From Clostridium sp. CX1 (lineage in GTDB: Bacteria; Bacillota; Clostridia; Clostridiales; Clostridiaceae): DNA of 64,000 nt. Within the stretch, counting starts at the first letter, position 1; each line of letters opens with the position of its first letter. Positions 1 to 64,000 of the stretch are shown here, in pieces. The stretch is taken from positions 248,001 to 312,000 of the forward strand of contig NZ_JAODOO010000003.1 of NCBI RefSeq assembly GCF_025398335.1, read 5' to 3'. The position numbers were made by a program, and so were the translations under genes. The notes under the pieces are model-generated. The model saw only the letters and a program-made list of their open reading frames with translations, was not told the origin of the DNA and searched no databases.

Positions 1-2210
1 GCATAAGCGAAGGTATTGTTAACCTAGATGGAGTAAACTTCTTTATATCCTTTAATGATAAGCTGCTAAATGAAAGAGAGCTTTTAAAACTAATAAATAG
101 TAGAGAAGCAGAAATAAAAGCTTTGGAAACAAAGATAAACGACAAGCGACAAAATATTGGCTTTTATGAAGAAAAAAGAAATCTGATTAAGTATTCACCT
201 TTAACACTTGAACTATACGAGGGATTAAAAAAAGAAATTAAATTGTTAGGAGATCAACTTCTAAGTTTAAGGCGAGTAGAACTTGATTTAGAGAAAAATA
301 TATTAAATATTAAAGGTGAGATAAAAAGTTATGAACAAAGAGGAAAGCTTTTAGAGAGGGGTATTGAAAAAAATAGTAATAAAGCAAAAGCTTTTAAAGA
401 ACTCATAGAAGCCTATGAAAAATATAAGAAAAATAAGAATTCCCTTAAAAGAGTTATGGAAGAATTGAGCGTATTGCAAAATCAAATTGATACAGCAGAA
501 GGTCGAAGGGACGACATAGAAAAAGAAATAACTGAGTGCAATAGTGCAATTAATAGTTATGAGAATATGGAAGGGAAACATTCAAGAGAACTTTCAAATT
601 TTAGCATTTATAAATCGGGAACTATAGTTGAAAAGGATAAAGAAGACTTAATATCTGAATATAATGCTCTGACAAAGGATATTACAAGTACAGAACAGGA
701 ATTAAAAGATAAAATAAAGGAGCTTTCTGATAAGTTTAGAGAGGTTGAAAAAGAGCTTAACTTAAAAGTTAATAAATATGAGATAAAAGAAGCTGAGTAT
801 ATTAATGAAATTTACGATATACAGAAGGAGCTGCAATTAAAAGACGAACTTCACAAAGAGAATATAAGCTATGATAATTTAAAGGATAAATACAACAGGT
901 TTATTAATGCTGCTGCTGTTGCAAAAAGCAAGTTAGATGACTTGTATATTAGCTTGAAAGATAAATTTAGTATAGAAGAACCAAAAGCTAAGAGTTTATT
1001 AATAGATAAGGATTTTAGACTGGAAATAGAAAAATTAAAATTGGAAATTAATGAAGCTAATAAGAAAAGGTCAGGGGTTAATAAATTAAAGTTAAAGATT
1101 GAAAATAATTTAAGTAGTTTAAATGAGTTTAACGATCTAAATATTTTAGCTAAGGTGGAGGTAGATATAGATTTAAAAGACTTAGATACTGCAGTTGGAA
1201 AGCTTAAAAGAGATTTAAATATTATAAGAGAGCAGGAGCTTCAGAAGGAAAAAAAGCTTACTGATTTAGTGGTTGATCTTGAAATAAAGGATGAATTTAA
1301 ATATGAAAGCCTATTTAAAGAGCCAATCCAAACACTGAAAGACCTAAAAGGAAGGCCAAAAGAGTTTAAGGAGCAGTTAAGTCTTATTGTAAATTCCTAT
1401 GAAAGTCTTATAGAAAAATTAATGGCAGATATTGAACTTATAGAAAAAGAAGAAGGAAAAATATTAGAGAGCTTGCTAGAATATATAAAAGATGTCCATG
1501 AAAATATTGAAAAAATAGATGATAACTCATCAATAACCATTGGAAGTAAGAGACTTAAGATGCTGAATATAAGTGTATCTGATTGGGAAGAAAACAAGGA
1601 AGTTTATAAGGTTAGACTAAAAGATTATATTGAACAAGTGAGAAATCAAAGTATAAATGCCTTAGAGCAAAATGAGGATATAGAAGATATTATTAGTAAT
1701 AATATCAATATAAATAAGTTATATGATGAAGTGGTTGGAATAGGAACAGTAAATATTAAATTATACAAAATAGAAGAGGATAAGCAAAAACAAATCAGCT
1801 GGGATGAGGTTTCAAAAAACTCAGGTGGAGAGGGTTTCCTTTCAGCTTTTATAATATTATCAAGTCTATTATCTTATATGAGAAAAGATGAAAGTGATGT
1901 ATTTAGCAGAAAAGAAAGTGGAAAGGTACTTATAATGGATAATCCTTTTGCTCAAACAAGTTCAGCTCACCTTTTAAAACCACTAATAGATATTGCCAAA
2001 AAGAGCAATACTCAGCTTATATGTTTAACAGGACTTGGTGGAGATTCTATATATAATAGATTTGACAATATTTATGTTTTAAATCTTATATCATCTAAGC
2101 TTAAAAGTGGAGTTAAGTATTTGAGAAGTGAACATATAAAAGGAGAAGAAGAAAGAGAAGTAATTGTTGCATCAAGATTTAAAATAGAGGAACAAATTAA
2201 GTTGTTTTAG
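1..2210 (+). CDS. SMC/Rad50-like coiled-coil ATPase, 3' part (5' end outside window)
   Basis: The frame is open to the left edge, so the TTG at 123 is not a credible start and only the last ~735 residues are visible. Most of the visible protein is Lys/Glu-rich heptad-type sequence, expected to form long coiled coils. Near the end come an ABC-type signature (NSGGEGFLSAF, around 1815-1850) and a Walker B-like stretch (GKVLIMDNPFA, around 1920-1950), followed by a D-loop-like TSSAHLLKP and an H-loop-like segment. This is the C-terminal half of an SMC/Rad50-type head; the Walker A half should lie upstream. The Walker B has Asp-Asn where Rad50/SbcC has Asp-Glu, so hydrolysis may differ. The family resembles large uncharacterised chromosome-segregation-like ATPases of Firmicutes. 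Function is unknown; genes to the left would show whether it belongs to a defence or condensin-type operon. Confidence 0.75.
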   Translation, partial: ISEGIVNLDGVNFFISFNDKLLNERELLKLINSREAEIKALETKINDKRQNIGFYEEKRNLIKYSPLTLELYEGLKKEIKLLGDQLLSLRRVELDLEKNILNIKGEIKSYEQRGKLLERGIEKNSNKAKAFKELIEAYEKYKKNKNSLKRVMEELSVLQNQIDTAEGRRDDIEKEITECNSAINSYENMEGKHSRELSNFSIYKSGTIVEKDKEDLISEYNALTKDITSTEQELKDKIKELSDKFREVEKELNLKVNKYEIKEAEYINEIYDIQKELQLKDELHKENISYDNLKDKYNRFINAAAVAKSKLDDLYISLKDKFSIEEPKAKSLLIDKDFRLEIEKLKLEINEANKKRSGVNKLKLKIENNLSSLNEFNDLNILAKVEVDIDLKDLDTAVGKLKRDLNIIREQELQKEKKLTDLVVDLEIKDEFKYESLFKEPIQTLKDLKGRPKEFKEQLSLIVNSYESLIEKLMADIELIEKEEGKILESLLEYIKDVHENIEKIDDNSSITIGSKRLKMLNISVSDWEENKEVYKVRLKDYIEQVRNQSINALEQNEDIEDIISNNININKLYDEVVGIGTVNIKLYKIEEDKQKQISWDEVSKNSGGEGFLSAFIILSSLLSYMRKDESDVFSRKESGKVLIMDNPFAQTSSAHLLKPLIDIAKKSNTQLICLTGLGGDSIYNRFDNIYVLNLISSKLKSGVKYLRSEHIKGEEEREVIVASRFKIEEQIKLF

Positions 2211-2329
2211 GAGGCTTTCTTATTGATTGGATTTTCATAATACTTATCATATAATTACCTTACTATAAGTGCATAAAATTGTATTATGGTAATAAATAAT
2301 AGTAACTTATAAGAGGAGGAGAAATTAAA

Positions 2330-3085
2330 ATGGTAACATGTAAAAATCTCTATGAAAATAAAAACATAGAAATAGTAGAGACTAGAGGAAATGTAAAGGT
2401 TCTCGAGTATAAGAAAGATTTAAGTGTAAGTGCTACAAATGCTGTGGCTGCATATTTTGCTTCAGAAATGAATGTTAGAAAGAGACAGGTTTTGATTGAA
2501 TTAAAAGATAGTGCTTATACAATTAGTGCAGGAGCAATGCAGTGGACTTCAGGGGCTGTTAGTATGGCTGCAGATGTTAAGGGGATTGGTGACTTATTTG
2601 GTAAAGCTTTATCTTCTAAGGTAACAAAAGAATCTGCAATCAAGCCTAAATATCAAGGAAATGGTTTATTAATGTTAGAGCCTACATATAAACACATTTT
2701 ACTTGAAGAGGTTTCAGAATGGGGTGGAATAGTACTAGATGATGGACTTTTTCTTGCCTGTGAATCCAAGGTTCAACAAAAGGTAGTAGCTAGAACTAAT
2801 CTTTCTTCGGCAATGATGGGAAAGGAAGGATTATTCAATTTATCTCTTAGAGGTGAAGGAATCGCTGTATTAGAGAGTCCTGTACCTAGAGATGAACTTA
2901 TAGAATTCGTACTTGAAAATGATGAAGTTAGAATTGATGGAAATTATGCCATTGCATGGTCTGATTCGCTAGATTTTAGAGTTGAAAAGTCCAGTAAAAG
3001 TTTGATTGGTTCTGCGGTTTCAGGTGAAGGTTTAGTTAATGTGTACCGTGGAACTGGAAGAATACTTATGGCACCTATAGAGTAA
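2330..3085 (+). CDS. AIM24 family protein (TIGR00266/DUF124)
   Basis: The product has 251 residues, the usual size for the AIM24 family, a beta-rich fold also found in yeast mitochondrial Aim24. Family-like features are the segment around residues 60-80 (YTISAGAMQWTSG), the central GNGLLMLEPT strand, and the C-terminal GEGLVNVYRGTGRILMAP. There is no signal peptide or membrane segment, so it should be cytoplasmic. The start is supported by GAGGAGG about 10 bases upstream. It is probably its own transcription unit, ended by the palindrome at 3143-3180. The biochemical role of bacterial AIM24 proteins is not established. Confidence 0.85.
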   Translation: MVTCKNLYENKNIEIVETRGNVKVLEYKKDLSVSATNAVAAYFASEMNVRKRQVLIELKDSAYTISAGAMQWTSGAVSMAADVKGIGDLFGKALSSKVTKESAIKPKYQGNGLLMLEPTYKHILLEEVSEWGGIVLDDGLFLACESKVQQKVVARTNLSSAMMGKEGLFNLSLRGEGIAVLESPVPRDELIEFVLENDEVRIDGNYAIAWSDSLDFRVEKSSKSLIGSAVSGEGLVNVYRGTGRILMAPIE

Positions 3086-3142
3086 GATATGTTGCAGGGG
3101 AAGGCATGTAAAATTTAATTGGTCTAAAAAAATATAAATACT

Positions 3143-3180
3143 ACTAAATAAGGTAGCTCAGCTGAGCTACCTTATTTAGT
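3143..3180. terminator. 38-bp perfect palindrome, probable terminator
   Basis: Two 19-base arms (3143-3161 and 3162-3180) are exact reverse complements with GCTCAG/CTGAGC at the centre. It lies just downstream of the AIM24 gene. The T-run is short (TTATTTAGTTT), so termination is likely but not certain. The symmetry would allow it to act in both directions. Confidence 0.6.
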
Positions 3181-3377
3181 TTGGTAAATTAACAATTCAG
3201 TAGACGCCCTTATATTTACTATCATCACGAAAAATATATTTCTCTACTAAAAATTAATAATAATTGTCTTAAGTATAAATATCACAACATAAAATAAAAT
3301 GTATGTGTTATTAACACAAAATTCATTAATCTTAAAAACAAATATCCATTTAAATCTTTATTTTAATTATAAAGGGG

Positions 3378-4766
3378 ATGAGTATCACGGAAACGGAAAA
3401 AGGAAATAGAATAATCATGGGTATCATGATTATTCTTTGGGTTTTACTTATCACGTATATGGGGACGGTGGCATATTTTACAAATCGCTTTTACTTTGGC
3501 TCTGAAATTAATGGAATCAATGTTTCTGGTAAAACTGTAGAGGAGACAAAGGAACAAATGGCTTCTAAACTACAGTCATATAGATTAAATCTAAAGGAGA
3601 GAGGTGGTAAAGAGGAAGAAATTAGAGGACCTGATATTAATTTAAAGTATAATCCGAGTAGGAGTTATAAAGAGTTCAAAGATAAACAAAATCCTTACAG
3701 GTGGGTTTTAGCACCTTTTGATAAAGAAGAATCCAAAATGGCAGAGGAACTTTCTTATGATAACAGACTATTAAAAGAAAAAATAGACAAGCTTCCTTGC
3801 TTTAACAGCAGCAATGTAGTTGAGCCTAAAAACCCTAGCTTCAAGTATGAAGATAAGGGTTATGTCATTATAAGTGAAGTGAATGGAAATAAGGTGGATA
3901 AGGATATTTTATACAGACAAATAGTAAAAGCGATATCTAAGGAGGAAACTTCGATAGATTTGGAAACAACAGATTGTTATGTTCGCCCTAAGTATACTTC
4001 TAAATCCCCTGAAATTATAAAAGTGAAAGATATTCTTAATAAGTACGTATCTTCAAAAATTACCTATGTTTTTGGAGAATCTAAAGAAACTATAGCTGGT
4101 TCAGAAATAAACAAGTGGCTTAAGATTAATGAAAACCTTGAAATTACTGTTGATGAGGAAAAAGTGAGAACCAGCTTAGAAGAGATTTTTAGTGCTTACA
4201 ACACAGTTGGTAAGTTGAGGAACTTTGTTACATCTTCAGGAAAAACAATAGATATTGATGGTGGCGATTATGGTTGGTCGATTAATATTGCCAAGGAAAT
4301 ACAGGATTTAAATACAATCATCAAAGAAGGACAAACTATAACAAAAGAACCAACATATAGCCAAACTGCTTTATCTCATAATAAAAATGGTATTGGTAAT
4401 ACCTATGTAGAAATAGATATGACAAACCAACATTTATGGTTTTATAAAAATGGCTCCCTAGTGGTACAAGGAGATATTGTTACAGGCAATATAAGCAGTA
4501 ACCACGGAACACCTAAGGGCATTTATAGACTAAAATATAAACAAGCAGATACTGTATTAAGGGGTCAGGACTATAGTTCACCTGTTAGTTTTTGGATGCC
4601 CTTTAATGGAGGTATAGGAATTCATGACGCAAACTGGAGAGGTGCTTTTGGAGGAAATATTTACAGAACAAATGGCTCTCACGGTTGTGTAAACTGCCCT
4701 TATTATCTAGCAAGGGAAATATTCTACAATATACAGGCAGGTAGTCCAGTTATTTGTTATTATTAG
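3378..4766 (+). CDS. Membrane-anchored L,D-transpeptidase (YkuD domain)
   Basis: The product is 462 residues with a short cytoplasmic N-terminus, one membrane segment (about residues 12-34), an extracellular PG-binding/VanW-like region (about 40-320) and a C-terminal YkuD catalytic domain (about 335-460). The active-site pattern is present: GIHDANW about 40 residues upstream and SHGCVNCP near the end, with Cys as the nucleophile. YkuD enzymes form 3-3 cross-links in peptidoglycan or attach proteins to it, outside the membrane. The start at 3378 has AAAGGGG directly against it, closer than usual; an ATG at 3417 with AAAAGG upstream would remove 13 residues but keep the membrane segment. The gene stands alone. 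Confidence 0.88.
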   Translation: MSITETEKGNRIIMGIMIILWVLLITYMGTVAYFTNRFYFGSEINGINVSGKTVEETKEQMASKLQSYRLNLKERGGKEEEIRGPDINLKYNPSRSYKEFKDKQNPYRWVLAPFDKEESKMAEELSYDNRLLKEKIDKLPCFNSSNVVEPKNPSFKYEDKGYVIISEVNGNKVDKDILYRQIVKAISKEETSIDLETTDCYVRPKYTSKSPEIIKVKDILNKYVSSKITYVFGESKETIAGSEINKWLKINENLEITVDEEKVRTSLEEIFSAYNTVGKLRNFVTSSGKTIDIDGGDYGWSINIAKEIQDLNTIIKEGQTITKEPTYSQTALSHNKNGIGNTYVEIDMTNQHLWFYKNGSLVVQGDIVTGNISSNHGTPKGIYRLKYKQADTVLRGQDYSSPVSFWMPFNGGIGIHDANWRGAFGGNIYRTNGSHGCVNCPYYLAREIFYNIQAGSPVICYY

Positions 4767-4799
4767 CTTAGAAAAAATTTATAATTAAAAATGATGTAG

Positions 4800-4828
4800 T
4801 TGTAAAGTTAGGAATTATTAGTTATAAT
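4800..4828 (+). promoter_or_regulatory. Promoter for the cobalamin-riboswitch transcript
   Basis: TTGTAA (4800-4805) and TATAAT (4823-4828) are separated by 17 bases, a good sigma-A arrangement. A transcript starting near 4835 would contain the whole riboswitch. A TTGACA at 4854-4859 has no good -10 at the right distance. Confidence 0.6.
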
Positions 4829-4869
4829 AATTTTATAAAGGAATATCCTTTTATTGACATAATAATATA

Positions 4870-5030
4870 GGTAGAAAAAGGTGCCTGTAAGGGAGAATAG
4901 GGAATGAGGTTGAAGCCTCAGCGGTCCCACCACTGTAAGCGGTAGAACTTTTATAATCCACTGGTTAACACTGGGAAGGAAAAAGTATCGTTAAGCCGTG
5001 AGCCAGGAGACCTGCCTTTTTCATTATTGT
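4870..5030 (+). promoter_or_regulatory. Cobalamin (B12) riboswitch
   Basis: The segment carries the conserved cobalamin aptamer signatures in order: GTGCCTGTAAGGGAGAATAG near the 5' end, CAGCGGTCCCACCACTGTAA in the core (4919-4939), a CACTG..TGGGAAGG segment near 4968-4980, and the full B12 box AGCCAGGAGACCTGCC at 5001-5016. Binding of adenosylcobalamin or a related corrinoid should favour the downstream terminator at 5070-5106 and switch off the radical SAM gene. No other gene in the window appears to be B12-related. Confidence 0.93.
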
Positions 5031-5069
5031 ATCTTAGGGAAGAGGTACTGTAGTAAGAATGATGGTAAA

Positions 5070-5106
5070 ATTCTTGAATACGAATATTCGTGTTCAAGAA
5101 TTTTTT
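5070..5106 (+). terminator. Intrinsic terminator of the B12 riboswitch expression platform
   Basis: Two 16-base arms (5070-5085 and 5086-5101) form a nearly perfect hairpin with one G-T wobble, followed by six T. It lies between the aptamer and the coding start at 5144, the position expected for transcriptional attenuation. It also means that an upstream in-frame ATG at 5090, inside the hairpin, is not the start. Confidence 0.88.
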
Positions 5107-5143
5107 GCTTTTTGTAATAAAAATTTTTGATGGGGTGATAGTT

Positions 5144-6004
5144 ATGGAAATAGTTAAAAAGTTAGTAAGCAAGGATAACTCTGTAAAATACTTATTGAAG
5201 ATGGAGGATGGTAATACTATTGAAACTTTATACATGTACGACAGCCAGTTAAAACTTACCTACCACAGCACAGTGTGTGTATCCTCTCAGGTAGGATGCA
5301 GCCAGGGATGTTTTTTCTGCGCAACAGGAAAACAAGGATTTGTGAGAAACCTTACCTCTCTTGAAATAATTGAACAGGTAGACACTTGTGTTAGCTACTG
5401 TAGAGAAATGAATTTAATCCCAATAGATGCAGTTGTTTTTGCAGGAATGGGAGAACCTCTTATGAATTATGAAAATGTTAAAGGGGCAATAGTAAATATA
5501 TATGAAAAGTATAAAATAGGTAATTTTGAAATTGCTACAGTAGGCTTGACACCAACAATAGATAAACTAATAAGTGATTTTAAAGGCAGTCCAATTAACA
5601 TAAGACTTAATCTGTCTCTTCACGCATCATCAAATGAAAGCCGTAAGCCTATAATGCCAGTTACATCAAAATATTCAATAGAGTCAATAATTGATGCAGC
5701 TGTTAAATATGCAGAAACCTTTAAAAGGAAGACAAGATTAAGATATATGATTTTTAAGGGGATAAACGACACAGAGCTTGATTTACAAAGATTAGAGGCT
5801 TTGTTAAAGGGGAAACCACTGAAGCTAATTATTTCAGCCTATAATGACAATAATATAAAGGGGTTAACTGCCCCTAAACAAAGTGAAGTAATAGATTTTT
5901 ACAATAAACTTAAAGATAAGATAGATTGTGGTATATTCCATAATTTCGGTGCGGACATTAAAGGTGGATGTGGACAGCTTAGACAGGAAAATATAGAAGA
6001 CTAA
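5144..6004 (+). CDS. RlmN/Cfr-like radical SAM enzyme lacking the N-terminal domain
   Basis: From the ATG at 5144 (GGGGTG 8 bases upstream) the protein is 286 residues, against about 345-380 for RlmN or Cfr. The missing part is the N-terminal helical RNA-binding domain; the protein begins just before the radical SAM core. The core is intact: Cys52, Cys56 and Cys59 (CSQGCFFC) bind the 4Fe-4S cluster, GMGEPL follows, and both methyl-transfer cysteines are kept, Cys45 (TVCVSSQ, equal to E. coli RlmN Cys118) and Cys276 (GGCGQL, equal to Cys355). It is therefore expected to methylate an adenine C2 or C8 by the RlmN/Cfr mechanism, but the truncation suggests a substrate other than 23S rRNA/tRNA or help from a partner. 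It sits alone behind a cobalamin riboswitch, although RlmN chemistry does not use B12. A clinical-type Cfr is unlikely because of the short N-terminus. Confidence 0.85.
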   Translation: MEIVKKLVSKDNSVKYLLKMEDGNTIETLYMYDSQLKLTYHSTVCVSSQVGCSQGCFFCATGKQGFVRNLTSLEIIEQVDTCVSYCREMNLIPIDAVVFAGMGEPLMNYENVKGAIVNIYEKYKIGNFEIATVGLTPTIDKLISDFKGSPINIRLNLSLHASSNESRKPIMPVTSKYSIESIIDAAVKYAETFKRKTRLRYMIFKGINDTELDLQRLEALLKGKPLKLIISAYNDNNIKGLTAPKQSEVIDFYNKLKDKIDCGIFHNFGADIKGGCGQLRQENIED

Positions 6005-6117
6005 GTCAACTTATATCATACTATGATATAATGTAAGTTCCAATGTAGTATACATCACAATATTATTGTGCAAATTATTCATTAAAATCTATATGTTAAC
6101 TAGAGGGTGGTTGAAGA

Positions 6118-6882
6118 ATGAAGGTTGACTTAAGTAAAATTGTTAATAATAAAAAGATAACAGCTTTAGAAGAGCAGGTACTAGAATACATAATTAATAA
6201 TATTGATTCTGTTATGGATATTGGTGTAAGAGGTGTTGCAGCTGAAAACTACACCTCTACATCTACAATCATGAGGCTTTCAAAAAAATTAGGTTTTACC
6301 GGATTTATCGATATGATTTATAATATAGCCCCTCTAGTAGACAGCAGCAATACAGGAGTTACAGAAAAATCAGAGGCATTAATAGGTACAGACATTAATT
6401 TTTTATCTAAGTATATAGAAGAAAATCACATAACAAGATTCGTAGAATTGCTATCAAAAGGAACAGGGAAGTATATTTTTATTTATGCAAGAGGATCTTC
6501 TAAAATAGCTGGAGAATATTTTAATAAAAAGCTGCTAGGCATAGGAATAAAAAGTATACTAATAGATTCTATAGGAAGCTTTGAAAGCAATCTAGAAGAT
6601 ATGGAAATGCTAATAGTAATATCAAAATCTGGGGAAACTAAAGAGGTATTAGATAAGGTTCAAGTAGCAAAAAAGAAAAATAAATTAGTTGTTTCTTTTA
6701 CAAAGGAAGTTGAAAATAGCATTTCAGTTCTTTCTGACATTTCCTTTAAGATATTTGATATGCACAAGCTAGATGACGGTAATTTATTGCCTAACTCATT
6801 TTTTGCAAATATGATTATGTTCATGGAGTACTTAATTTATAGATACTATGAAGAAACAAAAAAGGAAGATAGAAGTAAATAA
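6118..6882 (+). CDS. RpiR/MurR-family transcriptional regulator
   Basis: The protein is 254 residues with an N-terminal RpiR-type helix-turn-helix (about 5-75, including STSTIMRLSKKLGF) and a C-terminal SIS sugar-phosphate-binding domain (about 105-235, with ARGSSKIAGEYF and SKSGETKEV). It starts at an ATG with GAGGGTGG upstream. It lies directly before the alpha-glucoside PTS operon in the same direction, so it probably senses a phosphorylated sugar produced by that operon. Whether it activates or represses cannot be told; RpiR members do both. A hairpin at 6899-6931 partly separates it from the PTS genes. Confidence 0.88.
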   Translation: MKVDLSKIVNNKKITALEEQVLEYIINNIDSVMDIGVRGVAAENYTSTSTIMRLSKKLGFTGFIDMIYNIAPLVDSSNTGVTEKSEALIGTDINFLSKYIEENHITRFVELLSKGTGKYIFIYARGSSKIAGEYFNKKLLGIGIKSILIDSIGSFESNLEDMEMLIVISKSGETKEVLDKVQVAKKKNKLVVSFTKEVENSISVLSDISFKIFDMHKLDDGNLLPNSFFANMIMFMEYLIYRYYEETKKEDRSK

Positions 6883-6898
6883 ATAGTCTGATTTGAGG

Positions 6899-6931
6899 AA
6901 CCTGTTATCTTTTATGCTAACAGGTTTCTTC
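6899..6931 (+). terminator. Weak terminator-like hairpin after the RpiR gene
   Basis: AACCTGTTA (6899-6907) pairs with TAACAGGTT (6918-6926), followed by TCTTC rather than a proper T-run. It may attenuate read-through from the regulator gene into the PTS operon. Confidence 0.45.
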
Positions 6932-6945
6932 ATGTTCAAAATCCA

Positions 6946-6974
6946 TTTCGAAAATATGAAAACGTATATATAAT
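6946..6974 (+). promoter_or_regulatory. PTS operon promoter with overlapping CcpA cre-like site
   Basis: TTTCGA (6946-6951) and TATAAT (6969-6974) lie 17 bases apart. Within this span, 6956-6971 (ATGAAAACGTATATAT) matches the CcpA consensus WTGNAANCGNWWNCAW at 15 of 16 positions. CcpA bound here would block RNA polymerase, giving glucose repression of the operon. Downstream, two imperfect copies of AAAGCTGTAAAAA (from about 6975 and 7000) form a 25-base direct repeat of unknown role. Confidence 0.6.
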
Positions 6975-7038
6975 AAAGCTGTAAAAAGAATTAAGTAATC
7001 AAAGCTGTAAAAAATAAAGTAATTAAGAGGTGAAAATT

Positions 7039-8628
7039 ATGAAGGATAAGATTATGAATGCCATGCAAAGATTCTCAAAAGCTATGTTTATTCCAGTATT
7101 AATACTTCCTATAGTAGGTATACTGATAGCATTTGGAAATATATTAACAAATGCTAAGCTAGCTCAATATGCACCATTTCTAAAAAATAACTTAATATTT
7201 GGATTTGGTAAGATACTTTCTGGATCATTAGTGCCTATACTGGCTAACCTTGGAATAATATTCTGCGTAGGTTTAGCAGTAGGACTTGCAAAAGAGAAAA
7301 AGGCAGAAGCTGGTTTTACATCGGTTTTAGTTTATTTTATATTCAATAATGCTATGAATATCTTCCTTAGTTTATCAGGTAAATTAGTTCCAGTTGATAA
7401 ATTAAGAGGATCTGGTCAGGCAATGGTACTTGGAACACAAGTTCTAGACATGGGAGTTTTCTTAGGAATAATTTTAGGTATAGTTGTAGCTTATTTTCAT
7501 AACAAGTACTGTAAAAAAGAATTTAACGGGGCTTTCCAGATATATGGAGGTTCAAGACTAGTATTTTTAATACTAATTCCGGTAGTTGTTATATTAGCGG
7601 TTATACTTTCTTATGTTTGGCCAACAGTACAGCTCGGAATATCAAGCTTAGGATATTATATACAAAAGTCTGGTAACTTCGGAATATTCATGTATGGAAT
7701 GTTAGAAAGACTTTTAATTCCAACAGGATTACATCACTTAGTTTATACCCCGTTTCTATATACTCAGCTTGGAGGAATAGAAACTATAGGAGGAAAGGTT
7801 ATAGAAGGAGCAAGAAACATTTACTTTGCACAAATTGCAGATCCTTCAATCAAGGTGTTATCTAGCACAGTTATATGGGATGCTAGAGGATTATCAAAAA
7901 TGTTTGGTCTAGTAGGAGCGTGTTTAGCACTTTATCATACGGCAGATGCTGACAAGAAAAAGAAAGCTAAAGCGATACTTATTCCAGCAGCAGTAACATC
8001 AATAATAGCAGGAGTAACAGAACCTATTGAGTTCTCATTCCTGTTTACAGCACCAATATTGTTTGGAGTACACGCAGTATTAAGCGGACTTGGAATGGTT
8101 GCCTTAAATATATTAAATGTAAGAGCAATAGGGCCTAACGGACTTATAGACTTCCTATTATATAACCTGCCATTAGGTATAGCAAAAACAGGTTGGCCTA
8201 TGTTTATTCTAGTAGGTATTGCACAGTTTGCAGTTTACTACCTAATATTTAGATTCTTAATAGTTAAACTTAATTTAAAGACTACTGGAAGAGAAGACAG
8301 TACTGAAGAAGTTAAACTTTACAGCAAAAATGATTATAAAAATAAAGCAGTAGCGGAAAAAGAAACAGAAACAAAAGCTTCAGGAAATGAAGCACTTGTA
8401 ATAATAGAAGCATTAGGTGGAAAAGAAAATATCAAAAAGGTAGATAACTGTTATACAAGATTAAGATTGATTCTTGAAGATACATCAAAGGTTGACGAAA
8501 GTACATTAAAAGGAACAGGTGCAGCAGGAGTAATTAAAAAAGGTGAAAATGTTCAAGTAATTTACGGATTACAGGTAACTAGAATTAGATCTATGGTAGA
8601 TGAAGCTTTAGGAATTGTAGGAGAATAG
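7039..8628 (+). CDS. PTS alpha-glucoside transporter EIICB component
   Basis: A polytopic EIIC domain (about residues 1-400) of the glucose superfamily is joined by a charged linker to a C-terminal EIIB domain. EIIB contains the phosphorylatable Cys471 in DNCYTRLRL, the usual glucose-type signature. GITEPIEF-like sequence (GVTEPIEFSFLF) in EIIC matches the sugar-binding motif. I chose the ATG at 7039 rather than the GTG at 7030, because the GTG lies inside the ribosome site AAGAGGTG. The EIIA partner is the separate gene at 10031. Pairing with a GH4 6-phospho-alpha-glucosidase indicates import and phosphorylation of maltose-like alpha-glucosides. The exact sugar is inferred, not seen. Confidence 0.88.
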   Translation: MKDKIMNAMQRFSKAMFIPVLILPIVGILIAFGNILTNAKLAQYAPFLKNNLIFGFGKILSGSLVPILANLGIIFCVGLAVGLAKEKKAEAGFTSVLVYFIFNNAMNIFLSLSGKLVPVDKLRGSGQAMVLGTQVLDMGVFLGIILGIVVAYFHNKYCKKEFNGAFQIYGGSRLVFLILIPVVVILAVILSYVWPTVQLGISSLGYYIQKSGNFGIFMYGMLERLLIPTGLHHLVYTPFLYTQLGGIETIGGKVIEGARNIYFAQIADPSIKVLSSTVIWDARGLSKMFGLVGACLALYHTADADKKKKAKAILIPAAVTSIIAGVTEPIEFSFLFTAPILFGVHAVLSGLGMVALNILNVRAIGPNGLIDFLLYNLPLGIAKTGWPMFILVGIAQFAVYYLIFRFLIVKLNLKTTGREDSTEEVKLYSKNDYKNKAVAEKETETKASGNEALVIIEALGGKENIKKVDNCYTRLRLILEDTSKVDESTLKGTGAAGVIKKGENVQVIYGLQVTRIRSMVDEALGIVGE

Positions 8629-8677
8629 TTTTAATTTAGATAAAGTATTAGGGTAGTTGGGGAATAAAATAAATTAG

Positions 8678-10021
<1,344 letters not shown>

Positions 10022-10030
10022 AGGTTTAAT

Positions 10031-10516
10031 ATGTTTAAGAATTTATTTAAGAAAAATAAGAATAAGATATTTTATGCCTTTGCAGATGGTATAAGTGTTG
10101 ATTTAACAAAGGTTAATGACGAGGTGTTCTCACAAAAGATGATGGGAGAGGGAATTGCTATTAAACCTAGTAGTGGTGAGATATATTCTCCTTGTGATGG
10201 AACTATTGCTGCAGTTATGAAAGAAAGTAAACATGCAGTTGGCATAAGAACGGAAGATGGGGTAGAGCTTCTTATACATGTAGGAATTGATACCGTAACT
10301 TTAAAGGGTAAAGGCTTTGAACTACATTGTGAAGAGGGAAAAACCGTGAAAAAAGGTGATCTTCTTTTAAGTTTCGATAGAGAACTTATTAAAGAAAATG
10401 GATTAGAGGATACTACTATGCTAGTAATATCAGAACTTAATAACCACAAAATTGTAACTTTTAACACTGATGTGATTATGAAGGCTAAAGAAGGTATCTT
10501 GCTAGAGTATAAATAG
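10031..10516 (+). CDS. PTS EIIA component, glucose (Crr) family
   Basis: The product has 161 residues and matches EIIA-Glc throughout: the SPCDGTIAAV strand, His68 (SKHAVG) and the phosphoacceptor His83 in LLIHVGIDTV. It follows the GH4 gene by 9 bases and should carry phosphate from HPr to the EIIB domain of the 7039 gene. In Firmicutes this protein is normally fused or dedicated to one transporter, and the context supports dedication here. Confidence 0.92.
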   Translation: MFKNLFKKNKNKIFYAFADGISVDLTKVNDEVFSQKMMGEGIAIKPSSGEIYSPCDGTIAAVMKESKHAVGIRTEDGVELLIHVGIDTVTLKGKGFELHCEEGKTVKKGDLLLSFDRELIKENGLEDTTMLVISELNNHKIVTFNTDVIMKAKEGILLEYK

Positions 10517-10525
10517 ATTATTAAT

Positions 10526-10560
10526 AAAGCAAGCTTCACTATTAAGTGGAGCTTGCTTTT
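10526..10560 (+). terminator. Intra-operon hairpin between PTS and Entner-Doudoroff genes
   Basis: Fifteen-base arms (10526-10540 and 10545-10559) with one G-T wobble and a four-base loop form a strong hairpin, but only four T follow before the next ribosome site. It may be a partial terminator or an mRNA-processing or stability element that sets different levels for the two halves of the cluster. Confidence 0.6.
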
Positions 10561-10573
10561 ATAGGAGGATATT

Positions 10574-11194
10574 ATGACTATATTAGATAAGATAATTAAA
10601 AATAAAATAGTAGCTGTTATAAGAGGGAACAACAAAGAAGAAGCAGAGGGGATAATTAAGGCTGCCATCCATGGTGGCATAAAGATTGTAGAAGTTACTT
10701 ACACAAATAAGGATGCATCAGAGATTATTAAAGGCTTAGTGAATAAATATGCTGATGTAGTCATAGGTGCAGGAAGTGTTTTAAATGTAGATACTGCAAG
10801 GGAAGCAATAGAAGCAGGAGCACAGTTTATAGTAGGACCTAACTTCCACAGTTCTATTAATAAATATTGTCAGGATAAAAGAATAGACTACGTACCAGGG
10901 TGTTTCACACCAACGGAAGTAGTAAATGCCTTAAGTGAAGGCGTAGAACTTATAAAACTATTCCCAGGAGAAGTATTAGGTCCTAAATATATTAAGGCTA
11001 TAAAAGCACCTATTAAGAATGTAAGAGTAATGGTAACTGGCGGAGTTAACCTAGAAAATATTGAAGAGTGGTTAAACAGTGGAGCCGATGCATTAGGAAT
11101 AGGAAGTATACTTACTTCCGGCACAAATAATGAACATGAAAAAATCGCAGGTAAGGCAAGAAGTTTCATGGGGAAAGTTGCAGGTGACAGGTAA
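10574..11194 (+). CDS. eda: KDPG aldolase (2-dehydro-3-deoxy-phosphogluconate aldolase)
   Basis: The 206-residue TIM-barrel protein has the expected catalytic residues: Arg17 in VIRG, Glu40 in IVEVTYT, and the Schiff-base Lys128 in LIKLFPGE. It splits KDPG into pyruvate and glyceraldehyde 3-phosphate. The start has GGAGG 7 bases upstream. Its stop overlaps the start of the kinase gene by one base, so translation is probably coupled. Related 4-hydroxy-2-oxoglutarate activity is possible, but the next two genes point to sugar-acid breakdown. Confidence 0.92.
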   Translation: MTILDKIIKNKIVAVIRGNNKEEAEGIIKAAIHGGIKIVEVTYTNKDASEIIKGLVNKYADVVIGAGSVLNVDTAREAIEAGAQFIVGPNFHSSINKYCQDKRIDYVPGCFTPTEVVNALSEGVELIKLFPGEVLGPKYIKAIKAPIKNVRVMVTGGVNLENIEEWLNSGADALGIGSILTSGTNNEHEKIAGKARSFMGKVAGDR

Positions 11195-12195
11195 TGGGAA
11201 GGTTTCTTTCAATAGGTGAAATACTTGTAAGGTTTACTCCAAAGGCTTTTGATGTTTATGGTAACAATAATGAGTTTGAATATTTTTTTGGGGGGTCAGA
11301 GGCTAATATAGCTTCTACACTTTCTTATTGGGACATTGAAAGTTCAATATTATCTGCTCTTCCAGATAACACACTATCAAAAAATATAAAAAGATATTTT
11401 AGAGGGATGGGAGTAGATGTAAGCAATATAGTAACAAAGGGAGAAAAGATAGGTTTATATTTTCTAGAAAGAAGTTCAGGAGTCAGAAACAGCAGCGTTA
11501 TATATGATAGAAAACACAGCAGCTTTTCAGAACTTAAAATTGAAGACATTGATATTTCTAAGGTTTTAGAAGAAGTAACTTGGCTTCATTTTAGTGGAAT
11601 TACCCTAGCAGTAGGAGAAAACTCTAGAAATTTAGTTAGAGAAATAGTTAAAGAGGCTAAAAGGAGAAATATATTTATAAGTATAGATTTAAACTTCAGA
11701 AGTAAGATGTGCAGTGCCATAGATGCTAAAAAATATATGACAGAGTTTGCACTTTATGCTGATGTGTGCTTTGGTATAGAGCCTATAATGGTTAATGAAA
11801 AGGACACAGAGATGTTTAATAGAGAGAATTCTACTAAAGAAGATATATTTGCAAGAATGAAGGAATTAAAAAGTGAATTTCAATTTAAATATATATTTCA
11901 TACAGAGCGTAGAAATGATGAGGAAGATAACAATAGCTATTATGCCTATGGTTTAGGAGAAAACCTTCAAGAGTCAATAAAAGCAACTACTAGAATGATT
12001 GAGAGAGTGGGAAGTGGAGATGCCTTTGTAGCTGGAGTAATCTATTCATTAATGAAAGAGAAAACTTTAAAGGAAGCCTTAGATTTTGGGGTAGCATCGG
12101 CTACTTTAAAGTGCACAATAAAAGGGGACAGTATGGCAGTGGAACCTAGTGATGTAGAAAAAATAATATGCTCTAAAAATATTATAGATAGGTAG
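11194..12195 (+). CDS. kdgK: 2-dehydro-3-deoxygluconate (KDG) kinase, PfkB family
   Basis: This is a 333-residue PfkB-type carbohydrate kinase. The N-terminal GEILVRF and FGGSEANIA (residues 31-40) match the substrate-binding part of KDG kinases, and GSGDAF with catalytic Asp276 is the second PfkB signature. It overlaps the aldolase gene in a TAATG junction and is followed 9 bases later by the dehydratase. Together the three genes convert an aldonate to KDG, KDPG, then pyruvate and triose phosphate. Other 2-keto-3-deoxy sugars are possible substrates. Confidence 0.85.
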   Translation: MGRFLSIGEILVRFTPKAFDVYGNNNEFEYFFGGSEANIASTLSYWDIESSILSALPDNTLSKNIKRYFRGMGVDVSNIVTKGEKIGLYFLERSSGVRNSSVIYDRKHSSFSELKIEDIDISKVLEEVTWLHFSGITLAVGENSRNLVREIVKEAKRRNIFISIDLNFRSKMCSAIDAKKYMTEFALYADVCFGIEPIMVNEKDTEMFNRENSTKEDIFARMKELKSEFQFKYIFHTERRNDEEDNNSYYAYGLGENLQESIKATTRMIERVGSGDAFVAGVIYSLMKEKTLKEALDFGVASATLKCTIKGDSMAVEPSDVEKIICSKNIIDR

Positions 12196-12204
12196 GAGAG
12201 AAAA

Positions 12205-13920
12205 ATGTTATATTCTCAAAAGGTAAGAAAAATAGCTCCTGAAATGGATTCATTAAAAAGAGGTATGGGTTGGAATACTAAGGATCTACAAAAAATGCAA
12301 GTAATAGTTGAGAGTACTTATGGTAAAAGTCATCCAGGAAGTGCACATTTAGATGTAATAGTTAATGAAGCCATGGATGAATTAGACAGCCTAGGGGCAA
12401 AACCAGCAGATTATTATGCAACAGATATCTGTGATGGTCAAGCTCAAGGTCATGATGGAATGAATTATTCCCTTGTATCTAGAGAGATAATTGCTAATAT
12501 GATAGAAATACATGCAAATGCCACAGGCTTTGATGGAGGGGTATTTATAGCAAGTTGTGATAAAGGCATGCCGGGAAACTTAGTTGCTATGTGCAGAGTT
12601 AACATACCTTCTGTAGTTGTTCCTGGCGGAATTATGAATGCTGGGCCTAATCTTTTAACATTAAATCAAATAGGAACCTACAGTGCAATGCATAAAAGAG
12701 GAGAAATAACTAAGGAGCAATATGAGTCTTATAAAGAAAATGCGTGTCCAAGCTGTGGAGCGTGTTCGTTTATGGGAACAGCGGCTACCATGCAAGTAGT
12801 TAGCGAAGCCTTAGGCTTAGCACTTCCCGGTTCAGCGCTACTTCCAGCTACTTCAGATATATTAAAGGTTTATGCTAGAAAGTCTTCAAAGGCCCTTATA
12901 AATCTAATAGAAAAGGGAATTAAGGTATCAGATATAGTAAATAAAAAATCTATTGAAAATGCAATAATGGTCCATGCAGCTATCGGAGGATCAACTAATG
13001 CATTACTTCACATACCAGCGATTGCAAAGGAATTAGGGATAGAAATTAATCCAGAAGACTTTGATAGAATTCATAGAGAAATTCCTTTTATATTAAATGT
13101 AAGACCTAGCGGACAGTGGCCAGCTAACTATGTATTTTATGCAGGTGGAGTGCCAGCTATAATGAATAAAATAAAGAAATATCTTCATTTAGATGTACTT
13201 ACAGTAACAGGAAAGACCTTAGGAGAAGATCTAGAAGCATTTGATGCCAAAGAAACTTATGGAGAATACTTAAAATCAGCACCTAAGATGGACTACAGTG
13301 AAGTTATATACGATGCAGAAAACCCAATCAATAAAAGTGGAGCTGTATCAGTATTAAAAGGTAATATAGCTCCAGAAGGCTGTGTAGTAAAACACTCAAG
13401 TCTTCCTGCTGGAATGAAAGATATAAAACTTAAAGTTAGAGCCTTTGATTCAGAGGAAGAAGCTTTTGAAGCGGTGATAAATGGAAGTATTAAACCAGGA
13501 GATGCTATAATCATAAGATATGAAGGACCTAGGGGCTCAGGTATGCCTGAAATGTTCTATACAACAGAGGCAATAGCATCAGATGAAAAGTTAAATTCTA
13601 CAGTAGCCTTAATAACTGACGGAAGATTCTCAGGAGCAACTAGAGGACCAGCAATAGGACATGTATCACCAGAAGCAAGCAGTGGTGGTCCAATAGCCTT
13701 TGTGAAGGATGGAGATATAATTCATATAAATATAGAAGATAGAGGTATAAATATTGTAGGAATAAATGGAGAAGAAAAAGATCTAGAAGAAGTTGCCTTT
13801 ATATTAAATGAAAGAAAAAAAGATTGGAAACCAAAGGCGCCTAAATATACAAAGGGAGTACTTGGACTGTATACAAGTATGGCAACCTCAGGTATGGAAG
13901 GTGGAGTTATAAAAATATAG
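12205..13920 (+). CDS. IlvD/Edd-family dehydratase, probably sugar-acid (gluconate) dehydratase
   Basis: The 571-residue protein follows the IlvD/Edd fold with ICDGQAQGHDGMNYSL, SCDKGMPGN (Cys118) and ACPSCGACSFMGT (Cys181, Cys184, Cys187). The first of the three cysteines that usually bind the Fe-S cluster (PCN..HL in typical members) is absent: here the segment reads HPGSAHLD with Gly45. No isoleucine/valine genes are nearby, while KDG kinase and KDPG aldolase lie directly upstream, so a gluconate-type substrate fits better than dihydroxyacids. Naming it ilvD would be misleading. A non-phosphorylated gluconate dehydratase feeding KDG kinase is known from clostridia (modified Entner-Doudoroff pathway). 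Confidence 0.8.
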   Translation: MLYSQKVRKIAPEMDSLKRGMGWNTKDLQKMQVIVESTYGKSHPGSAHLDVIVNEAMDELDSLGAKPADYYATDICDGQAQGHDGMNYSLVSREIIANMIEIHANATGFDGGVFIASCDKGMPGNLVAMCRVNIPSVVVPGGIMNAGPNLLTLNQIGTYSAMHKRGEITKEQYESYKENACPSCGACSFMGTAATMQVVSEALGLALPGSALLPATSDILKVYARKSSKALINLIEKGIKVSDIVNKKSIENAIMVHAAIGGSTNALLHIPAIAKELGIEINPEDFDRIHREIPFILNVRPSGQWPANYVFYAGGVPAIMNKIKKYLHLDVLTVTGKTLGEDLEAFDAKETYGEYLKSAPKMDYSEVIYDAENPINKSGAVSVLKGNIAPEGCVVKHSSLPAGMKDIKLKVRAFDSEEEAFEAVINGSIKPGDAIIIRYEGPRGSGMPEMFYTTEAIASDEKLNSTVALITDGRFSGATRGPAIGHVSPEASSGGPIAFVKDGDIIHINIEDRGINIVGINGEEKDLEEVAFILNERKKDWKPKAPKYTKGVLGLYTSMATSGMEGGVIKI

Positions 13921-13923
13921 CTA

Positions 13924-13954
13924 GAAAAAAGCTCAGCAGATGCCGGGCTTTTTT
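13924..13954 (+). terminator. Rho-independent terminator ending the PTS/ED cluster
   Basis: AAAAAAGCTC and GGGCTTTTTT pair with one G-T, with a run of six T, directly after the dehydratase stop codon. Confidence 0.8.
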
Positions 13955-14102
13955 CATTTAGGAGATTTTTTCTAGAACCTTAACTATTTATAATAAAAAT
14001 CTTAATTAAGATCGATAATAATAAGAAGATATAAGGAATATTCATTATGTTATAATATTATTATAAGACAAAATACTACAAAAAAGGGGAGGGAGAACTT
14101 AA

Positions 14103-16136
14103 ATGCACTTATTAATGACAGTATTATTGCTGCTGCTTTGTTTACTAATTTCCAATGTAATTAGTCACTACACCCCATTTATTCCCACAGCCTTAACTCA
14201 AATAGCTCTTGGGGTAATAATTGCCCTTGTATTCAAGAATATTTCATTTCCAATAGAAACAGAATGGTTCTTGTTACTATTTGTAGCACCTCTTCTATAC
14301 AATGATGGGAGACATTTTCCTCGTGAAGAGTTGTGGAAGATGAGGTTTCCCATATTTGGAAACGCCCTTGTCCTTGTTCTTTTAACAACCCTTGGAGGAG
14401 GGTATTTTATTCATTGGATGGTACCAGATATTCCTCTTGCTGCAGCCTTTGCTTTAGCAGCTATTTTATCACCAACGGACCCTGTAGCTGTTAATGGAAT
14501 TGCAAAAAGAATTCATATTCCTGAAAGAGTATTAAACCTCGTTAGGGGAGAATCTTTAATAAATGATGCATCCGGTTTAGTTGCCTTTAATTATGCAGTA
14601 GCGGCAGTAGTAACAGGTTACTTTTCTCTACAAAAAGCAATATTTGACTTTTCTTATATGTTTCTCCTTGGAGCAGTTTTAGGATTAATACTTGGTTTGG
14701 TTGTAACATTCGTACGGTTTGCCTTGCGTAAAGAAGGAATAAATGATGTAGTATTTCATTCGTTGTTACAAGTGTTAACTCCATTTATCATCTTTATTAT
14801 TACAGAGGAACTTTTACATGCCTCTGGAGTTATTGCAGTGGTAGTAGCTGGTATTGTTCACTCATTGATAAGAGAACAAACAGAAACTATTATAGCAGAA
14901 GAGCAAGTACTTACGGAAAATATATGGTCAATTGTTTTATTTGTTTTAAATGGTATTGTATTTCTACTACTAGGACTAAACATTCCTTCATCAATGAGTG
15001 AAACGGTAGCTAATCCTAATATGGACAATTGGTTAGTTATTGGCTATGTTATTGCAATAGGATTTGTTATTTTAGGCATTCGCTTCATTTGGTCCTATGC
15101 TTTTTTCTATTATGAATATGCTCTGAAAAAAACAAAGGATGCTGAAAAGCCAAACCTGAAAACAGCATTGGTAATTAGTTTAACAGGAGTTCGTGGTACA
15201 GTTACCATGGCAGGTGTGCTGTCAATTCCTCTATTTTTGGCCAGTGGAGAGCCATTTCCAGAACACTCATTGATACTCTTTTTAGCAGCTGGTGTAATTT
15301 TATTTACATTAATAGTTGCCACAATATTTCTGCCTATCTTAAGTAAAGGTGAAACAATAGAGGGAGAAGTATTAAGTCAAATTGATTTAGGGGAGGCAAA
15401 GAGAAAGCTTTTACTAGTAGCCATTAAAAAAATTAAGTTAGAAATAAAGGAAGAAAATGAATCTGTAGCTTATGAATTAATTGATGAATATAAGATTGCA
15501 TTTCAAAAGCTCCAATCAGAACAGAGTATCACAGAAGAAGGAGCACAGCTTTACCAGCAAAGAATGAGAGAAATAAGATTAATGGCATTAAGAGCTGAAA
15601 GAAAATATATACATGAAGTAATGGACAAAAAAGGAATGGATGAAACAGTTTTTGAAACCTTTGAAAAATCTCTTGATTATAGGGAAGAAGCTTTATCAAA
15701 CAACGTCCGTTCTGAAATAATGTATCTTATAAGAAAGATGATAAGAACTTGGAAGCGTTTTAATAGTCGTTACTATAAAGATGAAGAAACTAGATTAGCT
15801 AAGTTACGTTTAGGGAAGGATATTCAATTAAAGGCTTTTGAAGCAGCTCTTAAATACTTGGAAGAGTATAAAAGAGAGCAGGAAAAATCAGATATTGTTT
15901 ATGCAGTGATTTTGGATTATAGGAGAATGATTAATCGATTGAAGCGCCGAAATACAGCATATAACGAAAAAAGCGAGGAACAAAAGGAAGAATTACGAAT
16001 TAAAATTATGGACATGGAGCGTTCAGAAATTCATCGAATGTATGAAGCAGGAGAAATTAACAGGGAAGATGCAAAGGAATTAAGAAGATATGTTAACTAT
16101 ATTGAAAGTGTTATTTTACATAAACCTGTTGAATAA
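14103..16136 (+). CDS. CPA1-family Na+/H+ antiporter with long cytoplasmic tail
   Basis: The N-terminal ~420 residues form many hydrophobic segments with the CPA1 motifs SPTDPVAV and GESLINDASGLV; the Asn-Asp pair is the ion-binding centre. The remaining ~250 residues are charged and helical, presumably a cytoplasmic regulatory tail. It exchanges Na+ (or K+) for H+ across the membrane. The start is supported by GGGAGGGAG. The gene has its own promoter region (TATAAT near 14052). Arg is often encoded by CGT, CGC, CGA or CGG (for example the RLKRR segment near 15940), while flanking genes use AGA nearly always; this suggests acquisition from a Bacillus-like donor. Confidence 0.88.
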   Translation: MHLLMTVLLLLLCLLISNVISHYTPFIPTALTQIALGVIIALVFKNISFPIETEWFLLLFVAPLLYNDGRHFPREELWKMRFPIFGNALVLVLLTTLGGGYFIHWMVPDIPLAAAFALAAILSPTDPVAVNGIAKRIHIPERVLNLVRGESLINDASGLVAFNYAVAAVVTGYFSLQKAIFDFSYMFLLGAVLGLILGLVVTFVRFALRKEGINDVVFHSLLQVLTPFIIFIITEELLHASGVIAVVVAGIVHSLIREQTETIIAEEQVLTENIWSIVLFVLNGIVFLLLGLNIPSSMSETVANPNMDNWLVIGYVIAIGFVILGIRFIWSYAFFYYEYALKKTKDAEKPNLKTALVISLTGVRGTVTMAGVLSIPLFLASGEPFPEHSLILFLAAGVILFTLIVATIFLPILSKGETIEGEVLSQIDLGEAKRKLLLVAIKKIKLEIKEENESVAYELIDEYKIAFQKLQSEQSITEEGAQLYQQRMREIRLMALRAERKYIHEVMDKKGMDETVFETFEKSLDYREEALSNNVRSEIMYLIRKMIRTWKRFNSRYYKDEETRLAKLRLGKDIQLKAFEAALKYLEEYKREQEKSDIVYAVILDYRRMINRLKRRNTAYNEKSEEQKEELRIKIMDMERSEIHRMYEAGEINREDAKELRRYVNYIESVILHKPVE

Positions 16137-16195
16137 ATTAATATGGTTATTATAAAATATAGAGACGCACTAATATAATTTAAGGAGAAGGTTAA

Positions 16196-16720
16196 ATGGA
16201 GGAATATATTATAGCAGTTGATGAAAATGATAAAGAGTTAGGTCCTATAGAAAAGATGGAAGCTCATGAAAAAGGGGTACTACATAGAGCCTTTTCCATA
16301 TTCATCTTTAATTCCAAGGATCAATTACTATTACAAAAAAGATATAGTGGAAAATATCATTCGGGGGGACTTTGGACCAATACTTGCTGCAGTCACCCCC
16401 GATACAAGGAAAAGCTAGAAGAAGCAATATACAGAAGGCTTAAGGAGGAAATGGGATTTACCTGTGAACTTACCAAGCTATTTAGCTTTTGTTACAAGGT
16501 AAATTTTGAAAATAGCCTTACTGAAAACGAATATGATCATGTTTTTATTGGAACCTATGACGGTGAAATAGTTCCAAATGAAAATGAGGTTGAAGATTAT
16601 AAATGGATTGATATTGATGAAGTTAAGCGTGATATCAAAAACAATGGTCATTTATATACCTTCTGGTTTAAATCTGTGCTTGATAAGGTTATCGAATCAT
16701 ATTACTTAAGTAAAGAATAA
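16196..16720 (+). CDS. idi: Isopentenyl-diphosphate delta-isomerase type 1
   Basis: The 174-residue Nudix-fold protein has the type 1 IDI signatures: the catalytic Cys in TNTCCSHP (about residue 65), the Nudix helix EEAIYRRLKEEMGF, and the catalytic Glu in ENEYDHVF. It interconverts IPP and DMAPP for polyprenol synthesis. Type 1 is the eukaryote/enterobacterial form and is not essential where the MEP pathway supplies both isomers. The ribosome site is AAGGAGAAGG. Its 3' end overlaps the convergent peptidase gene by 19 bases. Confidence 0.93.
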   Translation: MEEYIIAVDENDKELGPIEKMEAHEKGVLHRAFSIFIFNSKDQLLLQKRYSGKYHSGGLWTNTCCSHPRYKEKLEEAIYRRLKEEMGFTCELTKLFSFCYKVNFENSLTENEYDHVFIGTYDGEIVPNENEVEDYKWIDIDEVKRDIKNNGHLYTFWFKSVLDKVIESYYLSKE

Positions 16721-18342
16721 ATAATATCCTCATAAATATCAGGAACAACATTAAAAGAATAGGATATATTTAACCTTTCTGTGTACTTATGAAAGTCTTT
16801 TCCGAAGCCACCTATAACCGCTCCTGGAATGTCTAGTTTTTTTAGATTTTCCAGTGGGAGGCTATAATTGATTTTAGAAGAAAGCATATTTGAAGACAAC
16901 ACATTTATTTCAGAGGAATTGGCATCAGAAAGTCCTGTATAGCTTAAATCACTTATGCCCATAAAGTAGTTATCTTTTTTAATTACCACATTGTGCTTAT
17001 TTGATGCCTCGTTTATGGCCTTATCTACTGCATCTAGGAATTCAACATGGGCAGCAGCTTCTCCATTAATATGCCTATCTGGATAATAAGGTGGTGCAAA
17101 GCCAATGACTATCATAGGAACTTTATTAGGATACTTATCATAGGTTTCCTTTATTATTTTAATTGCAATAGTCTGATTGTCTAATTTTTCATCCATCCAA
17201 TTACTTATTAAGTTATCTAGGTGTGTATTAAATTCATCACCATAGGATGACTTTACTTCATTAAGCAGCTCCTCATAGGTCATAACGCAAGGCTTAATAT
17301 TAAGAGAGGAACCTTTTATATTAGCCATCTTTTCATACAACTCTTTACTTTTGTTAATACTATTAAGTGCACTTTCAAAGGCATAATTACAAATTCTTTT
17401 TAACTTCTCCATAAGCTGTTCCGGAGACATATTAAGAGTTAAAAGATTGTAGTAAGAAGCAGCATATAGAGGTATTTGAACAGAGTATAATTCCTTTAAA
17501 TCAGTTTGCTTTAAGCAAAGAGGCGGTGGCGCAGTCTCACCGAAGGATGAATCGCAAAACTCTGTGTTATACTCAAAGAGCCTGTTTACTTCAGAAGCAA
17601 GAAGATTGGCACTTACAGAGTTAAAAGGCTCACAGACATGAGACTCCTTACCTGCAAAGAAAAATAGAGGCATTACCTTTCCTACAGAACCAAGATAAAC
17701 ATATCTGTCTTTATCATGAGGAACCTTAGGCAGGCAGCACTCAGACACAAGAGCACCTACATAGTTAAATCCAAGCTCATCTTTAAGTTTAGTAAGGTAA
17801 GGAACGGCTCCAAGCATCCCTTCTGAATTGCTTTCTTCTCCTGGAACTGCTAAGAAAATTATATTTCCCTTGAAATCCGACCTTTCTGAAAAAGTTCTTA
17901 GAAGCTCAATATTAAGGGCAATTCCAAACTTCATGTCAGCAGTTCCTCTTCCAAATATATAGTCACCGGAGTTAAGATCTTCAAGAGCTTCGTCATAAAG
18001 ACCAAGCTCAGATATCCTGTCCACTAATTTGGTAGGATTGAAAGCAAGTTCTTTTAGATGACCAAAATCATCAACAGCTACAACATCTAGGTGTCCATTT
18101 AGTATTAGCGTTTTATCAGAGCTATTCTGTGAACGTACAATGGCAGAGACAAAATATCTATTTAGTGGGTCATTCTCTATTTTATTAAGGTTTAGGTCTT
18201 GTGGGTTTTTTATAAAGTAAGGAATTTCACTTAAAATACCATATATCTTTTGAGCTGTGAAATTTTCACTAGAAGTTCCGGAGATTCCGGGAACTTCTAC
18301 AAGTTCAAGTAATGTTTTCATTAGTCTATCTTTCATTTTCAT
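16702..18342 (-). CDS. M20-family metallopeptidase, RocB-like
   Basis: The ~546-residue protein has the M20 metal-site pattern: LNGHLDVVAV (His and Asp), GRGTADMKFG (bridging Asp) and AVPGEESNSEG (Glu-Glu). The length and the central insert resemble the RocB group linked to arginine use in Bacillus; no other arginine genes are near. I use the ATG at 18342 (GGAAGGTG upstream) rather than the GTG at 18351, which lies in the ribosome site. No signal peptide is seen, so it should act in the cytoplasm on peptides or acylated amino acids. The substrate is unknown. Confidence 0.82.
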   Translation of the reverse strand: MKMKDRLMKTLLELVEVPGISGTSSENFTAQKIYGILSEIPYFIKNPQDLNLNKIENDPLNRYFVSAIVRSQNSSDKTLILNGHLDVVAVDDFGHLKELAFNPTKLVDRISELGLYDEALEDLNSGDYIFGRGTADMKFGIALNIELLRTFSERSDFKGNIIFLAVPGEESNSEGMLGAVPYLTKLKDELGFNYVGALVSECCLPKVPHDKDRYVYLGSVGKVMPLFFFAGKESHVCEPFNSVSANLLASEVNRLFEYNTEFCDSSFGETAPPPLCLKQTDLKELYSVQIPLYAASYYNLLTLNMSPEQLMEKLKRICNYAFESALNSINKSKELYEKMANIKGSSLNIKPCVMTYEELLNEVKSSYGDEFNTHLDNLISNWMDEKLDNQTIAIKIIKETYDKYPNKVPMIVIGFAPPYYPDRHINGEAAAHVEFLDAVDKAINEASNKHNVVIKKDNYFMGISDLSYTGLSDANSSEINVLSSNMLSSKINYSLPLENLKKLDIPGAVIGGFGKDFHKYTERLNISYSFNVVPDIYEDIIYSLLK

Positions 18343-18370
18343 TAAAATCACCTTCCATGTAAATAATATT

Positions 18371-18805
18371 TTATTCTTCTTTAACTCTTGGAGAGCCAGA
18401 GATTTTAACCTTAGCCTTTTCCTTCTTCAATGTCTCTTCAATATGTTTTATCTCTTTTACCTGTTCTTTATATATGGATACATCCTCTAGAGCAACCTTA
18501 TGTTTTGTAAACTGAACCTGTTCTTCGCTAATAGGTATACGTATAATTTCTTTAGGAATATCTTTGTCTTTTGGCGTAGATGAATCAAGGAACCTCCTTT
18601 CAATTACTAGTTCTTCCCGTATAACAGGTATAGTAAAAGTTTTTTCCTCAGTAAAGGTTTCTCTATAGACCTTTACTTCTCCTGTTTGAATCCACTTTTT
18701 TGCTATATCAAGTTCTTCTTCTTTTATTTGAAGAGTAACCTTCTTATCATAATTATCGGTTTCTTTCATATTCTCAACCTTTTTGGTATCCATTTCACAG
18801 TCCAT
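18371..18805 (-). CDS. DUF2382 (YsnF/AvaK-type) protein
   Basis: This 144-residue charged protein carries the DUF2382 pattern of repeated beta-type segments: LQIKEEELDIAKKWIQTGEV, then IPVIREELVIERR and IRIPISEEQV. Family members are stress-associated in Bacillus and cyanobacteria; the molecular function is unknown. Start supported by GGAGGC. It is a tandem paralogue of the gene at 18878, with a terminator between them, so the two can be expressed separately. Confidence 0.8.
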   Translation of the reverse strand: MDCEMDTKKVENMKETDNYDKKVTLQIKEEELDIAKKWIQTGEVKVYRETFTEEKTFTIPVIREELVIERRFLDSSTPKDKDIPKEIIRIPISEEQVQFTKHKVALEDVSIYKEQVKEIKHIEETLKKEKAKVKISGSPRVKEE

Positions 18806-18828
18806 ATCTTTGCCTCCATTCTTAGAAA

Positions 18829-18867
18829 AAACACCTCAAGAATCATTTAAGGGATTCAGAGGTGTTT
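18829..18867 (-). terminator. Terminator of the upstream DUF2382 gene
   Basis: AAACACCTC pairs with GAGGTGTTT and, read on the minus strand, a run of T follows. It lies between the two DUF2382 genes. Confidence 0.75.
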
Positions 18868-18877
18868 CTTATTTTAG

Positions 18878-19339
18878 TTATTGCATATCTGTTTTATTAT
18901 CTGTGCCGTTGTCAACTACGTTAGCATCACCTGTGGTATTTACACGAGCTTCTTCACGCTTAAGAGTTTCGTCTATATGTTCTGTATCCTCTATAACATG
19001 TTTATGAGCAGAAACTTCTCCTGTTACTACTGTACGTTTATTTACATCCACTTTCTCTTCACTGACAGGAATACGGATAGTTTCTTCATTGGTGATAGGT
19101 GAATCACTTACTTCGTTATTCAAGTTTGTTCTCTCTATAACTACTTCTTCACGAGTTACAGGAACATCAACACTCTTTTGCTCCTCTACAATTTCCTTAC
19201 TAAGCTCTACTTCACCTTTTTGCACTCTGTTCTTAGTAATATCAAGCTCTTCTTTGCGGAGGCGAAGCTTTGCATTATCCTCATTACTTTCTTTTTTAGT
19301 ATCATCGTTATTTCCAAACATTCCATCAAATATTCCCAT
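18878..19339 (-). CDS. DUF2382 (YsnF/AvaK-type) protein, second copy
   Basis: The 153-residue protein is the paralogue of the 18371 gene. It shows the same order of segments: KLRLRKEELDITKNRVQKGE, VPVTREEVVIERT and TIRIPVSEEKV, with a short Gly/Phe-rich N-terminus (MGIFDGMFGNN). The C-terminal tail is Asn/Thr/Asp-rich. Start supported by GGAGG. Probably stress-related by family, with no known activity. Confidence 0.82.
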   Translation of the reverse strand: MGIFDGMFGNNDDTKKESNEDNAKLRLRKEELDITKNRVQKGEVELSKEIVEEQKSVDVPVTREEVVIERTNLNNEVSDSPITNEETIRIPVSEEKVDVNKRTVVTGEVSAHKHVIEDTEHIDETLKREEARVNTTGDANVVDNGTDNKTDMQ

Positions 19340-19485
19340 ATGTTAATACCTCCATTACTCAGTAATTTCTATTCATTCATAGAATACCCTTTAAATAAAT
19401 ATATTATCCTATTGAAAAAATTCAAAATGAAGGCAATTTTAAAGAAAATATAGTTAAGTTCTTATAGCCTAAAACCTAATTCCTC

Positions 19486-20388
19486 TTAAATTTTCAAACT
19501 AAGTGAGTTAGCAGGAGCTGATGATATAACGTAATCTCTAAACTTTTTTGCTATAGGAGACATATAGGAGTTTTTAAGCCAGCCTATATAAATAACCTTG
19601 CGTCCAATGTTTTCCTTTATTTTTATAATAGATAGTGCACTTGTATTAATGAGAGGAGTATTAGGAACTATGGTAATGCCAGCACCAGCAGCCACTAGTC
19701 CTCCCAGCATACTAGCTTCGTTAGGTTGTATAGATATCTTAGGCGCGCGATCTATAAATTCGGAGCAGGAAAGCATCTTGTCTTTATCTCCTTCATGAAA
19801 TACAATAAAGGATTCATTTTTTAAATCTTTTAAAGAAACCTCCACTTCTTTTGAGAGGTGATGATTCTTGGGCACAATAAGCACATATTCCTCTTCCTTT
19901 ACTGGTATAGATTCAATTTCACTATGTGTATGAATGTCATCCAGGTTGTCATAAAAGCCTAAGTCTATTTTACCGTCTCTTAAATCATTTAATATTTCTG
20001 GGACAGATTCATGACTAAATTGAAATTTGGTATGAGGACAGCAGCTTAAAAAGTCACTAATTATAAAGGGCATAAAGTAAGTACCAATACAATAGGTAGA
20101 GGCAATAGAAATAATTCCTTTATCAGGATCTACCATATCCTGTAATTCTCGAATACCTTTTTCGATTTCCAATAAGGCTAGATTGCTATGCTTTAAGAAG
20201 GCTTCACCAAAGGAAGTAAGTTTAACATTACGTCCAGTTCTTTCAAATAAAGGTACATTTAGTTCAGCCTCTAGTTTAGAAATTGCTTTGCTTAAAGCTG
20301 GTTGAGTTACTGATAATAAAGTTGCAGCAGTGGTGAAGTTTTCAGTCTCAGCTATTTTTTTGAAATACTCTAATTGTTGTAAATTCAT
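19486..20388 (-). CDS. LysR-family transcriptional regulator
   Basis: The 300-residue protein has an N-terminal winged HTH (residues 1-60, with TAATLLSVTQPALSKAISKL) and a LysR effector-binding domain (about 90-295). The ribosome site AAGGAG supports the start. It is divergent from the ferredoxin-nitroreductase gene and shares a 265-bp intergenic region that contains two LysR-type inverted repeats, so it probably controls that gene and itself. The effector is unknown. Confidence 0.92.
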   Translation of the reverse strand: MNLQQLEYFKKIAETENFTTAATLLSVTQPALSKAISKLEAELNVPLFERTGRNVKLTSFGEAFLKHSNLALLEIEKGIRELQDMVDPDKGIISIASTYCIGTYFMPFIISDFLSCCPHTKFQFSHESVPEILNDLRDGKIDLGFYDNLDDIHTHSEIESIPVKEEEYVLIVPKNHHLSKEVEVSLKDLKNESFIVFHEGDKDKMLSCSEFIDRAPKISIQPNEASMLGGLVAAGAGITIVPNTPLINTSALSIIKIKENIGRKVIYIGWLKNSYMSPIAKKFRDYVISSAPANSLSLKI

Positions 20389-20432
20389 TTTAGAACTCCT
20401 TATTATTTATATAAGAAAAATATTGCTAATCT

Positions 20433-20447
20433 ATAACTTTTGGTTAT
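20433..20447. promoter_or_regulatory. LysR-type operator candidate 1
   Basis: ATAAC-N5-GTTAT is a 15-bp inverted repeat of the T-N11-A kind recognised by LysR proteins. It lies 45 bp from the LysR start codon, in the divergent region. Confidence 0.5.
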
Positions 20448-20549
20448 GGATATGTGAATATTATTAATTGGACAATAGCGATTATTTGATGATATAATCC
20501 TTAATGTGCTAAAGGATTTATATAAACTTATTATAAATTTTATTTATGC

Positions 20550-20564
20550 ATAAGTCAAAGTTAT
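20550..20564. promoter_or_regulatory. LysR-type operator candidate 2
   Basis: ATAAGTCAAAGTTAT is a second T-N11-A inverted repeat, with ATAA/TTAT arms, about 117 bp from the first and about 90 bp upstream of the nitroreductase start. Confidence 0.4.
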
Positions 20565-20653
20565 AGAAGCTCAATTGTATATTAAAATTTTAAAAAACAA
20601 TGTAATATAAATAAATTAATTTTTAATATTAAAAAATGTGGGAGTGGATTGTT

Positions 20654-21472
20654 ATGATGAAGGTAAATACTGAAAAATGTATAGGCTGTGGACTATGTGT
20701 TAAGGACTGTTTTCCAAAGGATATAGAAATAATTGATGGAAAAGCTAAGATTAATAATGAAACCTGTATTAAATGTGGACACTGTATTGCTGTATGTCCT
20801 AAGGATGCAGTATCAACAGATGAGTACAACATGGAAGAAGTAAAGAACTATAATAAAGAAGAGTTTTCAGTGGAGGCAGATAATTTATTAAACTTTATTA
20901 AGTTTAGAAGAACTGTAAGACAATTTAAGGATAAAAAAGTAGAAGATGAAAAGCTTGCTAAAATTATAGAAGCAGGTAGATTTACTCAGACTGGAAGTAA
21001 TATGCAAGACGTATCTTATGTAGTAGTAAGAGAAGGCATGGAAGAACTTAAAGCTTTAACTTTCGAAAGTCTTAAGGGCTTAGGAGAATATATGCTGGCT
21101 AATTTAACTCCAGAAACTATGAGATTCAAAAGATATGCTGAGATGTGGGTAAACATGGGTGAGGAGTACAAGAAAAACCCTGAAAGTGATAGATTATTCT
21201 TCAATGCTCCAGCAGTAATAGTAGTTACAGCTGACTCAGAGGTAAATGGAGCACTAGCTTCTTCGAATATGGAACTTATGACTGACGCTTTAGGTCTTGG
21301 AACTTTCTTCAGTGGCTTCTTTGTAAGAGCAGCACAGGATAACAAAAAAATTATGGACTTCCTTGGAGTTAAGGAAGGTAAGAAAATCGTAACTTGTATG
21401 GTAATAGGATATCCTGATGTGAAGTATTCAAGAACTGTACCTAGAAAGGAAGCAGAGGTATCTTGGAAATAA
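20654..21472 (+). CDS. Ferredoxin-nitroreductase fusion
   Basis: The N-terminus is a 2x[4Fe-4S] ferredoxin module with CIGCGLCVKDC and CIKCGHCIAVC (about residues 8-50). The rest is an FMN-dependent nitroreductase domain starting at FIKFRRTVRQF. Such fusions reduce nitro or quinone-like compounds with electrons from the Fe-S clusters. I use the ATG at 20654 with GGAGTG 7 bases upstream rather than the one at 20636. The divergent LysR gene likely regulates it. The physiological substrate is not known. Confidence 0.88.
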   Translation: MMKVNTEKCIGCGLCVKDCFPKDIEIIDGKAKINNETCIKCGHCIAVCPKDAVSTDEYNMEEVKNYNKEEFSVEADNLLNFIKFRRTVRQFKDKKVEDEKLAKIIEAGRFTQTGSNMQDVSYVVVREGMEELKALTFESLKGLGEYMLANLTPETMRFKRYAEMWVNMGEEYKKNPESDRLFFNAPAVIVVTADSEVNGALASSNMELMTDALGLGTFFSGFFVRAAQDNKKIMDFLGVKEGKKIVTCMVIGYPDVKYSRTVPRKEAEVSWK

Positions 21473-21570
21473 AGATAGTATACCTTTTAATTATTAAGAT
21501 ATAAATATGTGTAGCAGCCTAATCTGCCCATTAGGACGGCTACGGCTCTTTACAATACAATACTTATTGA

Positions 21571-21603
21571 GACCCAGTACTTTTAGAGGTACTGGGTTTT
21601 GTG
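21571..21603 (+). terminator. Rho-independent terminator
   Basis: ACCCAGTAC pairs with GTACTGGGT, followed by TTTTG. An imperfect hairpin at 21512-21545 precedes it. They end the nitroreductase transcript. Confidence 0.75.
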
Positions 21604-21737
21604 TTATATATTTTTCATTAAATTTGTGCAAAGCAGCATAAAATAAATATATAATTTCTACATCATTGCTAAAAACATAGTATAATTAAAAAACAGGTAA
21701 TATTTTGGAATTATTAGTAAACAGGAGAGTAGGTAAC

Positions 21738-22430
21738 ATGAACTATAAAGTATATATTATAGAAGATGATTTATCCATAAGTGCTTTGCTGCAGGAATAT
21801 ATAGTGAAATACGGTTTTCAGGCTAAGGCAGCAGAAGACTTTCAGGAAATCCTTAATGACTTTAATGAATATAATCCAGATTTAGTATTGCTAGATGTTA
21901 ACTTGCCTAAGTATGATGGTTTCTACTGGTGCAGAAAGATTAGACAGCAGTCAAAGATTCCTATAATATTTATCTCTGCAAGAGATAGTGGCATGGATCA
22001 GATAATGGCTCTAGAAAGTGGAGCAGACGATTATATTACAAAGCCTTTCTACTATGACGTGGTTATAGCAAAAATAAAAAGCCACATAAGAAGAACTTAT
22101 GGTGAATATGCGCCTAAGGTAGAGGAAAAAATGGTAGAAGTTGATGGTCTTAAGCTCTATCCAGAAAGATCAGAACTAGAATTTAAAGGGGAAAGAGTAA
22201 TTATAACTAAAAGAGAGGGTGTACTTTTAGAATATCTAATGAAAAAGTATCCTAAGGTAGTCAGCAGAAACTTTCTTTTAGAAAAGATATGGGATGATTT
22301 AGATTTTGTAGAGGAGAATACCTTAAGCGTAAACATCAGTAGGATAAGAAAAAGACTTCAGGAGTTAGGCATAGATAAGGCAATAGAAACTATAAGAGGA
22401 GCAGGTTATAGATTAAATAAAACCTGGTGA
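21738..22430 (+). CDS. bceR: BceR-type response regulator (OmpR family)
   Basis: The protein is about 230 residues with a receiver domain (IIEDD acidic pair, phosphoacceptor Asp in LVLLDVNLP, Lys in ITKPF) and an OmpR winged-helix DNA-binding domain (ENTLSVNISRIRKRL, IETIRGAGYRL). The ATG at 21738 has GGAGAG upstream and is preferred over the TTG at 21705. It is followed by the kinase, uppP and bceAB genes, the classic antimicrobial-peptide sensing arrangement. Its probable binding sites lie at 23445-23469. Confidence 0.9.
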   Translation: MNYKVYIIEDDLSISALLQEYIVKYGFQAKAAEDFQEILNDFNEYNPDLVLLDVNLPKYDGFYWCRKIRQQSKIPIIFISARDSGMDQIMALESGADDYITKPFYYDVVIAKIKSHIRRTYGEYAPKVEEKMVEVDGLKLYPERSELEFKGERVIITKREGVLLEYLMKKYPKVVSRNFLLEKIWDDLDFVEENTLSVNISRIRKRLQELGIDKAIETIRGAGYRLNKTW

Positions 22431-22436
22431 TTGATT

Positions 22437-23405
22437 ATGAAATTATTTTTAAAGGATAACAAAGGTTATATTTTTACATACCTATTAGGATTAGCTCTCA
22501 CCATTATATACTCTAGCCTTAAGGGATTTATAGAAGCAGGTGAGATTATATACATATTTATTTTTAATACCGTTATTCTGTTTAGCTTTTTAGCTTTTAG
22601 GTATTATAAAAATAGACAATTGTATAGACTTTTAGGCCATGGAGTGAGCTCTTTAAATGATGCTTTTACAGAACTTGGAGGCTCAGAATTAAGTGAAAAT
22701 GTATCTGAGATATTAAAGAAGCTACACAATTTATACAAAGCTGAAATAGAAAAGGGAAATAAGCTTCATAGAGATCATCTTAGATTTATTAATCAATGGA
22801 TACATCAAATGAAGACACCTCTGTCTGTAATCCAGCTTCAGCTTCAACAGTATGAAGGTGAAGAGGAATTTGAGGAAATGCAGGAGGAGGTCATCAGGTT
22901 AAATGCAGAGTTAAATATGGCGATGTATTTTGCAAGATTAAGTTCCTTTCAAAAGGATCTATTAGTAGAAAGAGTTAACTTGAAAAGGCAGGTTTTGGAT
23001 ACCGTCAATGAGGAAAAGAAAAGCTTTATAAAAAATGGAATAATTCCTAGAGTTGAGATAGATGAAGATATGCAAGTTTATACTGATGGAAAGTGGTTAA
23101 AGTTTGTATTGAAGCAGCTCATAGTTAATGGAATAAAATATTCAAAGGGTAAAGGAAAAGAATTAATTATAAAAGCTGAGGGAAGCAGGTTAACTGTTAT
23201 TGACTATGGAATTGGAATCCCTAAGAAGGATATCAAAAGAGTATTTGATCCATTCTTCACTGGAGAAAACGGACGAAAGTATGGAGAGTCTACGGGGATG
23301 GGTCTATACATAACGAAAAAGGTATGCAAGAGTTTAGGACATGAGGTAGAGATAGAGTCTTTAGTTGATGAAGGAACAACAGTTACAATAAAGTTCAAGA
23401 ACTAA
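22437..23405 (+). CDS. bceS: BceS-type intramembrane-sensing histidine kinase
   Basis: Two membrane helices near the N-terminus (about residues 10-60) are joined by only a few external residues, typical of intramembrane-sensing kinases that take their signal from the BceAB transporter. The H-box has the BceS form (FINQWIHQMKTPLSVIQ, with the phosphoacceptor His). ATPase boxes are present as VIDYGIGIP and GESTGMGLYI. The ATG at 22437 is preferred over a TTG at 22431. Drug specificity cannot be read from the sequence. Confidence 0.9.
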   Translation: MKLFLKDNKGYIFTYLLGLALTIIYSSLKGFIEAGEIIYIFIFNTVILFSFLAFRYYKNRQLYRLLGHGVSSLNDAFTELGGSELSENVSEILKKLHNLYKAEIEKGNKLHRDHLRFINQWIHQMKTPLSVIQLQLQQYEGEEEFEEMQEEVIRLNAELNMAMYFARLSSFQKDLLVERVNLKRQVLDTVNEEKKSFIKNGIIPRVEIDEDMQVYTDGKWLKFVLKQLIVNGIKYSKGKGKELIIKAEGSRLTVIDYGIGIPKKDIKRVFDPFFTGENGRKYGESTGMGLYITKKVCKSLGHEVEIESLVDEGTTVTIKFKN

Positions 23406-23444
23406 GAGCTGCTGAAAAGATTAAAAAACATCTATTTTTCAATC

Positions 23445-23469
23445 TTACACAACTGTCACATAACTGTAA
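23445..23469 (+). promoter_or_regulatory. Two overlapping BceR-type operators upstream of uppP-bceAB
   Basis: TCACA-TAAC-TGTAA (23456-23469) fits the BceR-family consensus TNACA-N4-TGTAA exactly. TTACA-CAAC-TGTCA (23445-23458) fits with one change and shares three bases with it. The whole is flanked by the inverted repeat AATCTTACA/TGTAAGATT. A -10-like TATAAA lies at 23501. This points to BceR control of uppP-bceAB separate from the bceRS transcript. Confidence 0.7.
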
Positions 23470-23547
23470 GATTAACCGATACTACATTCTTTATTATTAG
23501 TATAAACTATAGTCAGTGATAAAGTTTGTAAGGAGAAGTGATAGGAT

Positions 23548-24396
23548 ATGGATTTAATTTTTATATTAAAAGCAGTTTTAATTGCTGTAGTAGAGGGAAT
23601 AACGGAATTTATTCCTGTATCTTCTACAGGACATATGATATTAGTTGGATGGGCTATTGGCTTTAAAGGGGAATTTGCAAAGATGTTTGAAGTTGTAATT
23701 CAACTTGGAGCAATAATGGCAGTTGTTGTTTTGTACTGGGGGAAAATAGAAGAAAGCATAAGAGACTTTTTAAAGTTTATAATTACTAGAGGAAGAGAAG
23801 GAAAGACTGGCTTTAGGTTTGGAATAAACGTTATTACAGCTTCAATTCCAATGGCAGTTGTAGGAGTGTTATTCTACGATAAGATAAAATCAAAGTTTGT
23901 ACCAGAAGCAGTTATATTAGGATTTATTGTTGGAGGATTTTTATTAATAATAATTGAAAAAGTATATAGAAATAAGGCTCACAGAGTAGAAAGCTTAGAT
24001 AACATAACAGTTATGCAGGCCTTTAAGGTTGGAGTATTACAGCTTTTAGCTGTATGGCCGGGAATGTCAAGAAGCGCTTCTACAATTATGGGGGGATGGG
24101 TTGCTGGTTTATCAACAGCAGCAGCAGCGGAATTTTCCTTCTTTATAGCTATCCCAGCTATGGTAGGGTCTTCAGCAAAGGATCTTTTCGAATTTGATTT
24201 TTCTATAATGACAGGGACTTTATGGGTTTCACTAGTAGTAGGTTTTATTGTGGCTTTTATAGTAGCCTTAATAGTTATTAAGAAGTTTATTAATTATCTA
24301 AAAAAGAAACCAATGAAGGTCTTTGCAGTGTATAGAATTGCAGCAGGTACTTTGCTAGGGATATTAGTACTAACAAATATTATTACTTTAACATAG
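23548..24396 (+). CDS. uppP: Undecaprenyl-diphosphatase (BacA/UppP)
   Basis: The 282-residue polytopic membrane protein has the UppP signatures EGITEFIPVSSTGH (residues 16-29) and WPGMSRSAS. It dephosphorylates undecaprenyl pyrophosphate to recycle the cell-wall lipid carrier and gives bacitracin tolerance. Its place between bceRS and bceAB links it to drug defence rather than only to housekeeping. Ribosome site GGAGAAGTGATAGG; 13 bases separate it from bceA. Confidence 0.95.
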   Translation: MDLIFILKAVLIAVVEGITEFIPVSSTGHMILVGWAIGFKGEFAKMFEVVIQLGAIMAVVVLYWGKIEESIRDFLKFIITRGREGKTGFRFGINVITASIPMAVVGVLFYDKIKSKFVPEAVILGFIVGGFLLIIIEKVYRNKAHRVESLDNITVMQAFKVGVLQLLAVWPGMSRSASTIMGGWVAGLSTAAAAEFSFFIAIPAMVGSSAKDLFEFDFSIMTGTLWVSLVVGFIVAFIVALIVIKKFINYLKKKPMKVFAVYRIAAGTLLGILVLTNIITLT

Positions 24397-24409
24397 CAGG
24401 GGGAAAAGT

Positions 24410-25156
24410 ATGGAGATTTTGCAAGTTACAAACCTAAGTAAGGTATATGGAAGTAAGGTAGTATTTAGTGCCTTAGACAACATAAGTTTTACCATAGAAG
24501 AAGGAGAATTTGTAGGAATAATGGGACCTTCCGGAAGTGGCAAGACAACGCTGTTAAATATGATTTCGACAATAGATAAACCTACTTCAGGAGAACTAAA
24601 AATAAAAGATAGAAATCCTTTAAAGCTTAAAGGAGATGAGCTTGCTTTATTTAGAAGGAGAGAATTAGGCTTTGTTTTTCAGGACTTTAATTTGTTGGAT
24701 ACTTTAACAGTTGGTGAAAATATTGTGCTTCCACTTACTCTAGATGGAGTGTCTGTTAAGGAGCAGGATAAAGCTTTAGATAGAATAGCAAGGATACTTG
24801 GTATAGAAGAGCTTTTAAACAAAAGAACCTTTGAGATATCAGGAGGACAGGCGCAGAGAACAGCAATTGCAAGAGCATTAATTCACAGGCCTGCCTTACT
24901 TCTGGCTGATGAACCAACAGGCAATCTAGACTCAAAGTCAGCGAAGACTGTAATGGAATTGCTAAAAGAGATAAATGAAAGGGAAAAGGTAACTACAATG
25001 ATGGTAACCCATGACCCTTTATCTGCAAGCTATTGCAGCAGAATCTTATTTATCAAGGATGGAGCCATATATAACGAGATTTATAGAGGTGACAGCAGAC
25101 AGCAGTTTTATCAGGAAATTATTGATTTACTTGCACTACTGGGAGGAAGTAACTAA
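24410..25156 (+). CDS. bceA: BceA-type ABC transporter ATPase
   Basis: The 248-residue ATPase has Walker A GPSGSGKTT, signature SGGQAQR, Walker B LLLADEPTGNLDS and an H-loop VTHD. It is most like the MacB/BceA group. It overlaps bceB by one base (TAATG). With BceB it is expected to remove peptide antibiotics such as bacitracin from lipid II-cycle intermediates and to signal through BceS. Confidence 0.93.
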   Translation: MEILQVTNLSKVYGSKVVFSALDNISFTIEEGEFVGIMGPSGSGKTTLLNMISTIDKPTSGELKIKDRNPLKLKGDELALFRRRELGFVFQDFNLLDTLTVGENIVLPLTLDGVSVKEQDKALDRIARILGIEELLNKRTFEISGGQAQRTAIARALIHRPALLLADEPTGNLDSKSAKTVMELLKEINEREKVTTMMVTHDPLSASYCSRILFIKDGAIYNEIYRGDSRQQFYQEIIDLLALLGGSN

Positions 25157-27012
25157 TGAATTTAAGAGAATTTGCTGCTAAAAATGTGCTTAGAAATATA
25201 AGCGGATATTTTGCTTACTTTTTAAGCAGCACCATATCAGCAGCCTTACTATTTTCCTTCACCATGATTATATTTCATCCAGGTTTTCAAGCAGATCTGC
25301 TGCCACTGTATTTACAAAAGGCTCTTAATATGACCACAATTATTGCCTATCTATTTTTATCCTTCTTTGTATTTTATTCAGTAAGTGTATTTTTAAAAAG
25401 TAGGCATAAAGAATTCGGAATACTTTATATTACAGGTTCGTCTAAAAAGCAGATACAAAGGATGATAACTACTGAAAACATACTAATTAGTTCAGTAGCT
25501 GGAGTGTTAGGCATAATGCTAGGCTTAGTTTTCTCAAAAATACTTTTAGCAGTTAGTGGAAAGCTGTTAGGATATAATGCATTAGGCTTTTACTTTCCAA
25601 CCAAAGCTGCAGTTATTACTTTCACTGCTTTTCTAATAATAGGTATAGTAATTTCGCTGCTTTGTTCCTTCATTATAAAGGAAGATAGGGTTTTAACCTT
25701 ACTTAAAGGATCTAAAAAGCCAAAACCAGAGCCAAAGACATCTATTTTTCTTGTAGTTATATGCATAGTATTGTTAGCTACAGGTTATTACTTGTCCATT
25801 ACAGCCAATATAAAGACAATAGCTAATAGAATAATACCAGTAACAACAATGGTTATTGCAGCCACATATTTATTATTTTCTCAATTAAGTATATTTATAA
25901 TTAAGTTAATTAAAAAAAATAAGAAGGTATACAGGAATAAAACTAAAATGCTCTGGGTATCAAATTTATTGTACAGAGTAAAAGACAATACGAGAATATT
26001 TTTCCTCATTACTATAACCTCAGCAGTGGCTCTTTCAGCTGTAGGATCAGTATATGCTTATTGGAGAGATAAGGAAGAGCAGATAAACAGAAGTTTTCCT
26101 CAGGCTTTTTTCTTAGCTAATAGGGATAACAATAAAAGTAGAGCAGACTTTATAGAGAATGCCTTGAAAAGAGAGAGAATAGATTACACTAAGACTAAGG
26201 GCGAAATGAAATTTATTATTCCAGATGGATATAAAGAAGAAGTTGCCATAATTAAAGAAACTGCCTACAAAGAATTAGCAGCCATGATATCTCTAGGCAC
26301 AATTCCCTTTAATGAGGATGAGAGTATAATAGTTTCTACCTTAGCTCAGAAGGAGAAAAAGTCTATTATATTAAATAACATAGAATTAAAGCTTACTGGA
26401 AAGAATGACAGAAGAATACTACCTGCCTTTTATGGAGAGGTATATGTGGTTAAAGATAATGTATATGAAAATATAAAAGGAGCTAAAAACTATTTTTGGG
26501 TCTTTAACGTTGAGAATTATAAGAGCACATTAAAGATATGCAAGGATTATCATAATAATTTTGGAGAAGACAAAATAGGCAGCTACTATAATAATTTTCT
26601 TAAGGCTAATATATTAGAAGGAACTAAGATAGCCTATGGGATAATTTTATTCAGTTCAATATTTATAGGACTTATATTTCTAATAACAACGGCAAGCTTC
26701 TTGTATAACAAGTGTTATATGGATATTCTAGAGGATAAAAAGAAGTATAAGCAGCTCTATAAAATAGGGCTAACCTATAAGGAGATAAAGAGGATATTAA
26801 CTATCGAAATAGGGGTATTGTTTTTATTTCCTTATATAATTGCTGTGATACACTCCTTTTTTGCACTCTCTTCCCTAAAATATGCCTTTGAACTAGAGAT
26901 AACTACAGCGGCTTTTCTAGTTATGGGAGGCATGATGGTAGTTCAGGTTATCTATTTTCTAGTTATAAGAAAAAGCTACTTAGTAGAGATTAAAAGGGCA
27001 TTGTCATCGTAA
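25156..27012 (+). CDS. bceB: BceB-type ABC transporter permease
   Basis: The 618-residue FtsX-superfamily permease has membrane helices near the N-terminus, in the 200-300 region and near the C-terminus, and a large extracellular domain (about residues 310-490) that BceB proteins use for peptide detection. It is translationally coupled to bceA. The ~200-residue external domain fits a Bce-type resistance module, not a simple exporter. Confidence 0.9.
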   Translation: MNLREFAAKNVLRNISGYFAYFLSSTISAALLFSFTMIIFHPGFQADLLPLYLQKALNMTTIIAYLFLSFFVFYSVSVFLKSRHKEFGILYITGSSKKQIQRMITTENILISSVAGVLGIMLGLVFSKILLAVSGKLLGYNALGFYFPTKAAVITFTAFLIIGIVISLLCSFIIKEDRVLTLLKGSKKPKPEPKTSIFLVVICIVLLATGYYLSITANIKTIANRIIPVTTMVIAATYLLFSQLSIFIIKLIKKNKKVYRNKTKMLWVSNLLYRVKDNTRIFFLITITSAVALSAVGSVYAYWRDKEEQINRSFPQAFFLANRDNNKSRADFIENALKRERIDYTKTKGEMKFIIPDGYKEEVAIIKETAYKELAAMISLGTIPFNEDESIIVSTLAQKEKKSIILNNIELKLTGKNDRRILPAFYGEVYVVKDNVYENIKGAKNYFWVFNVENYKSTLKICKDYHNNFGEDKIGSYYNNFLKANILEGTKIAYGIILFSSIFIGLIFLITTASFLYNKCYMDILEDKKKYKQLYKIGLTYKEIKRILTIEIGVLFLFPYIIAVIHSFFALSSLKYAFELEITTAAFLVMGGMMVVQVIYFLVIRKSYLVEIKRALSS

Positions 27013-27090
27013 AGATTTAATATTAACCATGAACATAGTAGAAAGCTCTGCATATAATAAATTGATGTAATGTTTAATTGGAGGAAAATC

Positions 27091-28134
27091 ATGTACCGAG
27101 ACTATGAAATGGAAGATTATATGCCTTTTCAGTATCCTATGATGTGCCCAATGATGATGTATAGAATGGAAGAGGAAGAAACGGAAAGAAAAATGAAGCA
27201 GCCACAACAACAGCCGCAAAATTATGCTCAGCCTATTAAAGCACAGCCTCAAAAATATGCTCAGCCAAAACCACAACCTCAGCCACAAAAAACGCCACAA
27301 TATATACCATCGCCAGTACAGCCAGTAAAAGTACAGCCACAGATACAGCCGCAAAACATGGAATTAAATATACAGGCTCATATGGAGCCACAAAACATGG
27401 GGTTAAATATACAGCCGCAGATGCAACCACAAAGTATGGGATTAAATATACAGCCACAGATGGAACCACAAAATCTAGGATTAAATATACAACCGCAGAT
27501 GCAGCCACAAAGTATGGGATTAAATATACAACCACAAATGGAGCCACAAAACTTAGGATTAAACATACAGCCACAGATGCAGCCACAAAACATGGAATTG
27601 AATATACAACCAAAGATGGAGCCGAAAAGCATGGAATTAAATATACAGCCAAAGATGGACGCGCAAAGCATGGAGTTAAATATACAGCCAAAGATGGAAT
27701 CACAAAGTATGCCATTAAATATACAGCCAAAAATGGAATCACAAGATATGGAGCTTAATATACAACCTAAGGTTGGCTCAGTGGTAATGGATCCAATAAA
27801 GGTGCAGTTTAAAATAGAGCCAGTAGTAGAAAATACAAATATACAGTTAAAAATTCATCCGATAGTACAGCCTGTAGAGCAGCCTATAATGATAAAACCT
27901 CAAGTTATGCAGCCTATGATGCCATGTCCACCAATGCCAAAACAGCCGTACCCTATGATGAAACCTATGTGTCATATGGTAAAAAGACCATGCCCTATGA
28001 TGATGAAAGCCCCATGTCACATGATGGGTCACCCAGCTATGAAGCCTGCCATGTCATATCCAATGATGAAGAAGTCATGCCACTGCATGAAGGAGTCTTG
28101 GGATGATATCACTGATGATACCACAACGGATTAG
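27091..28134 (+). CDS. Gln/Pro-rich tandem-repeat protein with Met/Cys/His-rich tail (putative spore coat)
   Basis: From the ATG at 27091 (GGAGG 7 bases upstream; an ATG at 27070 has none) the protein is 347 residues. The N-terminus is rich in Met and acidic residues (MYRDYEMEDYMPFQYPMMCP). Next come Gln/Pro-rich sequence, eleven tandem 13-residue repeats (NMGLNIQPQMQPQ type), and a tail packed with Met, Cys, His and Pro (PMMKPMCHMV, APCHMMGHP, KKSCHCMKE). I do not recognise a family. Low-complexity Met/Cys/His composition is common in spore coat proteins and would bind metal. There is no signal peptide. It follows bceB without an obvious terminator but has its own spacing of 78 bases. Function unknown. 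Confidence 0.75.
   Translation: MYRDYEMEDYMPFQYPMMCPMMMYRMEEEETERKMKQPQQQPQNYAQPIKAQPQKYAQPKPQPQPQKTPQYIPSPVQPVKVQPQIQPQNMELNIQAHMEPQNMGLNIQPQMQPQSMGLNIQPQMEPQNLGLNIQPQMQPQSMGLNIQPQMEPQNLGLNIQPQMQPQNMELNIQPKMEPKSMELNIQPKMDAQSMELNIQPKMESQSMPLNIQPKMESQDMELNIQPKVGSVVMDPIKVQFKIEPVVENTNIQLKIHPIVQPVEQPIMIKPQVMQPMMPCPPMPKQPYPMMKPMCHMVKRPCPMMMKAPCHMMGHPAMKPAMSYPMMKKSCHCMKESWDDITDDTTTD
27355..27783 (+). repeat. Eleven tandem 39-bp coding repeats
   Basis: Units start every 39 bases from 27355 and end at 27783. Each codes 13 residues with the constant core LNIQP and alternating MEPQ or MQPQ. The first six units are near-identical in pairs, suggesting recent duplication; the last five change to LNIQPKM and are more diverged. 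Copy number is likely to vary among strains. Confidence 0.9.
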
Positions 28135-28187
28135 CAGTCTGCTTACCAAGCAGTTATATAATAGAGAAGCTTTTATAACCATATAAA

Positions 28188-28221
28188 AATAAGCTCGGCA
28201 AAGGTCGGGCTTATTTTTTAT
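28188..28221 (+). terminator. Rho-independent terminator
   Basis: AATAAGCTCG pairs with CGGGCTTATT (one G-T), followed by TTTTT, after the repeat-protein gene. Confidence 0.8.
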
Positions 28222-28350
28222 TAACTTTCAAGACTTCCGATAAGTACTTTAGTAAAAAATAAAAAATAAAAACCATAAAAACATAGTATAATTATATTAT
28301 TAGAGTTAACTATAGTACTTAAAATAAAACAACAAGGTAAGGGGGAGAAA

Positions 28351-31300
28351 ATGAATATAAAAAAGTTAGAAGAAATAATTTTCAAACCAGCCTCCAATTT
28401 AATGAAAAAAACTGGAGAAGAGGTCTTTAAGAGAGGACTAGTTTCCGGTATAAGAGGAAGAAAGATAGAAAACTTCTACCATATTTATGGAGATGTACTA
28501 AACGCGGTAACCCATAATGAATTTAAGACTTATATAAAAATAAATTTATCAGATAAAAAAGTAGAGGCTGTAAGCTGTGGTTGCAGTGACTTTAAAGAGT
28601 TATCTAAAACCAGGAAATTATTTATGTGTCAGCATTTAACCGGCACTGGATATAAGTTTTTAAGCCAGCTTTACAAGAAAAAAGAAAATCAGAAGGAATT
28701 GCCTAGAAAGGAAATTGAGAAGGATAAGGTAGCTGTTGGAATAAAGGTAACTCATAAGTTGTGGAAGGGTGTAACCACCTATGAGCTGGAGTTTCGTCTA
28801 GGCTTCGAACATAAGTATTTAATTGATGACTTAAGAAGCTTTATTTCAGCATTAGACAAAGGGAAAAAAATATATTTCAATAATCAGTTTGCCTACAATC
28901 CCATAAATCATGAAATTCGCCTCAGTGATATGAAAATTATAGATTTCATAAGGGAAAAAGTCCATACAAACAAGAATATTTCAAGCACAGGTAGGAATTT
29001 AATAATAGACCCTAAGGAATTAAGAAAGTTTCTAAGCTGTATTCTTGAAGATAAAATTATATTTAAATATAAGGGTATAGAATATAAAACCTTTGTTTTT
29101 AAAGAAGATTTACCACTTAGCTTCACTCTTAAAGAAAAAGAGGACCATCTTATATTAACAACTCATAAAAAACTTCCTATTATTTTAAATGAAAATAGGG
29201 ACGTATATCTTTTTAATGAAGAACTCTATCTTCCTTCAAAAAATCAAATTAGAAAATATAATCTCTTATATGAAGGGTTTCAAAAAAATGGTAGAGTACA
29301 GTTTGTTAAAACTATACAAAATTATAATAAGCTTATTTCCTTACTAAACAGTATTTCGAAAAATGTTACTATTTCAGAAGAGGTAAAGAGGTTTTCCTCT
29401 AATTCCTTAAGCTTTGAATTCCATATCTATAAGGAAGAAGAATACATATACTGTGACGTATATGCAACTTATTATAATGAAAAAATTAATATATTAGATG
29501 AAAATAGCAGCAAGATGCAGCTTATAAGAGACTTTAGCAGAGAAGAGAAGGTTCTTATGAAGCTAGAATATTACAGGTTTATCAGAAGGGAGAACAAGCT
29601 GCTATTTGTTGGCGGAGATGAAGAACTTTTTAATCTTCTAAATAATAGAGAAAATATTATACACTCCCTAGGTTCAGTTACCTTTGGAAAGGGACTAGAG
29701 AATATTAAAATATATGACTCCAGGTCTATTGAGATAGACTTATACGAGGAAAATGGCTATTTTAACTTTAATTACAATATTGGAGATATAGATGCTGGGG
29801 AATTAAATAATATAATTGAAAGTTATAAAGCAGATAACAGGTTTTACAAAATCAAGGATAACGGGTTCCTGGATTTTCAAGATGAAGGTGTAATAACTTT
29901 TCTTAATTTAATTCAGGTATTAAATGAGGATGCTAGGATAGAAGACAAATGGATACAAATAGAGAAGAATAAAGCCTTGTATATAACAAAAGCTTTAAAA
30001 AACAGGGATTATAAGTTAGGAGAAGGTGTAAATTTATTAAAAGATATAGAAAATAAACTAACTGAATTGAATAGTAAAGAACTACTTCTGCCAAGAGACT
30101 TAAAGGCGAAGCTTAGAGAATATCAAGTAGGCGGATTTAAGTGGTTTAAAAGCTTGAGTGAGGTTGGTTTTGGTGGCATATTGGCAGATGAAATGGGACT
30201 TGGTAAAACCGTTCAAACAATAGCCTTTCTTCTATCTGAAGAGGATAAAAAATCCTTAATAATTACACCTACCTCCTTAATATATAACTGGAAGGATGAA
30301 TTCAAAAAGTTTTCTCCAACTTTAAGAATAGGAGTTGCTCATGGTAGTTCCAGCGAACATGAAAAGATAATAAGTAACCTGGAGGATTATGATGTTATTT
30401 TAACTACCTATGGGACGTTAAGAAATAATATTAAAAAATATAATGAAATTTTATTTGACTACTGCATCATAGACGAGGCTCAAAATATAAAAAATTCTGA
30501 GGCTCAGACCTCAAAGATTGTTAAGGAAATTAAGGCTAAGACAAGATTTGCACTTACAGGAACACCTATGGAAAATAATTTAATGGAGCTTTGGTCAATA
30601 TTTGATTTTGTAATGCCAGGATATTTGTACTCTAAGGAAAACTTTTATAAAAAATTTATTTACGACACAGAATTTGATTTAGAAAATCTCAAATTATTAA
30701 TAAAACCCTTTATTTTAAGAAGAACTAAAAAAGAAGTTATAGAAGAGCTTCCAGATAAAATTGAAAAGAAGATGACTGTACAAATGACTACAGCTCAAAG
30801 GGCGGTATACAGCTCTTATATAAAAGATGTGAGAGCAAAGATGAAAAATAATTTTCAGGGGAAAATTGAAGTCTTTTCCTATTTAACAAAGCTGAGACAG
30901 ATTTGTCTAGATCCCTCTATAATATTAGAGGAATATAAGGGTGGCAGCGGAAAAGTTAGGGCAGCAATGACACTGCTGGAAGAAAACATACACTCTGGAG
31001 GTAAAACCTTGTTGTTTTCTCAATTTACCTCCGCATTAAAGAAAATAGGCGAATCCTTAGAGGATAGGAAAATTGAATATTTCTATCTAGATGGATCTAC
31101 TCCTTCTAAAGAAAGAGTTAGACTGGTAAATGAATTTAATAATGGTGAAGAGGTAAAGGTGTTTTTAATTTCCCTAAAAGCAGGAGGAACGGGACTTAAC
31201 CTTACTTCGGCAAACTTGGTTATTCACTTTGACCCTTGGTGGAATCCAGCAGTAGAAAATCAGGCAACAGATAGAGCTCATAGAATTGGTCAGAGGAATG

Positions 31301-31473
31301 TAGTAGAAGTAGTTAAGCTAGTTGCCAAAGGTACCATAGAGGAAAAAATACTTACGCTTCAGGAACATAAAAAGGAACTAATTGATAACATTATTACAGG
31401 TGAGCTTAAGGATAGCAGCATGATAAATAAGCTGTCAAGAGAAGAACTTGTTCAGCTATTCAATAGAGATTAG
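28351..31473 (+). CDS. SNF2/Rad54-family helicase with N-terminal SWIM zinc finger
   Basis: The 1040-residue protein begins with a SWIM motif (CGCSDF...MCQHL, about residues 75-97), followed by a bacterial SNF2-associated region and a C-terminal SNF2 ATPase. Motifs seen are LADEMGLGKTVQT (Walker A, about 610), IDEAQNIKN (Walker B), LTGTPMENN and the helicase C-terminal QATDRAHRIGQ. Such proteins translocate on double-stranded DNA; bacterial members are linked to RNA polymerase recycling (RapA) or to genome maintenance, but this clade has no fixed role. It starts after GGGGGAG and forms a single-gene unit. Confidence 0.92.
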   Translation: MNIKKLEEIIFKPASNLMKKTGEEVFKRGLVSGIRGRKIENFYHIYGDVLNAVTHNEFKTYIKINLSDKKVEAVSCGCSDFKELSKTRKLFMCQHLTGTGYKFLSQLYKKKENQKELPRKEIEKDKVAVGIKVTHKLWKGVTTYELEFRLGFEHKYLIDDLRSFISALDKGKKIYFNNQFAYNPINHEIRLSDMKIIDFIREKVHTNKNISSTGRNLIIDPKELRKFLSCILEDKIIFKYKGIEYKTFVFKEDLPLSFTLKEKEDHLILTTHKKLPIILNENRDVYLFNEELYLPSKNQIRKYNLLYEGFQKNGRVQFVKTIQNYNKLISLLNSISKNVTISEEVKRFSSNSLSFEFHIYKEEEYIYCDVYATYYNEKINILDENSSKMQLIRDFSREEKVLMKLEYYRFIRRENKLLFVGGDEELFNLLNNRENIIHSLGSVTFGKGLENIKIYDSRSIEIDLYEENGYFNFNYNIGDIDAGELNNIIESYKADNRFYKIKDNGFLDFQDEGVITFLNLIQVLNEDARIEDKWIQIEKNKALYITKALKNRDYKLGEGVNLLKDIENKLTELNSKELLLPRDLKAKLREYQVGGFKWFKSLSEVGFGGILADEMGLGKTVQTIAFLLSEEDKKSLIITPTSLIYNWKDEFKKFSPTLRIGVAHGSSSEHEKIISNLEDYDVILTTYGTLRNNIKKYNEILFDYCIIDEAQNIKNSEAQTSKIVKEIKAKTRFALTGTPMENNLMELWSIFDFVMPGYLYSKENFYKKFIYDTEFDLENLKLLIKPFILRRTKKEVIEELPDKIEKKMTVQMTTAQRAVYSSYIKDVRAKMKNNFQGKIEVFSYLTKLRQICLDPSIILEEYKGGSGKVRAAMTLLEENIHSGGKTLLFSQFTSALKKIGESLEDRKIEYFYLDGSTPSKERVRLVNEFNNGEEVKVFLISLKAGGTGLNLTSANLVIHFDPWWNPAVENQATDRAHRIGQRNVVEVVKLVAKGTIEEKILTLQEHKKELIDNIITGELKDSSMINKLSREELVQLFNRD

Positions 31474-31512
31474 TTACTCTATTTTCAGAGCAAATCTTTC
31501 TCAAGAGATAAT

Positions 31513-31560
31513 GGTGTCCGTACCTGGGGTACATTTGCACCCCAGGAGTGGGCGCCTTTT
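31513..31560. terminator. Bidirectional terminator between convergent genes
   Basis: An inner stem CCTGGGG/CCCCAGG is extended by an outer GGTGTCC/GGGCGCC stem with G-T pairs, followed by TTTT. It separates the SNF2 gene from the convergent sulfurtransferase gene. Confidence 0.7.
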
Positions 31561-32394
31561 CTATTCTTCTCCCTTGCTAACAGGGCTGTCATCGTAGCTA
31601 ACCCAATCACTCCAGCTGCCTACATAAAGCTTTGGCTTAAAACCTAACTCATCCAATATTATAAAGTTACCACAAGCATCAATTCCTGAACCACATTGAA
31701 GAACTATATCCTTATAATTGTTCAAAGGCTTAAAGTATTCTTTAAGTTCATCCTCTGATTTAAACTTTCCCTTTTCATCAAGTACGTTTTTCCAATCGAA
31801 GTTTTTTGCCCCAGGTATATGTCCTGCTTTTTTATCAAGGGGCTCAACCTCTCCACGATATCTTTCCGGAGCTCTGGAATCTACTATAATAAAGTCTTTA
31901 TTGGCCATTTTGCCTTTAATTTCAAATATGTCTGTTTTAATATCTTCCCTTAAGTTTATGTTGAAATTGCCTTTCTCAGCCATAGGAACTTCTTTATAAA
32001 GAGGATAGCCTTCCTCTATCCAGCTATTTATGCCTCCATTCAACACATAAACTTTATCATGGCCAAGATACTTCATCATCCACCAAAATCTCTCTGCTCC
32101 TGCAAGCTTTGCCTCATCATAAATTGCAACAGTCTTATCATTACTTATGCCTATGCTTTCAAGCTTATCTTTTAGCATTTTAAGGTCCGGAAGAGGACTT
32201 CTTCCTCCATGTTCCCTTTCTTCGTCAGCTAAATCCTTTTTAACATCCAGGAAAAAAGCATTTTTAATGTGCCCTTCTTCATAAAGCTTTTTGCCATAGT
32301 CTTTATCAAATAAATCAGCTCTGCAATCTACTATAACTAAATCTTTATCCTCAGCATGTTCATAAAGCCACTTTGATGTAATAAAATTACTCAT
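31561..32394 (-). CDS. Sulfurtransferase with two rhodanese domains
   Basis: The 277-residue protein has two rhodanese domains (about 1-130 and 145-275). The C-terminal one carries the catalytic Cys in LQCGSGIDAC, close to the CGSGVTA loop of 3-mercaptopyruvate and thiosulfate sulfurtransferases. The N-terminal domain (IYDEAKLAGAERFWW) is the inactive partner, as usual. The ATG at 32394 with AGGGGTG upstream is preferred over a GTG at 32403. Cytoplasmic; donor substrate not certain. Confidence 0.9.
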   Translation of the reverse strand: MSNFITSKWLYEHAEDKDLVIVDCRADLFDKDYGKKLYEEGHIKNAFFLDVKKDLADEEREHGGRSPLPDLKMLKDKLESIGISNDKTVAIYDEAKLAGAERFWWMMKYLGHDKVYVLNGGINSWIEEGYPLYKEVPMAEKGNFNINLREDIKTDIFEIKGKMANKDFIIVDSRAPERYRGEVEPLDKKAGHIPGAKNFDWKNVLDEKGKFKSEDELKEYFKPLNNYKDIVLQCGSGIDACGNFIILDELGFKPKLYVGSWSDWVSYDDSPVSKGEE

Positions 32395-32472
32395 ATACAA
32401 CACCCCTTTTTTACTTCTTAATATTAATTATATTATAAAATTTCCTAGTTAAAATAAAAGTTTTTAAAAGAT

Positions 32473-32502
32473 TTGTTTTTTTATAGGGGAGTGTGATATA
32501 AT
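32473..32502 (+). promoter_or_regulatory. Promoter of the purine-riboswitch operon
   Basis: TTGTTT (32473-32478) and an extended -10, TGATATAAT with hexamer TATAAT at 32497-32502, lie 18 bases apart just upstream of the aptamer. Confidence 0.6.
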
Positions 32503-32518
32503 ACTCCATATCATACAA

Positions 32519-32593
32519 AAAGCTCGTATATCATCGGTAATATGGACCGAAAGTTTCTACCTGCTAGCCGTAAATTAGCAGACTACGAGGTAT
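32519..32593 (+). promoter_or_regulatory. Guanine-type purine riboswitch aptamer
   Basis: The three-way junction is visible: P1 CTCGTA/TACGAG (32523-32528 with 32584-32589), P2 ATCGGT/ACCGAA, the core TTTCTACC, and P3 TGCTAG/TTAGCA with its loop. The specificity base in the last junction strand is C (GACTAC), which indicates guanine/hypoxanthine/xanthine-type recognition; adenine riboswitches have T here. It precedes pbuX-xpt, the classic target. Confidence 0.95.
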
Positions 32594-32684
32594 TGTTTTA
32601 GGATAAGCATCGCTCCTAGGGTATATCTAAGATTTAGGCATACCTTAGGGGGGAGACGGATTTTAATCTGATTATCTGGAACTC

Positions 32685-32717
32685 AACACCTCAATTTTTA
32701 TTGGGGTGTTTTTTTAT
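32685..32717 (+). terminator. Terminator of the purine riboswitch
   Basis: AACACCTCAA pairs with TTGGGGTGTT and a run of T follows. GAGGT at the 3' side of P1 can pair with ACCTC of the terminator as an antiterminator. The terminator lies about 90 bases after the aptamer, further than in Bacillus xpt. Confidence 0.85.
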
Positions 32718-32803
32718 TTGGCATTTCTAATATGCCTTAGTATCTCTTACGACGCTCTATGTATGATAGACAAATACTTTAGATCATAGAGGGAGATGGA
32801 AAG

Positions 32804-34147
32804 ATGAAGAAGAAGGAAAATCACATTGAATTAATCTATGGAGTTGAAGACAAGCCTAAGATGTTAACACAAATTTTATTAGGCTTTCAACATATCTTTG
32901 CAGCCTTTGGTGGAATTATTGTTGTACCAATAGTTATTTCAGCGGCATTAGGTCTGGATGCAAAAACTTCAACAGCATTAATAAGTAGCAGTATTTTAAT
33001 GGCAGGGGTTGCTACCTTTATTCAATCTAGAGGTATTGGACCAGTAGGTGCTAGAGTTGCCTGTGTTATGGGAACAGACTTTACCTTCGTAGCACCAGCA
33101 ATTGTAGTTGGATCAAAATTTGGACTGGCAGGAATCTTTGGAGCAACAATTTTAGGCTCTTTTATAGTTATTATTTTAAGTTTTTTTGTTAAGCCTCTTA
33201 TGAAATTATTCCCGCCAATTGTAACAGGAACGGTAGTATCTTTAATTGGTTTAACATTACTGCCGGTATCAATAGATTGGGCTGCTGGCGGTGTAGGAAG
33301 TAGCGATTATGGTAGTTTAAAAAATATTTCTATAGCTTTATTAATAATGATAATTACATTGTTACTAAATCACTATGGAAAAGGATTGATAAGCAGTGCC
33401 TCGATTTTAATAGGAATGGCTCTAGGATATGTTATCTGTATACCACTAGGTATGATAAACTTTTCATCTGTTAGTGAGGCAAGCTGGTTATCCTTACCTA
33501 AGATTTTTGGACATGGAATAAACTTTAACTTAAATGTTGTGTTACCTTTTATTCCAGCTTATTTTGTTACAATAATAGGAACAGTAGGATGTTTAAAAGC
33601 TATTAATGAGGTTTCAGAAATAAAATCAGAGGAAAAGGGTATAGGTGCAGGGGTTTTATCAGATGGAGTAGGAAGTATGCTAGCAGGATTCTTTGGAGCA
33701 TTACCTAATACATCCTTTAGTCAAAACATCGGATTAATTCCGCTAACAAAGGTAGCAAGCCGTTATGTAACAATGATGGCTGGAATATTATTAGTTCTTC
33801 TAGGATTATTCCCTAAGTTTGCAGCATTAATAAATATAATGCCTCAACCTGTACTTGGTGGAGTTGGAATTGTTATGTTTGGAACAGTGGCAGCAGCAGG
33901 GATTGAAACTCTAAGTCGTGTAAAGATAAATAATCGTAACCTATTAATTATAGCTACATCTATTGGATTAGGGCTGGGAGTTACCTTTCGTCCAGATTTT
34001 ATCTCACAACTTCCAGAAGGCTTAAAGATGATTTTCTCATCGGGGATTTCAACAGGAACAATAGCAGCACTAGTATTAAATTTAATATTAAAAGAAGAAA
34101 GCACAAAATCTTGTGAAATAGGTGATATAAATGAAAGCATTGCATAA
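32804..34147 (+). CDS. pbuX: Xanthine permease (NCS2 family)
   Basis: The 447-residue polytopic protein matches the nucleobase:cation symporter-2 family: the N-terminal [11 protein letters not shown], the [12 protein letters not shown] loop and [13 protein letters not shown]. Clustering with xpt under a guanine riboswitch identifies it as the xanthine (possibly guanine) permease. Ribosome site GGGAGATGG. Its 3' end overlaps xpt by 17 bases, so translation is coupled. Confidence 0.93.
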
Positions 34148-34703
34148 AAGAATAAAAGAAGAAGGACAAGCATTATCCGAAAATGTATTGAAGGTGGACT
34201 CTTTTCTAAACCATCAAGTAGACCCAGAGCTTATGTATCAAATGGGAACTTATTTTAAAGATTATTTCAAGAACCATGGAATCACAAAGGTATTTACTAT
34301 CGAAAGCTCAGGAATTGCTCCAGCAGTTATGACTGCTATGCAAATGAATTTACCGATGGTAACCTTAAAGAAAAAGACATCAAAAATCTTAAATGAAGAT
34401 GTGTATCAGACTACCGTTCATTCCTTTACAAAGTCAGTAGATTATGAACTGACACTATCAAAAAAGTATATTAAAGCAGATGACTCAATACTAATTATTG
34501 ATGACTTTCTAGCCAATGGAGAAGCTGCATTAGGAGCTGCCCGTTTAGTGGAGGCGGCAGGAGCTAAGGTTGCTGGAATTGGTATAGTAATTGAAAAATC
34601 CTTTCAACCTGGCCGTAAAGCTTTAGACAATAAAGGATATGATGTGTATTCATTAGCTAGAATTGCTAAGCTTGAAGAAGGAATAGTTGAATTTGTAGAA
34701 TAA
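34131..34703 (+). CDS. xpt: Xanthine phosphoribosyltransferase
   Basis: The 190-residue protein has the PRPP-binding motif [13 protein letters not shown] and the N-terminal [12 protein letters not shown] typical of Firmicute Xpt. It converts xanthine and PRPP to XMP for purine salvage. The start lies inside the end of pbuX. The order pbuX-xpt is reversed relative to Bacillus xpt-pbuX. Confidence 0.95.
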
Positions 34704-34716
34704 TAGAAAAGATAGT

Positions 34717-34757
34717 GCCGTCTCTGGAGCAGAGTATGCTTCCGAGGCGGTTTTTAT
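34717..34757 (+). terminator. Rho-independent terminator after xpt
   Basis: CCGTCTC pairs with GAGGCGG, extended by GGAGCA/TGCTTCC with a bulge, followed by TTTTT. Confidence 0.75.
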
Positions 34758-34859
34758 TTATAGATTAATCACCTATTAATGGTACCAATAATATAATGAA
34801 ATATAGTAGAAAATTTTTTAGAGTAGATATGTAAAAAATAAAAGGAGTAGAGAGGAGTT

Positions 34860-36104
34860 ATGAAAAGAAAGCATGGCATGTCAATTAGGTTAAGAATTAT
34901 CACCATGTCCATAGCTATAATGGTTATAATAGCATCCATGTTTGTTTTTTTTCTATATATTTCAGCAGATGATATATTAAGACTAATTCCTAATAATGAA
35001 GTTTTATCTAAGCTATTAATTTCAGTTGCGTTATCCGTTGTCCTTTGTATAGTGGTATCGATCATAATAATAATTATAGGTTCAAATTATTTTGCAAGAC
35101 CTATTTCAAGGCTAGCAAAGGAAGTAATAAAAAATAAGGACAAAGCAGGCAGGTTATATTTAGAGAAGAGTGGAATATCCGAAATAGATGAACTAACCAC
35201 TGCACTAGAAGATATAAGTGGGGAGGTTTACGATTTGGCAGCTAGGTTGACAGAAATATTTAATCTAGTCGATGAAAGGATAGGCTGCTTTGAATATAAT
35301 TTAAACACAGGAAAGACCTATCTAACAGATAACATTTTTAATATGCTTAATATTGAACATATTAACGGAGATAACTATATATCTAATGATGAATGGTTTG
35401 ATATCTTAGGAGAAAAAATCTTTAAATCCATATTGCAGGAAAACAACCTTACCGTTGAGTATAAATTTAGTAATTCAGAGAACAGCATATGGATAAAAGT
35501 TAAATCAATAAAAAATAGAGAAAATCTTCTAGGCATTATTACCAATATAACCGATGAAGTAGAAGAGAGGAAAAAGCTTGAGTACGATAGAGATTACGAC
35601 ATTCTTACAGGTTTATATAATAGACGTGCTTTTAGAAGAATTGTAAGTGATATCATTGAGAAAGACCCTAAAAGCTTTGGGGCAATGATTTTTATGGATT
35701 TAGATAATCTTAAATATATAAATGATACCTATGGTCATGAAATAGGCGATAACTATATACAGTGCACAGCAAAGAATATATCAGTCTTTAAAGAAATTGG
35801 AGCAGTGATTTCAAGAATATCAGGAGATGAATTTGCAATATATATTCATGGCTTTACAGGTAAAGAAAGTGCCTTTGCACAAATAAAAGAAATTTTTTAT
35901 AGAGAAAGTGAAAGATTTCAGCTTCCAGGAGGACTAGAGAAAGAAATAAAATGCTCTAGCGGCATAGCCTATTATCCTATAGATGGAGGCAATTACGATG
36001 AACTTATAAAACATGCAGATTTTGCAATGTATCAAGTAAAACATTCTGTAAAGGGAGGAATAAAGGAATTTGATAGAGATTCCTACCAAAGGGTTAAAAT
36101 ATGA
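34860..36104 (+). CDS. Membrane diguanylate cyclase with PAS and GGDEF domains
   Basis: The 414-residue protein has two membrane helices (about 12-36 and 50-78), a linker, a PAS-like region (about 130-235) and a C-terminal GGDEF domain (about 240-405). The active-site loop is SGDEF (about residue 321), an accepted active variant, and DLDNLKYINDTYGHEIGD supplies the metal-binding Asp. I see no RxxD inhibitory site before it. It should make cyclic di-GMP. The ribosome site GAGAGGAG supports the ATG. The region between the helices is short, so the signal is probably cytoplasmic or membrane-based. Confidence 0.9.
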   Translation: MKRKHGMSIRLRIITMSIAIMVIIASMFVFFLYISADDILRLIPNNEVLSKLLISVALSVVLCIVVSIIIIIIGSNYFARPISRLAKEVIKNKDKAGRLYLEKSGISEIDELTTALEDISGEVYDLAARLTEIFNLVDERIGCFEYNLNTGKTYLTDNIFNMLNIEHINGDNYISNDEWFDILGEKIFKSILQENNLTVEYKFSNSENSIWIKVKSIKNRENLLGIITNITDEVEERKKLEYDRDYDILTGLYNRRAFRRIVSDIIEKDPKSFGAMIFMDLDNLKYINDTYGHEIGDNYIQCTAKNISVFKEIGAVISRISGDEFAIYIHGFTGKESAFAQIKEIFYRESERFQLPGGLEKEIKCSSGIAYYPIDGGNYDELIKHADFAMYQVKHSVKGGIKEFDRDSYQRVKI

Positions 36105-36105
36105 T

Positions 36106-36140
36106 TTTAGAGTGCAAAAACATTGTATTTGCACTCTAAA
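36106..36140. terminator. Bidirectional terminator
   Basis: TTTAGAGTGCAAA (36106-36118) and TTTGCACTCTAAA (36128-36140) are perfect 13-base arms between convergent genes. Confidence 0.8.
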
Positions 36141-36155
36141 GTAATTGTAAGTTTG

Positions 36156-37364
36156 TTATTTAAACTTTTTTTTCTTTACGTCAGAATTTTTGTTAACATC
36201 TTTTTTAACAGCAGGCTTAGCTTTTCTAGGATCAACGAAAGTCCCTTTATAGATATCCTTATGCTGAATTTCTATATCAAGCTCCCTTTCATATTTCTTT
36301 ATTAAAGAAAGTTCTTTCTCTGTGACAACAGAAACAGCACAGCCATACTTTCCGGCTCTTCCTGTTCTTCCAACTCTGTGTAAGTATTCCTTTGGGTCCT
36401 CTGGTAAATCTAAATTAAATATGTAGTTTACGTCTTTTATATCTAAACCTCTAGCAGCTATATCAGAAGCAACTAGAATTTGGATTTTTCCGCTTATGAA
36501 CCCTTCCATAGCCTTCTTACGGTCTTCCTTTGATGCATTACCGAATATTCCATGAGCTGCAATATTGTGATGCTGAAGCTTCAGGGTAGTAAGCTGAGTC
36601 TCTTCACTTTTATTAATAAATACAATAGCTCTTTCTGGGCTTATAGCAGCTACTAGCTTTCTTAAAACTTCAATTTTATCCCTCTGTTCTGCAGCCAAGT
36701 ATATGTGTGAGATGTTTGGATTTACAGAAGTTTTATCTGCAACCTTTATAACTTCAGCATCCTTCATCAAAGCCTTTGCTTCCTTAAGAGTTTCTTCCTT
36801 TATAGTAGCAGAGAATACCATAAGCTGTCTGTCTCTCATAGTAGTTTTAATTACATCTTTAACCTTAGATAGATTGTTTCTATCTAACAATCTGTCTCCT
36901 TCATCTATCACTATGGTTTTAACAGTGTGAGCACTTATCTTCTTCATTTTTATAAGTTCAAATATTCTTCCTGTTGAACCTACAATTATATGAGGCTTTT
37001 CCTTTAATTTTTCCACTTGTCTCTTAACATTAACCTCTCCTATTATAGCAGTTGAAGTCACTGGTATGCCGGAGTTATCAGCTAAAAGCTTTATTTGTCT
37101 ATCTATTTGCATAACTAATTCATGGGTAGGTGCCAGTACTATTGCCTGCATTTCTCTTTTGCTGCTGTCTACCTTTTGAAATATAGGCAGCAGATAGGCT
37201 AGGGTTTTTCCGCTTCCTGTTTGAGATTCACCTATTATATCCTTGTTTTCTAGTGCTAAAGGTATTACCTTAGCTTGAATATCTGTAGGTTCCGTTATTT
37301 CTTCTTTTTTTAGTCCTTCTATTAAATTGGCATTAAGTCCTAATATGTCAAAGGATGTTGTCAT
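36156..37364 (-). CDS. DEAD-box RNA helicase (DEGD variant)
   Basis: The 402-residue protein has all core motifs: the Q motif (PTDIQAKVIPLAL), Walker A SQTGSGKT, VLAPTHELV, motif III SAT, and the C-terminal ASDIAARGLDIKDV and HRVGRTGR. Walker B reads DEGD instead of DEAD. The C-terminal tail is short and Lys-rich (VKKDVNKNSDVKKKKFK), useful for RNA binding. Its role in ribosome assembly or cold adaptation is inferred from the family only. Confidence 0.92.
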   Translation of the reverse strand: MTTSFDILGLNANLIEGLKKEEITEPTDIQAKVIPLALENKDIIGESQTGSGKTLAYLLPIFQKVDSSKREMQAIVLAPTHELVMQIDRQIKLLADNSGIPVTSTAIIGEVNVKRQVEKLKEKPHIIVGSTGRIFELIKMKKISAHTVKTIVIDEGDRLLDRNNLSKVKDVIKTTMRDRQLMVFSATIKEETLKEAKALMKDAEVIKVADKTSVNPNISHIYLAAEQRDKIEVLRKLVAAISPERAIVFINKSEETQLTTLKLQHHNIAAHGIFGNASKEDRKKAMEGFISGKIQILVASDIAARGLDIKDVNYIFNLDLPEDPKEYLHRVGRTGRAGKYGCAVSVVTEKELSLIKKYERELDIEIQHKDIYKGTFVDPRKAKPAVKKDVNKNSDVKKKKFK

Positions 37365-37530
37365 ATAGTTGTCTCCCCTTTAAGTTTAATTTTGGTAAAA
37401 ACTTATCTCATTTTATACTTAGTATTTGTGTTTGTCAATGTTGTTATAAGCTTTCATAGGGAATTTGAAGAAAAGATTAAAAATATATATAATAGAGTAT
37501 AGATATATAAATTAAAATTGGAGGACTGCT

Positions 37531-38511
37531 ATGTATCCTATAAAATTTGAAAACTTATACTTTGGGAAAATATGGGGAGGAAGAGATTTATCATTATTCA
37601 GAGATAATCTTCCAGAAGGAAATATAGGAGAGAGCTGGGACGTTGCCTGTCACAAAAATGGAACAAGTGTTGTTGCAAATGGGGAACTTAAAGGAAAAAG
37701 ATTAGACATTTTAATAAAAGAAAAGGGCAGTGAACTAATTGGAACAAAAATCTCTAAGGACTGGTTTCCTCTTTTAATAAAGCTTATAAATGCAAAGGAG
37801 AGTCTATCTGTCCAAGTACATCCTGACGATAAATATGGACGAGAAGTAGAAGGAGATATGGGAAAGACTGAAGTATGGTATGTAGTAGAAGCCTTTCAAG
37901 GGGCAAATATCGTAGTTGGAACAAAGGAAGGATGTACAAGGGATCAGTTTAAAGATGCTATAGAAACTGGAAACTTGGAGCCTTACATGAACAAAGTTTA
38001 TGTAAAAAAGGGAGAGGTATACTTTGTTAAAAGTGGACTAATACATGCCATAGGTGAAGGAGTTATTATTGCGGAAATTCAACAAAATAGCGACATTACC
38101 TATAGAGTCTATGACTATGGAAGGGATAGAGAACTTCACATAGAAAAAGCTTTAGACGTAGTTGATTTAAGGCTAAGAGGAGAAAAAAGTACGGGAATCA
38201 AAATAGAAAATGAAGGCTTTGACAAAACCTACCTATGTTTATGTAAGGATTTTTGTATAGAACTGTATGACCTAAGAACTGAAGTAGAAGAAGCAAGTAA
38301 TGAAGAAAGATTTTTTGTTTTCACTGTGGTAGATGGGAGTGGAGAAATAGCCTATGAGGGTGGACTTGAAAAACTTAAAAAAGGAGATAGTATTTTAATT
38401 CCTGCAGCTCTTGGCAAGTATACTTTAAGAGGAACTATGAAAGTATTAAAAAGCTATGTTCCAGATGTAGAAAAAGTGGAGAAAGAAATAATAAGTTTCA
38501 TAAAAAAATAA
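37531..38511 (+). CDS. manA: Mannose-6-phosphate isomerase, class I
   Basis: The 326-residue protein is of the short bacterial ManA type. The Zn-binding residues are visible in SVQVHPDD, GKTEVWYV and GLIHAIGEG. It interconverts mannose 6-phosphate and fructose 6-phosphate. Start supported by GGAGG. Single gene, no mannose PTS nearby, so it may serve mannose-containing surface polymers as well as catabolism. Confidence 0.95.
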   Translation: MYPIKFENLYFGKIWGGRDLSLFRDNLPEGNIGESWDVACHKNGTSVVANGELKGKRLDILIKEKGSELIGTKISKDWFPLLIKLINAKESLSVQVHPDDKYGREVEGDMGKTEVWYVVEAFQGANIVVGTKEGCTRDQFKDAIETGNLEPYMNKVYVKKGEVYFVKSGLIHAIGEGVIIAEIQQNSDITYRVYDYGRDRELHIEKALDVVDLRLRGEKSTGIKIENEGFDKTYLCLCKDFCIELYDLRTEVEEASNEERFFVFTVVDGSGEIAYEGGLEKLKKGDSILIPAALGKYTLRGTMKVLKSYVPDVEKVEKEIISFIKK

Positions 38512-38577
38512 TAATACTATAAAAGTCATAAAGTTAACTTGAGCATAGTTATTATAGCAAAGGCTGATTGATATAAA

Positions 38578-38620
38578 AATTGAAGGCTGCACCAAAGCAT
38601 GGTACAGTCTTCAATTTTGT
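38578..38620. terminator. Bidirectional terminator
   Basis: ATTGAAGGCTG pairs with CAGTCTTCAAT (one G-T), followed by TTTTG, between convergent manA and the flavoprotein gene. Confidence 0.75.
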
Positions 38621-38621
38621 T

Positions 38622-39899
38622 CTATACTAACTTTTTATCAAAAATATCAGACAGGCCTAGTCTATGGATTTTATCCTTAATCTCCCCATTATCCGTTGAG
38701 TATAAGCCAATCTTCTTCATTCTGTTAAAATACTCTGCTCCAGAAAAAGTATGTCTTATCCTATTGCCATTTTCAGTAGTCAGCCTGTAATTAGAATAAG
38801 AAATAATATCACCAATGACAGTTTCATTAGGTAAAACCAGCAAAGGCATCTTTGCAGCAAATCTTACTGCATTGTGACCTGCCAAGGAGCCTGTGCAAAT
38901 AGCTTCGGTATGACCTATGAAGAAGCCAGACTTTTCACCGGCACAGAATAGGTTATCCACTCCAATTACCTTTAAGTCATTGGTTCTAGGAGCAGCAGCT
39001 AAATACCTTATGGAGTTACCCTTTCCGCCAGCATAAGGGTCCATAAATCGGACTTTTTCTAGACCAGGGATTTTTCTAAGCTTATCAATAGGATAGAAAG
39101 GACTCATAAGCTTAATGTGGCCAGTATCAAGTAATACTAAGTTTTCTGCAAATTGTTGTAGCGCATACTGCTGACATACCTTAATATTTAGTTTATCTGA
39201 GTTAACATCTTCAGGTGGAATTTTTAGCACCACAGAACCTTTTTCATCTAACTCTTTAATTAACTCATCAGATAAACTGTCCTTTGGTACTTCACAGGAA
39301 CCACTAAAGGCACCAGGAGTTCCATCAACCCTCTCTGAATACAAGTCTGCTGCACCAGCCTTAGCACTTATGCTAACTCTTGAGCCAAAGGTAGGACATC
39401 TTAAAACACACATTACACAGCCATTTCCGTATTTAGAGCAGTTATCCATAGCACCAGTAGAACCGGTAGTGTCTATAAATACATCTCCCTCTATAAGGCT
39501 GCCATCTTGAAGCTTTATGGCTTTAATCCTCCTATTGTCCATTTCCACTGTAGCTGCTCTGGCAATTAAGTTAACTTCGATACCTAAATCTGATAAGTAC
39601 TTTCGCACATCTGGCTCAACCTTACTTACATCATAAAGAGATGCATGGTTATGCTCAGGAAAGTCTATGTTTTTATGCCGAGCATTGGCATCCATAATCC
39701 GAATCAAGTCTCCTGCACCTAGGTTTATTAATTCCTCTGCAGCAGTATATCTTCCATTGTTTCTAAATATCCCTCCTACATTTCCAAGCCCTAATAATAA
39801 ATCGGTTTTTTCATATAAGGCTACCTCAGCTCCTGCTTTTTTAGCTGTAATTGCAGCGGCACAGCCAGACCAACCCCCACCTACAATTATCACTTTCAT
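38622..39899 (-). CDS. FAD-dependent oxidoreductase, GidA/TrmFO-like
   Basis: The 425-residue protein starts with an FAD dinucleotide fold (VIIVGGGWSGCAAA) and keeps a GidA-type pattern to the C-terminus (LFCAGEKSGFFIGHTEA). Conserved cysteines in a NGCVMCVLRCPTFGS segment may be redox-active or bind a cofactor. It is shorter than MnmG (~630) and differs from TrmFO, so a tRNA-modification role is only possible. The ATG at 39899 is preferred over the GTG at 39908; both have a GGTG-type ribosome site. Confidence 0.8.
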   Translation of the reverse strand: MKVIIVGGGWSGCAAAITAKKAGAEVALYEKTDLLLGLGNVGGIFRNNGRYTAAEELINLGAGDLIRIMDANARHKNIDFPEHNHASLYDVSKVEPDVRKYLSDLGIEVNLIARAATVEMDNRRIKAIKLQDGSLIEGDVFIDTTGSTGAMDNCSKYGNGCVMCVLRCPTFGSRVSISAKAGAADLYSERVDGTPGAFSGSCEVPKDSLSDELIKELDEKGSVVLKIPPEDVNSDKLNIKVCQQYALQQFAENLVLLDTGHIKLMSPFYPIDKLRKIPGLEKVRFMDPYAGGKGNSIRYLAAAPRTNDLKVIGVDNLFCAGEKSGFFIGHTEAICTGSLAGHNAVRFAAKMPLLVLPNETVIGDIISYSNYRLTTENGNRIRHTFSGAEYFNRMKKIGLYSTDNGEIKDKIHRLGLSDIFDKKLV

Positions 39900-40146
39900 A
39901 AATAACACCAGCCTTTCATTTTGAATGCTACTATCAGCATATTTAGAAATTGTAATTTTGTGACTGGTTTTAAAAATAATTATTGAAACTTTAGTGTTAA
40001 TTAATTAGCTTCGCCTTTAATTTTGTACTATTTATATTATCTTTTGGGAAATATAATAATTAGATATATTAATGAAAAGAATGCTTTTATTAGAGAAAAT
40101 TGTTATAATTTAAGTTCATAAGAAAATATAAGAAGGAGAAACAAGT

Positions 40147-41592
40147 ATGACAAATTTAGAATTTAAAAGTTTCAATATAGATGAAGAAATCCTAAAGGCT
40201 ATAGACCTTCTAGGTTATAAAAAACCTTCAGAAGTTCAGGAGCAGGTTATACCTTTAGCTCTTGAGGACAGAGATATCATAGTAAAATCCCAAACTGGAA
40301 GCGGAAAAACTGCAGCCTTTGCCATTCCTCTATGCACAAAAATAGACATAGAAGAAAGAGACTCCCAGGTATTAGTGCTTACACCTACTAGAGAATTAGC
40401 AATTCAGGTAAAAGAAGATATAACTAATATAGGAAGATTTAAAAAAGTAAGAGCTGCAGCTATCTTTGGTAAACAGCCCTTCGAATCACAGGTAAGAGAG
40501 CTAAAACAGAGAGTTCATATGGTAGTAGGCACTCCAGGAAGAACAATGGATCATATTGACAGAGGAACCTTAAGCTTAGATAAGATTAAATATTTAATCC
40601 TAGATGAAGCTGACGAGATGTTGAATATGGGCTTTATTGACCAAGTGGAGGCTATAATAAATAAGCTGCCTAAAGACAGAATAACTATGTTGTTTTCTGC
40701 AACTATGCCAGAGCAAATAGAAGAACTAGCCCGTAAATACATGATTAATCCTACTAATATTGAGATTGAATCTAAAACACTAAATAGGGAAAAAATTAAA
40801 CAGGTGTACTACGAAATTGAAGAGGATAAGAAATTTAATCTTTTAAATAAAGTTATATACACAGAAAGACCAGATAGCTGTATACTGTTCTGCAGAACAA
40901 AAGATAACGTAGGAACCTTAGCTCAGAAAATGAAAAATAGAGGTTATTCTGTAAGTGCACTTCATGGAGGAATGCTTCAGAAGGAAAGAATTGATACTAT
41001 TAGAAGCTTTAAGCGAGGGGAATTCAGCTTTTTAGTAGCTACTGATGTAGCAGCCAGAGGAATTGATGTAGAGGATATAACTCATGTTATAAATTACGAT
41101 ATTCCGCTAGAAAATGAAAGTTACGTTCATAGAATTGGAAGAACTGGTCGTGCAGGCAGCGAAGGAATGGCAATAACTTTTGTAACTCCTTATGAACATA
41201 GATTTTTAAGTGACATAGAAGAATATGTGGGATATAAAATAGAAAGAGCTGAGATGCCTTCTAATGAAGATGTAGAGCAGGGAAGAAAAATATTTGAGGA
41301 AAAGTCTAAGGTTAAGCCTAAGTTGAAAACCGACAAAAGTGCTAAGCTTAACAAGGAAATCATGAAAATATATATAGGTGCTGGGAAAAAGAAAAAAATA
41401 AGACCAGGAGATATAGTGGGGACTATTACCAGCATTGAAGGTATAACTGCAGATCATATCGGAATCATAGATGTTCAAGATAATGTTTCCTATGTGGATA
41501 TATTAGATGGAAAAGGAAAGCAGGTGCTAGAGGCACTTCAGCATAAGACTATAAAAGGGAAAAGTGTTAAGGTTCAAAGAGCAGCAAAGTAA
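40147..41592 (+). CDS. dbpA: DEAD-box RNA helicase with DbpA RNA-binding domain
   Basis: The 481-residue protein has a complete DEAD-box core (SQTGSGKTAAF, TPTRELA, DEADEMLNMGF, SAT, ATDVAARGIDV, HRIGRTGR) and a C-terminal DbpA/YxiN RNA-binding domain (KIYIGAGKKKKIRPGDIVG). DbpA-type helicases act on 23S rRNA hairpin 92 in large-subunit assembly. GAAGGAG precedes the start. The cold-shock-like leader and zinc-ribbon gene lie downstream. Confidence 0.92.
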   Translation: MTNLEFKSFNIDEEILKAIDLLGYKKPSEVQEQVIPLALEDRDIIVKSQTGSGKTAAFAIPLCTKIDIEERDSQVLVLTPTRELAIQVKEDITNIGRFKKVRAAAIFGKQPFESQVRELKQRVHMVVGTPGRTMDHIDRGTLSLDKIKYLILDEADEMLNMGFIDQVEAIINKLPKDRITMLFSATMPEQIEELARKYMINPTNIEIESKTLNREKIKQVYYEIEEDKKFNLLNKVIYTERPDSCILFCRTKDNVGTLAQKMKNRGYSVSALHGGMLQKERIDTIRSFKRGEFSFLVATDVAARGIDVEDITHVINYDIPLENESYVHRIGRTGRAGSEGMAITFVTPYEHRFLSDIEEYVGYKIERAEMPSNEDVEQGRKIFEEKSKVKPKLKTDKSAKLNKEIMKIYIGAGKKKKIRPGDIVGTITSIEGITADHIGIIDVQDNVSYVDILDGKGKQVLEALQHKTIKGKSVKVQRAAK

Positions 41593-41703
41593 ACTGAAAA
41601 TTATTCAATAGATTAAAACAGAAATTTGCATCACCAAATAGATGGAATAGTAAATATTTCATAAATATGGTTAACGATTTTTAAAATATTATTTTATTAT
41701 CTA

Positions 41704-41732
41704 TTGCATAATAAATAGTGGTATGGTATTAT
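41704..41732 (+). promoter_or_regulatory. Promoter of the zinc-ribbon leader transcript
   Basis: TTGCAT (41704-41709), 17 bases, then TATTAT (41727-41732). The transcript would start near 41739, about 115 bases before the zinc-ribbon gene. Confidence 0.6.
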
Positions 41733-41776
41733 GAATAAGTACTAGCGGTTAAAATAATCGCTAAGGAGATTTAATA

Positions 41777-41803
41777 ATGGTGAACAACATGTCCTCGTTT
41801 TGA
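41777..41803 (+). CDS. Putative 8-codon leader peptide (MVNNMSSF)
   Basis: An ATG at 41777 follows AAGGAG at good spacing and runs eight codons to TGA. It lies in the 5' leader of the zinc-ribbon gene. The hairpin AGCGGTT/AATCGCT (41744-41762) reaches the first base of its ribosome site. Translation could regulate the downstream gene, but no experimental support is visible and the ORF is tiny. Confidence 0.4.
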   Translation: MVNNMSSF

Positions 41804-41853
41804 GAATTAGTTGTCAGTTTTAAATCTTAATTTTCAAAAAGGAGGAAATTAAC

Positions 41854-42024
41854 ATGGCAGATAAGAATTTAGTATGTAAAGACTGTGGTAAAGATTTCGT
41901 ATTCACTGAGGGAGAGCAAGCTTTCTACAAAGAGAAAGGATTCGAAAACGAGCCACAAAGATGTGCTGATTGCAGAAGAGCAAAGAAGCAACAAAACAAC
42001 AACAACAGAGGATTCAGAAGATAA
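41854..42024 (+). CDS. Small zinc-ribbon protein (zf-trcl type)
   Basis: A 56-residue protein with two Cys pairs, VCKDCGKDF and RCADCRRAKK, forms a likely zinc ribbon. The C-terminus is Asn/Arg-rich (QQNNNNRGFRR), as in small RNA-binding proteins. AAGGAGG lies 7 bases before the ATG, a very strong ribosome site. Codon use (AAC, TTC, GCT) suggests high expression. A terminator at 42043 ends the unit. The family is often annotated as probable zinc-ribbon domain protein; its function is unknown, and the leader resembles that of cold-shock genes. Confidence 0.85.
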   Translation: MADKNLVCKDCGKDFVFTEGEQAFYKEKGFENEPQRCADCRRAKKQQNNNNRGFRR

Positions 42025-42042
42025 TAACATTTTGAATACTTT

Positions 42043-42075
42043 ACCCTATAAGATTTAATCTTATAGGGTTTTTAG
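42043..42075 (+). terminator. Rho-independent terminator
   Basis: ACCCTATAAG pairs with CTTATAGGGT, followed by TTTTTAG, after the zinc-ribbon gene. Confidence 0.85.
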
Positions 42076-42226
42076 TTTTATATAACATTATACATCTTAA
42101 TATAAATAAGCTGTTATCTAAGAAATAATTCTTTTTGGTAATTGTATCTACAAGTTACGATAATTTTCAAAGACAAAAAATTAAAAAAATGATATAATGA
42201 TGTGGTCAAAAAGCGAGGTGTTAAAG

Positions 42227-43093
42227 ATGAGTGATATTGCAGGAAGTGGTTGCGACGTATTAGTTCCCTTTAATGAAAGAAAGCCACTAGAGGAAATAGA
42301 ACGTAGTATTACCAAGAGATATAAAAAACATATATGGTCAAAATTTATAAGAGCTATAAAGGACTACAAATTAGTAGAAGAGGGAGACAAGATAGCAGTA
42401 GCTGTATCTGGAGGAAAGGACAGCTTACTTATGTCAAAGCTATTCCAAGAATTACAGCGTCATGGCCAGATGAAGTTTGAATTAGAATTTATCGCCATGG
42501 ACCCAGGATATCATCCAGATATAAAAAAACTTTTAATTGATAACTGTGAATACCTAAATATTCCTATTAACATATTTGAATCTGGTATTTTTGAAGTAGT
42601 AGACCGTATTGCAAAGGACTACCCTTGCTATATGTGTGCAAAAATGCGTCGTGGTTCGCTATATTCAAAAGCACAGGAATTAGGCTGTAATAAACTAGCT
42701 CTTGGACATCACTTTAATGATGTTATTGAAACTACATTATTAAATGTACTTTACTCAGGGAACTTTAAAACAATGCTTCCCAAATTAAGATCAACAAACT
42801 TCTCAGGATTAGAATTAATTCGTCCTCTTTACTATATTGAAGAGCAGAACATTCAGCGTTTTACACAAAATGCTGGTATATGGCCATTAAACTGTGCCTG
42901 CATGGTAGCTGCGGAGAAAATAGGAAACAAGCGCTATGAAATTAAGGACTTACTAGTTGAATTAAAGAAAAACTTTAAGGATGTAGAAAAGTCTGTATTC
43001 CAAGCAGCACAAAATGTCAACATGGATTCAATTTTAGGTTGGCAGAAGGACGGAGAAAAACACTCCTATTTAGATTTTTACGATGAAGAATAA
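42227..43093 (+). CDS. TtcA/TilS-family PP-loop ATPase (tRNA thiolation type)
   Basis: The 288-residue protein has the PP-loop AVSGGKDS, a central PCYMCAKMRRG with the CxxC pair of TtcA-like enzymes, and LGHHFNDVIET. These features mark tRNA 2-thiocytidine synthetase-like proteins, which activate a base by adenylation and add sulfur. Several Firmicute members have not been tested. The ATG at 42227 with GAGGTG upstream is preferred to one at 42197. Arg codons are often CGT, unlike most neighbours. Confidence 0.82.
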   Translation: MSDIAGSGCDVLVPFNERKPLEEIERSITKRYKKHIWSKFIRAIKDYKLVEEGDKIAVAVSGGKDSLLMSKLFQELQRHGQMKFELEFIAMDPGYHPDIKKLLIDNCEYLNIPINIFESGIFEVVDRIAKDYPCYMCAKMRRGSLYSKAQELGCNKLALGHHFNDVIETTLLNVLYSGNFKTMLPKLRSTNFSGLELIRPLYYIEEQNIQRFTQNAGIWPLNCACMVAAEKIGNKRYEIKDLLVELKKNFKDVEKSVFQAAQNVNMDSILGWQKDGEKHSYLDFYDEE

Positions 43094-43130
43094 AAAGGTG
43101 CCACCCAAGCTTAATTGGGTGGCGCTTTTA
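43092..43130. terminator. Bidirectional terminator
   Basis: A GCCACCCAA/TTGGGTGGC stem with A-rich and T-rich flanks lies between two convergent genes. Confidence 0.8.
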
Positions 43131-43131
43131 T

Positions 43132-44064
43132 TTATACATTATGAACAGTACTAAATTCTCTAAGAAGTCTCAAATAATGATTTGCTTCTCTAGTTACATG
43201 GTCTGCCAAAAGTGGCAGCATAACAGATCTTATCTTACAATCTAGAATTCCTTCAGTACCCTGTTTCTTAAAGTTCCTCAATTCTGTAACTTCATTTAAG
43301 CTTTTCTTTGTAACTGCTGGGAATCTATTAGGTTCCTTCTTAAGGGAATTAACCTGCTTTTGAAGGGCGTCAAAGGTATTTGCAAAATCGTTAGCCTTTT
43401 GGAAAAGCTGTACCTCAGTTGGGTCTAGATATCCTCTTATAAATTTAGAATGATCTCCCATAATATCATTCCAAAGAATTTCCTGCTCAATCATTTCTCT
43501 AATACTGTCAATACCATCTTTATTCTCAAGTTTAGTAAGAAGCATAACGTAGAATTTAGATTCTTCTATTATATGATGAAGCATAGAAGGATAAGTATAG
43601 CTAAAGGCTTTACAGGTAGATATATTCTTTAACAGATTTGATTTAAATATTATAGCAGTATTTGTCCCTGATATTGCAGCCTTATTTAACATGGAAACCT
43701 GCTTTAACAGTTGTTTAGTTTGCTTTCCTTGGGTAGCAGCTGTTAAGTTAAGTTCCCTTTGAGTAATTCTAGTATCTATTGGTATACCAGTTAATGCTTG
43801 AGTCTGCTTTTCAGCAGGAAGTGTAAGCTTAGTCACAAATTCTCCAGAGGAGAGGGCTTCTTTTCCTATTATTCCATTTGCCAGTATTACTGTTCTAGCT
43901 AAGAGTTTTTCGAAGGTGTTTTTTAAGGCAACTAACTGACGGGATACTGTTATGTCTCTTGGAGGTAGAGAAGCTGCTGCGAAGATGGCATGCTCCTTTA
44001 CAATTCTTAAGAAGAATAGATTTGTTTCTAGTGAGTGTCTTATATAATCCTTATCAGATAACAT
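43132..44064 (-). CDS. DUF2935 protein (hemerythrin-like helical bundle)
   Basis: The ~310-residue protein is all-helical with two related halves, each with a HxxxE-type pattern (SLETNLFFLRIVKEHAIF; MLHHIIEESKFYVML), as in DUF2935. The His/Glu positions could bind a di-iron or other metal centre. ATG at 44064 is chosen because AAGGAG precedes it; the upstream 11 residues have no ribosome site. In Bacillus and Clostridium the family is widespread and uncharacterised. Confidence 0.8.
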   Translation of the reverse strand: MLSDKDYIRHSLETNLFFLRIVKEHAIFAAASLPPRDITVSRQLVALKNTFEKLLARTVILANGIIGKEALSSGEFVTKLTLPAEKQTQALTGIPIDTRITQRELNLTAATQGKQTKQLLKQVSMLNKAAISGTNTAIIFKSNLLKNISTCKAFSYTYPSMLHHIIEESKFYVMLLTKLENKDGIDSIREMIEQEILWNDIMGDHSKFIRGYLDPTEVQLFQKANDFANTFDALQKQVNSLKKEPNRFPAVTKKSLNEVTELRNFKKQGTEGILDCKIRSVMLPLLADHVTREANHYLRLLREFSTVHNV

Positions 44065-44232
44065 TATAATCTCCTTTATATTAATGATACTATCCACTTA
44101 CTATAGTATGCTTTTCTGCATAAAGTTGTGACATTTATTTTTATAAAAATGCAGATTAATCCATAAAATGGAACATAATCTCCGATTTTATAGAGATTGT
44201 TACTAAAAATTATATTTAATTTAAAATATTAA

Positions 44233-44248
44233 ATGTAAACGTTTTGTA
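44233..44248 (+). promoter_or_regulatory. CcpA cre-like site
   Basis: ATGTAAACGTTTTGTA matches the cre consensus WTGNAANCGNWWNCAW at 14 of 16 positions. Confidence 0.4.
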
Positions 44249-44274
44249 AACAAGGTTAAATAATTAACAGACAT

Positions 44275-44289
44275 ATAATTCTGAATATT
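44275..44289 (+). promoter_or_regulatory. CodY-like box
   Basis: ATAATTCTGAATATT matches AATTTTCWGAAAATT at 11 of 15 positions. In AT-rich DNA this is weak evidence; the location before a glutamate gene is in its favour. Confidence 0.3.
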
Positions 44290-44605
44290 AAAACTAATGC
44301 ATAGTGCTTTTTGGAAATGTTTTTATAAATTAAATAAATTACAGCAGTCCAATTGGAGTAGAATAAAGTCCATGTGAAAATTCTATAATTCAGTACCAAA
44401 AAATTCATAGTGAGGTTTAAGTTCTATTTGTAACACATAAACTACAGTGAATCTTTGATAAATTATTAATTAAGAAATTAAAAAAGATTAAAAAAAAAGA
44501 GAAGGATTAATTCAATAGTTATCGAATATAAATAGTGTAAAGAAACTTAGACATCAATTGTACAAATTTAATGATAAAATAAATTCATATATGGGGGTAA
44601 ATAAA

Positions 44606-45973
44606 ATGACAAATGTAAAAGTAAACTCAGCAGACTACATTAAAGAGGTCATTGAAAACGTTAAGAAAAGAAATGGCAATGAGCCAGAATTCTTACAAAC
44701 TGTTGAAGAGGTTTTAGGATCACTTGCTCCAGTACTTGACAAACATCCAGAATACATCGAAGAAAATCTTTTAGAGAGATTCTGTGAGCCAGAAAGACAA
44801 ATCATGTTCAGAGTTCCATGGGTTGATGATGCTGGAAAGTTACAAGTTAACAGAGGTTTCAGAGTTCAATTCAACGGAGCTATAGGACCTTACAAGGGAG
44901 GATTAAGATTCCATCCTACAGTTTACATAGGAATAATCAAATTCCTAGGATTTGAGCAAATATTAAAGAATTCCTTAACTGGTCTTCCAATAGGAGGAGG
45001 TAAAGGTGGTTCAGACTTCGATCCAAGAGGAAAATCAGATGCTGAAATCATGAGATTCTGCCAAAGCTTCATGACTGAACTTTACAGACACATTGGACCA
45101 GACGTTGACGTTCCTGCTGGAGACGTTGGTGTTGGTGGAAGAGAAATTGGTTACCTTTATGGACAATACAGAAGAATCAGAGGAGCTTTTGAAAATGGAG
45201 TTCTTACTGGAAAAGGCTTAACTTATGGCGGAAGCTTAGTAAGACCAGAAGCTACAGGTTTCGGAGTAACTTACTACTGTAACGAAATGTTAAAGCATGA
45301 AGGAGAAACTTTCGAAGGAAAAACTGTTGTAGTTTCAGGCTTTGGTAACGTTGCTTGGGGAGTTTGCCAAAAGGTTAGCGAGTTAGGTGGAAAAGTTGTA
45401 ACGCTTTCCGGTCCAGACGGATACATCTATGATCCAGAAGGAGTAACTGGTGAGAAGATAGATTACATGGTTGAAATGTTAAGAATAAACAAAGGTGCAA
45501 GAATTAAAGACTATGCTGACAAATATGGCGTAGAATTCTTCCCAGGACAAAAACCATTCGGCGTTAAAGCTGACATAATAATACCATGCGCAATCCAAAA
45601 TGATATTAAAATAGATGAAGCTAAGCAAATAGTTGCAAACAAAGTTAAATTTGTTTGTGAAGCTGCTAACATGCCATGTACAAATGAAGCAGTTGAGTAC
45701 TTCCAACACAACGGCGTAATAGTAGGACCTTCAAAGGCTGCTAACGCTGGTGGAGTTGCTACATCTGCATTAGAAATGGCTCAAAACAGTGGAAGAATAG
45801 CTTGGACTGCAGAAGAAGTAGATACTAAGTTACACCAAATAATGGTTAACATCTACAACAACTGTAAGAAAGCTTCAGAAGACTATGGCTTTGGATACAA
45901 CTTAGTTGCTGGTGCTAACATCGCTGGTTTCGTAAAAGTTGCTGAAGCTATGCATCAACAAGGAAACTACTAA
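44606..45973 (+). CDS. gdhA: NADP-type glutamate dehydrogenase
   Basis: The protein is about 455 residues from ATG 44606 (GGGGGT upstream). Motifs are PYKGGLRFHP, the catalytic Lys region PIGGGKGGSDFDP, PAGDVGVGGREIGYL and the Rossmann GFGNVAWG. It aminates 2-oxoglutarate to glutamate. Length and sequence place it in the hexameric clostridial class (GDH1). Codons are strongly biased (AAC, TTC, GGA), showing high expression. Confidence 0.94.
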   Translation: MTNVKVNSADYIKEVIENVKKRNGNEPEFLQTVEEVLGSLAPVLDKHPEYIEENLLERFCEPERQIMFRVPWVDDAGKLQVNRGFRVQFNGAIGPYKGGLRFHPTVYIGIIKFLGFEQILKNSLTGLPIGGGKGGSDFDPRGKSDAEIMRFCQSFMTELYRHIGPDVDVPAGDVGVGGREIGYLYGQYRRIRGAFENGVLTGKGLTYGGSLVRPEATGFGVTYYCNEMLKHEGETFEGKTVVVSGFGNVAWGVCQKVSELGGKVVTLSGPDGYIYDPEGVTGEKIDYMVEMLRINKGARIKDYADKYGVEFFPGQKPFGVKADIIIPCAIQNDIKIDEAKQIVANKVKFVCEAANMPCTNEAVEYFQHNGVIVGPSKAANAGGVATSALEMAQNSGRIAWTAEEVDTKLHQIMVNIYNNCKKASEDYGFGYNLVAGANIAGFVKVAEAMHQQGNY

Positions 45974-46001
45974 AATTAAAATAGCGTAGAACCTTCTAAA
46001 T

Positions 46002-46056
46002 TAAAGGGGCTGTTCATAGTGATTAAAAAAATCGCTAATGTAACAGCTCCTTTAGT
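46002..46056 (+). terminator. Terminator after gdhA
   Basis: AAAGGGGCTGTT pairs with AACAGCTCCTTT, with an inner AGTGATT/AATCGCT stem. Confidence 0.75.
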
Positions 46057-46104
46057 TTATTTATAAAGGAATAGCTTTTAACTATATTAATGAATATAAT
46101 TGAG

Positions 46105-46130
46105 CCCAGTTGTACAAAATAACAACTGGG
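46105..46130 (+). terminator. Hairpin in the leader of the GT39 gene
   Basis: CCCAGTTGT/ACAACTGGG form a perfect stem followed by a short T-rich stretch. It may be an attenuator or a second terminator. It lies inside an upstream in-frame extension of the following ORF, supporting the later start. Confidence 0.45.
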
Positions 46131-46156
46131 TTAACTTTTGGAAAAGGAGTGCCGAC

Positions 46157-47698
46157 ATGAGAAGTACTGAATCAAATAGCCTGGATAAATTGCTGAGTTT
46201 TATTGAGAAATACTATTATGTATTTCTAATGCTTGTACTCTCCTTAACATTATTCAATCTTTTTTATTATCTAGGAGAAACCCCTATCTACAGCTGGGAT
46301 GAGGCAAGACATGGGGTAAGTGCCTATGAAATGGTTAAAAATAATGACTTTATAGTAAACACTTACGGATATAAAAATGATTACTGGAACCTAAAGCCTC
46401 CTGTAAGCTTTTGGGCAATAGCCCTTGGTTATAAAATAGCAGGCTTCAATCCTTTAGGTTTAAGATTATTTTCTGCAGTTGCAGCTCTTTTAACTATATT
46501 TATAGCAGCAATGCTGGTGAAATATAAACATGGAGCAGCAGCTTCTTTAATCTGTGTATTAATTCTTACTACATCACCAAAGTATATTGTAATTCACAGT
46601 GCTAGAACAGGAGATGCAGATGCATTATTTGTGTTGTTTTTCACTGTAGCTATGATATCTATGATTTTAATAGAAAAAAATAGAAGATTTTTATATTTAG
46701 TAGGATTAGCATTTTCATTAGCTTTTTTAACTAAAAGCTGGCATGCCTTAAGCATAGCGTTAACAGGCTTTATTTATCTGCTTTTTACTAAGACTTTATT
46801 TAAGCTAAAGATTAAAGAATGGATTTTATTTATTTTAAGTTCCTTTTCTCCTATATTAATATGGGGGATTTTAAGATACAGCAGAGATGGTTTTGAATTT
46901 TTCAACATGATGATAAATTATGACCTTTTAGCAAGAACAAGCAGAACCTTAGAAGGACATATAGGAAATAAGTGGTTTTATGTTAATACATTAAGGTCCT
47001 ACTATTCCATGTGGTTTGCAATTCTTATATTAGGTTTATTTATTTACTATATCTCAAATTCTGATTTAATAAAAAAGGATAAAATTAATACTGAAAAGAG
47101 AAATTATTATCTGGCGTTAGTTTTATGGATACTAGTTCCCCTACTAGCCTATTCAAAGGCCAGTACAAAGATATACTGGTACATATATCCAGTGTATATT
47201 CCTATAGCTATAGCAGTCAGCGGAATATGTGGTGCTTTAATAAGGGGAGTAAGACGAAATGCAGCAGTTCAACTAGCAGTGATTATATCCCTTTTAGTAG
47301 GGGCAGGCACCTATGAGACTGTAATTTTAAAGCACATTGTACAATTTAAAAATGACAGTAAAAGGGTAAATATTCAAAACATCCACTTGAGTGAGGATAT
47401 AAGAGGTGCTGACGTTTATGTCTATTATGGTGCAGATGCAAAAATAAATGTGGGGCCTATTAGTGAAATGAAGGATTGGGAGCAAAGCGATTTGCTGTCT
47501 GCAGAGTTTTATTGGGATTTGATACCTAAGGATGGTGGTTTTAAAGCCTTTCTTAAGGATGGAGAAAACTCTGTTATATTAGTCCCTAAAAGAAAAGAGT
47601 TTACTAAGGTTATAGAAGATAATAAGCTTAGGGTTATATCTGACAGTGGCTCCATGTACATTTTGACCAAGAATAAAAGTTCTTTTACCAAAGAATAA
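46157..47698 (+). CDS. GT39/GT83-like membrane glycosyltransferase (ArnT/PMT type)
   Basis: The 513-residue polytopic membrane protein has the catalytic-type Asp-Glu in YSWDEARHG on the first external loop and the later NLKPPVSFWAIAL, as in ArnT-like lipid-linked-sugar transferases. It moves a sugar from undecaprenyl or polyprenyl phosphate to a surface acceptor outside the membrane. ATG at 46157 (AAGGAGTG upstream) is preferred to 46100. The GT2 gene 90 bases downstream would make the lipid-linked donor. The acceptor (lipid, teichoic acid or protein) is unknown. Confidence 0.85.
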   Translation: MRSTESNSLDKLLSFIEKYYYVFLMLVLSLTLFNLFYYLGETPIYSWDEARHGVSAYEMVKNNDFIVNTYGYKNDYWNLKPPVSFWAIALGYKIAGFNPLGLRLFSAVAALLTIFIAAMLVKYKHGAAASLICVLILTTSPKYIVIHSARTGDADALFVLFFTVAMISMILIEKNRRFLYLVGLAFSLAFLTKSWHALSIALTGFIYLLFTKTLFKLKIKEWILFILSSFSPILIWGILRYSRDGFEFFNMMINYDLLARTSRTLEGHIGNKWFYVNTLRSYYSMWFAILILGLFIYYISNSDLIKKDKINTEKRNYYLALVLWILVPLLAYSKASTKIYWYIYPVYIPIAIAVSGICGALIRGVRRNAAVQLAVIISLLVGAGTYETVILKHIVQFKNDSKRVNIQNIHLSEDIRGADVYVYYGADAKINVGPISEMKDWEQSDLLSAEFYWDLIPKDGGFKAFLKDGENSVILVPKRKEFTKVIEDNKLRVISDSGSMYILTKNKSSFTKE

Positions 47699-47790
47699 TG
47701 ATAGTTAGGATAAAAACTTAGAGCTGTAAATTAATAATGAATGGAGGCACTGATTAAGTTTTTCTAAGTTTTCTTAACCAGCATATACTA

Positions 47791-48771
47791 ATGGATGATA
47801 AGGCTTTAATTTCAGTAGTTGTACCTATGTATTATGAAGAAGAAGTAGCAGAGGAATGCTATAGGAGATTAAAGGAGGTTATGAATACTGCTGAGCTGGA
47901 TTATGAACTCATATTTATTAACGATGGCAGCAAGGACAGAACTCTGGAAATACTGAAGTCTATAGCAAAGGAGGACAGAAAGGTAAAAATAATCGACTTT
48001 GCTAGAAACTTTGGTCACCAGACAGCAGTTACTGCAGGAGTTTTTAATTCTAAAGGAGATGCAGTTGTTATAATAGATGCAGATCTTCAGGACCCTCCGG
48101 AGCTGATTATAGACATGATTGATAAATGGAAAAGCGGCTTCGATGTAGTATATGCAAAGAGAAAGAAGAGAAATGGAGAAACTTTTTTTAAGTTATTCAC
48201 TGCTAAGTGTTTTTATAAATTTCTATCCTGTATGTCAGAAATTGCAATACCTAGAGACACCGGTGACTTTAGACTTATGGATAAAAAGGTGGTAGAAGTA
48301 TTTAAATCTATGCCTGAAAAAAATAGATTTGTAAGAGGAATGGTAAGCTGGGTTGGCTTTAATCAAAGTTATATTGAGTACGAAAGAGATGAACGTTTTG
48401 CAGGAGAGACAAAGTATCCTTTAAAGAAGATGTTGAAGTTAGCCTGTGACGGTATAATTTCCTTCTCCACTAAACCTTTAAGGGCAGTAACAAAGCTAGG
48501 AACTGTAACCATAGCTTTATCCTTAGCAATGCTGCTTTACTCAATAATTATGAAACTTGCAGGTGGAAGTCCCATTAACAGTTGGACTTTTATAATGGAA
48601 GGAATCATATTCTTTAGTGGAATACAGCTTCTATCTATAGGAATTCTAGGAGAATATGTAGCGAGAATATACGATGAGAGCAAGAACAGACCTCTGTTTA
48701 TAGTAAGAGATATGATAAACTTTGGGGAAGAGGAAAAGCAGATATTAAAGGAAGTAAAACAAATATCTTAA
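47791..48771 (+). CDS. GT2 polyprenyl-phosphate glycosyltransferase (GtrB/DPM1 type)
   Basis: The 326-residue protein has an N-terminal GT2 domain with VPMYYEEEV, the DxD region IIDADLQDPPELI, and two C-terminal membrane helices (about 230-255 and 265-295), the GtrB layout. It transfers a nucleotide sugar to undecaprenyl phosphate. No strong ribosome site is seen before the ATG, suggesting weak or coupled translation after the GT39 gene. Together the pair resembles modules that glycosylate teichoic acid or cell-surface polymers. Confidence 0.88.
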   Translation: MDDKALISVVVPMYYEEEVAEECYRRLKEVMNTAELDYELIFINDGSKDRTLEILKSIAKEDRKVKIIDFARNFGHQTAVTAGVFNSKGDAVVIIDADLQDPPELIIDMIDKWKSGFDVVYAKRKKRNGETFFKLFTAKCFYKFLSCMSEIAIPRDTGDFRLMDKKVVEVFKSMPEKNRFVRGMVSWVGFNQSYIEYERDERFAGETKYPLKKMLKLACDGIISFSTKPLRAVTKLGTVTIALSLAMLLYSIIMKLAGGSPINSWTFIMEGIIFFSGIQLLSIGILGEYVARIYDESKNRPLFIVRDMINFGEEEKQILKEVKQIS

Positions 48772-48773
48772 TA

Positions 48774-48798
48774 AAAGACCAGCAGTGCTGGTCTTTTA
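48774..48798. terminator. Bidirectional terminator
   Basis: AAAAGACCAGCA and TGCTGGTCTTTT are perfect arms between convergent genes. Confidence 0.85.
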
Positions 48799-48799
48799 C

Positions 48800-49339
48800 T
48801 TATGAAAGGATGCTTACAAATTTAATAGAATAAATATCACATAGTGTACGTCTATTTGTTTCTGGTTCTCCTATGATAATATAACTAATTCCAACCTTTT
48901 CCAAAACTCCTGTACGGTCTTGAAGAGTACCGGTTCCTAGAAGGAAGGTTACTAATACTCTTTTACCTACCTGAGTTCTTAAGTAGCCTTGAGTATATTC
49001 AGTGTCTAGAATAGTAGGTGAGCCTGGTGCAGTTTCGAAAGGTGAACCAGCAAAAGGTGCCTGAGGAGATTGAACACCAGTAGTTCCAGTACCAGGAGTC
49101 ATGCCAGTACCAGGAGTCACACCAGTTCCCATACCAGTACCAGGAGTCATTCCAGCACCGCCGCTAGCAGGACCCATTTCAGTTCCTTGCATCATTTCAT
49201 CAGCCATCATATCCTCTCCTTCATACATATTAATAGGTGTTCCAGTAGCTGCTGGAAACGAACCAGGAAATGAGCCAGGCATTATTGGAACAGCTCTTTG
49301 ACAAGGCATCATGCAATTAAAGCAGTAATTTGGATACAT
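48800..49339 (-). CDS. gerQ: GerQ-like spore coat protein
   Basis: The 179-residue protein has a Met/Cys-rich N-terminus (MYPNYCFNCMMPCQ), a Gly/Thr/Met/Pro-rich low-complexity centre, and a C-terminal domain (about 105-179) with YLRTQVGKRVLVTF and IIIGEPETNRRTLCDIYSI. This last part is close to the spore-coat GerQ domain. In Bacillus GerQ holds the cortex lytic enzyme CwlJ in the coat. Here a CwlJ homologue lies directly upstream in the same direction. Ribosome site GGAGG. Confidence 0.78.
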   Translation of the reverse strand: MYPNYCFNCMMPCQRAVPIMPGSFPGSFPAATGTPINMYEGEDMMADEMMQGTEMGPASGGAGMTPGTGMGTGVTPGTGMTPGTGTTGVQSPQAPFAGSPFETAPGSPTILDTEYTQGYLRTQVGKRVLVTFLLGTGTLQDRTGVLEKVGISYIIIGEPETNRRTLCDIYSIKFVSILS

Positions 49340-49422
49340 AAAAATACCTCCGTGATAAATTTATAAAATTAAAGGCTCCGTAACTTTCTGTTTTTAAATT
49401 TAGTGATACAAATAGTAGTTAA

Positions 49423-49857
49423 CTAGCTTTGAAAATAACTTGCTGTAGGATTATAGAAACAATGATTTTCCACCTTTACTTGAAAGGTTCCGTTTCCGTT
49501 ATATGGGAAAAGATAAGGGCAAGGAGCATATGGGTTGAAGTACCATAAAGAGGACCCTACAGTAAATAATCTGTTACCAGCTAATGCCCAATCGGCAATA
49601 TCATAATGTATTTGCTCTGGAGGATTAGCCCAAAGAGTCTGAGGATTAGCTACTCCACCAAGTACTGGACGGGTACAGTCAAACTGGCCTTTTTGATAGA
49701 TTACATTTCTTACATTACCTTGACCTATTCTTTGATATTCACCGCCGGGCGTTCTTACTCTGTTCATTACAACAGAAGCAACGGCTTTCATGCCATTGTC
49801 ACCTTCTCCACCGGCTTCACATTTTATAAGTCTTGCCAGCAGTTCCCTGTTATCCAT
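49423..49857 (-). CDS. cwlJ: CwlJ/SleB-type spore cortex hydrolase
   Basis: The 144-residue protein matches CwlJ: KCEAGGEGDNGMKAVASVVMNRV near the N-terminus with catalytic Glu14, then GQFDCTRP and LWYFNPYAP. No signal peptide, as in CwlJ, which is made in the mother cell. It cleaves cortex muramic-lactam peptidoglycan at germination. The ATG at 49857 (GAGGTG upstream) is preferred over a GTG at 49869. The GerQ-like gene follows on the same strand. Confidence 0.9.
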   Translation of the reverse strand: MDNRELLARLIKCEAGGEGDNGMKAVASVVMNRVRTPGGEYQRIGQGNVRNVIYQKGQFDCTRPVLGGVANPQTLWANPPEQIHYDIADWALAGNRLFTVGSSLWYFNPYAPCPYLFPYNGNGTFQVKVENHCFYNPTASYFQS

Positions 49858-50080
49858 TAAGTTATACACCTCATTAATTTTGCTTACACTATTATTTTAT
49901 TTTACAGCACCGAAATGGTTACAAATATTACAAAAAATTATTAGTAAATTTTTAATAAATGCTTTTATGTACAAGGTAGCAAGAAGGTAAAACCTTGCAT
50001 AGTATAAAATCACAAAGGGTAAGTGGTTACTAAGGAGGGAAAGGGGATAGCGCTCTATTGAGAAATGAGGGGATAAGAAA

Positions 50081-52321
50081 ATGACAATGATAAATAAGAC
50101 TGCTCATACCATTATTATAAGTACGTTGATTTTTATGCTAGTGTTATCTGGTATTTCTAATGAACTAGTATTTAAAAAATTTTCCCTATTGGAAAATAAA
50201 ATTGTAGAGGAAAATATAAACAGGGCAAAATATGCATTAGATAGAGAAGTAAACAGCTTGAATACTAGTGCCAGCGACTGGGCAGCCTGGGACGAAACCT
50301 ACGAATTTATCCAAAATAAGAATAAAAGCTATATTGACAATAATCTAGTAGATGATGTTTTTACTAATTATAAAATAAACTTTATGATTTTTATAAATGA
50401 AGATGGAAAAATTATTTACAGCAGATACTTTGATTTGAAAGAAGGTAAAAAAACAGAAGCACCAGCAGGTTTTGAAAATTACATTATTAGATTTTCAAAT
50501 CTTACAGCGGTAGGAAACCAATCAGATAGGGAGTCAGGAACAATGGTCTTTGAAAAAACTCCTATAATGGTCTCCTCAGCACCTATTATAACCAGTAGTT
50601 TTTCAGGACCTGTCAAAGGAAGGCTAATTATAGGAAGATATCTTAATGAAAAAATAGTGGAAAGTATCTCTGAGGCAACAACCTTAAAGGTAACTTACAG
50701 CCTCTACAACAGCATGGAAATAGCCAATGATTTTAAAGAGGCCAAGCTATTCTTTGAAAAAGGAAATGAAAGCTTTACTCAGACATTAAATAAAGAAGCT
50801 ATGGGCGGATATGCTCTGATAAAGGATATACAGGGAAAGCCTATTTTAATATTAAAGGTAGAGATTCCAAGAGAAGTCTATAAAGAAAGTATCAACACTA
50901 AAATATACTTCTTTGCACTGCTTATACTAGTTTTTGTAATAGGTGGTGCTGCAATACTGTGGATATTAAAATATAAAGTGCTGCTGCCAGGTATTAAACA
51001 AAAGCAAACGGAAGAAAAGCTATATCATGTAGTATATTTTGATCAGCTTACTGGGCTGCCAAATAGACTCTTATTTTTGAAGTGTATAGAGGATTTCGTT
51101 GCTACTGCAAAAGAGAATTCTGTAAGCATAGCTATTTTATATCTTGATATTAACAGGTTTAAAATAATAAATGATATTGAAGGCTATGATGCAGGCGATA
51201 AATTTTTAAGAGATTTAGCAGAAGAACTTCCTTCCTGTCTAGGAGAGGATATGATACTTGGAAGACTTGGTGAAGATGAGTTTGGTATATTGATGCCTAA
51301 GGTTAAAAGTGAGGAAGAAGTTCTGCAGCTGTGCGACAAGATAATAGCATCTATAAATAGAGATTGGAAGATTAGCAATAGAAACTTCAATATAGCAGTT
51401 TGTATAGGGATAGCAGTATATCCGCAGCATGGTGAGACTGCTCTCGAACTTCTAAAAAATGCTGATGCAGCTATGTACTACGCTAAGGAAAGGGGAAAGA
51501 ACTATTATGAGTTTTATAAACCAGCCTTAAGCAGTAGAACTTTAAATCAGGTATCTATGGAGAACTCTATTATTAAAGCTATAAATAGAGAGGAATTTAT
51601 TCTTTACTACCAGTCTCAAATTCGTATAGTAGATAACAAGGTAGTAGGGGTAGAGGCTCTTATAAGATGGCATAGCCCTGAACATGGAATTGTTCCACCG
51701 GACAAGTTTATACCTTTTGCAGAGGAAAACGGACTGATTGATTTTATTGACAGATGGGTTATGAAAACTGCCTGTCTTCAGAGCAGAAGATGGCAGGAAT
51801 TAAATAAAAAGCCTATAAGAATTTCAGTAAATGTATCTAGTAAACAGTTTGAAGATCCGAAGTTTATAGAATATGTGAGAAATACAATAGATGAAACTAA
51901 AGCAGATCCTGCTTGGTTAGAAGTTGAAATTACAGAAAGTGCTCTTATGAAATATCCAGAAGAAACTATTAAAATTCTCAATGAATTAAAGAGCATGGGT
52001 ATAAAAATAGCTTTAGATGATTTTGGTACCGGGTATTCATCCTTAGCCTACTTGAAAAAGTTCCCTATAGACAAACTAAAAATAGACAAGTCTTTTATAA
52101 GGGATATAACTCAAAATAAGGAAAACGAGGCTATAGTCAAGACTATAATTGACTTATCTAAGAGTATGGGAATTAAAGTAGTAGCAGAAGGGGTAGAAAC
52201 AAAGGAACAATTAGAAATACTAAGGAAGCTTAACTGCGATGAGGTTCAAGGATATTTATTTAGTAAGCCAGTAGAAGGTATAGTTATTGAGGAAGCACTT
52301 ATTGGAAGGGTTGAAAATTGA
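50081..52321 (+). CDS. CHASE4-GGDEF-EAL cyclic-di-GMP protein
   Basis: The 746-residue protein has an N-terminal membrane helix, an external CHASE4-like domain (about 45-265), a second helix (about 275-297), then GGDEF (about 315-480) and EAL (about 490-740). The GGDEF loop reads GEDEF, a degenerate form, so cyclase activity is doubtful. The EAL domain is complete: EALIRW, NVSSKQF, EITESAL, DDFGTGYSSL, KIDKSF and VAEGVET. It is probably a phosphodiesterase regulated by an external signal and perhaps by GTP bound to the first domain. Confidence 0.9.
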   Translation: MTMINKTAHTIIISTLIFMLVLSGISNELVFKKFSLLENKIVEENINRAKYALDREVNSLNTSASDWAAWDETYEFIQNKNKSYIDNNLVDDVFTNYKINFMIFINEDGKIIYSRYFDLKEGKKTEAPAGFENYIIRFSNLTAVGNQSDRESGTMVFEKTPIMVSSAPIITSSFSGPVKGRLIIGRYLNEKIVESISEATTLKVTYSLYNSMEIANDFKEAKLFFEKGNESFTQTLNKEAMGGYALIKDIQGKPILILKVEIPREVYKESINTKIYFFALLILVFVIGGAAILWILKYKVLLPGIKQKQTEEKLYHVVYFDQLTGLPNRLLFLKCIEDFVATAKENSVSIAILYLDINRFKIINDIEGYDAGDKFLRDLAEELPSCLGEDMILGRLGEDEFGILMPKVKSEEEVLQLCDKIIASINRDWKISNRNFNIAVCIGIAVYPQHGETALELLKNADAAMYYAKERGKNYYEFYKPALSSRTLNQVSMENSIIKAINREEFILYYQSQIRIVDNKVVGVEALIRWHSPEHGIVPPDKFIPFAEENGLIDFIDRWVMKTACLQSRRWQELNKKPIRISVNVSSKQFEDPKFIEYVRNTIDETKADPAWLEVEITESALMKYPEETIKILNELKSMGIKIALDDFGTGYSSLAYLKKFPIDKLKIDKSFIRDITQNKENEAIVKTIIDLSKSMGIKVVAEGVETKEQLEILRKLNCDEVQGYLFSKPVEGIVIEEALIGRVEN

Positions 52322-52334
52322 GTATAGGGACTGT

Positions 52335-52372
52335 AGGCTGGTATTTAATATTACTTTTATACCAGCCTGTTA
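52335..52372. terminator. Bidirectional terminator
   Basis: AGGCTGGTAT and ATACCAGCCT are perfect 10-base arms between convergent genes. Confidence 0.75.
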
Positions 52373-52392
52373 AAATTAAAGACTAATTATAT

Positions 52393-53256
52393 TTATCCGT
52401 TTACAATTTCTCCGCCGTTTACATGGATAGTTTGCCCAGATACATAGGTAGAATCACTGGAAGCCAAAAATACATAGGCACCAGCTAGCTCCACTGGCTG
52501 ACCTGGTCTTCCGTAGGTTACATCTGAACCAAAGGTACCAACATCTTCTTCGCTGAAGGAGGCAGGAATAAGAGGAGTCCAAATTGGTCCTGGAGCAACG
52601 GCGTTAACTCTTATGTTGCGATTTGCCAAAGATGCAGCCATAGAACGGGTAAAGGTAACTACTGCACCTTTAGTAGAAGAGTAATCTATTAAAGTTTTAC
52701 TGCCTTGGTATGCAGTAATAGAGGCAGTGTTAATTATAATACTGCCATCCTTAAAATGAGGCATAACAGCCTTTGTCATATAAAAAAGACTGAAAATATT
52801 TGTTTTAAAGGTTTTTTCAAGCTGCTGAGAGGTTATGTCCTCTATACTATTTTGAGGATACTGCACCGCAGCGTTATTCACAAGAATATCTATTTTGTTA
52901 AAGGCAGTTATAGTTTTTTCAACTGCTTCCCTGCAGAAGTCTTCGTTGCTTACATCGCCAGGTATTAATATACAACTTCGTCCTAATTTTTCTATAAGAC
53001 TTTTTGTTTCTTCTGCATCTTGATGCTCATCAAAATAAACTATAGCTATATCTGCGCCTTCTTTAGCATAAGCTATAGCTACAGCCTTTCCGATACCGCT
53101 GTCTCCACCGGTAATTAAAGCTGCCTTATCCTTTAACTTATCAGAACCTTTATACTGAGGGTCGTCAAAAATAGGTCTTGGATTCATCAATGCCTCTACA
53201 CCAGGCTGCTTATCCTGTTTTTGAGGAGGTATTGATTTTGGAAAGTTAGTATACAT
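52393..53256 (-). CDS. SDR-family oxidoreductase (general-stress type)
   Basis: The 287-residue short-chain dehydrogenase has TGGDSGIGKA (NAD-binding), NNAA, and the catalytic YSSTK. The N-terminal extension with PKSIPPQKQDKQPG is typical of the YhdF/YghA (general stress protein 39) group. It overlaps the coat gene stop by one base (TAATG), so it is translationally coupled to a CotF-like gene. The substrate is unknown; a sporulation or stress role is inferred from context. Confidence 0.9.
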   Translation of the reverse strand: MYTNFPKSIPPQKQDKQPGVEALMNPRPIFDDPQYKGSDKLKDKAALITGGDSGIGKAVAIAYAKEGADIAIVYFDEHQDAEETKSLIEKLGRSCILIPGDVSNEDFCREAVEKTITAFNKIDILVNNAAVQYPQNSIEDITSQQLEKTFKTNIFSLFYMTKAVMPHFKDGSIIINTASITAYQGSKTLIDYSSTKGAVVTFTRSMAASLANRNIRVNAVAPGPIWTPLIPASFSEEDVGTFGSDVTYGRPGQPVELAGAYVFLASSDSTYVSGQTIHVNGGEIVNG

Positions 53257-53516
53257 TATTGCAATTCACCCATCATTTTATTAGCATCATTTTTAGCTTT
53301 AGTAACATCAGCATCTGGAGCATCCTTTGTAGCGTACCAGCCCTTTTGCTTCATAGCATCAAATATTTTGTATTGAACATCTTCAACATTTTTAAAGTTG
53401 TTAACTAAAGTATCTCTAAGATTTTGACAGGAAGCTTCAGTTATTCCTGTGCTGTAAGCTGATATAACCTGTTTTTCACTAGTAAGTAAATCCTGCATTA
53501 AGTCTTTTTCTTGCAT
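53256..53516 (-). CDS. CotF-like spore coat protein
   Basis: From the ATG at 53516 (GGAGG upstream) the 86-residue protein resembles CotF/YhcQ family: MQEKDLMQDLLTSEKQVISAYSTG then ASCQNLRDTLV and the GWYATKDAP end. The ORF start at 53531 is a TTG that overlaps the ribosome site. It precedes the SDR gene in a coupled operon and follows another small coat-type gene. Confidence 0.82.
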   Translation of the reverse strand: MQEKDLMQDLLTSEKQVISAYSTGITEASCQNLRDTLVNNFKNVEDVQYKIFDAMKQKGWYATKDAPDADVTKAKNDANKMMGELQ

Positions 53517-53547
53517 TATGTTTCCCTCCAATTAATTAAATTTTACG

Positions 53548-53796
53548 TTATTGATGAGAGTCTAAATAAGATTTAAGTGAAGTAAAGTTTTGTTTGTGAA
53601 CATTTGCAGCTTGGTTGCATAGATTTTTTAAATTAGAGTCCTGGCACATTCCAGCAACTTCGTGGAACTTTTTGTTCATAAGTGCTTCATGATTTAATTG
53701 ATCCTCTAAGACCTTTAAGTTATTGCTTTCTATTTGCATGTTGTTTGGCATAAATTTGACCTGATTTCTAAAACTATGACAAATTGACTTTTTCAT
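53548..53796 (-). CDS. Small helical coat-type protein
   Basis: Up to 82 residues. MQIESNNLKVLEDQLNHEALMNKKF is a long helix of the kind seen next to CotF-like coat proteins. Two starts are possible: 53796 (AGGATG upstream) and 53751, which begins MPNNMQ and fits relatives better but has a weak ribosome site. It ends 31 bases before the CotF-like gene and should be in the same operon. The TnpB element lies just upstream of it. Function unknown. Confidence 0.65.
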   Translation of the reverse strand: MKKSICHSFRNQVKFMPNNMQIESNNLKVLEDQLNHEALMNKKFHEVAGMCQDSNLKNLCNQAANVHKQNFTSLKSYLDSHQ

Positions 53797-53809
53797 AGTT
53801 TTTCATCCT

Positions 53810-54095
53810 ACTCACTAAATAGGACGGTAGTATCACAGGATTCAACTACTAGGATTAAGACAATCATCTTAAAATCTCGCTTTACATCTAAGTAATGCCT
53901 TTGTTATTTTATACCTTAACAAAATCCTGCAAGATTACGGGTGTTACCCGTTCCTCAAGTATATTATTCCACCAAAGCCTTTCCTTCTAGGTGTACTTTG
54001 GCAGTTCTTAATATTTTAAAGGAAACTCCTTTTCGATTCCTCAAAGGAGTAAGCGACTCACACAAAATCAAAGATTTTGGTTCCCTGCTTAAGAT
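53810..54095 (-). ncRNA. Structured 3' region of the TnpB element, probable omega RNA
   Basis: Directly after the tnpB stop codon the minus strand has a series of stems: AAAATC/GATTTT (54064-54078), ACTCCTTT/AAAGGAGT (54025-54050), CCAAAG/CTTTGG (53972-54001), ACGGGT/ACCCGT (53937-53951), TTGTTA/TAACAA near 53900-53921 and GTAGT/ACTAC (53827-53849). TnpB nucleases use an RNA made from the 3' end of the element, so this is its expected place. The exact boundary, where the guide begins, is unclear; candidates are just after 53937 and near 53820. Confidence 0.5.
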
Positions 54096-55535
54096 TTATG
54101 CTATTCCTAATATTTGTTTCCTATTTACTATCCAAGAATCAGGGTTTTCACCTACCTTCCTTTTTATAATTTTATTTATATAACTCCATTTACTCCATTC
54201 ATTCTTTTGATTGAATAGTTCAATGTTATCTATAAGCTTATCTTTTAATATCCTAGGTACTCTTTCTTTAAATTTATAACTTCTCCTGGCTATTACCATA
54301 GCAGCACCATTGTGGACTTCAATTCCATATTGATGGCAATATTTATATAATCCTATTTTACTTGTATACTGTGGTTTTATTTTAAGTAATTCTATGCCCT
54401 CTTTATAACAAGATGTTTCAATCATTGTCAGCAGTTTTGAGTATATAAATCCATGCTTTACTCTTGCGAATTTACGTTGAACATCTTTATCATTTTTGAA
54501 TTTTAAGTTCTCAATAACTAATCCACAATTATAAGTTTTAGCTATTAAAACAACTTGCTTAACTAATTTACCGCATAAGTTTAATCTTCTATTACTTCTG
54601 GCATATAATAGTTCATGTTGTTTCAGGTAAGTATGCCATTTATAGTTACCTTTGTTGTCTATCATAGTTAAAGCTACACCATTTGGATTGGTATCTATAC
54701 CTATAATCCCATTATGTCCTGTATATATTTCATCTGGCTTTGCTAACTCAAAGGTTATATGGCAATAATATTTACCTTTTTTCTTAATCATTTCTACTTG
54801 ATAAGCTTCTCCAGTAGCTAAGTGATTTAAAAATAGGCTTCTATAATCAGTTCCATTTACTTTACCAGTCTTCTTTGATAATTTTTGTGGCAAATATATA
54901 GGAATTTCGATTTTTACTGCTCTATTATTCTCAGTTTTTTCAAGAGTAGATATTTGGAGATAACTCATCCCATTATTTATTATTACCCTTAAATTTGGAT
55001 TACCCTTTTTAGTTTTATCTCCCCTTGAGTATATACGATTATTTCTACAAGACTTCCATCCCTCATTAGATATTAATCCTCTGCACCTTTTTAAAAACAT
55101 TTGTTTAGTTCCGAAAACTACAGATGGAATGGAGTTAGTATTAATGAATTCCTTAAAATAGTTAGCTTTTCTTTGTCTTTTATCTAGCTTTTTAAGTAAA
55201 GCGATTCGTTTCTTTTCTGATAAGTTTTTCTTCTTATCCTTTAAAACATTTTGTATATTTGCAATCTTTTTAACGTAATTTTCATAGTTCATTTTTAATA
55301 ATTCTTTTTGTGAAGCAATAGTTTGCCTTGCACTTTCTACTGCATCTTTTGCCTGTCTTATGTTAACATTGAACTTAGAAGCTACATCTTTTTCTAAAGC
55401 TCCAATTTTTTTACCCTCTAAGATTCTCTTAAAAGAGTATCTTGTTGCAGTAGAAAATACTAACATCATATTATCTATAACCTGAGTTTGTTCACTTGTT
55501 TCATTTATCAAAAGTGCTTTTATTGTTATTTTCAA
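54096..55535 (-). CDS. tnpB: TnpB-family RNA-guided nuclease/transposon protein (IS200/IS605 related)
   Basis: The 479-residue protein begins at a TTG with AAGGTAAG upstream. The RuvC-type residues Asp281 (IGIDTNP) and Glu342 (VIENLKF) are present. The usual zinc finger and the third Asp (D.NAA) are missing; instead the segment reads YTSKIGLYKYC..YGIEVHNGAAMVIARRS with His408-Asn409, as in the TnpB-related group. No TnpA transposase is beside it, so it is a stand-alone element. The gene is intact. It is inserted just upstream of a coat-gene operon. Guide-RNA nuclease function is known for canonical TnpB; whether this clade is active is uncertain. Confidence 0.85.
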   Translation of the reverse strand: MKITIKALLINETSEQTQVIDNMMLVFSTATRYSFKRILEGKKIGALEKDVASKFNVNIRQAKDAVESARQTIASQKELLKMNYENYVKKIANIQNVLKDKKKNLSEKKRIALLKKLDKRQRKANYFKEFINTNSIPSVVFGTKQMFLKRCRGLISNEGWKSCRNNRIYSRGDKTKKGNPNLRVIINNGMSYLQISTLEKTENNRAVKIEIPIYLPQKLSKKTGKVNGTDYRSLFLNHLATGEAYQVEMIKKKGKYYCHITFELAKPDEIYTGHNGIIGIDTNPNGVALTMIDNKGNYKWHTYLKQHELLYARSNRRLNLCGKLVKQVVLIAKTYNCGLVIENLKFKNDKDVQRKFARVKHGFIYSKLLTMIETSCYKEGIELLKIKPQYTSKIGLYKYCHQYGIEVHNGAAMVIARRSYKFKERVPRILKDKLIDNIELFNQKNEWSKWSYINKIIKRKVGENPDSWIVNRKQILGIA

Positions 55536-56040
55536 AGCTTCTTACCTTACCTTCTTTTATAATTCTAATCATCATGCCATATTTGTTTACAGTATTTTCT
55601 GGATTTTTATTAATGCTAATATAGTTACTATTTTATCCACTTTAACATAATAATTATAAAGAAACCTATCGGTATTAAGATTTTTGTAATAGCATTTTTT
55701 ATAAATAAATTTCTATAAGATGTATTTTGGGTACAATTATCAACACAGTATTAATGCTCAGGTAATTGACTGCTCCGCAGTATTATTAAAGCCATTGGTT
55801 TAAACTATATTATACAAGTATCAGCTTATTAAAAAAGTTATCATACTAAATCACGTTTTGTCATATTTATCAGCAACTGTTGCTACCTCCTTAGAATTTT
55901 TTACAAAGTTATTATTAGCTATTAGGGGAGAAATATGTGTGGAATAAATAGGGATAAGGCGTAGAAATTGATTCCTTAGTTATCTGTTATTGTAAAACCT
56001 AAGGAGCTTATTTTTATGCTATTCGCATAAATAAATTTAG
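54096..56040 (-). mobile_element. TnpB-only IS605-type element (ends not defined)
   Basis: The element includes tnpB, the structured RNA region (extending left to about 53820) and probably part of the 500-bp non-coding region to the right. I could not find target-site duplications, which IS605 elements do not make, nor clear terminal hairpins, so the right boundary given is only approximate. Confidence 0.5.
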
Positions 56041-56111
56041 TATATAATAAAACCCTATGCTGGGCATAGGGTTTTTCAACACTTTTAAATACTACTATAG
56101 CAACTTCTTCC
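55536..56111. other. Non-coding region between tnpB and the CWB2 gene
   Basis: About 575 bases with no convincing gene. It holds the presumed left end and promoter of the TnpB element (minus-strand -10-like TATAAT near 55812), an ACTGC/GCAGT hairpin (near 55770), a strong GGAGGT-type ribosome site with only a 7-codon ORF (MTKRDLV, 55840-55863), and an AGCAACTGTTGCT palindrome near 55872. The tiny ORFs look like remnants or chance. Confidence 0.5.
56049..56076. terminator. Terminator after the CWB2/NlpC-like gene
   Basis: AAAACCCTATGC and GCATAGGGTTTT are perfect arms with T-runs on both strands; it ends the minus-strand gene at 56112. Confidence 0.8.
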
Positions 56112-58124
56112 TTATTGCAATTTAACAGCAGCGTTGTTTATTTTAGACACAAGATAGTTGCTCACTATTCCGTTTCCACCAAGAATATCAAGAGTAAATC
56201 TATTGCTTCCTGTAAGCTTGTTTATAGACCTTGCTCCGTTAACATAGGATCTATCTGACACAAGAACTAAAGGAGCACCATTATTAAAGGCTGCGGCAGC
56301 ACTTCCACTTAAAGAATCAGGGAAGTTTTCACCATTTGCTAAAAATACTCGATTTAAGTTACCAGAATAAAAATAATCATTTATCTTTTCATTGGTATCA
56401 TATCTATCTAGTCCGCCTAATCTTACAATTTTGCTGCTAGTAATATTACTGATTTTATTTTTCACATTTTCAGAAACAACACCAGTTCCACCTACAATAT
56501 AAACAGTTGAAGGCTGCTGATCTTTAATATAATTTTCTACTGCTCTATTTAAGTTATCCTTAGAAGTTAAAAGTATAGGCATCTGACTGGCACCTGCCTT
56601 TGAGGAAATACTTAAGGCATCTGCAAACATAGAGTCATTTGTAACTATTACAGGCATTCCCTTTGTTAAGTTTAAAGTTTGAGCTATTTTAACACTAGTT
56701 TCATTTCTATCTAGTCCGCCTACTCTTGTTATATTGTTTCCTGAATAGCCTTGCTGAGTAAAGTATTCAACATAGGAGCTGTCAACAGCGCCTTGTCCTC
56801 CTAAAATGTATATCTTGCCGTTTTTATCAAGATTTTTAGTAATATACTGCAGTACAACCTGACTATCTTGAGGATTTTTATCTACAAGAAGCAGTGGAGA
56901 ATTAAGCCTTCTTGCTAAAGTAACTCCTGATAGACCATCTGGAAAATCATTACCGCTGGCAATAACTACATTTTTTAAGTCTACATTCTTAAAATTCTCA
57001 TCTGCTATAATCTTTGAAGTCTCATATCTGTCCTGGCCGCCAAATCTTTCAGTTTTGTTTATTTTAGAAGGTACAGTAGAGGTTCCGTTAACAAAGTTTA
57101 AAGGACTTAAAACAGGATTGCTCCAATAGCCTCTATTGTTTTTTGTTTCTAGAATAAAATAATAATTACCTTCTGCCATGTTATCAAGATATACTGTTGT
57201 CTCTGTTACCTGAGTAGTTCCAGATACCTCTTTAACTAAAAGACCACTTTGATCAGAACTGTTATTTAAATCACCTTTATAAATTCTAATTCTGTACTCG
57301 CTTTGGTATCCATTGCTTCTAGTGTCGTTAAAGTTCCAGTCGAAGAATACCCTGCCGCTCTTTTTATCAACAGCTTGTCTGTACAAAGGACTTTCTAAAG
57401 TAGGCTGCGCAGAATTGCTTTCAATATAATCACTGTTTATATACTTATATCTGTAGGCCTTGTAATTATTCATTAAATAGTCCTTAGATCTATAAAACTC
57501 TTTTACCTTTTGTCCAGTACCGTCAGTATTATCTATAGTTGCCTCTAAAGTAGCAGCTCCTATTACATTACCATAATCATCATAAACCCAACCTTGGAAG
57601 AAGGCAGCACTATCGCCTTTATTTAAAAGCACGTCCATATTTCTTAAGTCATCAAAGGATATAGGATCTAGATAATCCTTTAAAGTATAAGAAGTAAGCT
57701 TTCCACCGGCAATTTTTAAACTACTTTGAATAAAACTAGCAGAATCTATACCAGCAGTTTCGCCTTTATACCCACCTTCAAAACGTACATTTCCAGCGGT
57801 AGCCCCTTTAGTGAGAGCTTCAGAAAAGTTGCTCCATAATCTATTAGAAGTAGTATCAATTCCATCAGAACCACCGTAATTGTAAGGTATACCTGTTTCT
57901 GTAGAATCGGTTTTATCTCTTAAATGTTCAGGTAATTGGATATAACCATAGGTTTTTCCATTTGAGTCTTTATTATAATGCCATTGAGTATAAGCCATCT
58001 TATAAGCTCTGTCCTGAGCTTCCTGTCTAGAAATAGCTGAAGCGGCCTTAGGGCTGTATATTGAAGAGCTTGTAGCTAAAGAAAATGTCAGTATAAACAT
58101 AATAAATTTATTTCTTCTTTTCAT
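56112..58124 (-). CDS. Secreted protein with degenerate NlpC/P60-like domain and three CWB2 repeats
   Basis: The 670-residue protein has a signal peptide (residues 1-30, cleavage near AASA). An N-terminal domain (about 35-230) resembles NlpC/P60 hydrolases (IPYNYGGSDGID, YKGETAGIDSASF), but the catalytic Cys is replaced by Ser128. A fibronectin-like region (about 240-345) follows, then three CWB2 repeats (about 355-665, e.g. RFGGQDRYETS, VGGLDRNETS, LGGLDRYDTN). CWB2 repeats in Clostridioides difficile bind the anionic polymer PSII. Ribosome site AGGAGG. It is probably a surface-anchored binding protein rather than an active hydrolase. Confidence 0.85.
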   Translation of the reverse strand: MKRRNKFIMFILTFSLATSSSIYSPKAASAISRQEAQDRAYKMAYTQWHYNKDSNGKTYGYIQLPEHLRDKTDSTETGIPYNYGGSDGIDTTSNRLWSNFSEALTKGATAGNVRFEGGYKGETAGIDSASFIQSSLKIAGGKLTSYTLKDYLDPISFDDLRNMDVLLNKGDSAAFFQGWVYDDYGNVIGAATLEATIDNTDGTGQKVKEFYRSKDYLMNNYKAYRYKYINSDYIESNSAQPTLESPLYRQAVDKKSGRVFFDWNFNDTRSNGYQSEYRIRIYKGDLNNSSDQSGLLVKEVSGTTQVTETTVYLDNMAEGNYYFILETKNNRGYWSNPVLSPLNFVNGTSTVPSKINKTERFGGQDRYETSKIIADENFKNVDLKNVVIASGNDFPDGLSGVTLARRLNSPLLLVDKNPQDSQVVLQYITKNLDKNGKIYILGGQGAVDSSYVEYFTQQGYSGNNITRVGGLDRNETSVKIAQTLNLTKGMPVIVTNDSMFADALSISSKAGASQMPILLTSKDNLNRAVENYIKDQQPSTVYIVGGTGVVSENVKNKISNITSSKIVRLGGLDRYDTNEKINDYFYSGNLNRVFLANGENFPDSLSGSAAAAFNNGAPLVLVSDRSYVNGARSINKLTGSNRFTLDILGGNGIVSNYLVSKINNAAVKLQ

Positions 58125-58494
58125 TCAAAAACCTCCTGATAGGATTGATTTTCCTTTATAAGGTCACAATTTAAAATACTTTTGCTCCTGTAATTATATT
58201 TTAACTTTCTCTCTACTTCAATGAAGAAATAATGGAAGCGGTGGAAAAGGAGGAGAGTTCACAAAAAGGTATACAAGTGGTATAATGTTAATTAATATTT
58301 TCAAAAGAAGACCAGTATAATTTAGTACTAGAACTTTAAGAGCTAGAAAAGCTCTTTTTTGTTTTGTTAGACTAATTAAGTTTAAAATGGACAAAACTAC
58401 AATAATGCAATAGTGCATTAAATAATAATGTCTAGTATTAGCAAGTCAAGCTGAAGCAGATATGACGTGAATATAAGAGAAAGGAAGTGCTGAC
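58125..58494. other. Divergent intergenic region with possible small RNA
   Basis: 370 bases between the CWB2 gene (minus) and degV (plus). It includes the promoter-terminator unit at 58258-58365; the rest is AT-rich with no gene seen. Confidence 0.6.
58258..58365 (+). ncRNA. Candidate small RNA or degV leader (promoter plus terminator)
   Basis: TTCACA (58258-58263), 17 bases, TATAAT (58281-58286) is a good promoter. About 50 bases later, AAGAGCT/AGCTCTT (58338-58356) forms a hairpin followed by six T and GTTTT. A transcript of about 70 bases would result. It may be an independent small RNA or an attenuated leader for degV, 130 bases further on. Confidence 0.5.
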
Positions 58495-59361
58495 ATGAAA
58501 ACAATATTAATAACTGATTCTTGCAGCGATTTACCATTAGAGTATATAGAAAATAACAACATAATATATATGTCATTAACCTATGAAATTAAAGGACAAG
58601 AATTTAAAGATGACTTTTGGAAAACAACAAAATCTAAAGAGTTCTATGACAAACTAAGAGAAGGTGAACTTTCAAAAACCTCACAGGTTAACTCACACAG
58701 ATACTATGAAGAATTTAAGAAACATATAACTGAGAATAACTCTATTATATATGTAGGCTTTTCCTCTGCTTTAAGCGGAAGTACTAATAGTGCTGCCATA
58801 GCAAGGGAACAGCTTCTAGAAGAGTTTAAAGATGCTGACATCACAGTAGTTGATACTAAAGGCGCCTCTATGGGTCAGGGGCTTTTAGTTTATTATGCTA
58901 ACGAGATGTTAAAAAAAGAAGCTCCTAAAGAAGAAGTTGTTAACTGGTTAGAAGAAAATAAACTAAAACTAAGTCACTGGTTCACAGTAGAGGATTTAAA
59001 CCACCTAAAAAGAGGAGGTAGAATATCCAGTACTGCAGCAGTAGTAGGTACACTACTTAACATTAAGCCAGTGCTTCATGTAGATAACGAAGGTAAATTA
59101 GTTCCTGTTGAAAAAGTAAAGGGCAGAAAAAAATCTTTAAAAACCCTTGTAGATAAACTAAGTGAGAAAATAGTAAATGCCGAAGAGCAGATAATAGGTA
59201 TAAGTCATGGCGACTGCATTGAAGATGCAGAGCATGTAAGAGATTTAATTCTAGAGCAATATAAGGTGAAGGATTTTATTATAACTAATGTAGGGCCTGT
59301 TATAGGCTCACATTCAGGTCCTGGAACAGTGGCGTTATTTTTTCTAGGCAGCAGCAGATAG
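58495..59361 (+). CDS. DegV family fatty-acid-binding protein
   Basis: The 288-residue protein has the DegV family pattern: ITDSCSDLPLEY at the N-terminus, SSALSGSTNSA in the binding region, KRGGRISSTAA and the GSHSGPGTVALFFLG end. DegV/FakB proteins bind a fatty acid and present it to the FakA kinase for phospholipid synthesis. Ribosome site AAAGGAAG. The gene stands apart from the surface genes and is probably its own unit. Confidence 0.93.
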   Translation: MKTILITDSCSDLPLEYIENNNIIYMSLTYEIKGQEFKDDFWKTTKSKEFYDKLREGELSKTSQVNSHRYYEEFKKHITENNSIIYVGFSSALSGSTNSAAIAREQLLEEFKDADITVVDTKGASMGQGLLVYYANEMLKKEAPKEEVVNWLEENKLKLSHWFTVEDLNHLKRGGRISSTAAVVGTLLNIKPVLHVDNEGKLVPVEKVKGRKKSLKTLVDKLSEKIVNAEEQIIGISHGDCIEDAEHVRDLILEQYKVKDFIITNVGPVIGSHSGPGTVALFFLGSSR

Positions 59362-59544
59362 CTTTTAGGTAGAAAAAACTTATGAAGATATCTTAAAAGT
59401 TTTCGATTATAATACTGGGACATACTTTTTAGGAAATATTTTCAATGGTAAAATATTTATCCTAAAGCTGTAAAAAAGTTATGTTATAATATATAATAAA
59501 AATAGTTGAATATTTTACTAATTAGAATTTAGGAGGACTTTAAG

Positions 59545-60585
59545 ATGAAGGGAAGAAGATTTCTAAGCTCTGTTTTAACGGCTCTAGTTGTATCAGTAAC
59601 TTTAGGAACTGCAAGTGTACAAGCAGCTTCCGTAGAAAGAACTAGCGGAAGTGATAGAATAGGAACTGCAAATCAACTGGCTGTTAAATCCTTTGGAACT
59701 GCACAAAATGTAATTCTTGTAAACGGATATGGCTATGCAGATGCAGTAAGTGCAACTCCTCTTGCAAAGCAATTAGGTGCACCAATACTTTTAACAGAAA
59801 ACAAAGGTGCTCTTGAAGCATCAGTGTTAACTACAATGCAAAGCCTTGGAGCTTCTAAGGTTTATATAGTTGGTGGAACAGGAGTTGTATCTCCAGCTAT
59901 AGAAGCTTCTTTAAAATCAAAGTACACAGTAGAGCGTATAGCAGGAGTAACAGATACTTCAAGAATGGGAACTAACGCAGAAGTTGCAAAGAAGGTTTTA
60001 AGCTTAAGTGGACAAAAGGGAGCAATCCTTGTAAATGGACAAGATGGATATGCTGATGCCTTATCAGTAGCATCTATAGCTGCTAAAAAAGGATACCCAG
60101 TACTATTTGGAACTCGTACAGAGGTAGCTCCAGTAGTTAAGGAAGTTGCTAAAGACCTAACTATTCTAGGTGTAGGTGGATCATGGGCACTTCCAGATGC
60201 TGTTGTAAAATCTGTAAACGGAACAAAGATAACAGACACAGCGGAAAAATCTAAGGACAGATTTGCTACAAACTTAGCAGTTTTAGATTACTTTAAAAAT
60301 GATTTAGATTTTACTAATATATATGTAGCAGCAGGTGGAGCAACTAATACTCAGTTTGCTGATGCTCTTGTAGCTTCTGCAGCAGCAGCTACAAAAGGCT
60401 CACCACTAGTTTTAAGTGGAATAGGAGCAAATGCAGATCAAGTAGCAAAAGCTACTGAATACGTACTAGCAAAAGCAGGAGACAGCGGTAAGGTAATTAT
60501 AGTTGGTGGAACAGGCTCTGTTTCAACGGATATTGAAGCTAAGTTTGTGAACCAAGATTCTCTTGAAGTAATAAGTATTGAATAA
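59545..60585 (+). CDS. Secreted CWB2-only cell-wall protein
   Basis: The 346-residue protein has a signal peptide (about 1-27, VQAAS) and then three CWB2 repeats filling the rest (ERTSGSDRIGTA, RIAGVTDTSRMGT, DRFATNLAV). No effector domain follows, so it can only bind or occupy the wall. It could compete with or space S-layer proteins, or be a remnant of a larger Cwp. Codon use is biased toward GGA and GCT, suggesting good expression. Ribosome site AGGAGG. Confidence 0.88.
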   Translation: MKGRRFLSSVLTALVVSVTLGTASVQAASVERTSGSDRIGTANQLAVKSFGTAQNVILVNGYGYADAVSATPLAKQLGAPILLTENKGALEASVLTTMQSLGASKVYIVGGTGVVSPAIEASLKSKYTVERIAGVTDTSRMGTNAEVAKKVLSLSGQKGAILVNGQDGYADALSVASIAAKKGYPVLFGTRTEVAPVVKEVAKDLTILGVGGSWALPDAVVKSVNGTKITDTAEKSKDRFATNLAVLDYFKNDLDFTNIYVAAGGATNTQFADALVASAAAATKGSPLVLSGIGANADQVAKATEYVLAKAGDSGKVIIVGGTGSVSTDIEAKFVNQDSLEVISIE

Positions 60586-60592
60586 TAGCTGG

Positions 60593-60638
60593 CAAAGTCA
60601 TAGATAATTTGAATAAAATTATCTATGACTTTTTTTTG
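60593..60638 (+). terminator. Strong rho-independent terminator
   Basis: AAAGTCATAGATAATTT pairs with AAATTATCTATGACTTT, followed by eight T in total, after the CWB2-only gene. Confidence 0.9.
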
Positions 60639-61148
60639 TAAATAAAAAAGGAATTCTTAAAAATATGTAGAATAGTATAAGTCATATGAAAATATAATAC
60701 TAGGAGTAGACCATATTTTTCATAAGCTAGAAATAAGGTGGTCATCGTACCTAAAATTACATAGTATAAAAGTATGGAAAAACCAAAACTAGTGTTGTAT
60801 AATGATATCAGAGGTTAGGAGTTCTAAAAAAACTAAATTAAAATAAAAAAGCTTATTAAATCATATAAAGTATGGAAAATACAATACGAATATGATATAA
60901 TAAGGAGTGAGTTTTATATAACTAACTTCTAAGTGGTTTAGTATAATACACAGAAACTCCAAATAATTACATCAGAATTACATAAATTTTAGTAGAATAT
61001 GCTGTACAAGTGTGTTATAATTAAATCTGTTTCGAAATATAGACCAAGCCATAAGATGCTTGGATATATTGGTAAAGTATATATTTAATAATATATATCT
61101 AAAATTGTAAAACAATTTATTCACTTAAATCGAGGAGGGTATTACGAT
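60639..61148 (+). other. Long leader/promoter region of the S-layer gene
   Basis: About 510 bases without an ORF. It contains at least two TATAAT -10 candidates (60896-60901 and 61016-61021) and, in the probable 5' leader, a CCAAGC/GCTTGG hairpin (61044-61063) that could stabilise the mRNA. A long leader is usual for S-layer genes. Confidence 0.6.
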
Positions 61149-64000
61149 ATGAGTAAAAAAGGTACAAGAGCACTTGCTAGTGCTACACTTATGTCCTTAG
61201 TTTTAACTACAGCTTTATCAGCTGGTCCAGTTCAAGCTGCAGCAGGACAAGCAACAAGACTTGGAGAAGCTGACAGATACGCTACAGCTGCTAAAGTTGC
61301 AACAAGCAACTGGGATAAAGCAGAAACTGTTGTATTAGTAAATGGTGAAGGATATGCAGACGCAGTAAGCGGATCAGCATTAGCTAAAAAATTAGGAGCA
61401 CCAATACTTTTAACTGCAGGAAATGCATTAACTACAGAAACTAAAGACGCTTTAACAAAATTAGGCGCTAAGAATGTATATGTAGTTGGTGGAAACGCTT
61501 CAGTATCAGCAGCTTTAAGAACAGAATTAAAAGCTAGCTATACAGTAACAGAATTAGGTGGAGCTAACAGATATGAAACTAACGCAGCAGTAGCTGAAGA
61601 ATTAGTTAAATTAGGAGTAGATCCAGCTAACGTAATGATGGTTGGAGGAGAAGGATTCTCAGATGCTCTTTCAGTAGCTCCAATAGCAGCTGCTAAAGGA
61701 CAAATCCTTTTACTAGGAATGAATGATGCTAACTACATGAAGCCTGTAGTTGACTTCGTTAAGAAGCACAACTCAAAAGTTACAGTAGTTGGAACAAAAG
61801 GTGTAATAAACGACACAATCTACAGTGCAGTTGGAGCAACTAGCAGAGTAGAAGGTGGAGCTGATAGATGGGATACAAACCAAAAAGTTTTAGCTGCATT
61901 CAAAGAAACAGTTAAATTTGACAAGTTATATGTTGCTTCAGCATCATACAACGCAAAAGATAATGGATTCGCAGACGCTCTAGTAGCTTCAGCTTTAGCT
62001 GGAAAATATGCTGCACCATTAGTATTAGTTGATAAAGATGGATCAACTGGAACTAACAATGCTTTAGATTACATTAAGAAGAACGCAAGCAAGACAACTG
62101 ACTTAAATGTTGTTGGTGGAACTGGTGTTGTTTCAGAATCAGTTCTTAATGCTATAACTAATGCAGTTAACCCAACTACTCCAGTAGGAGATACTACTGT
62201 TAAGTCAATAGAAGCAACAAGCTTAAATCAAATTAAAGTTGTATTTGGTACTGATGTTGATTCAGATTCAGCTGAAAGTGTATCAAACTACAAAATAGAT
62301 GGTGCTACATTATCTGACTCTAATGCAGTAGCAACACTTGGAGATGACAATAGAACTCTTTTAATAACATTAAAAGAAGCTAAGGAACAACACAAAGAAT
62401 ATACTGTTTCAGTTAAAAAAGGTGTTTTAACTGCAGATAAAATAAACAGTGTATCAGAATTTGAGCAAAAAATTGAATTCGTAGATATAACTGCTCCAAC
62501 ATTAGCTTCAGTAGCTGTAAAAGGAAACAGCAAAATAACAGTTAAGTTCTCAGAGCCAGTTAGAATGGAAGCTAATGCTGCTACAACTGGTGCAGGAATA
62601 ACTGTAAGACCAGCAAATAGCTTAGCAACATATTTCAAAATAAATGGACAAAATATATCAAGCTTTGGTCTTGACTTAGCTAACAGTGAAATCAAACACG
62701 CTATAACAACTGGAACAGGAAGTTATGTATGGTCAGATGAAGTAGACTTCTACTTTACAACAAAACTTCCAACTGGAAACAGCACATTAAAAGTTTCAGA
62801 TGGAAAAGCTAGTGATATGCTAAGCGATGCAACAAACTTTATAATCAAAGAAGTTACTCAAGATTTCAATGTTGATGCTGTAACAACTAAGCCTACAGTT
62901 AAAGAAGTTCAAGCTGATGCAGACGGAACACTTTGGGTAAGATTTGATAGACCAATGGATTCAGTTACAGCTACAAGAGTTGGTAACTATGAATTAAATG
63001 GTGCTGCATTAGCAGCAACAAAGCTTGAGTTAAAAGAAGGCGACAATACAGTTAAAATTAAAGGTGTAACAGGCATTCAAATCAATTCAAATACTTTATA
63101 TATAAAAGATAATGTAAAAGATGCTTATGGCAACAAAGTAGATGATGATACAAGAGTAAGCTTTACAAAAGTTAAAGATGAGACTAAGCCAACAGTAACA
63201 AATGTTAACATGATAGATAGTGAAACTATCCGTGTAAGATTTAGCAAGGATGTACTTGCAACTGATGCAACAAAGATAAGTAACTTTACGCTAAAAGATT
63301 CAAGTGGTGTAGACATATCAGATCATATCAGATTAGTTAAGCCATCAACTACAAGTGTTTCAGACACTACTACTGCAGGCGCTATATCACAAGTTGGCGG
63401 CGACAATGTTTGGGACATAAAGATATGGAAGAATGAAGGAGATTATGTAAGATACGGAAGAAGTGGATCTCCAACAGCTCAACAAACTGCTAACGATTGG
63501 AGATTAACAGGTTCTAAGTATACTTTAACTATTAAAGGTTTAAGAGATACAACTGGAACTGGCAATACAAGCGCTAACTTCATGGATGAATACACAACTA
63601 CTATAAATGGATCAGACGATATAGCTCCTAAGATGAACGTTACTTCTTATAGAAAAGATAATCAAAAAATCGTTCTATTCTTCACAGAAGCTATGGACAC
63701 TGATACTTTAAATGATTTAGATAACTACAAGTACAAGAACGCTTCAGGAGATAGTAAGCAATTACCATCTGCTGCTAAGATTACAGTTGGTAACGACAAC
63801 AAGAGCGTAACAATAGAGTTCCCATCAAACTACTATGTTCTTGGAAGTTCACCAAGTGGCACTATAGACAATGATAACTGGGTATATGGTATTGTTGCTT
63901 CAAACTTAAAAGATGAAGCAGGAAACTTAATAGATTCATTCAATAACTATGCTAATGTAGGTAGCGATGCATATATGGTTTCATATAAAGACAAGACTTA
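61149..64000 (+). CDS. S-layer protein with three CWB2 repeats and Ig-like domains (3' end outside window)
   Basis: The gene starts at ATG 61149 with GAGGAGGG upstream and is open to the window end (950 codons seen). There is a signal peptide (about 1-35, VQAAAG), three CWB2 repeats (about 36-340; LGEADRYATA, LGGANRYETN, EGGADRWDTN), then repeated SbsA-type Ig-like domains (for example VKSIEATSLNQIKVVF and VTNVNMIDSETIRVRF). Codon use is highly biased (AAC, GGA, GCT, CCA), as for the most abundant proteins. It is expected to form the surface array, anchored through CWB2 to an anionic wall polymer. Confidence 0.9.
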   Translation, partial: MSKKGTRALASATLMSLVLTTALSAGPVQAAAGQATRLGEADRYATAAKVATSNWDKAETVVLVNGEGYADAVSGSALAKKLGAPILLTAGNALTTETKDALTKLGAKNVYVVGGNASVSAALRTELKASYTVTELGGANRYETNAAVAEELVKLGVDPANVMMVGGEGFSDALSVAPIAAAKGQILLLGMNDANYMKPVVDFVKKHNSKVTVVGTKGVINDTIYSAVGATSRVEGGADRWDTNQKVLAAFKETVKFDKLYVASASYNAKDNGFADALVASALAGKYAAPLVLVDKDGSTGTNNALDYIKKNASKTTDLNVVGGTGVVSESVLNAITNAVNPTTPVGDTTVKSIEATSLNQIKVVFGTDVDSDSAESVSNYKIDGATLSDSNAVATLGDDNRTLLITLKEAKEQHKEYTVSVKKGVLTADKINSVSEFEQKIEFVDITAPTLASVAVKGNSKITVKFSEPVRMEANAATTGAGITVRPANSLATYFKINGQNISSFGLDLANSEIKHAITTGTGSYVWSDEVDFYFTTKLPTGNSTLKVSDGKASDMLSDATNFIIKEVTQDFNVDAVTTKPTVKEVQADADGTLWVRFDRPMDSVTATRVGNYELNGAALAATKLELKEGDNTVKIKGVTGIQINSNTLYIKDNVKDAYGNKVDDDTRVSFTKVKDETKPTVTNVNMIDSETIRVRFSKDVLATDATKISNFTLKDSSGVDISDHIRLVKPSTTSVSDTTTAGAISQVGGDNVWDIKIWKNEGDYVRYGRSGSPTAQQTANDWRLTGSKYTLTIKGLRDTTGTGNTSANFMDEYTTTINGSDDIAPKMNVTSYRKDNQKIVLFFTEAMDTDTLNDLDNYKYKNASGDSKQLPSAAKITVGNDNKSVTIEFPSNYYVLGSSPSGTIDNDNWVYGIVASNLKDEAGNLIDSFNNYANVGSDAYMVSYKDKT

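Follow-up and report, generated by a model that had tools for sequence, protein, structure and literature searches.

RlmN, the C2-methyltransferase of 23S rRNA A2503 and tRNA A37 (TIGR00048), and Cfr, which methylates C8 of 23S rRNA A2503, are the closest described relatives of a shortened protein encoded in the window, the whole stretch of 64,000 nucleotides from Clostridium sp. CX1 that was analysed here. With RlmN the short protein shares the radical SAM fold, the CX3CX2C motif and the equivalents of E105, C118 and C355, and RlmN is its best database and structure match. Unlike RlmN, it is without the RlmN_N domain, reaches 207.8 bits with TIGR00048, under the cut-off of 290, has several RNA, ribose and phosphate contacts replaced, and belongs to a separate clade of short proteins (branch support 100/100) with a B12 riboswitch ahead of the gene in six of nine cases. 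With Cfr it shares the class A chemistry residues common to both enzymes, and Phe occupies the position of Cfr F330 in all nine short proteins; it differs in its scores with the Cfr models (135.5 of 550 bits with TIGR04432, 144.9 of 530 with NF000424 and 133.6 of 468 with NF011024), so that RlmN (C2) scoring beats Cfr (C8), and in lacking the HhH2 N-terminal domain, Tyr97, Asn288 and Arg327. Nothing in the analysis of the short proteins suggests drug resistance.

In its control region the locus resembles the cobalamin-riboswitch attenuators of cbi, cob and btu genes, in which an RF00174 aptamer is likewise followed by an intrinsic terminator, but the gene controlled here is an RlmN-like methyl synthase. 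The role proposed below, supply of a base under end-product repression, is like that of the lower-ligand genes bluB and bzaA-F, from which the short gene differs in enzyme family and in its proposed purine product. Cobamide structure decides which microbes use which B12 variant, and in the excerpted text of one survey the cobamide form is predictable for only 58% of producers, ligands being predicted from benzimidazole and phenolic signature genes and the remaining producers perhaps making purinyl cobamides (PMC6461909).

The riboswitch, terminator and gene

The features of the locus, in window coordinates, are listed here; genomes that have the short gene are called carriers.

4798..6000 (+), block common to C. 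peptidivorans, C. sp. BSD9I1 and C. pascui (blastn, 79% DNA identity)
4800..4828 (+), candidate sigma-70-type promoter, TTGTAA-17-TATAAT (consensus scan, 10 of 12 matches)
4862..5033 (+), cobalamin riboswitch aptamer RF00174 (cmscan, 106 bits; likewise in 5 of 8 other carriers)
5055..5075 (+), candidate antiterminator, AAGAAT at 5055-5060 with ATTCTT at 5070-5075 (pairing judged by eye)
5067..5114 (+), intrinsic terminator, 17-bp stem at 5067-5104 and T-rich tail (hairpin scan, folding)
5132..5139 (+), ribosome-binding site GGGGTGAT (by eye)
5144..6004 (+), short RlmN-like radical SAM gene, 286 aa (TIGR00048, PF04055, 6fz6, Foldseek)
5222-5224, 5276-5278, 5297-5299 (+), catalytic codons of E27, C45 and C52
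5309-5311, 5318-5320, 5969-5971 (+), catalytic codons of C56, C59 and C276

The aptamer is full-length (model positions 1-189 of 189), scores 106 bits (E 1.6e-25; the gathering score is 31.5), and is followed by a terminator platform before the gene. Terminator-like sites numbered three in 1.5 kb, compared with a mean of 0.6 in shuffles, and the two calls remaining beside the leader terminator are one 5-pair minus-strand site within the gene; region 5020-5146 folds with a z of -4.25. By eye, ATTCTT at 5070-5075 overlaps the 5' arm of the terminator, and the words AAGAAT and ATTCTT recur in the leaders of the three Clostridium relatives (loci L039, L040 and L041). The promoter at 4800..4828 is suggestive only, because the sigma-70-type consensus scan gave 11 sites per 1.5 kb where 7.5 are expected. 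All six aptamer-bearing leaders have a hairpin and then a U-run between aptamer and start codon, and in one of them (G475) the sequence of these elements is quite different from the others. The riboswitch, terminator and gene are a single unit, presumably repressed by cobamide. This bears out a sequence-only reading of the locus, which had joined the B12 aptamer, a terminator (here a 17-pair hairpin with a T-rich tail) and the gene at 5144 into one attenuation unit; the bounds of 4800..6004 that it gave are refined to 4798-6000 by the block conserved with relatives.

A shortened RlmN-like enzyme

The start codon is the ATG at 5144 and the open reading frame ends at 6004. The frame measures 308 aa from stop to stop and therefore has no room for an N-terminal domain of about 60-70 aa, which rules out a wrong start codon masking such a domain. 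PF04055 is the sole Pfam domain of the short protein, and RlmN_N (PF21016) was absent from all nine short proteins in a domain search; on domain content, as on the TIGR00048 score, the protein stands outside the RlmN family. It matches RlmN 6fz6 in the PDB (E 1.2e-37), and an AlphaFold model built with the nine-sequence alignment (pLDDT 81.5) has RlmN 6fz6, 5hr7 and 3rfa as its best Foldseek matches, the model serving for the fold only, since its quality is poor at the cluster loop (51-66) and the C-terminus (274-286).

The residues that define a class A radical SAM methylase are all present, namely the CX3CX2C cluster cysteines C52, C56 and C59, the methyl-carrying C276, the resolving C45 and the general-base E27, the last three equivalent to C355, C118 and E105 of E. 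coli RlmN. All six are invariant in 9/9 short and 41/41 full-length proteins. The shortened RlmN/Cfr-like enzyme that had been recognised from the sequence, with its cluster and methyl-transfer cysteines in place and its N-terminal domain missing, is thus confirmed. The genome has its own full-length RlmN elsewhere (C67:91836-92639, with PF21016 at 8e-18), so that the short gene is not its only RlmN and is, as had been anticipated, a second copy.

An ordinary RlmN is ruled out by the separate full-length copy, by the distinctness of the short clade and by its rebuilt contacts. A fragment or pseudogene is likewise ruled out, the catalytic set being invariant in nine genomes of six families (labelled f1, f24, f65, f77, f218 and f220 by the tool) and the eight other short copies being 56-79% identical to the window protein.

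Distribution and association with the riboswitch

A scan of named genomes found the short gene in C. peptidivorans, C. sp. BSD9I1 and C. pascui, with proteins 76-79% identical to that of the window, and in all three RF00174 ends about 110 bases before the gene. Profile searches, made on groups that overlap and are samples, gave four carriers among 206 genomes of the window's family (E<=1e-55) and four in the order of G475 (58 genomes, E<=1e-60). In a class sample of 391 genomes eight matches reached E<=1e-50, three of them with a short open frame (G304, G475 and the window's own genome, G000), and in a phylum sample of 398 genomes G000 alone was short, the 13 other matches having frames of at least 351 aa; profile searches of three further small genome groups gave no new carriers. 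The nine carriers are G000, G025, G143, G144, G475, G304, G988, G998 and G1006. The short proteins form one clade in a tree with 41 full-length proteins; this tree and the conservation counts exclude 6 of 47 candidate full-length loci that failed a motif filter (L017, L019, L035, L047, L048 and L050).

RF00174 lies just upstream of the short gene in six of the nine carriers (G000, G025, G143, G144, G475 and G998). In G304, G988 and G1006 no RF00174 was found at the gene even with a relaxed search, nor any other known riboswitch in the leaders (E up to 0.5); a single sub-threshold riboswitch match, at L045, is on the opposite strand. The leader folds of these three are unremarkable (z -0.41, -1.51 and -0.32, respectively). 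Shortly before the start codon in G988 (L069, ~9322-9440, -) there is a GC-rich hairpin with a T-run, without RF00174, which may be another attenuator, its fold not being significant (z -1.51).

For comparison, 20 of the 41 full-length rlmN loci were searched with flanks of about 1.5 kb, and neither RF00174 nor any other Rfam match was found at any of them (0/20). The proposal that the short architecture recurs behind RF00174 in relatives thus holds in six of nine carriers, against none of the 20 controls. No published link between RlmN and a cobalamin riboswitch was found, in agreement with the sequence-only reading, in a search that most subscription papers lay outside. In the flanks read, mostly by eye, no cobamide-synthesis gene was seen adjoining the short gene; the nearest B12-related gene, 4.3 kb downstream of it in C. 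peptidivorans, is a stand-alone open reading frame with a match to the MetH activation domain PF02965 (L039:11221-11889, +).

Conservation and possible mobility of the block

When window positions 1-16000 were compared with L039, L040 and L041 (about 12.9 kb each; blastn, E limit 1e-5), no DNA similarity was found outside 4798-6000. The conserved block of about 1.2 kb runs from the promoter region through the riboswitch to the gene end. Between G000 and G025 the short protein is 79.6% identical, compared with 67.4% for full-length RlmN and 66.7% for CobT, and a search of six more species of the window's genus found no short gene, although their CobT proteins are 73-75% identical to that of G000. 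Together with the confinement of DNA similarity to the block, the closer match of the short protein and its absence from genus-mates point to a self-contained cassette that has either moved horizontally or been strongly constrained. Cargo of a known mobile element was rejected, the matching plasmid records (247) and phage records (45) all being below 60% identity, with no close relative among either. A pattern scan confirmed no short gene on viral contigs.

Substrate contacts

The contacts of Cfr with rRNA, taken from part of a preprint (PMC13001441), were transferred onto the short clade through alignments. Five Cfr side chains bond the target sugar or phosphate in that structure: Tyr97 (to the 5'-O of the target adenosine), Ser103, Ser153, Asn288 (to the phosphate) and Arg327 (to the 4'-O). 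Arg184 touches neighbouring bases, and Met95 is in van der Waals contact with the target adenosine (PMC13001441).

The Ser153 contact is not common to Cfr and RlmN, because this column is Val in 41/41 RlmN (as in 9/9 short proteins). Three of the four sugar or phosphate side-chain contacts common to both enzymes are replaced in all nine short proteins. The Tyr97 column has Tyr in 36/41 full-length RlmN and Asp in 9/9 short proteins; that of Asn288 has Asn in 41/41 and, in the short proteins, Ile (8/9) or Val (1/9); and that of Arg327 has Arg in 41/41 and Phe in 9/9. The fourth, Ser103, is kept as Thr in 9/9. Arg184 is Arg in 41/41 full-length proteins and in 1/9 short ones, and the N-terminal contacts Arg25 and Gln28 (40/41 and 41/41 full-length) are deleted with the domain. 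Met95 is retained in 9/9. Just before C276 the window protein reads F-H-N-F where the genome's own RlmN reads R-R-E-M. Some contact changes are expected by drift alone, because 33 of the 103 columns that are at least 85% conserved in full-length RlmN are kept in at most one short protein, 55 being kept in at least eight of the nine.

Since Met95 and the catalytic set are kept and the N-terminal domain and most contacts are lost, the enzyme looks apt to bind and methylate an adenine ring and not to grip the RNA context of RlmN and Cfr, and on these residues a free adenine base or nucleotide is a more likely substrate than RNA. A specialised RNA methyltransferase, which would methylate adenosine C2 (or C8) in a particular RNA, e.g., a tRNA, and tune translation or expression when cobamide is scarce, is rather unlikely. 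Its nearest homologues, RlmN and Cfr, do act on RNA, binding of a short RNA loop might not need an accessory domain, and the short clade gains the conserved basic residues R154, R198, R200, K224 and K227; against this, the RNA-binding domain and most of the compared ribose, phosphate and RNA contacts are gone, the nine short proteins have a net charge near zero (-3 to +4), and both carriers checked (G000 and G025) already have a full-length RlmN. It had been suggested from the sequence that the enzyme might modify an RNA linked to B12 supply. The B12-supply part of that suggestion is probable, but the case for an RNA target is weakened by the missing RNA-binding domain and by the substitutions at conserved RNA-contact positions in the short clade.

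Cobamide genes and the other cobalamin riboswitches

With the window copy, the genome has six RF00174 copies, among them the following.

G000:C71:91775-91965 and 92408-92590 (L076:15776-15966 and 16409-16591), tandem cobalamin riboswitches in a double leader
G000:C4:114288-114462 (L075:2289-2463), orphan cobalamin riboswitch, 120.8 bits, the genome's best score

The tandem pair stands before cbiQ, an ABC ATPase gene, cbiM and cbiN. Another copy precedes a BtuF/BtuCD-like ABC uptake operon that adjoins cobU and cobS and whose best curated B12 match, BtuF, is under the cut-off, and another precedes a single-strand cluster with cobyric acid synthase, cbiB, cobB, cobT and cbiD, which also holds a cobD-like gene under the cut-off. 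Of the other five cobalamin riboswitches, four thus stand ahead of genes for cobamide synthesis or uptake, the exception being the orphan, so that B12 control in this genome marks supply genes. At the orphan, a 70-aa open reading frame overlaps the aptamer, followed by a terminator-like hairpin (by eye), a short open reading frame and then a gene on the other strand, with no notable gene behind.

CobT and ThiC were searched for in 80 genomes, the nine carriers and 71 others picked with complete ones favoured. Nucleotide-loop assembly appears available, CobT (PF02277) being found in 9/9 carriers (the G988 copy is a piece at a contig end) and CobS and CobU in G000; the CobT count is weak evidence because CobT is common in the background (64/71). 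No residue of CobT convincingly marks the carriers when these nine are compared with 44 others, the best column having p 4e-4 over 356 columns and its commonest residue occurring in 4/9 carriers. On the CobT tree the carriers are scattered (6 changes, with 6 of 500 shuffles as low).

BluB needs oxygen. No carrier has a second ThiC-family gene over the cut-off, the count per carrier being 0 or 1 (0 in G000, G025, G475 and G988). Because no carrier has more than one such gene the ThiC-like enzymes BzaA/B/F, and with them the anaerobic benzimidazole (bza) pathway, are not apparent, and a purine ligand is therefore the expected default; a second ThiC-family gene is equally absent from 70/71 background genomes, G022 having a second, divergent one (two adjacent pieces in G001, seemingly one gene, were counted as one). 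In G000 the ThiC match is sub-threshold only, and 6/6 other species of the genus in the set have ThiC (one with an in-frame stop).

A proposed role in cobamide supply

The explanation that fits best, and that is put forward tentatively, is that the short protein is a dedicated 2-methyladenine (or 2-methyl nucleotide) synthase supplying a cobamide lower ligand. It is favoured because the cobalamin riboswitches of the genome guard synthesis and uptake, and because the C2 chemistry of RlmN yields 2-methyladenine. From this we infer cobamide repression, C2 chemistry, the identity of the substrate and the use of the product as a lower ligand, in the following scheme. When cobamide is scarce the antiterminated transcript would be made, and when cobamide occupies the aptamer the terminator would form and transcription would stop. 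In class A (RlmN-type) chemistry C276 would take up the methyl of SAM, which a 5'-deoxyadenosyl radical would activate for addition to adenine C2, with C45 helping release. The substrate would be adenine, as the free base or as an (alpha- or beta-) nucleotide, and not rRNA or tRNA. CobT and CobS would then use the 2-methyladenine or its nucleotide as lower ligand, giving 2-methyladeninylcobamide (Factor A).

Some observations count against a supply enzyme: three of the nine carriers have no riboswitch at the gene, no cobamide-synthesis gene was seen beside it in the flanks read, the Ser103 contact is kept as Thr, and the clade gains conserved basic residues. In addition, Clostridium cochlearium is said to make Factor A, a finding attributed to Hoffmann and colleagues in 2000. 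In E. coli supplied with cobinamide only, Factor A forms by default together with pseudo-B12, according to part of one report (PMC9426567), which shows 2-methyladenine to be a real lower ligand and in this respect favours the proposal. As both organisms make Factor A, RNA turnover may suffice as a source of 2-methyladenine. Cobalamin riboswitches answer to several corrinoids; for 2-methyladeninylcobamide the aptamer of E. coli btuB has an affinity 3.2-fold lower than for cobalamin (PMC9600662, in excerpt).

Methylation elsewhere in cobamide metabolism, i.e., of a different heteroaromatic ligand, of a corrinoid intermediate, or in the remodelling of salvaged cobamides, is unlikely. The class A enzymes RlmN and Cfr both act on adenine C2 or C8 (PMC9692996, in excerpt), and the short clade retains its catalytic set and the Met that contacts the adenosine, although the regulatory evidence is identical to that for a supply enzyme and the rebuilt stretch before C276 leaves room for an acceptor other than adenine. 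End-product repression of a supply enzyme is also simpler than the replacement or bypass of a B12-dependent step that had been suggested from the sequence, because the four other gene-bearing riboswitches serve cobamide synthesis and uptake, and that suggestion is set aside. A B12-independent substitute made when B12 is short is very improbable: such isozymes stand under cobalamin riboswitches in other organisms, but in this genome no such isozyme was seen behind any of the five further cobalamin riboswitches, the carriers have cobamide-assembly capacity of their own (CobT in 9/9), and no B12-dependent step is known to us for which RlmN-type chemistry could stand in.

For the 2-methyladenine synthase, the fuller picture would be of an RlmN-type enzyme working off RNA, making the Factor A ligand under cobamide control and moving among Clostridia as a promoter-riboswitch-gene cassette, which as a whole is possible but somewhat doubtful. 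If true, an RNA-modifying radical enzyme would have been recruited to small-molecule metabolism by shedding its RNA-binding domain, and, among class A radical SAM methylases, would be to our knowledge the first to act on a small molecule. The gene would likewise be the first, as far as we know, dedicated to a methylated-purine cobamide ligand; tagged by its riboswitch it could serve as a marker for 2-methyladenine, and the origin of Factor A would become directly testable.

Neighbouring genes

Downstream of the short gene, window positions 6118-13920 (+) hold ordinary-looking sugar-utilisation genes, the first encoding an RpiR-type regulator (SIS, HTH_6) and the following ones being, by eye, PTS-like, glycosidase-like, aldolase-like, kinase-like and dehydratase-like. 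A second riboswitch and two genes behind it are found farther along the window.

32504-32605 (+), RF00167 purine riboswitch (84 bits), upstream of both genes below
32804-34147, permease-like gene (by eye)
34131-34703, phosphoribosyltransferase-like gene (by eye)

These two genes, named by eye, are probably a xanthine/uracil permease gene and xpt.
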